This document shows, piece by piece, positions 1 through 64,000 of a stretch of DNA of 64,000 nt. The notes below the pieces were generated by a model. It saw only the letters and a program-made list of their open reading frames with translations, had not been told where the DNA came from and ran no database searches. Source of the stretch: Edaphochlamys debaryana (lineage: Eukaryota > Chlorophyta > Chlorophyceae > Chlamydomonadales); assembly GCA_016858145.1 (NCBI GenBank), contig JAEHOE010000027.1, positions 1,037,911 through 1,101,910 on the forward strand. The letters are read 5' to 3'. Every line of letters starts with the position of its first letter. Positions within the stretch are counted from its first letter, which is position 1. The position numbers and the translations under genes are program-made.

Positions 1-729
1 GGTTTTGGCCACGCGCGGGAGGCTGGAGGCGGGAGGCTGGAGGCGGGGACAGGGGGCAAGGGACGTGGCGCGGCGAGGAGGCGAGGGGCAGGAGTACAAG
101 GGGGACTGCGGGTGACCACAGCACCCTGCCTGTCACCCCAGCGGATATGCCCTATGTGTGCCAAGGCTGGGCTGGCGCTGCCACCGATGTGGAGTGGCGG
201 ACACTCCCATGCCCTCAGCCGCTCAGTGGGGTGCACGGAGAGCGGGTACCCTGCTGTTGCTCACGCCCTAACGGGTGCTGGCTCCTGCAGACGCGGCGGG
301 GGTCACAGGTGGGCGGCCTCTAGAGCCGGGTGCACTGAGTGAGCGGCGTGGGCCGCGGCGGGGTGCAAGTCCAAGCGCCAGGCCTTCCCCACCCCCAGCG
401 CCCTCCGGGCTGCTAAGGCTCCCCGACGAGGATGAGGCGGCAGCAGCAGCGTGCGCGCGCACCACCGCTGCCCCAGGCCCGAGAGGCCCAGGGGAGGCGC
501 GCACTGGGCAGCTGACCCCGGCGGCACGGGAAACCAGGGGCCCGCGCGGGGCGCGCTTCCTCCCAGAGGCCCCGGAGCTTGAGATCAGGCCTTTGGGCGG
601 CTGGGGCGTCGCTTTGGGGGCGTTCAGGGCGTTGTCGGGTCGTTTTTCGGATTCTGATTTTTGCTTATAAGGCGCGGGCGTTCGGAGCCATTTTTGTCGT
701 GTGCGTTCCCGTTGCTCCCTTCTCGTGCA

Positions 730-802
730 GCTCCTATAGCTCAGCAGGTAGAGCGTGCGGCTGTTAACCGCAAGGTCTACAGTTCAATCCTGTATGGGAG
801 CG
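730..802 (+). tRNA. tRNA-Asn (GTT), copy 1
   Basis: The sequence folds into a complete cloverleaf. The acceptor stem pairs 730-736 with 795-801 (one G-U pair), with discriminator G802. The anticodon stem 756-760/768-772 encloses a seven-base loop with anticodon GTT at 763-765, which reads Asn codons. The D and T arms are present, the latter with the standard TTCAATC loop. No CCA is encoded and there is no intron. A TATA-like TTATAA lies at 665-670, about 60 bp upstream, which would suit a plant-type tRNA promoter. No clear T-run terminator follows. Confidence 0.95.
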
Positions 803-1624
803 GCAAGCTAGCGCCGCCTGCATTGACCCCCTCGTGGGACAGTCAGGCCGGCGCAGTGACCCGTCTCAGCGTGACCTTGGGAGCGGGGACGCGCAGTTGG
901 TTTTGGCCACGCGCGGGAGGCTGGAGGCGGGAGGCTGGAGGCGGGGACAGGGGGCAAGGGACGTGGCGCGGCGAGGAGGCGAGGGGCAGGAGTACAAGGG
1001 GGACTGCGGGTGACCACAGCACCCTGCCTGTCACCCCAGCGGATATGCCCTATGTGTGCCAAGGCTGGGCTGGCGCTGCCACCGATGTGGAGTGGCGGAC
1101 ACTCCCATGCCCTCAGCCGCTCAGTGGGGTGCACGGAGAGCGGGTACCCTGCTGTTGCTCACGCCCTAACGGGTGCTGGCTCCTGCAGACGCGGCGGGGG
1201 TCACAGGTGGGCGGCCTCTAGAGCCGGGTGCACTGAGTGAGCGGCGTGGGCCGCGGCGGGGTGCAAGTCCAAGCGCCAGGCCTTCCCCACCCCCAGCGCC
1301 CTCCGGGCTGCTAAGGCTCCCCGACGAGGATGAGGCGGCAGCAGCAGCGTGCGCGCGCACCACCGCTGCCCCAGGCCCGAGAGGCCCAGGGGAGGCGCGC
1401 ACTGGGCAGCTGACCCCGGCGGCACGGGAAACCAGGGGCCCGCGCGGGGCGCGCTTCCTCCCAGAGGCCCCGGAGCTTGAGATCAGGCCTTTGGGCGGCT
1501 GGGGCGTCGCTTTGGGGGCGTTCAGGGCGTTGTCGGGTCGTTTTTCGGATTCTGATTTTTGCTTATAAGGCGCGGGCGTTCGGAGCCACTTTTGTGTGCG
1601 TTCCCGTTGCTCCCTTCTCGTGCA

Positions 1625-1697
1625 GCTCCTATAGCTCAGCAGGTAGAGCGTGCGGCTGTTAACCGCAAGGTCTACAGTTCAATCCTGTATGGGAGCG
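1625..1697 (+). tRNA. tRNA-Asn (GTT), copy 2
   Basis: This is identical in sequence to the copy at 730-802 and lies in the second tandem unit, offset by 895 bp. It has the same intact cloverleaf and GTT anticodon. Its TATA-like TTATAA is at 1564-1569. Both copies look functional because no stem is disrupted. Confidence 0.95.
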
Positions 1698-1913
1698 GCA
1701 AGCTAGCGCCCCCTGCACTGTCCCCCTCGTGGGACAGTCAGGCTGGCGCAGTGACCCGTCTCAGCGTGACCTTGGAAGCGGGGACGCGCAGATGGTTTTG
1801 GCGTCCCACGCCCCTTATGCCGCCCTACTCTTGTTGGATTACTTTACGGACTCGACAAGCTCTTGGTGCTGGAGGTTACCGTGTCATCACTACCTTGTCC
1901 TTCCTGTCCTCAG

Positions 1914-3588
1914 GCAGACAAGGCGGACCTCGAGGCGTTCGAGGAGCGCTCAGCACAGGTGGGTCAGAGAGAGGAGGAAACGCATGGGGTTTTGAAGAGC
2001 CAATTTTACAGCAGCTAGCAGCAGCGACTGGACTGGGGAAAGGAAGAGCGGGGCAAACGTTCAGCGAACATCCTTCCCAGGATGATTTGCTTTCCTCGCG
2101 AGTCGTGTGTCCTCCCCCCTCCTCGACAGGAGCGCTCCAAAGGGCTCTTCTTCAAGTCCCTCTACGCAAAGGAGAAAGCGCCGCGCCAGCCCGTGGGGAA
2201 GAGCATTCCCGGGTACTGGCGGGTGAGGCCGGGGATGCGCAGGCCCGGGACGGGCCTATCCAGCTGCAACATACCCATGCAAGTTTCCCCTTACCGTAGG
2301 TGCACATTAGGTATCAAGCAGACCGCAACCCAACATGTTGTGTGACGCCTGTTCCCCGCATTCCCGTTGCCCCTCCTCCAGCGGATGCGCGCCGAGCAGG
2401 AGGCGGCCGCCAAGGCGGCTGCGGAGGCGGCCCGGACCCTGGGCTCCCAGCACAGCGCCGCGCCGCTGCACCACCTGGCTGAGCCGGGGGCGCTCGGCGG
2501 CCACGCCCCGAGCCACGCCGCCGGGCCCCTCGCGGAGGAGCACGGGGCCGACCTCACCCCCGGCGCCTCCACGTGGGACCCGGAGGCCGTGGCGGCGGCG
2601 GCGGAGCGGCCCCTGTCGGCCGCAAGCAAGGAGGTGGGCGGGTGCCTTCGGCGCACCCAGCTGGGGCCCCGTGCTGCTGGGTGCTGGGGGCGGTCTGTTG
2701 AAATCGCGGGCCTGCTTGAGCACCGGTAGCGGCGCACGCTAGGCCCACCACCTTGCGGGGAGAGGTCTTCTGGCCAGGCCGGCCCACTCACCCGGCTGCC
2801 GGCCCTCCCCCCGCCCAGATCCGCTCACCCTTCCGGCTCTACCTCTTCTCCTACCTCTCCGCCTTCCTCGCCCTCATGGCGGTCAACGGTGAGGGGCTTG
2901 CGACATGCCCTGGGCTGTGGATATCGGGGTCAAGGGGCAGCAAGCTTGAGCTGTAGAGGCGGCGGGTTTGACGAGCTTCCCCCTTGCCGATGCTGTTTCG
3001 CGCATCCGCCGCCTCTACCCCTGCAGATCTGGCTGGCCCCACCTTCAACCCCCCGCCGCCCCCCGGCGACGGCAGCGGCGTGGAGGTCTCTGACGTGAGG
3101 CGCACTGCGGCGGAGCAGGTGAGTGCACGTGCACCTTGGCGAGGCACCTGGCTTGACGACAAACGTTAGGGACGGCCAGCAGAGGGCGCGACGCGTGCCT
3201 CGGCATGCAGTGCCCTCTTACCCGTGCTGAGTGCCGTGTGCTGTGCGTGCTGCGTGCAGGGCCCTGCCGCGTTCAAGGACGCGCTGTACTGCATGCTGAG
3301 CGCGGGGCTGGCGCTGGCGGCGTCGGGGGAGCGCCAGGCGCTGGGGGACGCTCAGGTGAGAGATGACACTTCCGTAGGGTCAGCTGGAGAGGGAGGACGG
3401 CTGGACGTGCTGAGTAATTGACGCAGAAAGATTGCGGATGCACTGTTTCAAGAGCGCCAGGAGCATGGGCCAGCTTGATGATGGCCCCTGCCCGCTGCCC
3501 TGCACCCCCACCCTCCCCACCCCAGGCGCTGATGCTGGAGGGCATCCGCAAGCGGTCGGGCGTGCAGCAGCGCGAGGGGCGCAAGTGA
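1914..3588 (+). CDS. Unrecognised small membrane protein, 7 exons visible, 5' end unresolved
   Basis: Seven exons join in a single frame through GT/AG introns: 1914-1958, 2130-2222, 2382-2633, 2819-2888, 3027-3118, 3260-3355 and 3526-3588, ending at TGA. They encode about 236 residues: a charged start, a basic stretch ending GKSIPGYWR, an Ala-rich helix (RMRAEQEAAAKAAAEAAR), a membrane segment (FRLYLFSYLSAFLALMAV), a Pro-rich linker, a second mildly hydrophobic helix (ALYCMLSAGLALAAS) and a basic tail. I do not recognise the family. The start codon is not identified. An ATG at 1793 is out of frame with the first supported exon unless a further short intron exists, so a small 5' exon is missing. 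The tandem tRNA duplication ends just upstream and may have displaced the original 5' end. Confidence 0.6.
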
Positions 3589-4133
3589 GCGAAGGCTAGC
3601 GGGGCGTGCAGCTGGCGGCACCACTGCCATGGCTGGAGGAGCGGATGGCGGTGGACGGCCGACCGCGGGCGGAGGGAACTGCTGCATTGAAGGCCGTGGG
3701 GGAGATATCATGTTGTGGGCGGATGCGGTCACCTCACGTGGCCTGCCATGAGGGCGGCGGGGCTGTGAGCATGACGGGCAGTTGGCGTCCACGAATGCGA
3801 GTCTACTGGATGCCACTGCATGCACGTCAAGGGCCGATCCGTCTGAGGGAGAGGATGGCCTGGGACCCGTACTGTGTGAAGATCGTGGGAACTTAGGCTG
3901 GGGCAACAGCTGTTCAGAAACTCCAGAGCAAGAGGGAATCTCAGTAGCAGCAGCGCAAGGGGGGATAGCAAACGCTGTACAAAGAGCTAGCTGTTTGTCT
4001 CATAATGGCTGTATGCGGGCGGGGGGAGGCATTGGTCTCTGTGCAACATGCCCCCCTGCCGTATGGCGCATGTCATCTAGCATGGAGTTGCACCCGTGAT
4101 GACAGGCGTTGCTTCCTTGTACCAGTATGCATG

Positions 4134-4138
4134 TGTAA
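4134..4138 (+). promoter_or_regulatory. Putative poly(A) signal TGTAA
   Basis: TGTAA is the usual nuclear poly(A) signal of Chlamydomonas-type algae. It lies about 550 bp after the stop codon at 3588, giving a 3' UTR of typical length for these algae. No coding signature is seen in 3589-4130. Confidence 0.5.
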
Positions 4139-4330
4139 TCTCAGAAGTGGCAAAGTGTACTGCCACAGGGCTGCTACCTGGTGTTGTTCCGCCTGTTCGC
4201 TCATCCTGATGTGCTCTGGCTGCTGTTTAGGTATGCTGTGTATGGCCAGCTGAAGCTGAAGACCTTTCAAGAGTGCGACCCTGCACACCGCGCATCTGCG
4301 TTGGCGTCGAGGTACTGCTCTGTGTGGCAA

Positions 4331-4547
4331 CAGTGTTGCTATCTTCCCTGGGATTAGTCGGCTGAGCTGGCGGGTAATCCGCCTGGACCGGCCCATTTAG
4401 CCGGCTGGCGGTGGCGGATTGGCACGGGTTAGTCGGGCGCCAGCCCAAATTTAGTCGGCTGGATCGGCGGCTAATTCCGGAGTTCCTTCAAATTAGCCGG
4501 CGCCGGCCGACTGTCCAGCCGACTAACCGACTAAGATAGCAACACTG
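4331..4547. mobile_element. Non-autonomous hAT-type MITE, 217 bp
   Basis: The element has perfect 15 bp terminal inverted repeats: CAGTGTTGCTATCTT at 4331-4345 and its reverse complement at 4533-4547. It is flanked by an exact 8 bp direct repeat, TGTGGCAA, at 4323-4330 and 4548-4555. An 8 bp target duplication with ends beginning CAGTG fits the hAT superfamily. Several subterminal TTAGTCGGCT-like motifs occur in both orientations. There is no open frame, so movement would need a transposase supplied elsewhere. The perfect ends and target duplication suggest a recent insertion. Confidence 0.92.
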
Positions 4548-4555
4548 TGTGGCAA

Positions 4556-5160
4556 CCTTCTCTGTGGGCTTTGTTGAGGTACAGCAGAACTGACAGGGTT
4601 GGAGCAAGCTGTAGCCTGTAGCCTGTCTTGTGCTTCATATGCAACACTTGCCTTGCTATTCCAAAGTTGGCTGGGTCTGTGTAAGCAATTGTATAGGGTT
4701 GACAAGGGTGGCTGGCTACCATGAACAAGGCAGGCTGAAGGAGCGGTGCCAGTGCAGATAAGACCGGGCAGCCAAGTCTGTGCCAAGGGGTGCGAGTCCC
4801 CCGACATACTGCTATCAACGTGTTAAAGCTAGGTTGGATTAATAGTGCGCCCACAGTTACCGCGGGGAATGGGTCGCGTAGCAGGTTGGGTGGGGGCCTC
4901 AGCCCCCTTGGGGGCGCCCTGCTTGTCAGTTTGTCAGAAAAATTCAGCAAGGCATTCGCAGCTCAAAGGTAAGTAGGTAGCAGCCGCTTCCTGCCAATCA
5001 AAGTTGAGAATAGTGTAGGAACAGAAGGACAGACATTGCAGGGAGGGAAAGCACAGCACTTAGCAAGCAGCTTGGTCATGGCATGGTTGGCACAGCAGGG
5101 AAGGAATGCCCAGCATGCACTTCATGGTGATCACACGGATGTAGCAGGGAGGGGACCAAC
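4556..5160. other. Intergenic stretch with no gene seen
   Basis: This interval lies between the MITE and the minisatellite. Base composition is closer to balanced than in the flanking genes. It contains no splice-connected coding signature, tRNA or clear repeat. Open frames on the minus strand here are short and compositionally unremarkable. Confidence 0.6.
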
Positions 5161-6560
5161 ACGTGATTGAGTTCTGCAGGAGCACTGCTGTGATGACCTT
5201 GAAGCCCCTGCTGTGCTTTCCCTCCCTGCTGCGCCTGCCCTGCTGCGACCATGCTGTGTGCGACCTCCCTGCAAATCGTGACCTCCCTGTTGCGATCACG
5301 TTGAAGCCCTCTGCTGCCCGTGACCTCCCTGCTGTGATGACCTTGAAGCCCCTGCTGTGCTTTCCCTCCCTGCTGCGCCTGCCCTGCTGCGACCATGCTG
5401 TGTGCGACCTCCCTGCAAATCGCGACCTCCCTGTTGCGATCACGTTGAAGCCCTCTGCTGATCGTGACCTCCCTGCTGTGATGACCTTGAAGCCCCTGCT
5501 GTGCTTTCCCTCCCTGCTGCGCCTGCCCTGCTGCTACCATGCTGCGTGCGACCTCCCTGCAAATCGCGACCTCCCTGCTGCGATCACCTTGAAGCCCTCT
5601 GCTGATCGTGACCTCCCTGCTGTGATGACCTTGAAGCCCCTGCTGTGCTTTCCCTCCCTGCTGCGCCTGCCCTGCTGCTACCATGCTGCGTGCGACCTCC
5701 TGCAAATCGCGACCTCCCTGCTGCGATCACCTTGAAGCCCTCTGCTGATCGCGACCTCCCTGCTGCGATCACCTTGAAGCCCTCTGCTGATCGCGACCTC
5801 CCTTGCTGCTGTGATGACCTTGAAGCCCCTGCTGTGCTTTCCCTCCCTGCTGCGCCTGCCCTGCTGCAACCATGCTGTGTGCGACCTCCCTGCAAATCGC
5901 GACCTCCCTGCTGCGATCACCTTGAAGCCCTCTGCTGATCGTGACCTCCCTGCTGTGATGACCTTGAAGCCCCTGCTGTGCTTTCCCTCCCTGCTGCGCC
6001 TGCCCTGCTGCTACCATGCTGTGTGCGACCTCCCTGCAAATCGCAACCTCCCTGCTGCGATCACCTTGAAGCCCTCTGCTGATCGCGACCTCCCTGCTGC
6101 GATCACCTTGAAGCCCTCTGCTGATCGCGACCTCCCTTGCTGCTGTGATGACCTTGAAGCCTCTGCTGTGCTTTCCCTCCCTGCTGCGCCTGCCCTGCTG
6201 CGACCATGCTGTGTGCGACCTCCCTGCAAATCGCGACCTCCCTGTTGCGATCATGTTGAAGCCCTCTGCTGATCGTGACCTCCCTGCTGTGATGACTTGA
6301 AGCCCCTGCTGTGCTTTCCCTCCCTGCTGCGCCTGCCCTGCTGCGACCATGCTGTGTGCGACCTCCCTGCAAATCGCGACCTCCCTGCTGCGATCACCTT
6401 GAAGCCCTCTGCTGATCGTGACCTCCCTGCTGTGATGACCTTGAAGCCCCTGCTGTGCTTTCCCTCCCTGCTGCTCCTGCCCTGCTGCTACCATGCTGCG
6501 TGCGACCTCCTGCAAATCGCGACCTCCCTGCTGCGATCACCTTGAAGCCCCTGCTGTGCT
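5160..6560. repeat. Minisatellite, 144 bp unit, ~9 copies with a ~45 bp sub-block
   Basis: The anchor ATGACCTTGAAGCC recurs at 5193, 5337, 5481, 5625, 5814, 5958, 6148, 6292 (one base shorter) and 6435. Spacing is 143-144 bp except for two intervals of 189-190 bp, which hold an extra ~45 bp block (a GCGACCTCCCTGCTGCGATC-type sub-repeat). Since 144 is a multiple of 3, frames stay open on both strands and give repetitive translations of up to 248 residues. I treat these as non-coding because both strands are equally open and no start or splice context supports them. Confidence 0.93.
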
Positions 6561-7331
6561 GATCGCTTGCGTGCTGACCCCTCCCCTTCTGGAGGCGGTT
6601 CCTGCTGTAATCATCGCATCCTGCTGTGCTTTATCCCTCTGCTGCATCCGCTCTGGTCGCTATTGCATGCCAGGGAGGGCTAGGGTGCCCCTTATAGTTC
6701 ATGCTCAATGGCACTCATCAGCATGCCTTGGTAAACATCCTGCCCGCCGTCTGCCTGCCAGTCATGCCAGCTTCCTTTCCAGGCCTCCCTACAACCTCCC
6801 TCTACAACTCAGTCACAGCTCCATACATGGCACAGTCCTAGGGGGCCATCCTGCTCCAAAGTCTGATGTACACCAACCCCTCCTCACCACACTCTCACCC
6901 CATCCTCAATTCCACCGGTTCCCCCACGAGATCATTTCACTCGTGCACGCTTGCTGTCGCCTGCCTGTCTCCCCAAACTCCCGTGCGCTCGCCTGCCAGC
7001 ACGCCACCCTTTGAGACACATGCGCTCAGAAGAGCGCTCCCCCGCACGCCACCATCAACGGCGGGGGCCAGTCTCACGCACGAGGCTTCCCCTCTGCCCC
7101 ACAGGTCGCCCCCTCCCCCAGGGCTCACTCAATCCATTTGGTTCATGTACCAGCTGCTGTCATCTCGCACGCTGCCACGCCTAAACTCTACCAGCATGTG
7201 CAGCTAAGAGTGTTATCGCCTCTGTCCTCCTTGGCTCCTGCTGTACCCCAACCTCCAGCGCTCCAGGCCTTCCCCTAGGCATCCTCTCCCCGACCATCTG
7301 CCTCCTGCCACGCACCCTGCCGCCCGGCCCC
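6561..7331. other. Intergenic stretch downstream of RAD16, no gene seen
   Basis: This holds the 3' flank of the minus-strand RAD16 gene and the edge of the minisatellite. I see no exon-like conserved protein signature, no tRNA and no TGTAA signal on the minus strand. Confidence 0.5.
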
Positions 7332-9907
7332 TCAGCCGAACAGGAAGCGCAGGTCGTCCTCCGTCAGCCGCCCCAGCGCCTCCACGTCCCGCCCCACGGT
7401 GCCCTCGAACACCAGCTGCTTCTTCTCCTGGGGAGGCGAGGGATAGGGGGGAAAGGGGTGAGGGGGAGGGGGGGGGGTTGAAAGGGCGGTTGATTGATTG
7501 AGAGTTGGAGGGCCCACAGGCCAGGGAGAAGCGGAGCCAAGTGCTATCGGGTTGACCTACTGCTGTAAGGGAGCAGGGCAAGGATGGAAGAGCGGGAGGA
7601 GAGGAACTGAGTGGCGGGGTAGACCCTTAACCCAGGCGAATACCGTCGAGGCTTTGATTTGTCTCACCCTACGAAAAGATCCCCACTACCCTGGTTGTCG
7701 TACCTGCAGCTTGAGGATGCGCTCCTCGATGGTGCCCGCGATCACGAAGCGTACGACAGTGATGGGCTTGTACTGCCCCAGCCGGTGGATCCTGGAGAGT
7801 GGGCGGTGAGGGCACGGGCATGGTTGCAAGGGCACATGCAGCGTGTGGACACACCAGCATCATTACGGGACCAGCCATCCAGGCCCCTTTCTATAACATC
7901 CAGGCCCCTTTCTAGAACGAAACCGACCGCGCTGCACGGACATGTTCAGCACTGTACGACATCGTACGGACACGCACCTGTCCTGCGCCTGCTGCTCCAC
8001 GGCGGGGTTCCACCAGGGGTCCATCAGCATCACGTGGCTGGGGGAGGGGCGGGCGGTGGGTGCGTGTAGGGGCCCGTCAGTCACTGCCCCATCAGTGTGG
8101 CCGGTAGCACTCGAGCGTCAGCAACCCCTCCACCCTCCTGCACTCGTTTACACGCCAGAGCCCTTCGCACCACACAGTCCCCTGCTCCCCACCCCCACCC
8201 CCAGTTTCACCCCCGCCCCATACCCCCCTTCAACTTCCCCTTCAACCCCCTTCTACCCCCATCACCACTACCCATTCCCCCACCTGGCGGCCGTGAGGTT
8301 GAGCGCCACGCCCCCCGCCTTGAGGCTCATGAGGAACACGCGCACGGTGGGGTCGGCGGTGAAGGCCGAGATCATGCGCTCGCGCACGTCCAGCGCCATG
8401 GAGCCCTCCAGCCGCACGCAGCGGATGCCCACCTGCGGTTTTGGGGGGGGAGGGGAAGGGAGGGGGAAGGAGAGCGGGGAGGGAGGGGAAGGGGGAGGAG
8501 TGAGAGTGGGGGGAGGAGGGGGCGGCGGCGGGTGGGCGGGGTAAGGAGAGGGTGCGGGTGGAGGAGAGACATGCGGTGCGTGCATGGGGTGGGGGAGTTG
8601 TGGGGGCACGGGCTGGCTGGCACCAGCGTCCCGGCATGGCGCCGCAGCGCTACCGGCCAACCAACCGACCAACGAAACACCCAACCACCAATCGCCAACC
8701 GCCAACCGACCTGCTCCAGCCTGAAGTGGCACAGGTCCAGCATGGAGGTGAACTGGCTGAACACGATGGCCTTGGACGAGGGGTCGGCCGCCACCATGCG
8801 GTCCAGCTCCTCGCGCAGCGCCTGCGGTTGGCGGTTGACGGTTGGCAGTTAGTCAGCTACCGGTTGGCAGTTGGTCAAGGGATAATAGTTACAGTGCATG
8901 CGTGCAAGGCATGCAAGCCTGGTGGTGCCCAAAGCTGACGCGCGAGTGCAATACTACGGTGCATTGCTAGCCACCGGATGCAGCTGCATCGCTATCGGTA
9001 TCGAGGGGAGGGCGGGAAGTCGAAGGGAAGAAGGTGCCGCACCTCCCATGCATGCATGCCGTACGTACCTCGATCTTGGTGCTGGTCTGGAAGCGGGACA
9101 GGTCGCCGATCCTGTTCAGGATGCTGCCCTTGCGCGGCCGGTAGCCCAGCACGCTCAGCGCGGCGCCGCACACCGCAACACCGCCGGCGCCGCCGCCGGC
9201 GGAGGCGCGCCGGCCGGTGGCCCTGGCGGCGGCGCCGGCGTAGTCCAGATCGTCGACGTCGGGGCTGGCGGCGCCACCGGCGGCGGGCAGCGCCGCTGGC
9301 GCCGAGAGGTCCACGGTGAGGGGCTGGCTGCAGCCGGGGCACTTGGCCTGGGGTGGGTTGGGGTGGGGGGGGATAGGAGGGGGTAGGAGGGGGTAGGAGG
9401 GGGTAGGAGGGGGTGATTTTCGGAGCATTGGGGGTGGGTAGGAGGGGGGCGGGGGGCGAGGGTTTGCACACGAGGTGAAGGGCAGGCCGGGACAGCTTTG
9501 GTTGGGGAGGGGAAAGATGCTGGGAGGCTGGGAGGGATGCGGCTCGGCCGGCGGGGCGCCGCGTCCGTGTAGGATCACGGCGGCCGTGAAGGATTGCAAG
9601 CACAGGTAACGGTAGGCGTTTCAGTGTGGGTTGTACGGCATGACTCACCGCCCGTACGGCGCTTGACACGTACTCCAGCACGCACGCCCGGCAGAAGCCG
9701 TGCCCGCACTCCGCCACCACGCCGTCCTCGATGTCCTCGTGACACAGCCCGCACGTGGGTACGGATCCCGTACCCAGTGCCGCACCCAGCGCCGCCGCCG
9801 TCCGGCCCGCCGGCGTGGCGGCGGCGGTGGAGGGCCCAGCGCCGCCGCCGCCGTAGGCGCCCAGCGCCAGCGGAGCGTCCGGGTCGGCGGCGCCGTCAGC
9901 GCCGTCA

Positions 9908-9949
<42 letters not shown>

Positions 9950-12900
9950 TCGTTGGCAGCGGCGTGGGCGGTGGCTGAGTAGACGACCTGAGTGTGTGGG
10001 CGGGGGGAGGGGGGGACGTCAGATGGGCGGGAGGCGTCCGGCGACCGCCGGCGAAGGCTGAACGCTAGCGCGCGGAGAGGTTGCCTGCGCGCGCTTTAAG
10101 GTTGGTGACGCCCGAGTCCCGAGCCCTAACCGCCAACCGTCAACCGCCGCCCACCAGGTACGGGTGATCGACCGCCTGGCGCAGGCGGATGAGCAGGTCG
10201 AAGATGTGCTGTGGGGATGGAGGGGATACGGGGGGATGGAGGCGGGTAAGGATGGCGGGAAGGACGGGATGAGGTGAGGCAGGAAGGGGCCAGGGGTTGA
10301 CGCCATGCATGAGAAGGCGGCTGCAAGAGGTGAGTAGGCAGGGGTAGCAGCAGCCCCGTGTTCTGCCCCTTCCCGTCCTTCCCCCCCCTCACCGCGTAGT
10401 TGTTGAGCAGGGTGCCGCTGTCCACGTAGGCACCGAACTGGGCCTGGGACTGAGGGGGCGGGGGCGGGGGCGGGGAAGGAACGAACGGGGAGGGGAGGTA
10501 TGAGAGAAAGAGCCGCCACACATGAGGGGTGCAGGTTGTGCGACCCTCACGAGCTCTGAGGGGACTCGTGTGAACCCGGAAGCCGCTCACGGTTGCGAGC
10601 CCCCCACAATGCCCCCCCGTTGACTCCGACTCCTCCCCCCCCCACCTGCGTGTACAGGGCCTGGTAGTAGTCCTCCTCCAGGTCGTCGAAGCGGTCCCGC
10701 CGCAGCAGCACGGTGCGGGGGGGGAGCGCCAGGTCGTCGGCGCACTGGACCTGGGAGGGGGAGGGGGGGAGGGGGGGAGGGGGGGGGGGGGGGGGGGAGG
10801 GGGGGGAGGGGGTTTGAAGCTGAGCGGGAGAGCAACGTCAGGTGTTCAGCAGGAGGGTAAGGCGGGCTGCGTTGCCTCGTGGGCCGGGGAGGGGTGGTGG
10901 GACCGCTGGTCCTCGAGAGCAGGGAGTGGCGGTCAGAAGAAGTGCCGGGAAGGGTTGGTTGAGGGTGGAGCTGGGACGCACGCGTGCCACATCACGCCGT
11001 TGCACCCTGGGCCCCGCCGTCGGCTCGGGGACACACGCTCAGTAGGTCGCCCCCGTCCCATCCTCCGAGAACCTCCTCGCTCTCCTCTCCGGCCCTCCTC
11101 CCCTTTTGCCACCTTGGTCAACCTTGGCAGGATGGCGGGTGGCCTCCGCCGGGACTGCCAGTACAGGCCTTCTACTCCCCCACACCGCCCACCTCTTCCC
11201 CTCCAGATCCCCCCCTCCTCCCCCCTCCCCACCTTGGTCCGCCTCAGCAGGATGGCGGGCAGGATGCGGTTCTTGAGCAGCATGAGCCCCGTGCGGCCGC
11301 GGCCCGCGTAACCGAAGTTCTTGATGGGGTTGGCCACGTACCTGACAGGGGGGGGGGGGAGAGGAGGTGTGGGGAAAGTGGAGGGGAAGGGTTGAGGGGG
11401 TAAGGTTGATCCCTCCCTTTGCCTCCCCGCAAGGCGCGCAAACCCTTCCCCCCTTCCCGGCACGCCCCCCCCCCACAACGCCCTCCTCCCCCCCCTGCCC
11501 CCACCTGTTCCACCAGCAGTAGTGGGTGAGGGGCGCGTGGTTGCAGTGGTCGCATGCGCGGGTTTGCTGCAGGGGGGAGGGCGGGGGCGGGGGTGGGGGG
11601 TTAAGAAGCGTGGCCGCCGCCTGCCACGACCGTCAACCGTCACCCGTCAACCATCAACCGCCAACCGCTAACCGCTCCCCCAGCCCACCTTGGTGAAGGG
11701 GTAGTCCAGGGAGGTGCAGCCGCAGTTGGCGCCCGCCTTGCGGCAGAAGTAATAGGCGTAGGGGTAGATCCTGGGGGGGGGGGGGGAAGGATGAGGAAAG
11801 GGGGTAAAGGATGAGGGAAAGGGGGAAGGAAGGAGAGAGCGTTTTGAAGCAGCTGAGGGCGCAGCGGGGTCCTTGTCGGGTGGAGCGGTTGGATGAGGAA
11901 ATCTCCGAAGCGAAGGCCCTCGAGAGGGCCCACCGCAGCTGAAGGGGATACATGGGAGCAGCTTGCACATACAACCCGCAGCCACAAGAGCCCCACCACC
12001 ACAAGCACCTGAGGAAGCGGATGAGCGAATAGAGCTCCGCCACCCGGTTCTGCAGGGGCGTGCCGGACAGCGCCCAGCGGTACCTGGGGTGAGGGAGGGC
12101 GGGGGCGAGGAGGGGCGAGGAGGGGCGAGAGGGGGCGAGCGGGGGTGAGAAGGGGCGCGGAGGGGTGGAAGTGCGAGCAGGAGCAACGGGAGCGCACTGG
12201 GATGCGGCCAGTCTATTGCGATACCGTCGCACAAGCCCCCGCCTTCCCATCTTGCCCCAAACATCACCCGCCCCCCCCCCCCACCACCACCCTTCCTCGC
12301 CCCCCCGCTGTCTCTCGATGCCCCTCACTTGGCGTTGAGTGCGAACACGGCCTTGGCGGTGGAGCAGCGGCGGTCCTTGATGGAGTGCGCCTCGTCCAGG
12401 ATGATGCGCCGCCACGGCACCTGTACGGCACACACACACATGCAGTACGGCGTACGGCGCACGGTTTGTACGGACAGCCGGGGTGCAGGTTTGAGCAAAG
12501 CGAGGAGCCTCCAGGTCAGAGGGCCTCGTGCAAGCAAGACCTCGAGGTCATCGGCCCCTTCTTTCCCCTCCGCAGTTGTCCCAACCGGGTCCGGCCCCAC
12601 CCGGTGCAGCACCGACGCGTCCTGGGCCCGTGCGGGCGCCGCCGCCTCCGCCGCCGCAATGATGGCCTCCGCCTCCCGCTCCGCAGCGTCCGCGCGGCTG
12701 CGGCGGCGCGCGGCTCGGCCACTGGGCTGGCCCTTGCCCTTGGACTTGGGCCTGCCCTTGCCTTTGGAGCTGGATTAGGAGGGGAAAAGGAGGGGGGAGA
12801 AGGTTGCAAGAAGTTAGCGCGCACATTGCGTGCCGGTGAAAGTTAAAAAAAGGGGCAGGGTGGCCCAGCCCTTGCCCTTGAGCTGCCTAGGGATGGGAAA

Positions 12901-15900
12901 GAGGCGGGAGCAGGTGTGAGCCAGGAGCGAGGTCGAGGGTGCGTGTAAGGCAAGCAGAGTGCTGCAAGCTAGGGCTAGAATGGAGCCGCGAGGATGGGCC
13001 CACATCCTACGGCACTCACCCGCAGGCCTCGTCCTCGTCCTCCTCCTCGTCCTCCTCTTCCGCCTCCTCCTCGCTCTCCTCCTCCTCCTCCGACACCACC
13101 TCCACCTCGTCGCCGCTCTCCGCCTCGGCCTCCGCCTCCGCATCGCTCCCGGCCCCGCTCTCGCTCTCCTCCGCCTCCGCGCCAGAGCCGGGGTCGAAAT
13201 CGCTGTCCTCGCCGCCCCCCGTGCCCGCCTCCTCCTCCTCCGCCTCCTCCTCGTCCTCGGCCGCCGCCGCCGCCCCGGCCTTGCCCTTGCGGCGGCCCGC
13301 CGCCGCCCGGCGCGCGCGTCCCGGCGTCCCCGCCTCCGCCTCCCCAGCCTTGCCCTTGCCCTTGGTGCCGCCCTTGCCCTTGCCTTTGCCGCCGGCAGCG
13401 GTGGTGCCGGCGGTCTCCGCCGGGGCGGAGCTGGCACGCGCGAGCTTGCCCTTGCCCATGCCCTTGGCACCGCCCTCAGCGCCAGCGCTCCCGCCCTTGG
13501 CCTTAGCTTTGGCGGCCACGGCAGCGCGGGCGGCCTTGGACCAGGCCTTGGCCTCCTCCTCCCCCTCCTCGGAGGCCCCCTCCTCGTCCTCGTCCTCGTC
13601 ACTCGCATCCGCCGCTTCGGCCGCCGCGGACTTGGCGCCGCCGGCCGTGCGCCGCCGCTTTGGCGCGGGCGGCGCCGACTCGGAGCGCTTGAGCCCGGCC
13701 TTGGATCCGGCCTTGGATCCGGCCTGGGCCGCGGCCTTGGATCCGGCCTTGGATCCGGCCTGGGCGCCGGCCTTGGATCCGGATTTGGGCGGGGGCCCTG
13801 CGGGACCCACGCCGCCCGGGCCGGCGGTGCTGGGGCCGGCGCCGCCTGCGTCGCCGTCCTCGTCTGAGGATGGAAAGGGGTAGCGTGGGGCAATGTGGGG
13901 CAGAGTTTTGGTGGGGTCCGAGCACATCAGTACAGGGTGGCAGGTAGCTTGACGCATAGCCCCCTGCCCTTGCTCCTGCCCCGAAACTCATCTTGATGGC
14001 AGCGTTCCCTACGTCCAACATCCCCAACCCCGTTCCCCATCCCACCCATGCGGCCCGAGTACGCTGAGTACCTCAATGCTCTCCTCCCAATGCCCCGGAC
14101 CTCATCTTGATGGCAGCTTTCCCCCCGTCCCACACCCCCACCTCCATTCCCCATCCCACCCATGCGGCCCCGAGTACGCTGAGTACCTCAATGCTCTCCT
14201 CCCCATGTCGTCTCCATCCCGCCCCTGCTGCCCCCCCCCCCCCCCGTACCGGCACCCACCAGGCGCGGCGAACATGGCGCGGAGGCCCGTCAGGCGCTTA
14301 CGCTTGCCGCCCGCCTCCGCCTTGCCTCCTCTGCCGCCCTTAGATCCGCCCCTGGCTCCCCCCTTGCCCTTGGCTCCCCCCTTGCCCTTGCCCTTGCCGC
14401 CGCTGCCGCTGCCCTTGCCCTTGCCGCCGCAGCCGCCAGCCCGGTCGTCGCCATCCTCCTCATCGTCGTCCTCCTCCTCATCCTCCTCGTCCTCGTCCTC
14501 GGAGGCGGCGGCTGCCGAGGCGGCGCGGCCCCGCAGCGGCTTCTTCTTCTGCGCCCGCGCCAGGGCCTCGGACTTGACGGCGTGGGGGCCGCAGAAGAAG
14601 CGCAGGTGCACCTAGGGGCCGTGGGCGTGGGGATGGGGTGGGGGTGGGGGTTGGGGGATTGGGGTTGGGGTTGGGATTGGGGCTGGGGTACGGGGGTGGG
14701 TGAGCAGGGGCTTCAAGCTGAAACCGCTCCCGCTAATCGTGCGGTCGGTTAGCAAAATTCCTTGATGCTCTCCACCCCCCAGCCCTTCGTCCGTGGCAAC
14801 ACCAACCCTGTCCTGCCTTGCTTCCATTCTACCCTGAGGGACTGATACTGCTCCTGCCCCTCGTCCTCTGCTGTACCTCCATCCCCTAATCCCCCCATTC
14901 CCCCACCCCCCCATCCGCCCATCCCCCCACCCCCCTTGCCTTGAGCCTGTCCGGGTAGAAGCGCTTGGCGCAGTACTTGCACTGCACCTTGGTTGGCATC
15001 ATAAACCTGGGCGTACGACGGCGTACGACAGATCAGAACGAGTGCATGCACGCCAATCGCCAACCGTCAACTGCCAACCACCCCAACCGCCCCAACCGCT
15101 GGTCCCAACCGCCAGTCCCAACCGCCGGTCCCAATCGCTTGCCTGCGGTACTCGTTCTCGATGACGCTGTACGTGGTGAGCACCACGTCAGCCTCCCGCA
15201 GCGCCGCGCCGTCGGAGCCGCCGGCCACCTGTGCAGGGGGAGCACGCAAGAGCTGGTGAGTAGTGGGGAGCGGGTAAAGGGGGACGGGGGATCGAGTAGC
15301 CGTCAGGAGTGCAGCGAGACGCAGGCGGGCAGTGCGCCTGCCCCCCTGCCCGCCTGCAGTTAGCACAAACCCTTTCCTTGCGTTCCCCCAGTTCCCCCCT
15401 CCACCCCTCCTCGCCCACCTGACCCCGCTTGCCGCCGTGGTAGACCAGAACCCGCAGCGACCCGGGCGCCTGCAGGGGGGGGGGTATTGTTGGAGCATTG
15501 GAGGGCGTAGGGGGAGGGTACCGTAAGGAGGAGGGCGGATTGGGGAGCCGAGGAGAGTGATCCTCACTGGACTAGGCTGGACTAGGCTGCAGCCCTGGGT
15601 GATGCGCAATAGGACGACGTGGCCTGTAGGACCTGCGCCTGCTGGAGCCACCCCAGGGAGCTGTGGGGCTGAGTGGTGGGGCGCATGAGGCGATGAGGGC
15701 CGCACGAATCTCAATATCTAGGCTGACCCATGAAGCACACAACGAACTTGAGGCCTTGCTGTGCGCCTCTGGCCCCCCCCCCTCCGCGGGACCCACCGCA
15801 GGAGACGCAGAGCCACAGCGACATGCGCCCATGGCCCCTACCCAGCACAGACGAAGCATGCCCCCACTCCGACCCTGGTGCATTCCCCGTGTCCCTCGCT

Positions 15901-18900
15901 TTCAGCCACACGCTCCAAGCCCTCCAGGCACAGCGGTAGTCAGCCACTACGTCCGCCCAGGCCGCAGTGAGGATGGGTCGCACTGCGCCCCCGCCCCCCC
16001 GGGCTTCCCCTGGGCCCCCCCTCCGGACGCACCGTGAAGCGGCCGATCTCGCCCCGCCACTGGATGAGGGCCACCACGGGGCACACCACGAGCGTGGCCT
16101 TGCAGAAGCGGGCGCCGGCCTGGGGCGGGAGGGTAGCAAAGCGGGGTGGTGGTGGTGGAGGGGGTTGGGAATGAAAGGGGGGAGGTACAGGTAGGTGGAG
16201 AGGGCATGCCACGGGCGGGCAGGTGGGTGGGGAGGGGTAGGGACGGGTGCGTGGTTGAAGGTGGGTTAGAACTCAGTGGGCGCGGGTGAGGGCACTGAGG
16301 AGCACGAACAGGAAACCGACATTGAGGACGGGGCAACAGCGGCGGCTGAGCGAGGTCAGCAGCACGAGTATCGGGCAACGAGACCACACACACCGTTGCT
16401 TCGGGCTTTCGGGTTTGCCTGGTGCTTCTTCCCCGCGGTCTGTCTGCTCACAACTGCACTATTCCTTATCCCGCGCCGACCCCACGCATCATAAACACAC
16501 CGGCCAGTGCGCAGTGACATACGCGTGCCACCCAGGGCCCCACCTGGGAGGGGTCGGCCCGCGGGTCGAGGTTGGCCTCGCAGATCTCGCACTTCCCTCC
16601 CCGGCCTCGCTTGGCGCCCTTGGCCCCGCCCTTGGCGCGCAGGTGCTCGCACAGCCCGTCCGCGGGGGCGGCGTTCGGCTTGGGCCCCGCCCCCGTCGCC
16701 GCCTCCCCTGGGCCCTCCTGTGCCTCGCCCGCCACAGCGCCTGCCTCTGCCTCCGCTGCTGTGGCCTCGCCTGCCTTGCCCTTGCCCTTGCCCTTGCCTT
16801 TCCCCTTAGCCTTGCCCTTAGTAAGGGCCTTGGCCGCCGCCGCAGGGGCCTCCGCCTCCGGCTGAGCCCCGGGCACTGTCCCGGGCTGGGCAGAGGCCGG
16901 CGCCCCGGAAACACCAGGGGCGGCAGAAGCCCCGCCGCCGCCGGCGTCATTCTCGTAATCCGCAGCACTGCCGTACGCCCCCGTGTTCGCAACCGCCTGG
17001 GCGGTTGCGACGGTTGACGCGGCGGTTGCGTGGTTGTCGTGCGAGCAGCCCGGGCCGCAGCCAGCCGCTCCGGCGGTGGCGGCGGTGGCAGCGGAGCTCC
17101 CGCCGCCGCCGGCCTCCTCGAACGCCGCCGGACGCCGCAGCGCGATGCGAGGGCGGGTAGCCGCCGCCTTGGCGGCAGCCGCAGCAGCCGCGGCAGCGGC
17201 GGCGCTGGCGCCTGCCGCCGCCGCCGCCGCGGCCGCCGCCGCCGCCTGGGACGGCAGCATGTCGTCCGTGCGGTGCGTCACGATGAGGGAGATGGCCTGA
17301 GGCCAGACGAAAGAGGGGTGTAAAGGGTGCCGAACGGTGGCGAACAGTGCCATGTGCCGCTAGTCAGGCTCCCATCTTTCGTTCACTGAAGCCCACTGCC
17401 AACGGAACGGTGGTGCCACGTTATTTGCCCCGCCAAGCACACGTTGGTACGCACGAACGTGCCACGTTCAACCCTCGTTACACATCCGCCCGCTTGCATT
17501 CATACCCACCTGGATGGTCTTGCCCATGCCCATCTCGTCGGCCAGGATTCCGCCCCTCACGCTGCCCTGCTCCTGGGGGGGCGAAAGGCGGGGCGAGGGG
17601 GGGACAGGCGGGGGTTGGGTCGGACGTCTGCGGAGTCCATCAGTACATCCGCGAAAAGACTGCCACGCATTGACAAGCGACGGACCCCTGCCGAAACCAG
17701 AATGGTACAAGAGCCGCGCACCCGTCGCCGTATCCCGCCGTACCTGCCGTACGGCCCAGGCCAGGAACTGCTTCTGGTACGGCAGCAGCGTCATGAGCAG
17801 CTCGGGCGGGGGCTCCATGGACTCGCGGGCGTGGTTGGCCGCCGCATCCAGCTCCTGCCCCGCAGCGTCGTCGTCCATCCAGGGGCCCCAGGGGCTGTCG
17901 TCGTCGTCCTCCTTGGCGGCGCCGCCACCGTCGCCGCCGCCGTCAGCGCCGTCGTCCGCGGCTTCGCCGCCGCCGCGGCCGCGGCCGCGGCCGCGGCCCC
18001 GGCCCCGGCCGCCTCTGCGGCCGCCACGGCCGCGGCCGGCTCCGCCGGCGGGCGTGCCCGCCTTGCGGTCGCGCTTCTTCGCCGCCGGCTTGCCCTCCTC
18101 TTCCGCCTCCGCCGCTGCGGCTCCGGCCCCGGCCGCATCCGCGGCGGCGGCTTGGTCCTCCTCCGCCTCAACCTCCAGCTCCACCTCCTCCTCATCGCTG
18201 CTCTCCTCCTCGCCCGACACCACCACCGCATCGCTGCCGCTGTCGGTCTCGGGCTCGGAGGCGGGCGGCGAAGCCTCGTCTTCCTCGTCCTCCGCCTCGC
18301 GACCTTTCGCCTTCCGCCCGCCGCGCTGCGCGCGCTGCCGCCTGCCCTCGGGAGCGGCCGCGGCTGCCGCTGCGGCACCTGCAGTCGGGAGATAGGCGAA
18401 GTCCAAGAGAGGGCCACAATGACTCAACGAGGGCTTTTCACCGTAGGGCAAAGTGTCATCCGCTGCGTCGCCTGCCTAGCGCGGGTAGGTATCAGGCGAC
18501 TGCTCCTGAGGGATTTCCAACCCGACCGGCATCCCATCAAGGTTGGCAAGCAACCCACCTCGGCCGCCGGCTGCGCCGCTCCTGCCGCCCCGTGCGCCAC
18601 GCCCTCCACGCCCGCGAGCAGCAGCAGCCGACGGCGGCGGCACACGGCGCCGCTCCGCTGGCGGCGGCGATGCGAAATCGTCGCCATCAGACGAGGCCAC
18701 CATCACTACGTCACTGTCAACGTCCCGACCACCGCCGCCGCCGCCGCCAGCGCCGCCGCCGCCGCCGTCAGAGCCGCCGTCAGCGTCCTCGCCGCTGCTG
18801 AGCTCGATGGGGTCATCGCTGGCGCTTCCGCCACCGTTTGCCATTTCGACATCTGGCGCCGCCGCCGCTGGCGCTGCGGCCGCCTCGGCGGCAGCGGACC

Positions 18901-19252
18901 CACGCCGGCTCAGCGGCGCCGCCGAGGCTGCGATGGCCGCCGCCGCGGCGGCCCCGGCCCGGCGGCTGCCGCGGCGGAGCGGCTCCGCCGCCTCTGGCTC
19001 TGCCGCCGCTGCCGCTGACACGGGAGAAACGTCCATCAGGCCCCCGCCCGCCGTCACCGTGGCGTCCGCGTCAGCAGCAGCCTCGTCACCGCTGGCTTGG
19101 GCTTCACCCCCACGTTCACCGTCGGGGCTTTCAGCGCGCTGTGCACCGCGACGCCGGGCCCGTGCCGGCGGGGCTCCGGCCTGGGGCTCGGGCTTTGCGG
19201 GGAGGCGTACGCGGCCTGAGCGGAGCATGGTCGGGGCCGCCCCCGACTCCAT
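7332..19252 (-). CDS. RAD16: RAD16-type SNF2 helicase with internal RING finger (nucleotide excision repair)
   Basis: This is a many-exon gene for a nuclear DNA-dependent ATPase and probable E3 ubiquitin ligase; yeast RAD16 acts with RAD7 in global-genome nucleotide excision repair. The start ATG at 19252 opens a long acidic, Ala-rich N-terminus. Helicase landmarks then follow in order: LLPYQKQFLAWA (~17770), Walker A in DEMGMGKTIQ (~17530), TLVVCPVVALIQW (~16090), VLTTYSVIENEY (~15160), a plant-type zinc finger CKYCAKRFYP (~14970) continuing HLRFFCGPH (~14600), DEAH box (~12400), SGTPLQN (~12050), and LLRRTK (~11240). Next come LLNNYA (~10400), RING CGLCHEDIEDGVVAECGHGF (~9720), FSQFTSMLDL (~8750), SLKAGGVALNL (~8310), DPWWNPAVEQQ (~8000) and RIHRLGQY (~7780). 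The C-terminus, RLTEDDLRFLFG, is the family's usual ending. Large Lys-Gly, acidic and SKAG-repeat inserts between motifs I and II are far longer than in yeast. The last exons are 7978-8037, 7704-7791 and 7332-7427. It shares a ~900 bp intergenic region with the divergent channel gene. Confidence 0.95.
9371..9414. repeat. 10 bp microsatellite in a RAD16 intron
   Basis: About four copies of a GGGGTAGGAG-type unit lie in tandem, with a related partial copy near 9440. On the RAD16 (minus) strand this is a C-rich tract upstream of a 3' splice site, where pyrimidine richness is expected. Confidence 0.85.
10745..10812. repeat. Near-continuous poly-G tract in a RAD16 intron
   Basis: On the plus strand this is almost pure G interrupted by single A residues. 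It is poly-C on the gene strand, immediately upstream of the exon at about 10647-10750. It may serve as an extreme polypyrimidine tract and could form G-quadruplexes. Confidence 0.8.
11106..11262. repeat. Exon-edge echo in RAD16 (donor side)
   Basis: The end of the exon encoding ILLRRTK (plus-strand 11229-11262) and its GTGGGG donor recur in degraded form at 11106-11138, inside the following intron on the gene strand. The copy would read as ILPRLTK followed by another GT donor. Confidence 0.75.
13988..14213. repeat. ~112 bp direct duplication in a RAD16 intron
   Basis: The block starting CTCATCTTGATGGCAGC near 13988 recurs from about 14100, with both copies ending near CTCAATGCTCTCCTCC. The copies differ at several positions, so this is not a recent perfect duplication. 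It lies between the exons at about 13016-13862 and 14260-14611. Confidence 0.85.
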
Positions 19253-20156
19253 CCGGGGGGACCAGGCAAGCGTTGCAGCTCACCACACCACACCCTGTTT
19301 GGGAGGCGGGGTAGCATGTGCGCAGGGTTAACGGGAGGCACAGGCGACGTGGCGTGAGCGCAACGTTGCGGGGACTGCGAGCCGGCTCTGTGCACGCTTG
19401 AACGCTAGCAGCGCTACACGGCGTGGTTAGGGTCAAGGGCGATGCCGCGCTGGCCCCGGAGCGACGCGAGCGGGACAGCAGCCGCTGGCGCGAGAGCATG
19501 GCGGGCGTGCTGCGGTCCCGCGCTCACGGCCTACACGACTTTGCACGTCCCCGAGTGATCATACCTGTGTATAGGAACGGTTACCGGTAAGCACGTGGGC
19601 TGGAACGCTGCAGCGCGGAAGCCCGCGCAGGATGGGATGTCGCGCTCGGGGTTCTGGCTGGGAACCAGGGCGTTGCCTACAACCTGTGTCCCGACTGCGG
19701 GGATCAAATGTGGGCTGCCGGGGCAGATGCAGCTATCCACAGTAGATGGCGCTTCCTGTCCTGGCGGGAATGGAAGGGGCGATGGGGCGCTCTGGGAAGC
19801 ATCGCCAAGAAGCCTCGTAGGCACTTGTAACGCAGACACGTATCCTTTGCCACTGCTGCTGTTGTGCTGTTTGGCTGCGACTGCACCGCGAGGATGGCAT
19901 GCACCTTCCTATTTTGCTCATACGCGCTGCCTTAGCAGTCTCTCTTGCCGCCAACGAATAACTCAAGGCATAGAGCTGCATATCACTGCCCCTCAACCGT
20001 AGAGCTGAGAGGCAGCCGACGGGGCTGCGCCTTGCAGCTGAGCGGAGCTTGCGAAGGAGCGGGGCTTTCCGAGGAGCTGGCGCAAGCAAGCATGAAGTCT
20101 CGCCTCGTTGGAGCTAGCGGCAGTCTCTCGCGGGACTAAGCCATCCATCTGCGCAA
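19253..20156. promoter_or_regulatory. Divergent intergenic region between RAD16 and the channel gene
   Basis: About 900 bp separates two start codons facing away from each other, so it must hold both promoters or at least both 5' UTRs. I cannot identify a TATA box or a named element with confidence. There is no tRNA and no supported exon. The 5' exon structure of the channel gene is uncertain, so part of this region may be transcribed leader. Confidence 0.5.
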
Positions 20157-23100
20157 ATGCACCCTCACCCGCAGCCTGGTCTGGTGGGGCCACTGTCAGC
20201 CGCGCATGTCGCATCATGGCGCGCGATCGTGCCTGGTGGGTTGGGTGTTGGCTCCGTGCCAACCGTTCTTCCCTTACGACAGCCACGACACATGTCTGGC
20301 AGCCTTCTGCTCCCCGGGCCCCGTCTGCCGATCCTCCAAACGCCCGGCCGCCGCCTCGGTATCCTGCTCACGCACTCCGATAAGGGCAAGGCGCCCAGCT
20401 CCAGCAGCGGCGGCGGCAGCAGCGGCAAGGATGCCTCAAAACCCCACAGCCATCGCCACCGGTCACACCACCATCACCACCACGGCAGCAAGCGCAAAGT
20501 GAAGGAGCTCGAGCCCGTGATGTTTTGCTTCAGCGACGGCGGAAACACCGCAACGATCGTAGAGAGGGGTGTGCCCACCGCGACCATCGCCATCGTGCAA
20601 CGGCCATCCGTCCATCCCTTAGCCTCATTCGAGGAGAGGGACTATGACCCGGCTTCGACCGACCCGCTAGTCCCGATAACGATCCTCCCCGTGAGGCAGT
20701 CACAGTCGAGGAAGGAGGGTGGTGCGCTGTCGTCCTATGACGGTGGTGCCGACCGGCCGCCCGCGAGGCGCAGCGGTGGCAGCGTTGACTTTCCGAGCGG
20801 GGCGGTCAATGTTTCTGGTCCGGTTGGCGGCGGGTCGTCAGCCCTCGCCAGCGCGGCCCCTACCGCCGCAAGCAGTGGAGTCGGCGGCAGCAGCACTGGC
20901 GGTGGTTCCATTGCCGCGGATCGGGGGCCAGGGCCAGGGGCGATGGGTGCACGCGTTGGCGGCGCAGGCACCCCCGGGGCTGCGGCCTCTCTGACGCCCG
21001 TCCCCACCGCCTCCCTCTTCGCCACGGTCTCCGCTGCCAACGCCGCGGCTGGCGGCAGCGGCGGCGGCGGCAGCAGTGGCGCGGCGCACGGCAGCACCGC
21101 TGGCGCTGGCGCTGCCGCTGCCGCTCCGCCGCCGCCACCCGCGCTGGCGGCGGCGGTGGCCCTCGTGGCGGCCGGTAACGTCGCCACCACTCCGGCAGGG
21201 CCGATCACGGTGCCGTCGCCGGACCACCCGCTGACGGCCGCCGAGGCGGCGGCGGCGGCGGCGGCAGGCGCGCCCATCGCAATCACCATCACCCGCCGCG
21301 CGGCCCAGAGCGGCGACGCCAGCGGCAACCCGTTCACTGCCGTACTGGACCGGCTGCTGACGTGGCGGCCCGAAACGGCGGAGTGGCCGTGGCCCTTCAA
21401 TCTCGGCTCCGAGCGCACGATGAAGCTATTACTAATGGCCCCGGCGCTAGCGACGGCGGAGGCGGCGGCTGGGGCGGCGGCGCCGCCGAGGGTGCTGGCC
21501 AATGCCCCCGCCGCCGGGTTCGAGTCGGGGCTCGCGCTCGACTCGGCGGCCGACCTGACCATGCCAACCGCCGCCCTGCCGCTGCCAGATCGCGTGGCGG
21601 CGGCGGTTGCGGAGGCGGCGGCGCTGGATGCGCTCTCCACCTCCTCCATGGACGCGCTGGCCGTTGACGACGAAACCGCAACTGCCAACGGCAACGGTAA
21701 CGGCTACCACCGCAACGGGAACGGTTACCACCGCAACGGAACCGAAACCGTCAGCACGCTGACGTCAGGGTCCATGACGGGCAGCACGATGGGCAGCGTG
21801 ACGGCGTCCCTGACGGACGACGCCGACGGCAGCGGCGGCGATGGCTCCGCCGGCGACAGCGACTCCGACGACGCCGCCAGCGGCGCCGCCGCCGCCGCTG
21901 CCGCCGCCGCCGACGGCGACTATATGTGGAATCCAGCCCTGCTGGGATCCCTGGCGCTGGCGCTGTGTGGCGCCGCCGTCGGCATGCTGGTGGCGAGCGA
22001 GGTGGCGGCGTCGGCTGCCGCCGTCGCGGCGGCCGCCGCTGGCGCCGTGCCGCCGCCGTCGCCCGTCAAGTGGGTCCAGCTGGACTCGGTGCTGGGCGGA
22101 GCGACGGACGCGATGCTCAAGTGGCAGCAGACCAACAACATGTCGGGTAGGAGCAGGGGCACTTGGGCAGGGGCAGGGGGCAGGGGCAGGGGGCGGGGGG
22201 GCAGGGAGAACGGGCCGCCAGGGACACGCGACAGGGACGCTGTTTGAACCGGGGTCCGGTGCCTCTTCCGCTGCCTCCTTCCTGCCGACCCACTGGGCAA
22301 GGCACTTGGTGCTTGCTGGGGGGCAGGGGCAGGGGGAGCCCAGACAGAGCCTTGCGCGCCCTCCTCTCTCGTAGCCCCCAAACACCGCTGCCTGTCCTAC
22401 CTTTCCAACGGCCTGCCCGTCCGCCCGCAGGCCTGAGCAACTCCATTCTGGAGCGCCTGTCCTGGGCCTTCCAGAAGTGGAGCTACGCCTCGCTGCCCGT
22501 CAAGATCGCCTTCGTGCTGGCCTCATCCATCCCCCTGGTGCTCTTCTTCGGCATGCTCTACTACCTGGCGGTGAGGAGTGCACGTGCGATGGAGGGTTGC
22601 ACGTGTGCGAATGAGGTGCACGTGCTGGGGGGGAATCCTCGGGAGAGAAGGGCATGCTCTACTACCTGGCGGTGAGGGGGAAGGGGGGATGCACGTGCGT
22701 GCATGAGGGGGGCGTGCCGGGGGGGGAGTTTTGGAGACGTGAGGACGACGTGTGCACGTGTGGGAAATGGGAGTCGCGGATTGTCCTTTGCCTGATCCCC
22801 TACCACCGGTCCCGTGTCTCGGCCCTCGTGTGCAGGTGGGCGGTCGCGAGGCGGGCCAGGACCTTCGCGAGGCGCTGGTCAAGATCCACTGCATCCTCAA
22901 CCGCATGCCCGGGACCAACATGGTGGGGTGGGGTGGGGTGGTGCGGGGTGGGGTGGGGTGGTGCGAGAGGGGGCAACAACAGGGGGTCGGGAAGGGGCCT
23001 CGAGGGCAAGGGGGGAACCCGGGTCGTGGGAGGAGAGACACAGCCGCATGCCCGGGGCCAACATGGTGGGTAGGGGGGGCAAGGAGGCCAACAGGCCATG

Positions 23101-26100
23101 GCAACTCAGTAGAGAGAATGGGAAGCCCAGACCAGCCCAGATGGGGTTACAACGAGCCCCGCCGTCATGGCCCCGTCAAGGGCGTGCAGCCGCCAGCGGC
23201 ACCTGGAACCCACACCCCCCTCCCGGGACGTCCGCCTGATTCCGTGCCCCGCTGCGCTCTTGCCCTGGGCAGGTGCGCGAGACCAACGCCATATCCTTCA
23301 TGGTGGTCAACGCCGCATTCTTCACCGGGCTCTTCACGTTTGCCATCTTCCTCGGAATCGTGAGCGACGAGGTCAAGAGCACCTTCAGGTAAGCACCCTC
23401 CGTCGGTGCTTTGGCACCTCTGCTGGAGATTCCCTCGGTGCTGGTATTTTGCTGTTTCGAAAGGCGACCTAGACAGATGGGCTGCTGCAACCCGCGCTAC
23501 CCATTCTTGAGAGAAAGAACCCAACCGCCCCCACCGCCCGTCCGCCCGGCCCCTCTCCGCGCGCCACCCGCCCGCCCCGCCCGCCCATTCCAGGACCATC
23601 AAGACCGGCACGTACCCGGTCAACGTACGGGACCACGTGCTCGTCGTCAACTGGTCGCACCACACCATCCCGTTGCTACGGCAGTACGACCTGGCGCGCA
23701 AGTACGCGGGAAACCCCGATTTCTTCAGGAAACCCGTCGTGCTGCTGTCGGTGAGTCCGAGGCGCGCGATGGTGCGTGTGGTGTGCAACAGCAGCCTGAG
23801 GCGCGTCTCTGGGCCCATACCGGCACTGCCCGTGCTCGTGCCCTAACAGCCCTCAACCTCACCCTGCCATCGTGCTCTGCGCTGCATTGCGCTTTGCTTT
23901 AACCTCACCCTGCCATCGGCTGACAACACCCTCGCTCTCCCCCATCTCCCCCCCCCAGGACACGCCCAAGCAGGATATGGACAATGAGATCGCCGAGCGC
24001 CTGAGCAGCAGCAGCCTGGACGTCATCACGCGCTCGGGCAGCCCGCTCATGGTGCGTGTCCTTGTAGAGTGGGGCCCTTGCGAGGGAGAGTGATGCGGGC
24101 CCGGGGCACATGGAGAGTGGGTGCGAGGTTGAAAGCCCGCTCATGGTGCGTGCGGTGATGGCACCCGTCTGTGATAGCCCCAGACCTTGCCCTGCTTCCC
24201 CAAGCGAAACCACCACCTCAACTCCTTCCCGTCTGCCCCCCTCCCCTCCTGCCCCCCTTTCCCCGGCTCGGTGACCTGGCCACGGTGGCCGCCATGCGCC
24301 CCTGCACACGCCCCCGCCCCCTGCACACGCCCCCGCCCCCTGCACACGCCCCTTGCCACCCCTACAGAACCCCCTTCCTGTCATTGCTAAAGCCCCTCCT
24401 CCCCCCCCCTCCCTTCTGCCCCTCCTTCCCAGCTCCGCGACCTGGCCACGGTGGCCGCCGACCGCGCCCACACCATCATCGTCATGCACCCCGGGGGGGC
24501 GGCCTCGCACGAGGCGGCGGAGGCGGCCAAGGCCTCCACCGCAATGGCCCTGGCGGCGCTCACGGCGGAGCGGGCGGCGGCGGCGGCGGCGGCCAGCGAG
24601 GGCGCGGGTGGGCCTGGACCTGGGCCTGGGCCTGGGCCCGAAGGGGCCTGCCGGGCAGGGGTCGGGCCAGGGCCGTTGCTCTGGCGGGCGGGGCGGGGCG
24701 GGGCGGGGCTGCTGTGTGAGGGGGGCGCACCGGTGACAGGGTTGTAGCATGCTCAAGCTCGTCCTCCCGCCCTGTTGCTCGTCCTCACACCTTGTTGCTC
24801 GTCTCTGTTGCTCGTCCTCACACCTCGCCCTCGCCCTCGCAGCCTCCGGCTCCAATGTGGCTATGCTGGGCTTCCAGGGGCCGGGCGAGACGGCCGAGCA
24901 GGTGAGGCGGAGGCGGGGACGTCTGGGGTTCGGGGCGGACCGCTAGCCCTAATACCGCTAGAGAGCCGGTCTCCAGGCGACAGCAGCCGCCAGCGGGTTC
25001 GCTCTGTCAAATGGCGTGGATCAAAGCAGCACCCAGCGGAATTGCTGTGCTGTCTTGCTTTCCTTGGACAGTTGGAGCGACCCTTCCGCAGTCAGCTCCC
25101 ACCGCCTCAGACAGGTCCTTGCTGTCCTGCCGCCCGCAGGCCGCCCCCGCACTCCCGTACTCGCCGCGCCCGCGGGTGCTGTTCCAGGTGGGCCCCAGGG
25201 GCCGGAGGATGGAAAGGAGGGTTGGCCTGGCACGTCCTCGCTTTATGGAGGCTGCGTCCTCGTCTGTAGTAACCCTGGGTGGTACGGTATGCGTGGCTCA
25301 ACACACTCCCGCTGAGCTGACCCTTTGCAGTGTCGAATTGGCCCTCAGTACACACCATACAGACACGGCCCTTTCCCCCCTTCTCCCCCGTTCTCCCCCG
25401 TTTTCCCTGTCCCCCCCCCCCTCTCCCCCCCAGATGCCCGACGAGGTGGTCCTGGCCAACGACCCCGTCACCTCCTTCACACGCACCTCCCCAGCCAACC
25501 TGGAGGGCAGCATGCAGGTGGCTGGGGAGGGGGTTGAGGCTGGGGAGGGGGCCGAGGGGATGAAGGTGGGGAGGGGGGCGTTGTCGCGGTCTGTGGTGTC
25601 GCCCTGGCGTCGTTTCCCTCGGCCCTCAACGCTCGACCCTGCTGCCTCGCCCCCGCCCTCCCCTAGGCCCTGTCCATCACGGATGCGTCCGTCATCGACC
25701 GATTCACGTGCCAGGTGAGGGTCAGCCTAGGCTAAGGCGTGCGTGGACGGCCGCTTTCGCTCGCCCACGCATTCTTCCCTTCGCTCCTGGATGTGTCCTT
25801 GTCGCTCCGGGTCTCTTACAGGGGAGTAATGAGCTCCTCACTGCGCTACCCCCCCGCCTCCCTGGACTCCCTGGCGCCGGCGTGATCCCGCTCAGCTTCA
25901 AACACTCTCCCCCGCCCTCCCCTCTCCCGCCCTCCCCCCCAGGCGGCCGTGCAGCCCGGCATGCTGCGCATCTGGGCCTCGGTGCTGCAGCACGGCCCGC
26001 ACAGCGTCAAGGTGGGGGGCGGAGTCGGACCGCCGCGGTCCGTCCACGCTTCAGGCTGCTGGCTACTTAGACCCGTACCCCCCTCTCAAGCGCCTCCTCG

Positions 26101-29100
26101 AGCCTCCTTGCCTCCCAGCCTGACCCCACGTGAAACCCCTACCCCTTCCTTTCAACCGCCCCCTCCCCCTCTCGCTCAGCAACAAACGCCTCCTCCCCCC
26201 CCCCCCCCAGGCGCTGGTGGTGCCGGTGCCCCACGAGCTGGTGGGCTCCTCCTTCGGCGCCGCTCGCTGCATGTACCTGGACGCAGTGCTGGTGGGGTTG
26301 GTTGGTTGGGGTGGTTGGGATTGCATGTGTACGTGTGTACAGGGCCGCTCGTGCAAGCCAGGGAGGAGCAGGCACGGCGGAAAGCCATCCCGCCCTCACA
26401 CGCCCCCTCTCCTTCACTCCGCTCCCCCCCTCCCCCCAGGTGGGCGTCCTGCACGGGCCGCCGGGCGCCTCGTCGTCCTACCCCTACTCCTCCTCCCCCG
26501 CCTCCTCGGGCCTCAGCTTCCACACCGACACAGTCATGGACGACAGGAAGCTGGAGGTAGGTGGGGGAGGGCAGGGGGCGGGGGAAGGGAGGGCAAAGGG
26601 AACGCAACTGACTGGCTGTCAGTACCTTCCGGGCAGCTTCCGGGCTGGAGCTGGAGCTGGCGCCGGTGGGCGCAGCGCAGCGCCCGCACCCCCTAGCTCC
26701 GCCTAGCTGCTTGGATGCCGCCAACCACCCACCAATTGCCTTGCAACCACTAACCGCCCACCGCCAACTGCCAACCGCCAACCGCGCAGCCCAACGACCA
26801 GCTGGTGCTGTTTGCGCCCGCGGGGGTGCCGGGCGTGCCCCAGCCGCACCCCACCGTGGCGGAGCAGCTCTTCCGCCCCGCCGCCGCCGCCGCCGCCGAG
26901 CGGCTCAAGCGGCACGGAGGCTACAACGCGCCGCCCAAGCGCGTCATCATGGTCGGGTACACGGCGCAGGACGTGCCGGTGAGCGGGGGGGTCCATGGTT
27001 TGACGAAGCTGTTTTAGGAGATCATGTTGTTTAGGTGACGGGGTACTTGGGGTCCGGTACAATGAGTTCTTCGTTCAAAGTTGCGGCGCACCCAAGCAGT
27101 AGAAGCTTGTTTTACACCACCTTTCGCCCCCGAACATTATCCGACATGCTACCCTACCGCCCCTTCTCCCCCTCCCAGGACGTGGCGGCGGCCTTTGCTG
27201 ACTCAGCCCCCGATGGCTCCACCGTCACCTTCATCCTGCCCGAGCTGCCCAACCGGGACAGGCGAGTCGGTTGACGGTTGGGACCGTTGAAACCGACCCT
27301 CAAACGGTTGGAGCGGAAGGCCCTCGGCTGCCCTTGCGAGGGGCAAGGGGGCTTGCGCGTTTTGCGTCGCTGCGCTGCCTGATGCCTTGCCTGAACGACC
27401 CATGCCGCCGCCTGTGGTACCGGAACGCAGGTACGAGGACGGCGGCGAGGAGGCCCCCGAGCTACCCGGCAGCGTGGGCAGCTGCCGCATTCGCTACGTG
27501 GAGGCACGGGGCAGCATGACGGGGCTCAAGGCGCTGCAGGTGGGGCGGGGAGGGGCGGGGGCGGAGGGCGTGTGTCTTTCGCCGACGCGTCAGCGGGGGC
27601 GATGAGGGTCGGGGCAGCTTGACGAAACCTGAGTCACCGGCATTGATCCCGGTTGGCGGGTAAGCGGCGATGGCGCGGGGCAGGCTGCAAGCCAACCTCA
27701 TTCCAGCGAAGCGAGAGGCCGCGGCTGGCGCGTGCGCGTCCGTGTGCGAAGTCGCACCTACCTGCCTGACGAAGCGATCACGCTCAAACCTCCATCAACC
27801 CCTCCCCCCCTCGCCCTGCAGGAGGCGGGCATCAAGACCGCTGACGCAGTGGTCCTTCGGCCACCCATCGCGGTAGGGCGGGGGGCGGTGGGAGGGTGCA
27901 GGGCTGGCGGGGGCTGGTGGAGGCTCGGGCCGTGGCGCTGCGGATGCGGCCCTGCGCTCTTGGGGCTTGCTGGGCCGCTCAGGCGCTGTGGATTCCTGTG
28001 CCGAAACCCACCTCTACCCCAACCCCCAAGCCGCTAACCCCAAACTCCATTCCCGACCCCCCACCCCCACCCCCACCCCCACCCCCACCCCCACCCCCCC
28101 CCCCACCCCCACCCCCACCCCCACCCCCACCCCCACCCCCACCCCCACCCCCACCCCCACCCCCACCCCCACCCCCACCCCCACCCCCACCCCCAGGACA
28201 TGGAGCGCTGGTGCGCCAAGAAGCCCGTCACCGCCCGCATCCGGGAGGCGGACGCCATGGTGATGGCGGGGCTGATCCAGGTGGGGGGAGGGGGGGGAGA
28301 TGAGGGGAGGAGGGGAGGAGGAGGCTGGAGGCGGAGGAGGAGGAGGAGGAGGAGGCGGAGGCGGCGGAAAGGAGTGTACAAGGAGGCGAGGGAGGCGGGC
28401 GCCAAAGGTGATGGCGCGGCTGATCCAGATTGGGCGATTCCGATAAGGAGTCGGGGACCTGGGATAGGAAAAGACACGAGAGGAGACGCAAAGACGAGGC
28501 CGTCCCTGGCTGTTTCACCCCGCTCAAATTTCCTCTCCGCTTCCTCTTCCCGCCCCCTCCCCCGCGCCCTCAGGTCCAGGACGCAGTGCTGGCCTCGGGC
28601 CGTACAGAGCCGCCCCACGTGGTCGCCCGCCTCAACCGCTTCGGCTCAACCGAAACCGCCAAGAGGTGAGCGGGTGACGGTTGACCGTTGGCGGCAAAGG
28701 TGCACCGATCTCCAATCCCGTTGGGCTGACGTGTCGCTTCCGTACGTACGGACACGCAGGTACTTTGAAATGCTTGCGGCGCGGCCCCACCCGTCGGCGG
28801 CAGCGCAGGCGGCCGCCGCAGTCGCCAAGGCCTCCCAGGCCCAGGCGGCGGCGGCGGCAGCGGCCGCCGCTAGCAAGGCAGCAGCCGCAAAGGACGCCGG
28901 AAAGGATGCCCCCGCCGCTGCCGCCTCCGCGTCCACGTCAGCCGGAGCCACGGCTGCTGCTGCGAGCGCGGCAGCTGCCCAGGCGGCGACGGCGGCGGCG
29001 CCGCCCCCCTGGTGGCCCCTGCCCTGGTGGCCGCTGCCCCAGGCGGCAGCGGCAGACCCCCTTGCTCACGTGGCAGGCACGGCGGCGCGGCCCGCGGCGC

Positions 29101-32100
29101 AGGCCCAGGCGGGCGCAGGGCCCAGCTCAGCAAAGGACTCCAAGTCAGACTCCAAGGCCTCTTGCAAGCAGGGGCAGGGGCAGGGGCAGGCGGGGAAGGA
29201 GGCGGCCGCGAGTGCGGCCGCCGCGGCTCCAGCGACGGCGGCGGCTGTGGCGGCTGGCCCGGCGGCGCCGGTCGAGGGCATGTTCCGTTGGCCGCCCTCG
29301 TGGCTTCCGGGCCAACCGCCCCAACCGTCAACCGTCGACGCCGCGGCGTCGGCCGCGGCCGCCGCCGCCCCGGCAACAGCGGTGGCGGCGGCGGGACAGC
29401 AGGGGACGAAAGGTGGTCAGCGCAAGGACGCGCCGGCGTCAGCAGCGGACAAGAAGGGCTGCGCTGCCAGCGCGCTGGCGGCGGCCGCCAATCCCGAGCC
29501 TGCCCCTGACGTCTGCGCGGCGGCGGCGGCAGGCTGGGCGCCCAGCCGTTGGGCTGAGCCGAGGCCGGTGGCCGCCGCCGCCCAACCGCCGCCCTCAACC
29601 GCCATTGCAACCGCCACCAACTCCCAACCGTCACAGCAAAAGCAGAATGCACCTAGCTCCAAGGCGCAAGGCTCACAACAGGCCGCTGCCGCTGCGGCCG
29701 CCATCGCGCCGGCGGTGGGGCCGACGGAGGCCGTCGCGCCGCCCCCGCTGGCCTGGGGAGCAAACCGTTGGGCTCTGCCCCGCCCGCCTCCGCCTCCTCC
29801 TCCACCCGTCGAGGTCCCCGCGCCGGCCGCCTCCACCCAACAGCAGGCCCAGGCGGGCCCCAAGGGCTCGTCCAAGGCCCAGAAGGAGGGCCCACGCGAG
29901 GCCCGGGAGCCGCGCGAGCTGCGGCGGGAGTCGGCGGACCCCACGGAAGCTGCGTCCATCAGCGTCGGGGAGGGCACGGAGGCGGCGGAGTGGCACGCCC
30001 ACGCCTGGCAGCCTCAGCGCTGGGCAGACCCACCCCAGGCCCAAGTGTGTACGGCGACGACGCCCACTCCCGCGCTTCCGTCCGCGGGTCCCGCTGTTTC
30101 GATCGCAACGGCGGCGTCCGGCGCTGCTTCCACGCAGGCCGCGCAAGCATCCGCCTCTCAGCCCGCGCCGGCTGCCCAGGCCCAGGCCCAGGCCCAGGTC
30201 CATGTCCACGCGCATGCCCAGGCCCAGGCCCAGGCCCAGGCCCAGGCCCAACCGCCGCCCGCGGCGCAGCAGGCCGCGGCGTTGGCGGCGGCGTTGGCGG
30301 CAGGGCCGGGCGGACAGGCGAGCGGCGCCGCGGCGGCCGGCGGCACGGATGCAGCGGCGGGCGCGCTCAAGGAGCACGCGGCTCACTGGGCCCAGCCGCG
30401 CCCGCACGACCCCACCCTCGCGCTCCTCCAGCAGCATATCGCCTCCACCATCCCAACCGCTGCCGGCACCGCTGCCGGTGCTGCTGCTCCCTCCGGCGCC
30501 GCCGCGGCATCCGCAGCGCCCGCAACCACCACCGCAGCCGCCCAGCCCAAGCCGGAGGCCAAGCCAGAGGCCCAGGCCTCCCAGGCCCAGGCCCAGGCCC
30601 CGCCGTCTCAGGCCCAGGCCCAGGCGCCCCAGGCCCAGCCCTCCGCGGGCTCCTCCGCCTCCGCATCGCCCCAGGCCCAAGCACAGGCGCAGGCGCAGGC
30701 ACAGAGCCAACAGGGCAAGACCAAGCCGCAGCCCGCCCTGCAGCGCTTCCCCAAGCGCCAGCTCTCCTCCGCTTGGGCGGCCGGACCGGACGCGCCCGGA
30801 ACGGAGGAGTCCGAGTCCGGCCCGGCCTGGTGGCAGGCGCAGGGCTGGGCCAACCTCTCCAGCGAGCCGGAGCTCGTTGCCCAGCTCAAGGCCCTGGAGG
30901 CGGAGTTGGGCCACCCCGTCCGCCTGCTTCCAGTGCCGGGGCCCGCAGCCGGCCAGGCGCAGTCCAGCAGCGGCGGCGGTGCCGCTGCGGCGGGCACGGC
31001 GACCGGGTCCAGTGAGGCGCAGGGGCAGGGGCAGGCGCCGGCGACGAAGGCTGCTGCAGCGGAAGGATCGGCGGACGGGGCGGCGACGGCGGGGGCCCAC
31101 GGCGGTGGGTCCGCTCGGGACGCTCAGCAGGCGGCGGCGGGCGCGGCGGCGGAGGGCCGGGCGGCGGCGCAGCCCGCGCTGGCGTTGCGCTGGCCTGAGC
31201 TACCCAAGCTCCCGGCCCTTCCTGCCCTGCCGCCTCTGCCCCCGCTACCCCAGCTGCCCGCCTCCATCCCCCTGCCCCAGCTCCCGGCCTCCCTGCCCCT
31301 GCCCCAGCTGCCGGCGGCCGTGCTGGAGCTCCTGCCGCCCGCGCTCCACCCCCCGCCCTCCCTGCCGCTCCCCCAGCTTCCCCCGGCACTGCCGGTGCCC
31401 CAGCTCCAGTTGCCCGCCCTGTCCCTACCACCCCTCCCCACGCTCCAACCGCCAACCGTCCAACTGCCGACACGGTTGAACTGGGCGGGTATCGAAGGGC
31501 GCAGGCACCGGCTGCTTCAGCTCCAGGCGGCGACGGCGGCGGCGGAGGCCGAGCTGGCGGCACAGGCGGCGGCGGCGGCGGAGGCGGCGGCGCGGCGGCC
31601 GTGGTGGGCGTGGTTCTGGCCCTCCGGCTCCCCGTCGCAGCCGTCGGCGGCGGCGCAGGCAGCGGAGGCGGCGGAGGCCGCGGCAAAGGCGAAGGCCCGA
31701 CGGCGGCAGCCGCGCTGGAGGCAGCCTGAGTGGCAGCCGCCGCCTTGGGTGCCGGCGTGGGCTGCGAAGCGGCCGTCGCCGGCTGCCGCCGCAGCGGAAA
31801 GCTGCAGCCAGGCTGCAGCCGTCAGCAGCAAGGAGCAGCGGAAGGAGGCGGCCGCCAAGGAGGCCGCGGCGGCGAAGGAGGCGGCGGCAAAAGAGGCAGC
31901 GGCCAAGGAGGCAGCGGCCAAGGAAGCAGCGGCGAAGGAAGCCGCCGCAAAGGAGGCAGCAGCGAAGGAAGCCGCAGCAAAGGAGGCGGCGGCAAAGGAG
32001 GCGGCGGCAAAGGAGGCCTCGTCTTCCGGGGGCCTGGGGGGGTTCGGGCACGGCCTGCCGCTGCCGCACCTGCCCAGCCTGCACCTGCCCTCCCTCCCGG

Positions 32101-34207
32101 GCTCCGACGCCCACGCCTCCTCCTATGACGCCCACCCCCACGACGCCCCCCACCACGCCCCCGCCTCCTCCTCCGCCCCCACCACGACGTCTAGCTCGGC
32201 TCTACAGTCGCAAGCGTCAGCCGCATCGCACGCAACCCCCTCCGCCTCAACGGCCCCATCCTCCTCAGCCTCCGGCTCAGGCCCTACGGCCTCTGCCCAA
32301 GGCACCCAGACTAGCGGCAGCAGCAGCGCCGGTGGGTCGGGCGGCGCTGGGGCCAAGGCTGCGCCCGGCAACTCCTCGACTTCCACCGCCTCTGGCGGCG
32401 CCGCCACGTCAGCGGCGGTTGGACCTTCTGAGGCGGCGGCGGCCGTTGCGGCGGCGGCGGCGGCGGGGCCCCACCAGGGCGCGGGCTCCCACCACCTGGC
32501 GGCGATGCACGCGGTCATGACAGGATCAGGCCACCCCGGCCTGGCAGTCGGGTAAGTTGGTTGGTAGGTTGGTGGTTTGGTCGGCAGCGTGACGGTTGGC
32601 GGTTGGGGCGATCGAAGGCTCAGATGCAATGTGTCTTGAGACCATGTGGTGAGGTGCTGTGTGCCGCGATTGAACCGCAGGAGCGAGGCCACGCCTCCGG
32701 CCCCGACACAGCCGGGGGGTGCCACGGCGACGCCGGCGGCGGCGCACACCAGCGGCGGTGGAGCCCCCAGCTCCGCCCCCGCCGCTGCGTCGTCAGGGGC
32801 TCCGGGCGCTCAGCCCGCGCCCGCCGCCGCCTCTGACGGCGGCGCCGGCGGCGGCGCGGGCGGCTCCAGCGGCAGCACTGGCGGCGCTGCCAGTGGCTCT
32901 TCCGCCGCGCCGGCGGCAGGTGGCGGCGGCAGCAGCGGCGGCGGCGGCGGCAGCACCGGGGGCAGCGGCAGTGGGACGGGTGCGGGCTCCGCCTCGAGCC
33001 CACAGGCCTCCACGGCGGCCGCCTCAGCGTCGGGCAGCGGCGGCCCCGGCGCTACCGGAACCCCCGCCACAGCGGGCACTGGCGGCAGCGGAACAGCGCC
33101 GGGCTCGACCCCCGCAGGTAGCTCCGCCGCCTCTACCGGTGCTGGGGCAGCCAGTTCCACGGCCCCTGGCGGCTCCGCGCCCTCCACCGCAACGGGCGGC
33201 GCAGCGCAGCCCTCCACGGCTGCACCGGCCACTGCCGGCACCACGCCAACGCCTACCCCTGCCGTCACGCCCCCTCCGCCTCCGCCTCCGCCTCCGCCTC
33301 CGCCACCCCCGCCGCCGCCCAAGGAGCCCGCCACCACGCCCACCGTGCTCGCGTACGACAAGCGGCCCATCATTCGTAATCCGGAGATCTTCCTCGCGGA
33401 TGATCTGATCGGCGCGCTGCTGACGCAGGTACGGCCGCGCTGCGACCGCTGGTACATGCGCTCCGCCGAACGCATGGTCTTAGGTCAGGGCCAATGCGCG
33501 GAACAGCTCGCGAGCTTGTGGCTCCCAAGCCTAGCGCCGCTGCCTTGTTCCTTACCCTCCTGATGGTCCCGGTCAGAGCCCGGGCACAACTGCATTTCGC
33601 TCCTGCCCCTCCCATCATCCGTACCAATGTGTCCCTCGTGATCTTGCCGTACTGCCCCCCAGATCGCCGCCCAGCCGTCGTACGTGCAGCTGGTGTCTCA
33701 GCTGATCGACAAGAAGGGCGTGGAGCTGTACCTGCGCTCGCCCGCGGTGTTCAACATCGCGCCAGGTAAGCCCATCAGCTGTGTTGTGCGGCTCCGGCTG
33801 CCCAAGCTCCAGCCTGCGTGTCCGCCCGGCCGCCAGGCGCAATGATGATGCAGGGTGTACTAGCCGGACCTTGACCCAAGTGCGTCCTCCCGACGGGCAC
33901 TATCACCACACCCACATTCCTCCCAACTGCACTCGCATTCCCAGCCCCTCACGACCACACCCTCGCCTGCCCCCTTTCCTACCCACCCTCGTCCTCCTCC
34001 AAACCCAACCCACCACCCCCAGGCGAGAAGCTGTCGTTCGCTGAGCTGTCCGAGACCACTCGGCTGCTGCGGCAGGTGGCGCTGGGCGTGGTGCGGGGCG
34101 ACGGGCGCTGCTGCCTGGTGCCTCAGCCGCACGAGGTGCTGGAGATCGAGGCGGGCGACCAGATCCTGGTTCTGTCGGACGACTACCGCATCCGCAAGAA
34201 GGTCTAG
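20157..34207 (+). CDS. CASTOR/POLLUX (DMI1)-family cation channel with a giant low-complexity insert
   Basis: This family forms K+- or Ca2+-linked cation channels of nuclear or plastid envelopes, with cytosolic RCK domains. The first large exon (20157-22146) encodes a disordered Ala/Gly/Ser-rich N-terminus with a His run near 20470 and a membrane segment near 21946-22060. Further membrane segments follow at 22491-22570 (IAFVLASSIPLVLFFGMLYY) and 23290-23360, the latter ending FLGIVSDEV. RCK-like features are DHVLVVNWS (~23630), TRSGSPLMLRDL (joined across 24050/24431) and VQPGMLRIWASVL (~25950). After PPHVVARLNRF (~28610) the conserved fold breaks for ~1,500 Ala/Gln/Pro-rich residues and resumes at RNPEIFLADDLIGALL (~33380), ending YRIRKKV at TAG 34207. 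Targeting is unresolved: the N-terminus could be a plastid transit peptide. Family assignment rests on motif order. ATG 20157 is the first in its frame, and a later start near 20292 is possible. Confidence 0.85.
22550..22677 (+). repeat. Duplicated exon end plus splice donor in the channel gene
   Basis: A perfect 27 bp repeat occurs at 22550-22576 and 22651-22677. It spans the end of the exon encoding GMLYYLA and its GTGAGG donor. The second copy lies in the intron, so two equivalent donors sit 101 bp apart. Nearby GCACGTGCG motifs are also duplicated. Confidence 0.95.
22901..23070 (+). repeat. Duplicated exon end plus splice donor (second case)
   Basis: The 27 bp at 22901-22927, covering the exon end that encodes RMPGTNM and the following GTGGG, recurs at 23044-23070 with one mismatch. 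The copy lies in the downstream intron. Confidence 0.9.
24040..24152 (+). repeat. Duplicated exon end plus splice donor (third case)
   Basis: Nineteen bases at 24040-24058 (exon end encoding SPLM, then GTGCGTG) recur exactly at 24134-24152 in the intron, 94 bp downstream. Confidence 0.9.
24273..24459 (+). repeat. Exon segment echoed upstream in the preceding intron
   Basis: A perfect 21 bp match to the exon sequence at 24439-24459 (encoding DLATVAA) lies at 24273-24293, 166 bp upstream and inside the intron. A CCGGCTCGGT stretch precedes it, resembling a decayed acceptor and exon start. Confidence 0.88.
28057..28197 (+). repeat. (CCCCCA)n hexamer tract, ~23 units, at an intron 3' end
   Basis: About 140 bp of near-perfect CCCCCA repeat, with one slip near 28097, runs directly into the CCAG acceptor of the exon that starts at about 28198. 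On the opposite strand it is (TGGGGG)n, which could form G-quadruplexes. It acts as the polypyrimidine-like tract of the acceptor. Confidence 0.95.
28762..33345 (+). other. Low-complexity insert within the channel coding sequence
   Basis: About 1,490 residues in at least two exons (to 32553, then from about 32680) are rich in Ala, Gln, Pro, Gly and Ser. Visible sub-structure includes recurring Trp motifs (WAPSRWAEPRP at 29535, WGANRWALPRP at 29754, WQPQRWADPP near 30006, HWAQPRP at 30384), AQAQ runs near 30180-30250, LPLPQLPA-type leucine-proline repeats at 31200-31440, and a Lys-Glu-Ala helix repeat at 31840-32020. No globular domain is recognised. The open frame is continuous and family-conserved sequence flanks it on both sides, so I read it as a true insert rather than retained introns. 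Confidence 0.75.
31840..32020 (+). repeat. In-frame (EAAAK)n coding repeat
   Basis: About eleven tandem pentapeptides of type KEAAA are encoded by GCGGCMAARGAG-like units with mixed synonymous codons. One unit has an extra Ala. Such repeats form long rigid alpha helices. The varied codon use suggests maintenance at protein level rather than very recent slippage. Confidence 0.92.
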
Positions 34208-34343
34208 GCCGCGTACCTCCGCGGCCGTGAGTGGCAGGGCGTGGAGCGAAACTTCTTCTCTAGGGCTGGGGATGTTTAGAGTATTGTACGACCACCGCAT
34301 TCGCAAGAAGTGGACTACAACCATCGCATTCGCAAGTACATAG
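34182..34343 (+). repeat. Terminal-exon echoes after the channel stop codon
   Basis: The last coding bases (ACTACCGCATCCGCAAGAAG, ending at about 34201) recur in degraded form at about 34290-34310 and again at 34315-34337, both past the stop codon. A weaker trace (GCATTCGCACCCGCAAGAG) lies near 34655. Confidence 0.7.
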
Positions 34344-36895
34344 TGCCCGCATGTGGAAAGCGCGGGCCGCGCTGCTCACAGACGATGGAGGAGGCCGCTG
34401 CGCTTGACGTGGCACCTCAGCCACCTCTGGGCCTTCAAGCGTAGTACAGGTGATGGAGTGTGCTGCCCGCCGGAATGAGGGGAGGCCTGCGGTGCTGAAG
34501 GCCGATCTGGGGCGGAGTCGTCTGTAGCGCCTGCGCGCCGAGCGCTGGCCCATGGGCCCTCCGTCAAGGCGGGTCAAGGCAGGGCTAGGCCATTACGGTA
34601 GGCGGCTCGGGGTCTGACCCGACCGACGCGTCTCTGGTTGTATGTCGGATGGCATTCGCACCCGCAAGAGTTAGCGGCTGGCCGTATGTTCGCTGCCTAG
34701 AGGAAGAACTCAGGGGTGGAGGGCGGCATGGGGCGGTTTCACGTGACGGCCTGCTGCCGGTATGAGCTGGCAGTGTGACGAGAGCGGCGCACTGACGTGC
34801 AGTGCAGCCTGGCCGGGGATACGGGCGTGGGCCTGTGGCCTGTGCATTGCACCACGTGTCAGGCCTTGGGGTCTTCCCAGGTTGGAACGTGGTCTCGGGT
34901 GGGATGGGTATGCATCCGTCGTGGGTCCTTTGGCCTCTCGGCTTCAATGTGTGGGAGGTGAGGTGTTCTGGGAGGTGAGCCAGAGTTATTTCGGGATAAG
35001 GTTGGCTAGGTATGGCCACGGGGAGGCGGGGTATGATTGGGAATGCCTTGCTTTCGGCCTAGGCTGCGAGTACGCGGATCTTGAAGGTGGGGCGGGATGG
35101 TATGTTTTGTTGTCTCCGAGGCTGCTCCTTCACGTGTGGTGTGCGTGTACGCTTTTTTTTGCAAAAACATGGGGGGACCACTGCAGTAGAGTGGAGGAGT
35201 GGAGTGACCTCGGAAGACTGTGAGTGTTGTGGCTTTACGGGGGGCGCATTTGACGTTTCGTTTGTTGTTTGCCATAGTGCGGGAGAGAGTTGTTACGCTT
35301 GTTGCGCTTGCTTTCCGGGTGCGTGAGTATGGATGAGCATGCACCACTTTGGTGCTACGAGTCCTACGACTGCGGTACACATCATGGTCTGGGCGGCCGA
35401 TACGCATAGGCCACACGCAAAGTGGTGTCTGTCTCTGCCAAGACTGTTGGGCGGTGAGGACTGGAGGAATGTGCGGCCGCACGGATGAGCCTTTGGGTAC
35501 CTTTTGGTGACGCAGATGATGCAGGTGTGGGGTGCTGTGCGGTGTTGTTTGCAGTGGTGGACTTTGCTTTTGGTGTGGCGGTTGTGTGAGCGTGGGGACC
35601 AGGGCAACGGAGGGAGGGAGGGTATTGTGGTCTGGCTCGGTAGGCTCGTCAACGGGAAGATTTATTTCATTCTCGCGGGTGGAGTCGGCCAACTCCGTCC
35701 CCCGCTCCCTGTCCCCTGACCGGGGAGTGATGAAGGAATTTTGAGCCCGTGGGCGGCAGACCTGCGAGGGGCGGGTGCTACAGGGTAGGAGCAGAAGCTG
35801 TGATGGCGAGACCGCGTGGTCGGGCCGGCTAGCAGCAATTCCGTTGCTTGCAAGGCCAGGGTGCTAGCTAGCCGGGTTCGTTAGAGGTAGAGGCCTGAGC
35901 TGAGCTGGCCGCCGGGTGTTGGTGGAGTGTTGACGGAGCTGGGCCCCGAGGACAGCAAACGGCAAGTAGGCCTGCTCAGGCAGGGCTCCAGGAGTGGCTC
36001 GCTCATCCTTCCCGGGACGCGAGGGGTCTGGTGCGGAGCTGGCATTGGCTGGTCCCGCCCCCGCCCGCCCCGCCTCTCTCTGAAAGCATGTAACGCTGTG
36101 CTTCATGGACCTGGCTCAGGAGGGTTCTGTGTTCGCAGGGGCCGTGCAGTAGAAGAAAACAACGAAGCAGCTTGGGGACTGAGACCTGGATGGGGACAGC
36201 CTTGCTGACCTTGATCCCGAATCCATCATCTCAGGACAAGGGCCTTGGGTGCGCATAACGGAGGAGCTAGTGCCAATGCCCGATGGCCATGCGTCTTGCC
36301 TTCTCCCAGCATGCGTGATTGACGCGCTGTGCCAGGAGACGTCGTGGGGGCGAAAGGCAAGTAAGGGGTCAAGGGCGAACCTCCAATCGAGCCGCTTTGC
36401 CTCTGACTGACATACCCCAAAGCGAGCTTGGGGACCACCGTACACCGAGGGGCTCAGCCGCCAAGGTTGAGGGAAGAGAGCTGACAGGTCACAGTGGGGC
36501 GGACCAACGACGCAAGCATTCGCTCGGCCAGAAACGGCGGTTAGGAGGGGGGTGAGAATGGACAACGTGGCAAGCAGCGGCAATGTGGAGGCGAAATAGC
36601 CATTAGGTTAGAGAAGATAGGGGGCAGGGCACGAAGGCAGTGCGGTGTTGCTGGGTAGAAGTGTCAGGGGCCGCGACACCGCCGTCGGCTAGGGTGAAGG
36701 CGGAAGGACGAAGGGGCGGCGGACGAGGAAGGAGAAGGGTCTGGGTTCGTGTCCCCGACACCGCCGTGTTCTTGTCGCCTTGGCCCCGCACAGCTCGCCC
36801 GAGGTAGTCGCTAGTTGCCATACTACTGCTTTTGCACACTGCGACCAGCTCGCGAAGCCGATGCCTTGACCAGTCTTCGCGAAGCACCAGACAAA
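34208..36895. other. Long intergenic stretch, no gene seen
   Basis: The left part is the 3' flank of the channel gene and includes terminal-exon echoes. From about 34750 to 35330 the plus strand is unusually GT-rich and less GC-rich than the surroundings. A TGTAA occurs at 36089-36093 but is too far from the stop codon to assign. Open frames on both strands up to ~230 residues lack recognisable domains and splice support. Confidence 0.5.
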
Positions 36896-39800
36896 ATGAC
36901 GTCGCTTAGCCAAGTGGAGTTATATCTGCTGCACCATAGCTGTGGCCTTGCAGTAGAACCTGTCGAACCTTCAGGAGGTGAGCAGCCGGCGCCGGCACGT
37001 CTGTCGGCGCAAGCCGACCGGATGTCGCTCGGGCCGATGTAATTCCGATGCTTGGGGCCTCATATACTAGCTGCGAGTATGCTTGCGTGTCAGTCGCGCT
37101 CTGGAGCGCGGGGATGTCATCCTTTGGGCCCGGAGCGGCAGAAGCCCAGACAGTCGCAAGCTAAATGAACCCGTGCTTGCTTTCAACTCTGTAGCGTCGG
37201 GTGTGCTGGCCTGGTCGACCCGGGGTCGCTAGATCGCGCGCACCAGGGCGTCCGCTGTGCCACCCCGCCCGCCCGCGCCAGAGCTAGAGCCCTTTTCCGC
37301 CACGCCTGGCCTTGCCGCACAGGCGACGATGCGTCCACTGCGGCCTGCAACATTGCTAGCGGTCGTTACGTGGAGGCTGTCAGCAGCGTCCCGGCGCTTC
37401 GCTCCCTCCTGGACGCGCGGGATCTGACGGGGGCACAGGCGCCCACCGACCCTGCCTCCTACTACGCCCTGGTCGCCGGCCGGGCTTCGGCTGCCGTACA
37501 GGCTACCGTGCAGGAGGAGGACCGGACGGCAGCGCCGGAGGGTGCCGTACAGGCCGAGCACGTGCTGCTGGCTGGCGTGGCGTGCTTGCATGTCTTCGTG
37601 CAGCACAACCTCACCGGGTAGGTGCTGACGTGGGGCGCATGCCGCAGATGGATGTGGCGAGAGCGGATGACGGGATGCCATGCCTTTAATTGCGTGGGAG
37701 GCTCAACTGCGCCCCTCGTGCGGTCTTGCCGACAGGCCCTCCGCCGGACCCGCCCCGCCGACCCCTTTGGACCTGTTCGCCCCCACTGACGTCTCCCGTC
37801 GCTTCGCCGCGCCGCCGCCGCGTCCGCCGCCCGCCGCCATCGCCTCGGTCATCGCCGCCGCCCTCGCTGGCGCCGACGCCGACGCCCCCGCCTCCGCCAC
37901 GCCGGCCGCGGCAGGCGCCGCGCCGCCGTCGGCCTCCGCTGGGGCTGAGGCTGCTGGCGGCCAGGAGGGCGGGGAGCAGGGCGGCGAGGCGGGAGCGGCC
38001 CGCGCGGACGGCCTTGGCGGGCTGGGGCTGGAGACCAGCAGCCGGGCAGACACGTGGGCGCGGGAGCAGCTGCAAGTGGACGGTCCGTGCGGGGGGAGGG
38101 GTGTAGTGTGGTGGGGGCTGTTTGAGAAAGCCGGGGCCATTGCATCCATGCGGTAGCAGGGTTTGTGTTTCAGGCAGAGGTTGCCGGAGGGGTGCGAGGG
38201 TAGCGGGGTGTGCTGTATGTGAGTGCTGTGGGGCGCGACTGCAAGCAAGGGAGAGACCTCGTGTGGGGAGCTCGCGTTCGGGGCTGTCGCGAGTGTTGGG
38301 GCTCCGGGGCCTCCGCTGTGGCAGAACGAGTGTCGGTTGGGCTTCCCAGGCGCAGACACAGGCCTCCGCAGCCGCTCTTACAACGGCCCTCCCTTCCCTT
38401 GGCCCCAGGTGAGGACCTGGCAGGCCGCCTGCCCGCCCTCCAGTGGCTCTTCCTGGCCCGCACCCTACTGCTCGCACCCCTGCGCCTAGGGGCCGCACCC
38501 CCCAAGGGCCACTCCTCGGCGTCCTCCGGGGCCCCTGCATCCGAGGCGGCGTCGTCTGACGCAGGGGCGGGGGCGGCGGGGGCTGCCACTGGCGTGGTCC
38601 TGGGCCGGGCCCGGCTGCCCCAGTCCTGGGCCTGGTGGGGCCTGAGGACGGTGCTGACGCAGCAGCACGCGCTGGAGGGCCGCAGCGCCAGCCTGCTGCA
38701 CGAGGCGGGGCAGGTGGGGAGTGGGGGGTGAGGGTTAAGGAGGAAGAAGGAGAAGGGGAACGGGGGTGTAGGGAAGGCCGTCAGGAGGAGCTGGGGAAGG
38801 GGAATGGGGTTGGAGGGGAGGCTGACAGCAATAGGTTCCACGAGGGACGGGCACGGGGGTGGAGGGAAGCAGCGGACATGGTCGGTTTGCACAAGTGAGA
38901 TCCACCGGCTTCAGAAAGTGTTCAGCAGCAGCTGCAGCGGTTGAGACCCCTGCCCAGACTTCCACCGTCTGACCTTCTCCCCGCCCCATCCGCACCTCGC
39001 ACTCCGTACCCCGCACAGCTCATCCAAGCGCTCATCGGCCCCGGTGCACCCTGGGCCTCCTCCGCGCCCGAGGCCGCCGCCGGCCCCGCCCCCGTGCGGG
39101 CGCTGGCGGGCGTACTGCACGTGGAGCTGGCGCTGGCGCAGGTGAGGGCGGTTGGTGGTCGGCGGTTGGCGGCAGGCGGCTGGCAGTTGAAATGTGACCG
39201 TGGACTGTTTGTTGACGGCTATGCTGAGGGTCCCCTGCGAGGGCCTGCTGGGTTGTCACTGGGGTGCAATTGTGCTGTGCGCTCTTGCCTGCTCCCTTCG
39301 TCTTCCTCCTGCAGTACGCGTACGGCATGGTGGACGGCGGGCGGCAGTACCTGGGGCGAGCCGGGGAGCTGCTGGGGCTGCAGCCTCAGCTGACGGGTGA
39401 GGGCAGGTGGGGTGAGCAAGCGAGCGAGTGGAGCAGCGGCTGAGGGAGTGAGTGGCTCTGGAGAGGAGGTGGTTGCGGCAAGAGGGCGCTCAGGCTGTGC
39501 GGGCGTTGCAAGGCCCATCACGAACCCCCTTGCCGAGGGCAGGCAGCAGCGGCTGCTGGGTCCAGTCTGCTAGGGGCTGCTAGGGTCGGGGCCCTCCATG
39601 GACCTTCAGCTGCGGGAACAGTCTCGTACTGTACTGTCAGCCTTTCGCTTTTCGCCGTTCCTGTAAAACGTTTTTCATGCGCACGCTCCTGCCCCCAGGC
39701 GCGCTGGGCAAGCGGACGGTCCACCAGATCGATGCCAAGGTGCGCACGGCTGCGTGTGGCTGGGTGTAATGTATGCCTCATGCATCCCACCCACCCTTGT

Positions 39801-42800
39801 CCACCCTTGTCCACCCTGGTCCAACCCCCTCCACCCCTTCCCCCCCCAGGCCCAGCTGGTGGTGGCGGCCCCCGAGGAGGCCCGCGCCGCCCCCCCCGCG
39901 GCCCCGGGCGCAGGGGGGCAGGGGCCGGACCTGCCGGTGGAGGACCTGGGTGAGGGGGGTGGGGGACGGGGTCGGGTGGGGATGGGGTTGCTGGGTACGG
40001 GGTGTGCAGTCTGTAGCCTGCATGCAGCACAGGGCGCTGCTCAGTGCTGCTGCGCGCAGTGGGGTGGAGCATGCGGTGCTGCCGCGTGTACGGACCTGCG
40101 GGGAGCGCATTGGGTAGTTGCCTGGCTCGTCCTCCCACCCGAGCCCGATCACTGGTTGCCCACCCGGCTCCACCTTTCACCCCCTCCCCTGTCAGGTCTG
40201 TCCGGCTCCGCCTCCCCCTCCAACCCCGAGCTGGTGGGGCTGCAGCCGGAGGCGGACGTGCTGCCCGCCCCCCAGCTGGTGGGGGAGGGGGGGGAGCGCA
40301 TCGAGGCCAGGTACGGCAGAGGGGCTAGGTGGTGGTTGGGCCTGGCCGCTGGGCCTGATGGGGGCTTGGCATGGGCCAGCTTTGGAGGGGAGGGGCGGGC
40401 TACAGCTTGGTGGCCCTGGCCCCGGCCCTGGCCCGGCTCAGTACTGTGCGTTGCTCTGAGGCCAGCCCGGTCCTGGCGGGACCAGACTGGTGAACATTCT
40501 GGCGGCCTGTCGTTTGCACTGCTAGCACGGCGAGCTTGGCTACTGGCTGCATCAACGACCCCTTGCCCCCTACCTCCCCCCCCCCTAGGTACTCCTCCCC
40601 CGAGCAGGCCCTGCTGCTGGGCTGGGCCACGGAGGTGAAGAAGGCCACCAGCGCGGACGAGCTGCAGGTGGGGGTGCGGTGGAGGGAGTGGGAAGGACGT
40701 GGCTTAGGCTTAGGCGTCCCTCTAGGCAAAAGGGCCCAGTGCCGTCCCATCACGCCGCCTCCCCCGCCTCTCCACTCCCCACCCTTCCGCCCCGTCAGGA
40801 GTGGGAGATGGCTCCCTGGGTGGAGGCGGTGCTGGCGCAGGGCCGCTCGCGCTTCATGACGCGGGCGGCGGCGCAGCTGCTCAAGGTGGGGGGCGTGCGT
40901 GTGTGTGTCGGGGGGGGATGGGCGATGGGATGGGGTTAGTAGTTGGGTTGGGTGAGGGGGCGTCCAGGCACATGCATGGCTCTTGGGGGCCGGCGGTGTC
41001 ACAGCTCAAGGTGGGCGGGGAGGGCGGGGGGGGGGGCGGGAGAGGGGTGAGTTGAGAAGGGGGCAGCGGTTAGGACAGGTTTGGGGTGGGGCTGGGTGGG
41101 GCTGGGTGGGGCTGGGCCCGGCTTGGGGGGGCTGGGATGGGCGGGTCGGAATGCCGTCGTGCGTTGTTCCGGCAAGGGGAGCCGGCTCCCCCTTTGCCCC
41201 CGCAGCCTCCATTCCCGCCACCCTGACCTCCAAACCGACCCCCAACGCCCACCCCTCAGGTCCGGCACGAGCGCACCCGCGGCCGCACCCGCGAGCGCGC
41301 CCTTCTGTCCATGGACCTGCTGGCGGACGCAGTGGTGGGGGGCGGCCTGCTGGAGGGGGCGACCAAGGAGGAGGGGCCGGCCAAGGAGGACGGGCAGGAG
41401 GCGGCGGCGGCGCGGCTGCAGGCGGCGGCGGGGCAGCGCTCGGCGCTGGCTTGGGCCGTGTGGTTCCCCCTGCAGGTGGGTGGGTGGTGGAGAAGGGGGG
41501 AGAGAGGCTGCATGGCATGTGGACTCTGCCTTGGCGGTGTGACTTGTATGTCGCTCGCTGGGCTGGGCGCTCCAAGTACGAGCCGCTCCCGTTATCGAGT
41601 TTTCCCCCTCTTTTCATTAGTTCTCAGCGACCGCGGCGGCTTGCTGCAGCCAACCACGAGCCGCTCCGCCATTGGTGTTACCCCCGGCCCCGACCCCCTC
41701 CCCCTTCCCTGGCAGGTGTCCCTCAAGCGCGAGGCCGCCGAGCACTACGTGTCCATGGGCCTCGTGGGTGGGTGCGGGGGGGTGGGTGCAGGGGGGTGGG
41801 GTGGGATTGGGTGGGCGCCCCTGCGTAGGGGTAACGTCCATTGTGGAGATGGGGGGGCGGGGGCGGGGGCGGAGCCGGCCTCCCCGCGAACCCTCCGCTC
41901 CCTCTCTCCACCCCCGCTCCCCATCCCCCCCCCCCCAGGCGCCGCGCTGCGTGTGTTCGAGGCCCTGGAGGCGTGGGACGCCGCCATCACGTGCTACCGC
42001 CTGGCGGGCAAGCGGCAGCTGGCGGAGGAGCTGGTGCGGAGGAGGTGAGGGGGCGGGGGGGGGGGGCGGGGGCGGGGGCGGAAGGGGTGTGTTCGAAGCT
42101 GAAAGCTGAACCGGAGATTGGGGTTTCTTGGACCCGTTGACCCGACCGCTTGTCCACCTTCCCCCCCTCCCTTAACCCCCCAGGCTGGAGCAGTCCCCCG
42201 ACGACCCCCGCCTGTGGTGCGCCCTGGGCGACCTCTACCTCAACGACCGGTGAGCGGCAGTCGGTTGACGGTTGACGGTTGGTAGTAGTCGGTTGGACGC
42301 CAGGTGTGGTGGGGGGTGCCTGCGCAGCCGCCAAGCCCGGGGCGTCCCCTTCATGCCGGCGCCTTGCGGGGCGAGGCCGTCCCGCTTAGCAAATCGGACC
42401 CCCCCTTGCCACTTCTTGACGCGCGAGGGCTGTCAGGCTCCCCCGCCTCCCCCGCAGCCAGGCTTGCTGGCCAGGCGACGCCATCCTACTCGGCACTGCA
42501 CATGCCCGCCCTTAATACCCCCCTCACCCGCCACCGACCCCCCCCCTCCCTCCCCCCACCCCCCAGGTTCTACGAGGAGGCCTGGCGGCGCTCGGGGCAG
42601 CGCCACACGCGCAGCCAGCGCTCCCTGGCCCGGTCGGCCATGCGCCGCAAGTGAGGGGGCAGGCGGGGGGGGGGCCCTGAAGGGGGGGGAGGGGGCTGGG
42701 AGCACCCTCGTTGTCGCTGTGCAGGTGGTGCCGACCCGGTGCCGATGCCGACCCATCGGTAGCGAACCTCCGAACGCCCATGCCCGTCGCCGCCTTTTCC

Positions 42801-45800
42801 CCCTTTTCCCCCTTGTCCCCCTTGCACCCTTGTACCCTTGTCCCCCAAACCCCTCCGACCATCCTACTGTCCCCAGGGACTACCCCAAGGCCTCCCGGCA
42901 CTGGGACCTGGCGCTGGCGCTCAACCCGCTGCAGCCCGAGGCCTGGTTCTCGCTGGGCTTCTGCCTGCTCAAGGAGGAGAGGCACAGGGACGCGCTGAGG
43001 GTGAGGGGGTGGGGCAGAGGGGGAGGGGAGAGCGAGGGAGGGGGGGAGAGAGGAAAGAGGAAAGGCTGGGATGACTCATGCCGGCAAGGACGCATTATGC
43101 AGGGAAAGATTACGAGGGGAAGGATTGGCTCACGGTGGCGCGTAGGAAACCCGTGGCATTCCGTGGCTTGTGGTAGCGACTCGATCCGGACTAGCGTATT
43201 TTCTTCCTCCTGCCCCCAGCCCCCCTAACCACCCTCCCCCCCCCTCCCCAGGCCTTCACCCGCGTCACTCAGCAGGAGCCCGACAACGGCCAGGCCTGGA
43301 ACAACATCGCGGCGCTGTGGCTGCACCTGGGGGGGTACAGGTGCGCGCGCGCTGTAACGGGCAGTTGATGTGGCTGGGGTGATTGTGATGGGACAAGCCA
43401 TCGCCAGCGGGCTGTGCTCACACGTTACGAGCCGTCCGCCGCCCGTGTAGAGTGTACCGGGCGCTACTTTTGTTTTTGCTCCACAGCCCTCCCGCGTCCC
43501 GCCCCTCCCTCCCTCTCTACCCCCCCCCAGCCCCGCCTTCGCCGCCCTGTCCGAGGCGGTGCGCTACTCGCGCGACTCGTGGCAGATGTGGGAGAACTAC
43601 GCCCGCGCGGCGCTGGCGTCGGGGCACTACCCACAGGCCGTGAGGGGGCTGCAGATGGTGAGGGCCAGGGGACGGGGAGTGGGAACGGTAGGCGATCTGT
43701 CCATGATTCCTACATTCGCCGTCCCCCGCACCGACCCCGCTACACGCCCTGCAGCTTAGCGGCAGCCAGCGACAATCCACCTGCCCTCCCTCCCTTTCAC
43801 TCTCCACACTCTCCTCGCCTCCCGCAACCTCCCCCAACTTCACCCCCACCCCCCACCCCCTACCCCCCAGACCCTGCAGCTGAGCGGCGGCCAGCGGCTG
43901 TTCGTGGAGGTGGCGCAGGGGCTGCTGGACGTACTGGAGGGCCGACCGCCGCCGCGGGACGGGGGGACGGACCCGCGGGCCGCGGCGGCGGCGGCGGCGG
44001 AGGGGCTGATGCCGGGCGCGGGGGCGGCCGGGGCGGCGGAGGCGGAGGACGACACGCTGCTCAAGGTGGGGGCGGCGCAGGGTGGCGGGCGGGATCTGGA
44101 TCTTAGATCGGGAGGGTTCCGGTTCTGGTCTGAAGGGCAGATGTACGCCTGTTGATGCGAGTCTTGCTTGGCGGCTAGGTAGCCCACCGCATGCGAAACG
44201 CGCCCGGGGTTCAAGTGCCCTCCTTGACCCATCTTCACACAGACGGCCACCACCTCCCAGGACGCGTGTGCCAAACCATGCCACCTCCCAGGACGCGTGT
44301 GCCAAACCATGCCGGCCTTCCATGATCCTTGTTCGCAAACCAATGTTCTTCAGTCAGAAACTCAATCCCACCTTCCTTGACCCTTGATGCCGCAGGAGGA
44401 GGAGGCGGCCCTGGGCGCGCCGCTGCTGCCCCTGCTCTCCGACGTGCCCCTGCGCCCCCTCGGCGCCGACGAACCGGACGACCCCTCCACCCCCGCCGCC
44501 GATGACGGCGCCACCACCTCCGGTACCCCCGCCCCATCCTCCTCATCCGACCCCCAGCCACCTCAGCAGCAGGGGCAGCAGGGGCAGGGGCAGCAGGGGC
44601 AGGGGCAGGAGCTGCTGTCGGGTCGGACGCGGGAGAACGTCCTGGCGGGGGTGGGGGCGGTGCTGCGGGAGGGCGTCAACGGCCCCGCCGCCGGCCCCGC
44701 GCTGTGGGGCTGCCTGGCGCGGTACTGGGCGCTGCGGGGCGAGATGGAGTCGGCCAAGGAGGCGCGCATCAAGCAGGCGGGTGGTTGGCGGTTGGCGGTG
44801 GAGACCGTTGGGTGGTTGGGACGATTCGCGGTTGGGACGGGTGGATCAGGACGCGGACAATCCCAATCCCTCCAGTGCCGTTCGTGCAGTGCCCTGCTCC
44901 ACCCTATCCCTCCCAAACCCATGCATGGTACCGCTGGACACAGATGCGGTGCCCCCTGTCGCATGACTGACACGTACCCACATCCCCTGCCCCCGCCGCC
45001 CCCCCAGGTCCGCGCCCTGGCGGGTGGAGCCTTCAAGACCGATGAGGCGCGGTTCGTGGAGTACGCGCAGGTGGGCTTGGGGTGGGGGCAGGGCGCGAGG
45101 AAGCGCGCGGCGGCAGGTGCCATCGGGCAGCGGGTTCGGCGGTTGGGTTGGGTTAGCGGGCTGTGCACTTTATGGCCGCTTTGTTCCGTCTGCTGCTGTG
45201 CTTCAAACCCCTCTTCACCCCCGCCCCCCGCCTCCCTCCGCCCCCCCCCCCCCTACAGGCCTCCGAGGCGCTGTGCCGGGCCTACATCCAGTGCTACCAG
45301 GCCGGGAAGCCGGGTGAGCAGCCGATGGCATTCGATGGGATTGACTTTTGGCTCGCTGGGGCCTACGCCGGGGCCTCGGAGCGCGGGCAGAGGTCACAGC
45401 GCTCATGCTCGGCTGGAGTGCCCTCGTTCCCGTCTTTCCGGCTGCGCCTCCCCACCGACGCCAAGCACCACCCGACTGTGCGGCAGCATCTGGTGATGCC
45501 CTGGCCCTGCCTGTCTCCGCGCTCGCACACCCCCGCCCAACACGCCAAGTACCGCTCAACTGGGCAACAACACACGGCCATACATGCCCTGGCCCGTGCC
45601 CTTGCCCTTACCCTGCGCTCTGACTCTTCTCCTCTGTCTCCCCGCTCAAACCCCCGCCCACTTTCCGCTTCAACCTCCCCAGGCGGCTCCAAGGACCTAC
45701 CCCGTTGCCCTGACGCTGTCCTCCCCTCTGTCTCCCCGCTAACCCGTCTCTGCCGCCCCCCCTCGCCCCCCCTCCCCAGGCGGCTCCAAGGACCTGTCCG

Positions 45801-46181
45801 CGGGGCGCATGCACCTCAAGGGGATGCTGCGGGCCACACAGGAGGCCTTCGGGGAGCACCCGGAGACGGCCAAGCTGCAGGTGCGTGGGGGTTGATCGGT
45901 GCAAGGGGGCCAAGGCAGCACGCAGGGACGGGTGCGGCAATGCGAAGGGGAGCGGAGCGAGTGGAGCCCAGGGCAGGACCGCGCAAGGGCAGGGCAGGTT
46001 AGAACGCTTAATACCACGCCCTGCCCTGCAAGCACCGGTGTGTGGCGCGTCTAGGACTTCCCTGATCCCTCGTTAGTGCCCTGATCGCTCGTCTGATCCC
46101 CGACGCACGCAGGCTGTGCTGGAGGAGGTGACAGCCCTGGAGGACCAGGCGCTGGCGGAGGCACGGGCCGCACGGGGGTGA
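36896..46181 (+). CDS. TTC27: TTC27-family tetratricopeptide repeat protein
   Basis: This is a soluble TPR scaffold conserved across eukaryotes (human TTC27, yeast Emw1); its precise molecular role is poorly defined. The ATG at 36896 follows ACAAA and opens an 82 bp exon. Exon 2 (37323-37617) encodes the family N-terminal pattern, a GRYVEAV helix then LLAGVACLHVFVQHNLTG, matching the usual LQLFVQ-N-TGP. Exon 3 (37736-38082) is Ala/Pro-rich. TPR landmarks are RLWCALGDLYLND (~42210), RSGQRHTRSQRSLARSAMRR (~42590), YPKASRHWDLALALNPLQPE (~42890), EPDNGQAWNNIAALWLHLGG (~43275) and SWQMWENYARAALASGHY (~43578), which closely follow the TTC27 series. The end is RAARG then TGA at 46179-46181. Ala- and Gln-rich loops enlarge the protein (e.g. 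~43960-44040, 44440-44620). The middle exons (40200-41480) are less certain. Confidence 0.9.
43748..43896 (+). repeat. Pre-exon echo in TTC27
   Basis: The exon start at about 43871-43896 (CCCTGCAGCTGAGCGGC, encoding LQLSGG) has a near copy at about 43747-43771 in the preceding intron, with two mismatches over 25 bp. Confidence 0.85.
44250..44311 (+). repeat. Perfect 31 bp tandem duplication in a TTC27 intron
   Basis: Bases 44250-44280 are repeated exactly at 44281-44311. The unit begins CCACCTCCCAGGACGCG, so it contains a CCCAG/G acceptor-like site. The true exon starts about 85 bp further on, after GCCGCAG near 44394. Confidence 0.95.
45674..45795 (+). repeat. Duplicated splice acceptor plus exon start in TTC27
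   Basis: A perfect 25 bp repeat lies at 45674-45698 and 45771-45795: CCTCCCCAG acceptor plus GCGGCTCCAAGGACCT exon start. The second copy leads into the supported exon encoding GSKDLSAGRMHLKGML. Use of the first would add 97 bases and break the frame. Confidence 0.93.
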
Positions 46182-46440
46182 GGCGCGGCGTCGGCCTGTC
46201 CGCCTAGGTGCGCTGGTGGAGGCATCGGCCAAAGCGGGCTGGGGCGGGGTAGGGCCCGGAGTGGGGCAGGGGTGGGGCAGGGGTGGGCAGGGGTGGGGCT
46301 TGGATTCGTCCGCCGGGTGCGCTGGCGGAGGCACGAGCTCCAGGGAAGTGGGGTGCCAGAACGCTCGCAAGGGCACTGTCCGCCCCGGGGTGAGGCTGGA
46401 GGCGCTGGCGGAGCTGGCTGCGGTACGGGCTGGCGGGTGA
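46150..46440 (+). repeat. Degraded echoes of the last TTC27 exon
   Basis: The terminal coding motif GCGCTGGCGGAGGCACGGGC (near 46150) recurs in altered form near 46212, 46319 and 46403, all after the stop codon, at spacings of about 60-105 bp. Confidence 0.7.
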
Positions 46441-47122
46441 AGGGCTGCTCTTTGGCAAGAAGTGGGGCACGGCAGCCTGTCAGGGCATTCCGGCGGGGTG
46501 CGGGGGCCAGGGTGTACGGTGGTGAGCGTTGGCCTCCAGTTCAGATGAGTCGTCGCATACGGTCGCACCTGCCAGGCAGCACACACGGCGAGACTGGTGG
46601 TGCAGGGTGGTGCGAGAGCGAGACTAGTGGTGGTGTGAAGGGGCCAGACGTGCTTGCATGTCCTAGGTGTGCTGTGACTGAGGCAGGCTGCGGCGCGCCC
46701 TGACTCCTTGGGGCGAGTGTGCAGGCCGGACCCCTGCCCGGTCAGGCCCGGGAAGGGATGGATGGAGACCGGTTGACATGGGACCGAGCCCCCGCCGATG
46801 TGCCACCCCGACGTCGTTGTTGGTTCCTTGTTAGCAAGCTGCTTGACGAAGGTCTCGGTACAGAGTGGGCGGCCGGGGGGCACCGGGTCTGGCGTGTTCT
46901 CGCGGGGACTGGGGGCGACTGGGCCCAGTCTGCCTGATGTTGATGCCGAGGTCGGTCTCGTAGTGCGTTAAGGGTGGTTTGTCGAGAGAGCAACCACACA
47001 ACAAACATACTTGTGCAGTGGCTCGACATTGCTTCGATCGTTCTGTCACTTCGTTCTTAGTTCGCAACAGCTGGGGCCTGTCCCAGCCTGACGGGCCCGG
47101 TCCCGCCGGTCAGGCTGCAGCT
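46182..47122. other. Intergenic region between TTC27 and the LysM gene
   Basis: This holds the 3' flank of TTC27, with exon echoes, and the promoter and leader of the LysM gene. No TGTAA is visible close to the TTC27 stop. No tRNA or supported exon is seen. Confidence 0.5.
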
Positions 47123-50100
47123 ATGGCCATCACTTGCTTGCCCATCTTACAGCTGTTGGCGCTTTCAGCTGTGGTGGCAAATGTCGTGTCGAGTGCGCCC
47201 TTGGACGACAATCTGTCCGTAGACGGTGAGCAGTCACCAAATGACATGCCAGCACGTCCACGCATCAACGCGGGATAAGCTCTTCTTGCAAGGCTCGCCG
47301 GTGTGCGCACTCCGTGTCTGACCGCGCAAATGATGATGCGAATGGGCAACCCACCTCCTGCAGGGAATAGCGGCCGTGTTACCTCTACAGCCGATTTAAG
47401 CCTCCACTGTAGGAGGCTACACATCAGCGGCCCGACAGAGACGTGTGCGACGATCGCCGACATCATCAACCTGTCAGTCGCGGAGCTCGCAGCACTGAAC
47501 CCCCAGCTTCACCCTTGCGATAATGAGCACCCAGTCATGCCGCTGGGGACTCCAGTTTGCGTGTCGGGGGTGCATTCATCTCGAGGTAAGTTCACGGGGC
47601 GACTGGGCCCGTGTCGGCCCCAGTCTGAATTCGTAGGGCCGAGTATGGCGGGGAGGCTGGTGCGTGGACAATGTGGCACGCGGCCCCCTTGCTCGGCGCG
47701 TGACACATTACATGGAACCATGCACTGCCCTTTCCACGCAGATATCACAACTCTTGAACAGGAGAGGCGCGAGCTGCTTGCCAGGCGTGCCCCCAAACCC
47801 CCGGCGCCCCCGGCGCCCCCGCGCCCACCCCCGCGACCTTCCTCCTGCTCGGGCTCCTCCCTCGTGGTCGGCCCGATCGGCCTCTACCGCAACAATAACA
47901 CCGCCTTCAACCATTCTGTGCTGTACGGCAAGTACGGCGCCTTGAATGGCATCAGCTGGCGTGGCGCACCGGGCCGCACGCGGCTCTCCGCGTTCTACAA
48001 TGGCACCGCAGCTGCTAAGGCCCCCCCTGGAGTAGACGGGTCCGACACCGGAGCTGCCTGGTGGGACCCAAGGCTTGCTTATGTCTTCGACTTCGGAGCC
48101 CGGCTTGCGCCTGACGGCAGCATCCGAGCCTTCCGGGTTGACATTCGCCAGTCGGCCTCTGGCGTTGAGTCGTACAAGACGTCTTCATTCGTGGATGGGG
48201 ACCCGTCGGACAGTTTCAACGTTTCGGCGACCCCATGTGGCTCGGACGCGCTGCGGCTGCTGTACCTTGCGGGAACCCATAACAAGACACACGTTCTGTC
48301 GTTGACGCTTGTGTGGGGCAAGGTCCCGCCGCCTCCGCCCCCTGCACCCCGTCCGCCACCCGCGCCTCCAGCTCCCGGGCTGTACCCTCCCGGCGGGCTT
48401 TATCCGCCTGGGATTTATTCTCCCGGGCTGTATCCACATCCACCCAGCTCACCCGTCATGCCGCCGGCCTATCCACCATCGCCCTTGCCGCCCTCTCCGG
48501 TGCCTCAGCCCCCGCGCCCCCCTCGTCGGCCGCGCCCGCAACCCCGCCCTCCTGCCCCGCCCCGCCCCCAGCCACTACCTCCCAAGCCCCCTCGGCACCC
48601 GCTGTCTCCCCCTCGGCACCCGCCCTCGCCTTGCTCCTCCAGCCCCAGCGGCAACCGACTCCTCGTTGGCCCGGTCGGTATCTTCAGTCAGACCGATACG
48701 GCATTTACTCACGTCAACCTCTACAAGGCCTACGGCCAACTGTCAATGGTCAGATGGCAGCTCTCTGAAGCCGCCAACAGTACATCCACGTCTCTGCAAG
48801 CTTCGTACAACGGTACGGCATCTCCCCAGGCTCCCTCAAACATGACTTCCGAGGGTATCCAGGTGGTCCAACTGGACACCCGCACGACGCACGTGTACGA
48901 CGTCTCGTACCAAACTGCATCTGATGGGACCGTCAAGTACTTCCGGCTGTTCATGTACGACAACAAGACGGGGAACAAGTACTCCCGTTTCGTTGGGCCC
49001 GGAGGCTCGGAGGCGGTGGGCGATATCAGCAGGTGGGCGGTTAGAGGGATGCGGGGAGCACTCTCTGTCATACCTTTGGTGTGCTAGGCCTGACCGCGGC
49101 CCCCCTCTACCCTCAATTGCTCAGCGTACTCGCTCCCCTGTCGCCAACCCCGCAGGTCTGCGCTCCCTGTGCCTACAAGGGCCGCGGGACTGACCTCGTG
49201 CTCCTCTACTTCCGCGGTACCTATAACGCCACGCACATCCGCTCCCTCACTTTTGTGTGGGGCTTGCCGCCGGCCTTGCCTACACCACCTCCGATATCTA
49301 ACGTCACTCCCCCGTACGACAACGCAACTTGCATTCGGACCCTTGTCGTCTCTGAGAAGAACTCGTGCCTGCGTGTGGCCGGTGCGGCCAACATCACGGC
49401 CCTGCAGCTGTTTAGCCTCAACCCCCGCCTCAACTGCTCTCGCCTGGTCCCCAAGGACACGGTCGTGTGCACCGAAGGTGAGCCGAAGGGCAGACGGGTA
49501 GATAGGGGGAGGAGGCGGATGGGGGAGGTGTCAGCATCTTTCTATGGTGCGCATGCGCGCTAGATGCCGGTGCGTCACCGTACCGTCACCGTGCTCTCTC
49601 TTTGCTTCTCCCTTGCCCTCCATGCATCCCCGTCCCTAGGTATCCCCGACTTTGTGAGGAAGGCACAACGTGTGGAGCTTCCAGGCTGCAAGCAGTCAGC
49701 CGCCGTCTGGCCTAAGCAGAACTGCTCCGCGTTTGCTGCCGGGGCGGGCATAACACTGGCGGCGTTACGGACCGCCAACCCGGGCCTGGACTGCGCCCTG
49801 CCCCTGGCGGCCGGAACGGTGCTGTGCTTGCGCAGCAAGCCACCAACCCCGCAGCAAGCGTGTAAGTACTTGGCTGTACATAGCGCATGTGGCCAGGCTG
49901 ACAGCGCAGGGGTGGCGACACGAGAGCGCAATCGATGAGGCAGGGAGAAAGCCTGACGGCCGTTGCCCGCCGCGTTCCGTTGCCCATGGCACCTCCCGAT
50001 TCACTTCCGCCCCCGTGACCTTCGCTCCCCAACCCCGCTCTGTTCCGCAGCTCAAGCCCTCCTCGACGTCACAAGCACGTGCTCCAAGCTGCACAATGTC

Positions 50101-51014
50101 CAGACCGCCAACGAGACGTGTGAGAGCCTCACCCAAACCTACAACATCAGCATGTCAGCCCTGCTGCTGCGTAACCCGGGTTTCGACTGCGCGCACATCA
50201 GGCCCGGACACAGGCTGTGTGTGGACGGTGCGGCCGTCTCCGCCGCAGTCATGCGCGCTGCACTAAACCGGCAGTGTCCCGCGGAGCTACGGGTCTCGGC
50301 AGGCGAAACGTGCTGGGGCCTCGCAAGTGGGCGCAACATGACGCTTGCAGAGCTGCGCACGCTCAACCCTCAGCTCGACTGCGGCCGGCTGGTCGTGGGG
50401 CAGACGCTGTGCGCCATGCCGCCACAGGAGAAGGACCAAGGTGGGTAGGGTACCCTTGGGGAGGCAACTAGGCATGCAAAGAGGGAAGGCGCCAATGCGG
50501 GATGCCCAAATGGTATGGTGGCACATGTCACCACACTTGGCACGTCGGCGCTTCACCCCACGCCCACAGGCAATGGTACGACTGGATGCAGCCCGGTGGT
50601 TCGGCTTCAAAGCATCGGGAGCTCTGCCTGCGAGGCCGTCGCCTCCAAGGCCGGCCTGACCCTCGGGGAGCTGCGTGGACTCAACCCCGGCCTAAACTGC
50701 GCCAACCTTACCCTGGGACAGCCGCTGTGCCTGGGGTACAAGGGTAAGCGTTCGTTATGACCGCCGCAACGGCTCTATCTGGCTCTATCTGGCGGCACAG
50801 CTGTAGATAGCTAAATACTAGGCACGATCAGATCTCTCCATGGCTTAGGCCTCCTTGTAACCCACGTACCCCGCTCAGCCCCCTTACCTCCTGCCCCCGT
50901 CCCATGCCCTTGCATGTGCAACACCTTGATGCTCGATGCATGCAGGCAACAACTCCAACGACCCCACCTCCTCGGGCTGCGCCCCCACGCACCGGGTCCG
51001 CCTCAATGACTCGT
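47123..51014 (+). pseudogene. Secreted multi-LysM, Pro-rich wall-type protein, cut by a retrotransposon
   Basis: LysM domains bind chitin- or peptidoglycan-like glycans. ATG 47123 encodes a signal peptide (LPILQLLALSAVVANVVSSA). Exons join in frame: 47123-47225, 47364-47585, 47742-49015, 49156-49477, 49640-49861, 50051-50440, 50570-50743, and 50946 onward. LysM 1 lies in exon 2 (CATIADIINLSVAELAALNP). Exon 3 holds a Pro-rich spacer, a ~150-residue domain with N-glycosylation sequons, a long Pro-rich hinge, then a second copy of that domain finishing in exon 4 (ITSLTFVWG-like end; the two copies end LSLTLVWG and RSLTFVWG). It could be a jacalin-like lectin fold, but this is a guess. Exons 4-7 add five more Cys-bounded LysM units with LNPxLxC motifs. 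Exon 8 starts another (CAPTHRVRLNDS) and is interrupted at about 51015 by the retroelement. The 3' part would lie beyond the window. Expression of a truncated secreted form is possible. Confidence 0.85.
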
Positions 51015-51574
51015 TGTCAGGACACACTATGGGCTACGGCAAAGTGCAGCCGGCTGACCGAACTAATCGGCGAGCAAAGACGCAGGCGGTGCCTGGGCTC
51101 ACTTCTAGGACCAGCGCCGAGGCTCAGCAGCTGGGTCGAGCGAAGGCTCCTCGGGAAGTCGTCGGATGGCACAGAGACTGCGCCGCAGGCGCTAGAGGCA
51201 GCAGAGCAGCAACACTCTAGTAGTTACAGTCACAGCAGAGTAGATCCGCAGCAAGTAGTAGTAGCAGCAGCAGCAGTGCTTCCGACTTGCTAGTCGGAAG
51301 CTGGGCGTTCGCCTAAGTCCCCCCGATCGGAAGGGCTCATTGCCGTACCTCAGGTGCTCATGCCACGTGTCCCACGAGGCAAACCCTGGTGTCACAACCC
51401 TAGTCACGACCCTAGACGTACCCTCCAGCACAAACCAGCGGACCGCCCACAAACCTCCAGCATCCTACCTCAACTCCCAACCGGCAACCATACTGTGACA
51501 GCGACGGTACTGTGCTCTGTCAGCTGTCAGGACACACTATGGGCTACGGCAAAGTGCAGCCGGCTGACCGAACT
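51015..51574 (-). repeat. LTR-like block bounded by a 50 bp direct repeat
   Basis: A perfect 50 bp sequence occurs at 51015-51064 and 51525-51574 in the same orientation, enclosing 460 bp of unrelated sequence. The outer edge of the first copy is the LysM gene junction. The outer edge of the second abuts the polypurine tract. The block therefore sits where a 3' LTR of the minus-strand element should be, about 560 bp long. Identical sequence at both ends of one LTR is not usual. It contains CAG/TAG trinucleotide runs (about 51230-51277) and a hairpin at 51278-51301. Confidence 0.7.
51278..51301. other. Perfect hairpin, 10 bp stem and 4-base loop
   Basis: GCTTCCGACT at 51278-51287 pairs with AGTCGGAAGC at 51292-51301 across the loop TGCT. 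It lies inside the LTR-like block and may form a structure at the RNA 3' end of the element. Confidence 0.85.
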
Positions 51575-51585
51575 CCCCCCCTTGG
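51575..51585 (-). promoter_or_regulatory. Polypurine tract of the retroelement
   Basis: On the minus strand the sequence reads CCAAGGGGGGG directly before the LTR-like block. A purine run at this site primes plus-strand DNA synthesis in LTR retrotransposons. Its position also supports 51574 as the LTR boundary. Confidence 0.75.
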
Positions 51586-51771
51586 CGACTCTAGAGCCAA
51601 AAACACGAAGTCAGGCGGCCTCGAAGCCATACGCTAAGCCAGAAACAGTTTGCTCAAGCTGTACACAACAGTTCCCTCCGGCAGAGAAACCTCAATCCTC
51701 CCCCATGCTCGCTAAGTGTCCTCACCAGGCTACAGCCAGCAGAACTCATCTCCCTCGGTTCACCACCCTAT

Positions 51772-54700
51772 CTACGCATGCACCCAGTGCCCAGCGCGTC
51801 CGTTCCCGATACCCCTCATCAGCTGCGCCCTCATGGTCGCATCCCGGAACACTAACAGCCAAGCTCCAGGCTTTCCGTTGACGTATCCACAGGTGTCTCC
51901 AGTGATGATGGCCAGCCGCTCGTCCTCCGTGAAGGTGTTGAGCAGGGCGGCCCATGCGTCCGGCGGAGCCGTAAGCATGTGCCGTGGGATGAAGGCCACG
52001 ACTAGCGGCACCATGGCGATGGCCAGGGGCAGCCAGAAGGGCAGAAGCTCCGGGTGCGGAGCGGAGATGATGAGCCAGGACTCGCCGGGCGTGGCGAGGC
52101 GGCGGTAGGTCCCAGGTTGCAGGGGATCCAAGCGGGGCCAGCCCGGGGCCTCGGTGGCCCGGTCCCCGTTGGCGCAGACGGAGTAGCCTCTCGCGCGGAG
52201 CGCGTTGGCCAGGGTCTCATCGCCGGCGCACGGGTCCAGAATGACGGGCGATCGGCTTGCGTCCAGGTGGTCCAGAAGCAGGTTGAGCGCCTCCTCAGCG
52301 GGCGCAGGGTGCGTACCCGTGGGAAAGGACTTAGGCAGGCTGGAGGCCAGCCCGGGCACGGAGCGCAGCTGCAGCAGCGCAGCAGCTCGGGCGCTTGGCG
52401 AAGACAGGTCCCAGGTGTCGGGCAGGACTAAGGGCGGGCCCCCAGCCGCCGTGACGAGGGCCGTGGTGGACGGTTGAGCGCATGCTTTGGCTGCTCGCAG
52501 AGTCAGGCGCTCCGTGGTGCCGTCAGTGTAGCGCGCCTCAACGGGGCGAGAGCGCGGCTCGTCCGACTTGTAGTGCAGGGTGCCCCTACGGTTCACGAAG
52601 GTGTTGGTCGCGGGGTCTCGGACCTTGCGGGAGCAGGGAACGCCCTCCAGCGCCTTGGCCTCGTTGAGCCGACGGCGCGCTTGAGCGGAGGGGAAGATCT
52701 GCGGCTGCGGTGCCTCGCGCGGTACGGGGGCAGGTAGCCGATCAATTGTTGCCGGTGTCACGCCGCGGGCATGGCAGTCGGGGCAAGTCCAGGTGCCGCG
52801 GGGCACGCGCTGGAGCGGGGGTCGAAGGCAGTACAGGTGCCAGCCGGTGCCGCACCCGTCGCACATGACCATCTTGGACTCGTCGCCTGGGAAGGCACAG
52901 ATCTCGCAGGGCAGGTCCAGCGGCGGCACCGCGATGCGAGGATCGACGATTGGGTCCAGGTCTTGGAGGTGGCAGGGAGCAAGGTTGCTCACGTGCTCCT
53001 TGCGGATGGTACCGTCGCGGCCCATCAGCTCGGCCACTCCCTCTGGGCTCACGGCCACAATGCGGAGCACGGTGTCGCGGACGGGCAGTTGGAGCGTGTT
53101 GTTCTGATTGCGCAGGATGACGTAGACGTAGTCGCCCACGTTGAATCGCACACGGGCGTAGTTGTGGCGGTCTCGCCACTGCGCCGTCAGCAAGTTCTGG
53201 CCGTTGAAAGGCGCGGCCTGTTGCACGTTGTGCGAGCGCAGCATGACGAGTTGGTCGGCCCGTTGCGGATCGGCATCAGGGTCGATCGCCTCTGCCCACA
53301 GCTCGGCGGCGCCGAGGGGCACAGCAGGCGGTGCGCCGTACATGAGCTCAAACGGGGACTTGCCGGTGGACTTCTGAGGGGAGCAGCGGTAGCCCATCAG
53401 GACACAGGGCAGGTATTCGTCCCAGCGTTCGGCGGAGGCGTACTGGGCGCAGTACTTGCGCAGAGAGCGTTTGCAGACCTGCACGACCCTTTCCGCAGCG
53501 CCGTTGGCCTGCGGGTGGTTGGGCGACGTGTGACGATGGTCGATGAAGCATTGTTCGAGCAGGGCGGCAAAGGCGCCTTGGAACTCGGTGCCTCCATCGG
53601 TCACCACCTCGGCGGGCGCCGAGAAGCGGGCTAGGACGTTGGCTAGGAAGGCGTTGGCCACCTCCTCAGAGCCCTTGGAGCGAAGCGGGATCATCTCTAC
53701 GTGCTTGGTCCAAGCCTCGACGCAGACCATGACGTACTCGTAGCCGGAGCTCGTGCGCGTGAGAGGCCCAGCCAGGTCCACGTGCCAGCGGAAGAAGGGC
53801 CCGCGGATTGGCAGGGGGTGCAGCTCGGGCGGAGTGACGTTGCCAACGGTGTTGGCGCGATCGCACAGGGGGCAGCGCTGCACCACATACTCAACGTCCC
53901 TGGACATGCCTTGCCACCAGTAGCCGTTCTGGACCAGGCACAGGGTGCGGCGAGCTCCCCAGTGCCCCAGGCGGTGGTGGGGCTCCTGGATGATGGCTTG
54001 GCGGCGCTCAGGTGGAGGTACTTCGCGCATGGTGCTGTTGGGCATGCGGCGGTACAGGCGGTTGCTCCGGTCGTCGAAACGGTAATTGATAGCACGACGC
54101 GCTACCCGTCTAGCCGCTTCTCCGACAATGCCGGCGGGGCAGGTGCCCTGGGCGAGGTAGTGGAGCAGTTGCTTGTCCTCCCAAGGGTCGCAGTAGCGGG
54201 ACTCCTGTGCGTCGGCGACGGCCGAGACCAGGGCAGAAGTCCAGTGCTCGTTGGATTGGTGGTGCTGCAGCGCGGTGGTGACCAGGGCTGCAGGCTGCGC
54301 CGCTGTGTTGTTTTCAATCTCCCTACCCCCCCCCAGCGGGGCAGCCGGTGGCGCCTGCTGAGGTGGCATGCGAGCCATGTGGTGCGCGGTGACGAAAGCG
54401 CGTTGAAGGGCTTGTGCGCAGAGAAAGATGCGTGCAGCAGCTGGAGTCTGCAGACCCTGCTGCAGGGCGTCGATGGCGGAGGGCACGGCGAGGGTGCCGT
54501 CGTTGCGCCGCTCCAGCAGCGAAGCAGGCTCCAGGCCGGTCAGGGCGGCTATCTCCTCTGGCAGCAGCGGCGAAGGCACGGCCGAGGCGGTGGAGGCTAG
54601 CTGGATAGTGGCGAGGTTGCCCGGCGGGAGGACGGTGACGGGGCGACCCGGCACGTCGCAGGCCGAGTAGGGCTCGCTGAGGGGTGCCTCGCAGAGGGGC

Positions 54701-57700
54701 AGGCGGCGCGAGGGTGCCGCTGCAGCTGCCGAGAGGTTACTGGGGCTCCAGGCACCAGATGTTGCCACCTTGCGCAGGTGCTCGGGAGCCGCGAGGTTGG
54801 TGCAGAAGGCACGCAGCGAGTGCTGGGCCCTGCCCATGGCAGCGGTGTCCAGCGTGAGGCAGGTCCCGAAGGGCGTGTCCGCAGACGCTGGAGGCTCGCG
54901 CTCCAGCAGGAAGCCGGGCGGGAGTCGGGGTTGCAGCTCTTGGAGCCTGCCAAGGAGCTCTAGCACTCTATCTGGCGGAGCCAGGGTCGAGTCTAGGTTG
55001 CCGAGCACCAACCACTGCTGCCCTGACCTGGCGGAAGCAGCAAGGAGGTGGTCGTTGGTGAGCGGACCGGGTGGCAGCGCGGCCCAAGGGCTTTCAACGG
55101 CGGAGCCGCGAAGCTGTCGGGGAAAGGAGGCACGGAGCCAGCCCAGGCGGCGGCGCAGCAGCGAATGCTCTTGCGCGGGCGCGCCCAGGGTGTGATAACG
55201 GCGCACGGTCCAGCCCGCCCGGAGGCAGGCCTCGAGGCCCGTGGCGGCGGAGGTACCGCACTCCACGACTACCAGCCCTTCCGTGAGGGCGTGCTCCAGG
55301 AAGTGGTGCGAGAGCAGGCTGGTGTCGAGGGCGGCGGTGCGGCCCTCGGCAACTCGGCGGGGGCGCGGCGGCGAAAGCGAGGTCGCCCGGAGGGCGTCTC
55401 GGGCCTCGCGCACGACGCGGTTGGCGGTGAGGTTGGCCTGTCGGGTCAGGAGCTGAGCCGCAGTGCACTCGGGGTCGGCGAAGCGCTCGACGGGGTCAGA
55501 GGCCGTGCCGTTGCCGCCAGCGAGCCACTCGTCGGGAGAGGGAGCGAGGGCGGGGCCCTGTCCCGTGACGGTGGCCAGCAGGGAGTACTCCTCACGAGCG
55601 CACAGCGCCAGGACTTGGACTGCAGACATGAGCGCCGTGGGTTCCGCCGAGGGCGTGACGGTCGGATACGGGACGAGCCGAGGTGGCGGCGGCTTGGCGT
55701 CGGAGTCCTCATCCATGCGGGCTCCGGAGCCATCAGCACTCGAGGGCAGAGGCGAGCGGCTGAGGGTGTCAGCGTTATAGTGGAGCTGGCCTGGCCGATG
55801 GGCGACATCGAAGTCGTACTCTTGCATCAAGAGTGCCCAGCGAGCGTACTGCCCCACTAGGTTTTGGTTCTCCATCAGCCAGAGCAGGGGCGCGTGGTCG
55901 GTGACCAGGATGAAGCGTGGGCCTATCAGGTAGGGGCGCAGCATCTTCATTGCCCAGCAGGCAGCCAGCATCTCACCCTTGTAGGAGGTGTAGTTGCGCT
56001 TGTGCACGTTGAGTGAGCGCGAGATGCAGGCGACCATGTACTCGTGCCCTTCGTCATCCAGTTGGCCTAGGACGGCGCTGATGCCTACATTGGAAAAGTC
56101 AGTGTGCAGGATCAGTTGACGGTTGGGATCAGGCTTGCGCAGCAGCCGGTCGTTGGTCGAGAACTCGGCCTTGAGCTGGTCCAAGGCCTCCTGGTGGCGC
56201 GGCTGCCAGGTCTCGGGACCCCACGTGACGCCCTTCTTGGTGAGCTCGTAGAGCGGGTTGGCGATGCAGGCGAAGCGGGGGATGTAACAACGATAGTAGT
56301 TGCAGAGGCCGAGCAGGGCTTGGAGCTCGGTCAGCGAGCGAGGGGGCTGGATGGCTTGGATCGCAGCGACCTTGGCCTGAACCGGGCGGAGCCCGTCAGC
56401 GCTCACCATGTGGCCCAGGAACTCTATCTTGTCTGCCGCGACCACGGTCTTGTCAGGATGCAGCTTGATGTTGATCTCGTCCAACATCGCGAGAAACCGC
56501 GCGAGATTCTGCTCGTGCTCCTCTGCCGTGCGGCCGGTTACTGCGGCGTCGTCGACAAACAGGTACACGCAGTCCTGCAGGCCGTACTTCCGCACGTGGT
56601 GCGAAAGTACTCGCTGCCAAGCTGCCGTGGCGTTGACGGCGCCGTACATCAACCGTTTGTACCGCCAGAGGGTGTTGTTCCACCAGAACGAGGTCTTGTC
56701 GCGATCCTCCTCGGCGAGCGGCAGTTGGTTGAACGCGGCGCGGCAGTCGCACTTAGTAATGAATCGCGCGCCCAGGATGCAATCGAACAGGTCTTCCGGC
56801 GCCGGCGGCCGGAAATAATCGCGCACGCTCGCTGCATTTATACGGCGCGCGTCCGCACAATAGCGGTACTCGTTGGATTCGTACGAACCGTCAATTCCCT
56901 TCTTACGTGGCAGGGTTACATTCATCGCGTACTGCGTGGAGTTGGACGGCTCGATAATGTCGCCGTACAGCTCGCGGCACTTGGCATCCTCGACCAACCG
57001 CTCGGCAGCCGAATGTCGTCGCGGCGCTTCTAATATCGGGTTGCTGTGCTTGAGTTCGAGTCTCATTGGCCCCAACTCCCCTCGGTAGCAACCAATGTCC
57101 TTGAGGCTCCTAACGAATAAGTGGTCATATTTGGAAAACAGCGTCTTGAGGCTATCGCGCTGCTCCTCAGTCATATCAGGTCGAATGCATAAAGTGTAGC
57201 CTGCTTCTTGCTTAACTAAGGTGGAGTCTTCGGGCGGTGCCCTAGCCCCATCAGGAGTCGTGACATTGGCGGCCGAGGGCCTTGACGCAGCTACGTTAGG
57301 CGGCTCTGTCGGCGGAGCCGCAGGCCTCTCTACACTAGATGCGCTTGCAGGTGCGGTGCCCGTGACAAAGGTGCTTGGTGGTTCTGCCAGAGGTGTCTCA
57401 GCCGAGGGCGAGCCCGCAGGCGGGGCCTGGGACGGTGAGCGCCTCGCCGGCGGTGCCGGGTCACGCAGCTGGATGCGCCGCATGGCTTGCTCCAGCGGGG
57501 TGGTGGCGGGCGACTGCTCCAGCTGCGCCCAGCTCGGAGCCAGCCACTGCCCCCCCTGAGGGTAAGCCGGATGCGGAACGCAGTTGGGCGTCGCGTCCGA
57601 CAGCCGCCAGCAGCCCAGGAAGACCAGCATCACGATGGCGAAGGTGAAGGTCTTGTAGCTGTTGAGGCGCCAGCGCGCCGGAGTCGCCGACTTGGTGTTG

Positions 57701-58740
57701 GCGTCGGGCGGTGCGTACTTGCGCTTGGACACCTTGGCGCCCGCCGTGGCCGCCCAGCGCTCCGCCCGTTGCTGCAGGAACTGTCGCTTGACCAGGCTCA
57801 GGTACCGGCGACGCGCCAGCTCCATAGCAGCGAAGGCCTGCGCACGCAGCTCCTCCTGTCGGCGCAGCTCGCGCCTCGCTTGGCGGGCCAGCTTGCGGTT
57901 GATGCTGCGCGTGACGCGGCGCAGGATCATGCAGCCCAGCCTCCACTGGACGTGCTCCATCCAGTCATCCAGCTGCTCGTCTAGCTCCGCGTCATCATCA
58001 GACTCCTCCTCACTGCTGGTTGAGTGCCAGTCCTCGTCCTCGGCGTCGGCGGTGTAGGCACCGAAGGTGTCGTACGGCTGCACGGGGCCGTCGACAGGGC
58101 TGGCCGCGATCAGGCGCGCGATGGCCCTGGGGCAGTGCGGGAGGGGAACCCAGATGCCGAAGGTGGTGGCGCCGTAAGCAATAGTGCGGGCACCGAGATC
58201 GCAGAGCAGGTGGAGGGCACGAGCGAAGGACACGCTGTAGACGTCATGGTCAATCAGGCCGCAGCCGGGGAGGAAGCAGGAGCCCTTGGCCTGCGACTCA
58301 GTACCGGCGGTGCCGGGAGCCGAGGACTCACCAGTCTCGAGGGGCTCCGCAGCGGGGCTGCGACCGGCGGCGCCGGGCCCGTTGATGCTGCGCTTGGCGG
58401 GGGTGTTGGCTTTGACCCAGAGGGGCAGCTGGCGCGGAGTCGCACTGCACTTGCTGTCGGGCAGCTCCTCCTTCCTCCGTTCGCCGGCGGGGCCGGGAGC
58501 GGGGTCACCGTTGGCGGAGGCGGGTTGCTCGTCCTGCGCGGTGGCGTCGGCGCAGACCTCGGGCTTGGCCGCGAGCGGCGGGGCCGGCTCGAGCAGCTTT
58601 GCAGACGAGGAGAGCTTGGACTCGGGCTCAGGCTTGGACTCGGGCTCGGACTCTACCCCCCCCCTGCTCGAAGCCGGGGCTGCCGCTAGGGCGCAGAAGC
58701 GGATGGTGTTGTCCGTGTACCGGTTGCAGAGCCAGAGCCG
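51772..58740 (-). CDS. Retrotransposon pol: RT, RNase H, C5-methyltransferase-like, integrase, PHD finger, second methyltransferase-like domain
   Basis: The frame is open from about 58740 to a stop at 51772. Residues below count from 58233, where GTG is not a real start: the frame continues upstream and probably depends on the protease frame. A membrane-like segment FTFAIVMLVFLGCW lies near residue 195. RT shows YCADARRIN (~455), TKCDCRAAFNQLPL (~500) and the catalytic FVDD (56548-56559). RNase H shows HTDFSNVGIS (~708) and VTDHAPLLWLM (~778). A methyltransferase-like domain spans ~970-1150. The integrase has an HH...CPLC zinc site (~1415-1460) and catalytic D, D and E in WHVDLAGPL, VVTDGGTEF and NGAAERVV (~1483, 1543, 1581). 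A complete C4HC3 PHD finger follows (~1773-1825), then a second Rossmann-like domain (~1995-2120). The long intact frame contrasts with the broken gag side. Confidence 0.92.
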   Translation of the reverse strand, partial: RLWLCNRYTDNTIRFCALAAAPASSRGGVESEPESKPEPESKLSSSAKLLEPAPPLAAKPEVCADATAQDEQPASANGDPAPGPAGERRKEELPDSKCSATPRQLPLWVKANTPAKRSINGPGAAGRSPAAEPLETGESSAPGTAGTESQAKGSCFLPGCGLIDHDVYSVSFARALHLLCDLGARTIAYGATTFGIWVPLPHCPRAIARLIAASPVDGPVQPYDTFGAYTADAEDEDWHSTSSEEESDDDAELDEQLDDWMEHVQWRLGCMILRRVTRSINRKLARQARRELRRQEELRAQAFAAMELARRRYLSLVKRQFLQQRAERWAATAGAKVSKRKYAPPDANTKSATPARWRLNSYKTFTFAIVMLVFLGCWRLSDATPNCVPHPAYPQGGQWLAPSWAQLEQSPATTPLEQAMRRIQLRDPAPPARRSPSQAPPAGSPSAETPLAEPPSTFVTGTAPASASSVERPAAPPTEPPNVAASRPSAANVTTPDGARAPPEDSTLVKQEAGYTLCIRPDMTEEQRDSLKTLFSKYDHLFVRSLKDIGCYRGELGPMRLELKHSNPILEAPRRHSAAERLVEDAKCRELYGDIIEPSNSTQYAMNVTLPRKKGIDGSYESNEYRYCADARRINAASVRDYFRPPAPEDLFDCILGARFITKCDCRAAFNQLPLAEEDRDKTSFWWNNTLWRYKRLMYGAVNATAAWQRVLSHHVRKYGLQDCVYLFVDDAAVTGRTAEEHEQNLARFLAMLDEINIKLHPDKTVVAADKIEFLGHMVSADGLRPVQAKVAAIQAIQPPRSLTELQALLGLCNYYRCYIPRFACIANPLYELTKKGVTWGPETWQPRHQEALDQLKAEFSTNDRLLRKPDPNRQLILHTDFSNVGISAVLGQLDDEGHEYMVACISRSLNVHKRNYTSYKGEMLAACWAMKMLRPYLIGPRFILVTDHAPLLWLMENQNLVGQYARWALLMQEYDFDVAHRPGQLHYNADTLSRSPLPSSADGSGARMDEDSDAKPPPPRLVPYPTVTPSAEPTALMSAVQVLALCAREEYSLLATVTGQGPALAPSPDEWLAGGNGTASDPVERFADPECTAAQLLTRQANLTANRVVREARDALRATSLSPPRPRRVAEGRTAALDTSLLSHHFLEHALTEGLVVVECGTSAATGLEACLRAGWTVRRYHTLGAPAQEHSLLRRRLGWLRASFPRQLRGSAVESPWAALPPGPLTNDHLLAASARSGQQWLVLGNLDSTLAPPDRVLELLGRLQELQPRLPPGFLLEREPPASADTPFGTCLTLDTAAMGRAQHSLRAFCTNLAAPEHLRKVATSGAWSPSNLSAAAAAPSRRLPLCEAPLSEPYSACDVPGRPVTVLPPGNLATIQLASTASAVPSPLLPEEIAALTGLEPASLLERRNDGTLAVPSAIDALQQGLQTPAAARIFLCAQALQRAFVTAHHMARMPPQQAPPAAPLGGGREIENNTAAQPAALVTTALQHHQSNEHWTSALVSAVADAQESRYCDPWEDKQLLHYLAQGTCPAGIVGEAARRVARRAINYRFDDRSNRLYRRMPNSTMREVPPPERRQAIIQEPHHRLGHWGARRTLCLVQNGYWWQGMSRDVEYVVQRCPLCDRANTVGNVTPPELHPLPIRGPFFRWHVDLAGPLTRTSSGYEYVMVCVEAWTKHVEMIPLRSKGSEEVANAFLANVLARFSAPAEVVTDGGTEFQGAFAALLEQCFIDHRHTSPNHPQANGAAERVVQVCKRSLRKYCAQYASAERWDEYLPCVLMGYRCSPQKSTGKSPFELMYGAPPAVPLGAAELWAEAIDPDADPQRADQLVMLRSHNVQQAAPFNGQNLLTAQWRDRHNYARVRFNVGDYVYVILRNQNNTLQLPVRDTVLRIVAVSPEGVAELMGRDGTIRKEHVSNLAPCHLQDLDPIVDPRIAVPPLDLPCEICAFPGDESKMVMCDGCGTGWHLYCLRPPLQRVPRGTWTCPDCHARGVTPATIDRLPAPVPREAPQPQIFPSAQARRRLNEAKALEGVPCSRKVRDPATNTFVNRRGTLHYKSDEPRSRPVEARYTDGTTERLTLRAAKACAQPSTTALVTAAGGPPLVLPDTWDLSSPSARAAALLQLRSVPGLASSLPKSFPTGTHPAPAEEALNLLLDHLDASRSPVILDPCAGDETLANALRARGYSVCANGDRATEAPGWPRLDPLQPGTYRRLATPGESWLIISAPHPELLPFWLPLAIAMVPLVVAFIPRHMLTAPPDAWAALLNTFTEDERLAIITGDTCGYVNGKPGAWLLVFRDATMRAQLMRGIGNGRAGHWVHA
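51850..52260 (-). other. C-terminal Rossmann-type (SAM methyltransferase-like) domain in pol
   Basis: VILDPCAGDETLANALRARG (52187-52246) resembles the DPFAGxGT SAM-binding motif of amino-methyltransferases. LIISAPHPELLPF (52036-52075) sits where such enzymes carry D/N/S-PP-Y/F/W, but the two prolines are not adjacent. WLPLAIAMVPLVVAFIPRHML follows as a hydrophobic strand region. The domain ends the polyprotein, after the PHD finger. It may be a degenerate DNA or RNA adenine methyltransferase, or a non-catalytic relic. Confidence 0.5.
52765..52915 (-). other. PHD finger in the integrase C-terminal region
   Basis: Residues CEICAFPGDESKMVMCDGCG and then GWHLYCLRPP and WTCPDCHARG supply the full C4HC3 zinc-ligand set and the conserved Trp. 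PHD fingers commonly read histone H3 N-terminal tails. Placed after the integrase core, it could steer integration to chosen chromatin, in the way chromodomains do in chromoviruses. That function is inferred. Confidence 0.9.
54780..55330 (-). other. Domain resembling a cytosine-C5 DNA methyltransferase, inside pol
   Basis: Between RNase H and integrase the protein reads VVVECGTSAATGLEACLRAG (55210-55275), which aligns with the SAM-binding motif I of C5 methyltransferases (typically DLFSGxGGxxxxLxxAG). Further on, WLVLGNLDSTL (54982-55015) takes the place of motif IV, whose catalytic Pro-Cys-Gln is absent. GFLLERE (~54900) sits where the ENV motif belongs. LDTAAMGRAQHSLRAFCTNL (54789-54850) resembles the motif VIII QRRxRxxxxN region. 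Order and spacing fit, but the lost Cys predicts no standard catalysis. Homology is inferred by eye only. Confidence 0.55.
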
Positions 58741-59905
58741 AGTGCGCCAGGAGGGCGGTGTCGTCGACGGGGTAGCTCAGCCAGTACTCGTCGCCTGAGG
58801 TGCGGACGCTGATGTTTGCCCGCAGCAGGGAGAGGAATGGGCGCCCAAACACGATGCCGTAGGGCAGGTCCTCCACGGGCAGGACGGGTGCTACGGGCAC
58901 TTGCACCATGATCGCTGCGGGTTCACCTGGGGCGCCGTCGCGTCCCAGGGTGCCGTTGATGAAGATGCGTACGTCGCGTGCCGTGCGCTTGGTGGAGTAG
59001 CACGACTTCTTGACACCGCGCGCTCCGAAGACCTTGATCACCTCGTCCTCGTGGTAGAGACCGGTGGTAGTGACCGCTGTGTCTTGCAGCACGGCAACGG
59101 GGACGCCGTTGAAGAGGTCTTGCCGCATGAGGCAGCATGCCCCGGTGAGGCCCATGTCGACGCCGTACGACGCCGACGTGATGTCGAACCCCGCGCACGT
59201 GATCTCGATCTTGGGGAGGCCTTGTGACTCCCACCGGGATCGCTCGTTGTCGCCAAACAGCAGACCGGTGCACAGGTCGTTACGGTCCATGGGCGTGATG
59301 TCGTCAGTGAGTGAGGACCCGTGGTAGCAGGCGGATGCCAGGACGCAGACGGGAGGCGGCGGCCTCGGCAGGGCGACCGCGGCTTCGCGTTCCGTATAGC
59401 GCTGATACGTGTCCGCGCAGCCCTCGCCGAAGATCACGTCTCCTACCATGATGGCCGAAGCCCGGCGCCACATGTAGGCTTGCTGGCTGGCCGGCAGGGC
59501 TTGGGGGTCCGAACCAGGTTGCTCGGCCGGTAGCGGAGGCACGAGGGCATCGCGGACTATTGGGGCAGGCAGCGGTGGCGGCAGGTAAGGGTACCGCGAC
59601 GCCAGAGCCGCAGTCAGCACCGGGGCCTTGGGGGCGAGCTCGGCCCCCGCGGGACGCGGGCCTTGGTCCGCCGAAGCTGCCACCTCCGGAGCTGCGGGCG
59701 GAGCCCGAGTCGCGGGGCTCGCGGTCGCTTGGCGCTTGGGCGAAGGCACCGCAGGCGGGGCCTGGGCGCCAGCCTCAAGCGCTTCTCGGTTGCGCACCTG
59801 GGCGCTGCCGCTGGGACCCGCCGCCGCGGCGTCGTGGGCCCGGCGGCTGCGGGCGGCTGCGGGCGTTGCCGAGGTCGAGGGCCCGGCGGCTGCGGCAGGG
59901 GGCAC
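58628..59905 (-). CDS. Retropepsin-like protease frame of the retroelement
   Basis: About 425 residues are open from an ATG at 59905; the frame probably starts further upstream, before a frameshift near 60020. The first ~110 residues are Ala/Pro-rich. The core reads NGVPVAVLQDTAVTTTGLYH near 59060-59120 and, ~80 residues later, GIVFGRPFLSLLRANISV, matching the D-T-G and I-hLGRDFL layout of retroviral-type aspartic proteases. The usual DTG is DTA here. The frame ends at 58628 and overlaps the pol frame by about 110 nt in a +1 relation, which could be either a recoding site or a simple mutation. Confidence 0.7.
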   Translation of the reverse strand: MPPAAAAGPSTSATPAAARSRRAHDAAAAGPSGSAQVRNREALEAGAQAPPAVPSPKRQATASPATRAPPAAPEVAASADQGPRPAGAELAPKAPVLTAALASRYPYLPPPLPAPIVRDALVPPLPAEQPGSDPQALPASQQAYMWRRASAIMVGDVIFGEGCADTYQRYTEREAAVALPRPPPPVCVLASACYHGSSLTDDITPMDRNDLCTGLLFGDNERSRWESQGLPKIEITCAGFDITSASYGVDMGLTGACCLMRQDLFNGVPVAVLQDTAVTTTGLYHEDEVIKVFGARGVKKSCYSTKRTARDVRIFINGTLGRDGAPGEPAAIMVQVPVAPVLPVEDLPYGIVFGRPFLSLLRANISVRTSGDEYWLSYPVDDTALLAHSALALQPVHGQHHPLLRPSGSPGFEQGGGRVRARVQA

Positions 59906-60009
59906 CTCAGGGGGCCGGCTGCGCTCCTTGCGCGGCGGTGGCGGGGCAGGCTGAGGTGCCGGGAGCGGTCGCTGCTCCCGCCAGCCGATGGTCTGCCCCT
60001 TGAAGGCGA

Positions 60010-63000
60010 GCCAGTCCCGAGCTTACGGCACCAGTCGATGTAAGCACCGATGAAGTGGGTACTGGAGTGGATGTGGCGCTCACTCTGGCGGTAGACGGAG
60101 ACGTTGGGGCGATCTAGGTCGGGCCCATGCGCGCCAGCACCTCCTCCGTCCACCGGCACTCACGGCGAAGCTGCTTGTCACCTCGGTCGTACGCCTTGGC
60201 CAGGGGGAGCGCAGGCAGGTCCTCAGGCCATGGTTGCAGATCGACCTCGTTAATGGGCTGGAAGAAGCCCTTGATGTCCAGGCTGCCGAGCGAGTCCTGC
60301 AGCTCCGGGGTCCACCGCAGCAGCGTGGGTCCGCCCAGCAAGGCGTGCAGCAGGCAGTAGTCCTGGCTGTGCCGCGACCAAGGTGGGTAGCGCAGCGGGT
60401 TGCCGAGCCGGGGGCCGGCACCTCGGTAGTTCTCGTGACCAGGGAAGACGGCCAGATCTCGGTAAGCCTGCAGCTTCGTCGCCTCGCGCAGACAGCTGCA
60501 GAGGGTGCAGGGGCGGCGTGAGCCTGAGAGCCGTCCAGGCGTCCCAGGGGATCGGCTGCGGGACCTCTGCGGAGAGCCCGAAGGTCGGCGGCCGCCAGCT
60601 CCACCACTGCCACTGCGGCGGGGTTGACGGTCGCCTGAACGCTCGCGCTCGTGGTCACGGCCTCGGCTCTCAGCACCTCGGTCGCGGGAGCGGCCGCGGC
60701 TGGACTGACGCCCTTCATCTCGGGATGAGGCGGGACGCCGTGGGTGGGTCGTGCGTAGCCAGGGCCTGGATCTCGGGACCCCCTTCGGCGGAGCCGAGGC
60801 GGCGGACGTCGGCGCTTGGGTGTGGTGCGGCTCCACCTCCTCGAGTTGGGGCCCAGACAGCTCCCCTCGCGCGTCAGCCTCCGCCAGCTCCTCGTCCTCG
60901 TACACGAGCATCTCCTCCTCGTCCAGCTCCCCCGCAGTGTCGAGGCTGGTGGCGAAGGCCACGCCGGCGCCGTCCGCGGGGCTCCAGTCCCATATGCGAA
61001 TGCGGCGGTAGCTCAGCCCCAGCGCAGACGCCAGCGGGCGAGCGCAGTCTGCTGGGATCGAACCGTACGGTGGGGGATGTGCACGGAGACGGTCCTGAGC
61101 CGGGCCTCGGCCTCGTCCACCGGGGGTGGCGAGGGCTCAGAGGGCAGCAGGGCCGTGGCGTAGTAGGCGCGGAGCGAGGCTGCCACCTTCTCCAGCTCCG
61201 GCGTGCCGGAACCAGCGCCACGTGGCCGTTGATGGTCTCGTCGCCCTGGTGCACCCGGAGCGGAGCGGATGTGGCGGGCGCGGGTAGTAGTCGTACAGCA
61301 TGCCGCACTGGTTGGAAAAGCGGCCCGCCCCACAGCAGGTGAAGAGACCGGCCGCCCAGTCGTCGGGGACGACCAGGAAATCCCCGCAACGCGCAGCTCG
61401 GACGCGGTGCCAGGCGTGATGACGTTCCACACGCGGGCGATGCCGAGGGGTCGGCTGCTCTGGCGCAGGGACTTGACGCCGGCGTTACAGGGCTCCAGCT
61501 TGACGCCGAGGCTCTCGTACAAGCTCTGGACCATCAGGCCCACCGTGTTGCACATCGTGTCGGGACCGATGCCGGGAGGGAAGATCAGGGTGCCGTCGGC
61601 CTTGAGCAGGCCAGCGCCGCGCTTGGGGTCGCTGTTATCGATGTAGTGGAGGGAGCCGGCGAGCTCGCTCTTCAAGTACCGCTTGATCTCCTCTACCTTG
61701 GAGCCGGCGGTGGCGGCCGTGGATGAGCAGGCGAGGCGGAGGCCTCGGGCGCCACCTCGGGGGTCTTGAGCAGATCTAGCAGCTCGGCCATCATCTTGCC
61801 CAGGATCTCGAGCGCCGCCGCCGTCTTGCCCGGCGCCATGGGGCCGAAGCGGACGTTAGAGCTGCCGTCCTTCATGTGCGAGAAGGAGACCTGCTCCACG
61901 GGCGGCAGGCGCATGGAGCTGGGCAGCGCCCGGGGGCAGCTGCCGGAAGCTGGCAGGCATGGGCTCCTTGGTGGTGTTGAAGGCCGCGGCCGAGGAGGCC
62001 TGCGGTGGCCACACGGTCTGGCCCTGGATTGGCGTTGGCGGCCCAGTCGGGGACACGGCGGGCCGGTCTCCTTGCTGGCGAAGCTGCCGACGCTGTTGCA
62101 CGCGCTCATACCCCCCCCAGCTGGGAGACCGAACCGACGTGGCCAGGGCTGCGCCGGGGCGTGCCGTACTCCACGTACGTGACGAACGTACTGTTGTACG
62201 GGTGCTGGGCCACCGAGAGAACGTCCGTGTGCAGAGCGGACGCCGAGCTCGGCGCGTACGAGGATGGCGGCGAGGGGGGGGTGGGTGAGCGAGAAAGGGG
62301 GGGCGGGCAGGGGGGCGGGGGCGGCGGCGGCGGCGGGGCGGGGGGCGCCGGGGCCCGGAGGGAGGCCGAGGACGAAGGCACTGCAGGCGGAGCCTGAGGG
62401 CCCTGGCCGTAGCCGTAGCTGTGGCCGTACGACGAGGGCGGCGGCGTGGAGTAGCCGTAGCCGTAGCCGTAGGACGCGGGACCCTGGCCGTAGTGCAGCG
62501 CCGCAGGCGGAGCCTGGGACTGCAGGTACGGCGAGGCCTCAGCAGCGTAGGCCGCGTGCTGCGGGTTGCCCTTGCCTCGGTTGTTGTCCTTGGGCTTGGC
62601 GTAGTCCTGCCTGCGGGGGCGGTCGCCCTGCGGCTGCTGCTGGCGCGGCGCCGAGAGCAGCGCCGCGTACTCCGGCTTCTTGCGGACCAGCTCCGCCCAG
62701 GCGTTGTCCATGTTGATGGACTTGGGGTGGCCGGGCAGCGCGGTCAGGTTGCCGGCCTTGGCGTTGGCCGTGCAGAAGTCCACCGAGTGGTGCTTGGCGT
62801 TGCAGAAGGAGCAGTCGCCCGTGGAGCCGGTGGCGGGGCCGGGCTCCGCCTTGGGCCAGCGGGGCTTGCTGCCGCCGCTCGACTGCTGCTGCTGCTGGCG
62901 CCCGCCCGCCTGGCCGCCGTAGCCCTTGCCGTGGTCCTGGCGACCGGAGTGCGTGGCCAGAGCCGAGACGCTGTTGGCCATGCGCTCGATCTGCGACGAG

Positions 63001-63797
63001 AGGCGGGCGATGTCGGCCGAGCCCACGCCGGGGCGCTGGTGCTCTCGGAGACGGGGCCAGCAGACGTGGCGAACGCCTTGAACTTCTTGGGGTCCTTGAC
63101 CTTGCTGTCGGCGGCCTCCTGCTCGACCCGGAAGGCACTGTAGATCTCGTGGCAGCGGACGATGGCCTTGGCGAGGTCCCAGGCGGTGGGGTCGCTGTCC
63201 TCCTTGCCCAGTAGCTGACCTTGATGGTGTCATTCATGAAGCTGGCCTTGACCCAGTGCGACTCCATGACGGCCCGGAGCCAGCGCTCGGTGCGGACGCG
63301 CCTCGAGATGCTGGCCTCGCTGATGGGCCTGACGATGGAGAGGAAGCGGGCGCCCGCCGTCATGGGGTCCTCGAGGGGCTCGACGCCGAAGTTGTCGTAG
63401 CTCTTCTTGGACGTGGGGTCCTCGCGGCCGAACTTCTTGGCCAGGGCCTCCAGCAGGTACTCGCAGGCGTCGAGCTTGAGGTCAGGGAGCTTGGCCTGGC
63501 CCTTGTACTCGGGGGGATTGGCGACGCCGGCGTGGAGCAGGGTCCACTTGTCCTTGTGCTCAGTCAGGGCCTCGGCGCCCTCGGTCGCACACCAGCCTTG
63601 CACGACCAGGTTGAGGTTGTTGCCCCCATCCTTGGTGAGCCCACCGGCCATGCGGCGAGGATGAGCTCGGCTATCAGGGCCTTGTTGTCGCCTCGGTCGC
63701 TCATGGCCCACTGCTTGACGAACAGGCGAGCGGACTGCAGGAAGGCGGGAAGGGAAGTTGGCTTAGCATCGAAGCTGGGGCAGTTGCGGTCGCCCAT
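60010..63797 (-). pseudogene. Gag-like region with zinc knuckle, broken by many frameshifts
   Basis: Protein-like sequence continues along this stretch but jumps between the three minus frames. Open segments are 63797-63564, 63711-62539, 63233-62106, 62109-61693, 61675-61013, 60962-60114 and 60159-59614. Apparent single-base shifts fall near 63655, 63212, 63045, 62105, 61390, 61240, 61035, 60118 and 60020. The start is probably ATG 63797 (MGDRNCPSF) or further upstream, outside the window. A CX2CX4HX4C zinc knuckle, CSFCNAKHHSVDFC, lies at about 62771-62812. Tyr-Gly-rich and Pro-rich repeats follow (62290-62500). I describe it as disrupted and do not join the segments. Assembly error in homopolymers is an alternative to true decay. 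Confidence 0.75.
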
Positions 63798-64000
63798 GTC
63801 TTCGTCTTCACTCCACCTGGGCGGAGCCCGGGGAGCTAGCTGGGCAGCAGGTGCCGGCGCAGGCAGCGCCGGGGCGGGAGGAGGTTGCTCCCCGTCGCCC
63901 TCCTCAGCAGGTGCTAAGTCTAGAGCCCCCGCAGCCGCAGGCTGGGGAGGCTGTGCTTGATCGGCCGGGGCGGGGCCCGGCCGAGATCTTGCTGCTCACC

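What the first reader, a model, noticed from the sequence alone, without database searches (positions are those of the whole stretch)
54780..55330. Cytosine methyltransferase-like domain captured inside a gypsy-type pol, between RNase H and integrase
The frame carries, in order, matches to C5-methyltransferase motif I, the motif IV position, the motif VI position and the motif VIII region. The catalytic Pro-Cys-Gln is replaced by NLDSTL. Capture of DNA methyltransferases by retrotransposons has been described in dinoflagellates and in the charophyte Klebsormidium (recalled from the literature, not checked here). A copy in a chlorophyte-type element, inserted between RNase H and integrase and seemingly catalytically dead, would be new to me. 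It may bind DNA or SAM, or be a relic.
Basis: partly seen in the sequence, partly recalled or inferred. Interest (0 to 1): 0.9.

Follow-up and report, generated by a model that had tools for sequence, protein, structure and literature searches.

The report
Dead DNMT3 domain in algal retrotransposon
A jumping gene in the genome of what is very likely a green alga carries, between two of its own enzymes, a relative of a DNA-methylating enzyme that lacks the active-site residues yet changes slowly under selection, so it likely works as a DNA- or chromatin-binding scaffold rather than as an enzyme.

The parts
51772..58776 (-). Pol frame, 2334 codons without a stop
56407..56775 (-). Reverse transcriptase (RVT_1, aa 668-790)
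   Evidence: Pfam E 4.9e-17
55816..56208 (-). RNase H (aa 857-987)
   Evidence: Pfam E 2.1e-30 and 5.9e-25
54397..55329 (-). DNMT3-type C5-methyltransferase domain without its active site (about aa 1150-1460)
54973..55014 (-). Remnant of the motif IV catalytic loop (WLVLGNLDSTLAPP, aa 1255-1268); Pro-Cys-Gln lost and loop shortened
   Evidence: alignments; counts
53848..54018 (-). Integrase H2C2 zinc-binding domain (aa 1587-1643)
   Evidence: Pfam E 3.1e-15
53512..53793 (-). Integrase core (rve, aa 1662-1755)
   Evidence: Pfam E 1.8e-07 (31.8 bits, just under the 32.6 cut-off)
52774..52908 (-). PHD finger (aa 1957-2001)
   Evidence: Pfam E 1e-10
52447..52674 (-). Tudor-like stretch (about aa 2035-2110)
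   Evidence: Named by homology only: the homologous place in P0145 hits PF21743 Tudor at E 3.8e-5; shared profile; no Pfam hit in the window itself
51775..52299 (-). C-terminal amino-methyltransferase-like domain (about aa 2160-2334), DPCAGDE and SAPH where many relatives have DPxxGxG and SPPF/SPWF
51525..51574 (-). Repeat B1 (50 bp), next to a purine tract AAGGGGGGG
51065..51523 (-). Repeat A2 (matches the 432/440-bp A repeats of two complete copies)
51015..51064 (-). Repeat B2 (50 bp), 3' end of the element
58777..64000 (-). 5' part of the element (gag side, split among several frames in this copy); the contig ends at 64000, so repeat A1 is not in the window
   Evidence: alignment to two complete copies; contig end; open frames; no Pfam hit for the corresponding frame of the C3 copy

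Best explanation
Between RNase H and integrase, the Pol polyprotein of this Ty3/gypsy retrotransposon carries a DNMT3-type cytosine methyltransferase domain whose catalytic residues are gone, and which is likely kept as a non-catalytic DNA- or chromatin-binding scaffold of the integration complex. Shown: homology to live-looking DNMT3-like domains at the same place in elements of other green algae; loss of the catalytic Cys, of the Asn of ENV, of most of the catalytic loop, and in most sequences of the motif I glycines and motif II acid; dN/dS well below 1; co-occurrence with PHD, Tudor-like and amino-methyltransferase-like stretches downstream of the integrase. Inferred: an ancestral element used the domain to methylate its own cDNA or target. 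In the lineage of the window catalysis was lost while the parts of the fold that bind DNA or pair subunits stayed useful, as in mammalian DNMT3L. There it would hold cDNA, integrase and target nucleosome together, with the PHD/Tudor-like readers choosing the chromatin. No binding or partner was tested.
Against: No binding, partner or expression data; 'scaffold' is by analogy with DNMT3L. The domain evolves faster than the core enzymes (integrase 0.036-0.064 in the same six pairs; 0.030 against 0.256 among young copies) and about as fast as the linkers on either side (0.13-0.23 and 0.11-0.19), so a slow decline is not excluded. The pair W-L033 (52% identity) gives 0.40, but there dS is 1.2 and integrase gives 0.39 too; two near-identical pairs are uninformative (L035-L036 0.55 at dS 0.011; L031-L041 dS 0). 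dS is near 1 in the six pairs, so those ratios are rough. The AlphaFold2 alignment contained 5 live sequences among 13, so the fold is not independent of them.
Confidence: 0.5

Rival explanations
1. A relic: the domain lost its function with its active site and persists only because it sits in the middle of a polyprotein, where it must stay in frame and fold well enough not to harm its neighbours.
For: Active site and cofactor motifs eroded; dN/dS higher than in RT, RNase H and integrase in most pairs and about equal to that of the linkers on either side; 0.40 in the most distant pair.
Against: dN/dS 0.14-0.19 in six pairs, upper bootstrap bound 0.25 over 313-321 codons in four pairs; the domain is kept in the frame in each of the subfamilies read; the catalytic loop was shortened in frame while the rest was kept.
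Confidence: 0.25
2. A decoy or regulator of host methylation: the dead domain pairs with host DNMT3/DRM-type enzymes, as DNMT3L and DNMT3B3 pair with DNMT3A, and either blocks or redirects them away from new copies.
For: Closest folds are DNMT3A/3B, solved in complexes with the partners DNMT3L and DNMT3B3 (that these partners are inactive is recalled); retained fold without catalytic residues.
Against: No DNA_methylase (PF00145) match at E <= 0.001 was found in the six-frame search of the host genome (introns may hide exons), so no host partner is known here; conservation of the pairing surface was not tested.
Confidence: 0.12
3. Still a methyltransferase by another route: the element methylates through its C-terminal M.TaqI-like domain, and the DNMT3-like domain only presents the DNA.
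Against: In the window the C-terminal catalytic place reads SAPH where many relatives have SPPF/SPWF, so that domain is probably also inactive; its dN/dS is 0.264, 0.295 and 0.362 (the last over 43 codons) in comparisons of the window with the 73% subfamily.
Confidence: 0.08
4. Not a methyltransferase relative at all: a chance run of motif-like words in a Pol linker.
For: No Pfam hit for the window domain and no PDB hit better than E 0.59 for the dead-only profile.
Confidence: 0.01

Closest known systems
KnitGypsy-Dnmt3 of Klebsormidium nitens (de Mendoza et al. 2018, PMC5890265; I read parts 1-2 of 7, section 9 and search passages)
   Same: Dnmt3-related domain inside the Pol of an LTR/gypsy element; purifying selection on it (Ka/Ks < 0.2 there); terminal repeats in the DIRS order, as found here.
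   Different: There the key functional residues are conserved; here they are lost. Host group differs (charophyte; here chlorophyte relatives). Position of the DNMT within Pol and kinship to the present clade could not be compared: no Klebsormidium sequence was in hand.
Live-looking DNMT-gypsy elements of Chlorophyceae found here (Scenedesmus PABB004 and NREL 46B-D3, Monoraphidium neglectum, Haematococcus lacustris, Chlamydomonas eustigma, many unnamed)
   Same: Order RNase H - DNMT - H2C2 integrase, with a PHD in those scanned; sequence homology over the whole domain.
   Different: Catalytic Cys kept in 175 of 175, mostly as ECQ or PCQ; in the window's lineage in none of 12.
DNMT3L / DNMT3B3 (catalytically inactive vertebrate DNMT3 partners; function recalled, PDB titles seen)
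   Same: DNMT3 fold retained without catalysis.
   Different: Host proteins acting on DNMT3A; here a retrotransposon domain with no known partner.
SymbioDIRS-Dnmt3 and SymbioLINE-Dnmt of dinoflagellates (PMC5890265)
   Same: DNMT captured by a retrotransposon.
   Different: DIRS and LINE elements, key DNMT positions conserved, different hosts.
Gypsy-10_Ec32 of Ectocarpus with a Tudor domain (PMC12477816, passages read)
   Same: Histone-reader domain at the C-terminal side of a gypsy Pol.
   Different: No DNMT domain mentioned for it in the passages seen; here PHD plus a Tudor-like stretch plus a methyltransferase-like domain.

Membership tests
C5-cytosine DNA methyltransferases, DNMT3 type | DNMT fold with motifs in the order I-IV-VI-VIII-IX-X | tested here: met
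   motifs IX/X degenerate
C5-cytosine DNA methyltransferases, DNMT3 type | Catalytic Cys of motif IV | tested here: not met
   0 of 12 sequences of the lineage; loop shortened
C5-cytosine DNA methyltransferases, DNMT3 type | ENV-type Glu-Asn of motif VI | tested here: not met
   Asn in 0 of 12, Glu in 6 of 12
C5-cytosine DNA methyltransferases, DNMT3 type | SAM-binding glycines of motif I and acid of motif II | tested here: not met
   Gly 4 of 12 and 2 of 12; Asp or Glu in 3 of 12; live: 119, 120 and 120 of 120. In the window itself all three are lost. That these residues bind SAM is recalled
C5-cytosine DNA methyltransferases, DNMT3 type | Score above the Pfam DNA_methylase cut-off (22 bits) | tested here: not met
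   no hit for the window; of 7 live relatives scanned 2 pass (P0138 42.5, P0012 23.4) and 5 fall below (P0007 16.9, P0145 20.9, P0032 18.6, P0060 14.5, P0141 14.5)
Ty3/gypsy retrotransposons | RT - RNase H - integrase order with H2C2 and rve | tested here: met
   (rve just under its cut-off)
Ty3/gypsy retrotransposons | Short target-site duplication and TG...CA ends | tested here: met
   4-bp duplications AGCC and AGTG and ends TGACAG...CCTGACA, read by eye in the 2 complete copies examined; the window copy is cut off by the contig end
Ty3/gypsy retrotransposons | Two plain long terminal repeats | tested here: not met
   split repeats A - internal - B - A - B in 2 complete copies; B pairs in 7 of 10 further loci of other subfamilies
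DIRS (tyrosine-recombinase) retrotransposons | Tyrosine recombinase | tested here: not met
   Pol carries an H2C2/rve integrase and gives no recombinase hit; no Pfam hit in the 5' frame of the C3 copy
KnitGypsy-Dnmt3-type elements | Gypsy Pol with Dnmt3-related domain and DIRS-like repeat order | tested here: met
   against the description
KnitGypsy-Dnmt3-type elements | Conserved key functional DNMT residues | tested here: not met
KnitGypsy-Dnmt3-type elements | Common descent with the Klebsormidium elements | not tested
DNMT3L-like inactive scaffold | Stimulates or places an active DNMT through the DNMT3 dimer surface | not testable with these tools
   analogy only

The most novel reading that the evidence does not exclude
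A retrotransposon-borne counterpart of DNMT3L: a green-algal Ty3 clade captured a DNMT3 enzyme inside Pol, then at least two lineages gave up catalysis and kept the fold as a chromatin-binding part of the integration machine, next to PHD/Tudor-like readers and a second, M.TaqI-like methyltransferase domain, in an element that combines a DDE integrase with DIRS-like split repeats.
Probability: 0.37. Interest if true: 0.85.

Novelty: new variant of a known kind. Interest (0 to 1): 0.74.

Why it matters
It turns 'why do retrotransposons carry DNA methyltransferases?' into a testable comparison: live-looking (PCQ, ECQ) and dead versions of the same domain sit at the same place in one set of related elements, and in the host genome of the window each subfamily that could be read is dead. 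If the domain matters without catalysis, DNA or chromatin binding, not methylation, may be the feature that selection keeps. It also shows that censuses by Pfam DNA_methylase miss such domains: PF00145 found none at E <= 0.001 in a genome with 126 matches to this one.

Tried and rejected
The dead-only profile against PDB gave nothing useful (best E 0.59). A search for ungapped direct repeats within 44000-64000 found none of 60 bp or more; the ends came instead from two complete copies. NCBIfam gave a C5-methyltransferase match (TIGR00675) for P0138 (2.7e-9) and P0036 (1.4e-5), both under its curated cut-off, and none for P0001.

Single origin of the dead state: the second dead family (L050/L051) falls among ECQ lineages in the integrase trees, so two losses are favoured (2 changes), but holding all dead rows together is not rejected (AU p 0.166), and no well-supported set holds L051. 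One search failed on a row name and was rerun, with L051 in place of L050, whose integrase is cut short. Live copies in the host genome: a Haematococcus live domain found 111 matches; the pattern W-x-C-Q-D-[LF] gave 15 genome hits against 7 for the reversed control, none inside an element match; a PCQ-loop query found 11 matches, each starting at query residue 13 or later, beyond the PCQ. Several matches (C1, C87, C20, C18:347257) were not read. CpG observed/expected is 0.93 in the element against 0.80 in the rest of the window: no CpG depletion, weak evidence.

Rows dropped: L039 and L040 (broken copies) were left out of the tree and census; L032, L035 and L042 as near copies; P0006 because its domain looks frameshifted after motif I (in the profile alignment a C, from ACN, stands at the catalytic column there, in that out-of-frame stretch). 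The gag-side comparison was poorly aligned and is not used.

Literature: ten searches of the open-access library. None of the listed titles and abstract starts is about a dead DNMT domain in a chlorophyte gypsy element; only the top rows of each search were listed, subscription papers are mostly not held, and Iyer et al. 2011, cited in PMC5890265 for DNMTs linked to reverse transcriptases, was not looked up. A passage of PMC6338049 says that DAM- and DCM-encoding Ty3/Gypsy and DIRS elements occur in green algae, so the general kind is in print. VIA lists second-look Foldseek's own matches; families missing there are not excluded.

Full report
What is in the window. The minus strand holds one open frame of 2334 codons, 51772-58776. 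Pfam finds reverse transcriptase, RNase H, integrase zinc finger, integrase core and a PHD finger in the Ty3/gypsy order, and nothing in the 600 residues between RNase H and integrase. The window ends at a contig end, so the 5' terminus of the element lies outside. The host assembly has 141.9 Mb in 502 contigs; the Edaphochlamys debaryana assembly in PMC8226300 (passages) has 142.14 Mb in 527 contigs at 67.1% G+C, so that species is the likely host. This was not tested further.

Copies and relatives. Sixty-three of them cover the whole query and 62 of these have no stop (my count from the listing). Protein search finds the same region in Gonium pectorale (53%), Tetrabaena socialis (34-39%) and an unnamed NCBI protein (42%), and in a metagenome protein, P0007, that has WLVVAGWECQDLS, ENT and AHRLRNFWTN at the same place. 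A search with P0007 gave 232 proteins, of which 120 are listed; 42 of those 120 carry a precomputed PF00145 (my count). A third search gave 88. In P0138 (Scenedesmus) PF00145 scores 42.5 bits between RNase H and H2C2; of 7 live relatives scanned, 2 pass the cut-off of 22.

What was lost. In 120 aligned live domains the catalytic Cys and the ENV Glu-Asn are invariant: 31 read PCQ, 70 ECQ, 19 other. Over all 175 live proteins the Cys is kept in 175 and EN in 174, one being truncated there. These proteins were found with Cys-bearing queries, so this is not an unbiased sample. In 12 sequences of the window's lineage (the window, 7 other copies from this genome, 1 Gonium, 2 Tetrabaena, 1 unnamed) the Cys is kept in 0, the Asn in 0, the motif II acid in 3; the loop between the PCQ place and the next helix has 4-8 residues against 21. 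Kept: the Glu of motif I (11 of 12), the later Gly (11 of 12) and Leu (12 of 12) of motif I, the Asn of motif VIII (12 of 12).

What was kept. dN/dS (NG86) of the domain is 0.14-0.19 in six pairs (window with two copies of the 73% subfamily, and four pairs within the 48% subfamily), against 0.036-0.064 for the integrase core. With codon bootstraps in four pairs it is 0.140-0.180, bounds 0.105-0.248. The flanking linkers give similar values. The most distant pair, window and L033, gives 0.40 with dS 1.2, and its integrase 0.39; two near-identical pairs are uninformative. Among 30 young copies the domain gives 0.256, against 0.074 and 0.030 for parts of RNase H and integrase in 26 copies. Selection is present but weaker than on the core enzymes.

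Trees. The 12 dead sequences form one side of a branch in the domain tree with the catalytic loop left out (SH-aLRT 98), and 11 dead rows do so in the integrase tree (98; 8 dead rows in 94% of 200 bootstrap trees, which used 54 of 105 live rows). A second dead family of the same genome (L050/L051: motif I intact, catalytic stretch WARGDTT) sits elsewhere, next to ECQ lineages, which suggests a second loss; one loss is not rejected (AU p 0.166). No copy with a W-x-C-Q-D loop was found in the host genome, but four groups of matches could not be read.

Element ends. Two complete copies show an unusual order: A (432 or 440 bp) - internal - B (50 bp) - A - B, about 14.1 kb, with both A copies 100% identical within each element and 4-bp duplications AGCC and AGTG. 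B has 106 matches with up to 3 mismatches, with 0 in the reversed control; many of the listed ones lie in pairs about 500 bp apart. Four such pairs share a private mismatch (C17, C39, C88, C166), as if both copies were made from one template in a cycle; four others differ by one base (C18, C22, C28, C62). B pairs occur in 7 of 10 further loci of other subfamilies. A purine tract lies beside B1, not beside A. PMC5890265 reports the DIRS repeat order for KnitGypsy-Dnmt3. Sharing both rare traits suggests a common clade, but this was not tested.

Mechanism. Sequence shows a DNMT3 relative without catalytic and cofactor residues, held by selection, inside Pol between RNase H and integrase. I infer that it binds cDNA, target DNA or nucleosomes, or pairs subunits, as DNMT3L does, and so helps integrase; the PHD and Tudor-like parts would choose chromatin. 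The ancestral role was probably methylation of the element's own DNA; the abstract of PMC5890265 says that retrotransposon DNMTs can methylate CG de novo. A relic in slow decline and a decoy for host DNMTs remain possible.

Novelty. Captured DNMT3 in a gypsy Pol is known (PMC5890265), DNA-methylase-bearing Ty3/Gypsy elements in green algae are mentioned in passing (PMC6338049, passage), and a Tudor domain in a gypsy element was reported in 2025 (PMC12477816). New to me, within the searches named in Tried and rejected: the chlorophycean set of elements with the domain between RNase H and integrase, its dead but conserved branch, and the second methyltransferase-like domain.

Noticed in passing
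window 51015-51574; L046, L044, L049, L047: Split direct repeats A-internal-B-A-B in an element with a DDE integrase and 4-bp target-site duplications; the purine tract abuts B1, and B1/A2 meet at TGACA-GC-TGACAG. How such ends are copied and cut is unexplained.
   Followed up: partly
window 51775-52299: C-terminal M.TaqI-like methyltransferase domain, found with ECQ rather than PCQ elements among the relatives, with its own catalytic motif altered in the window.
   Followed up: partly
L050, L051 and other places: A second family in the same genome with a dead DNMT-like domain (motif I intact, catalytic stretch WARGDTT), possibly an independent loss.
   Followed up: partly
P0007-P0126: In most live relatives the Pro of PCQ is Glu: 76 of 120 have Glu there, next to the catalytic Cys. 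Whether these enzymes are active is unknown.
   Followed up: no
whole host genome: No PF00145 match at E <= 0.001 in a six-frame search of 141.9 Mb; host DNMT genes may be hidden by introns or absent.
   Followed up: no
P0003: The Tetrabaena socialis protein carries the domain's motif I stretch and the integrase twice, as if two elements or a misassembly were fused.
   Followed up: no
P0112: A protein of this algal set is filed under a Minisyncoccia bacterium MAG, probably a binning error.
   Followed up: no
P0012, P0032: G-patch matches between the DNMT domain and the integrase (E 1.6e-4 and 3e-5).
   Followed up: no
window 49957-50448: Open frame with two LysM stretches (E 3.2e-16) downstream of a proline-rich frame at 47279-49087.
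   Followed up: no
window 5185-6556: Tandem array with periods of 143-144, 333 and 477 bp.
   Followed up: no
window 1-1802: Direct duplication: 1-907 repeated at 899-1802 with 98.9% identity.
   Followed up: no
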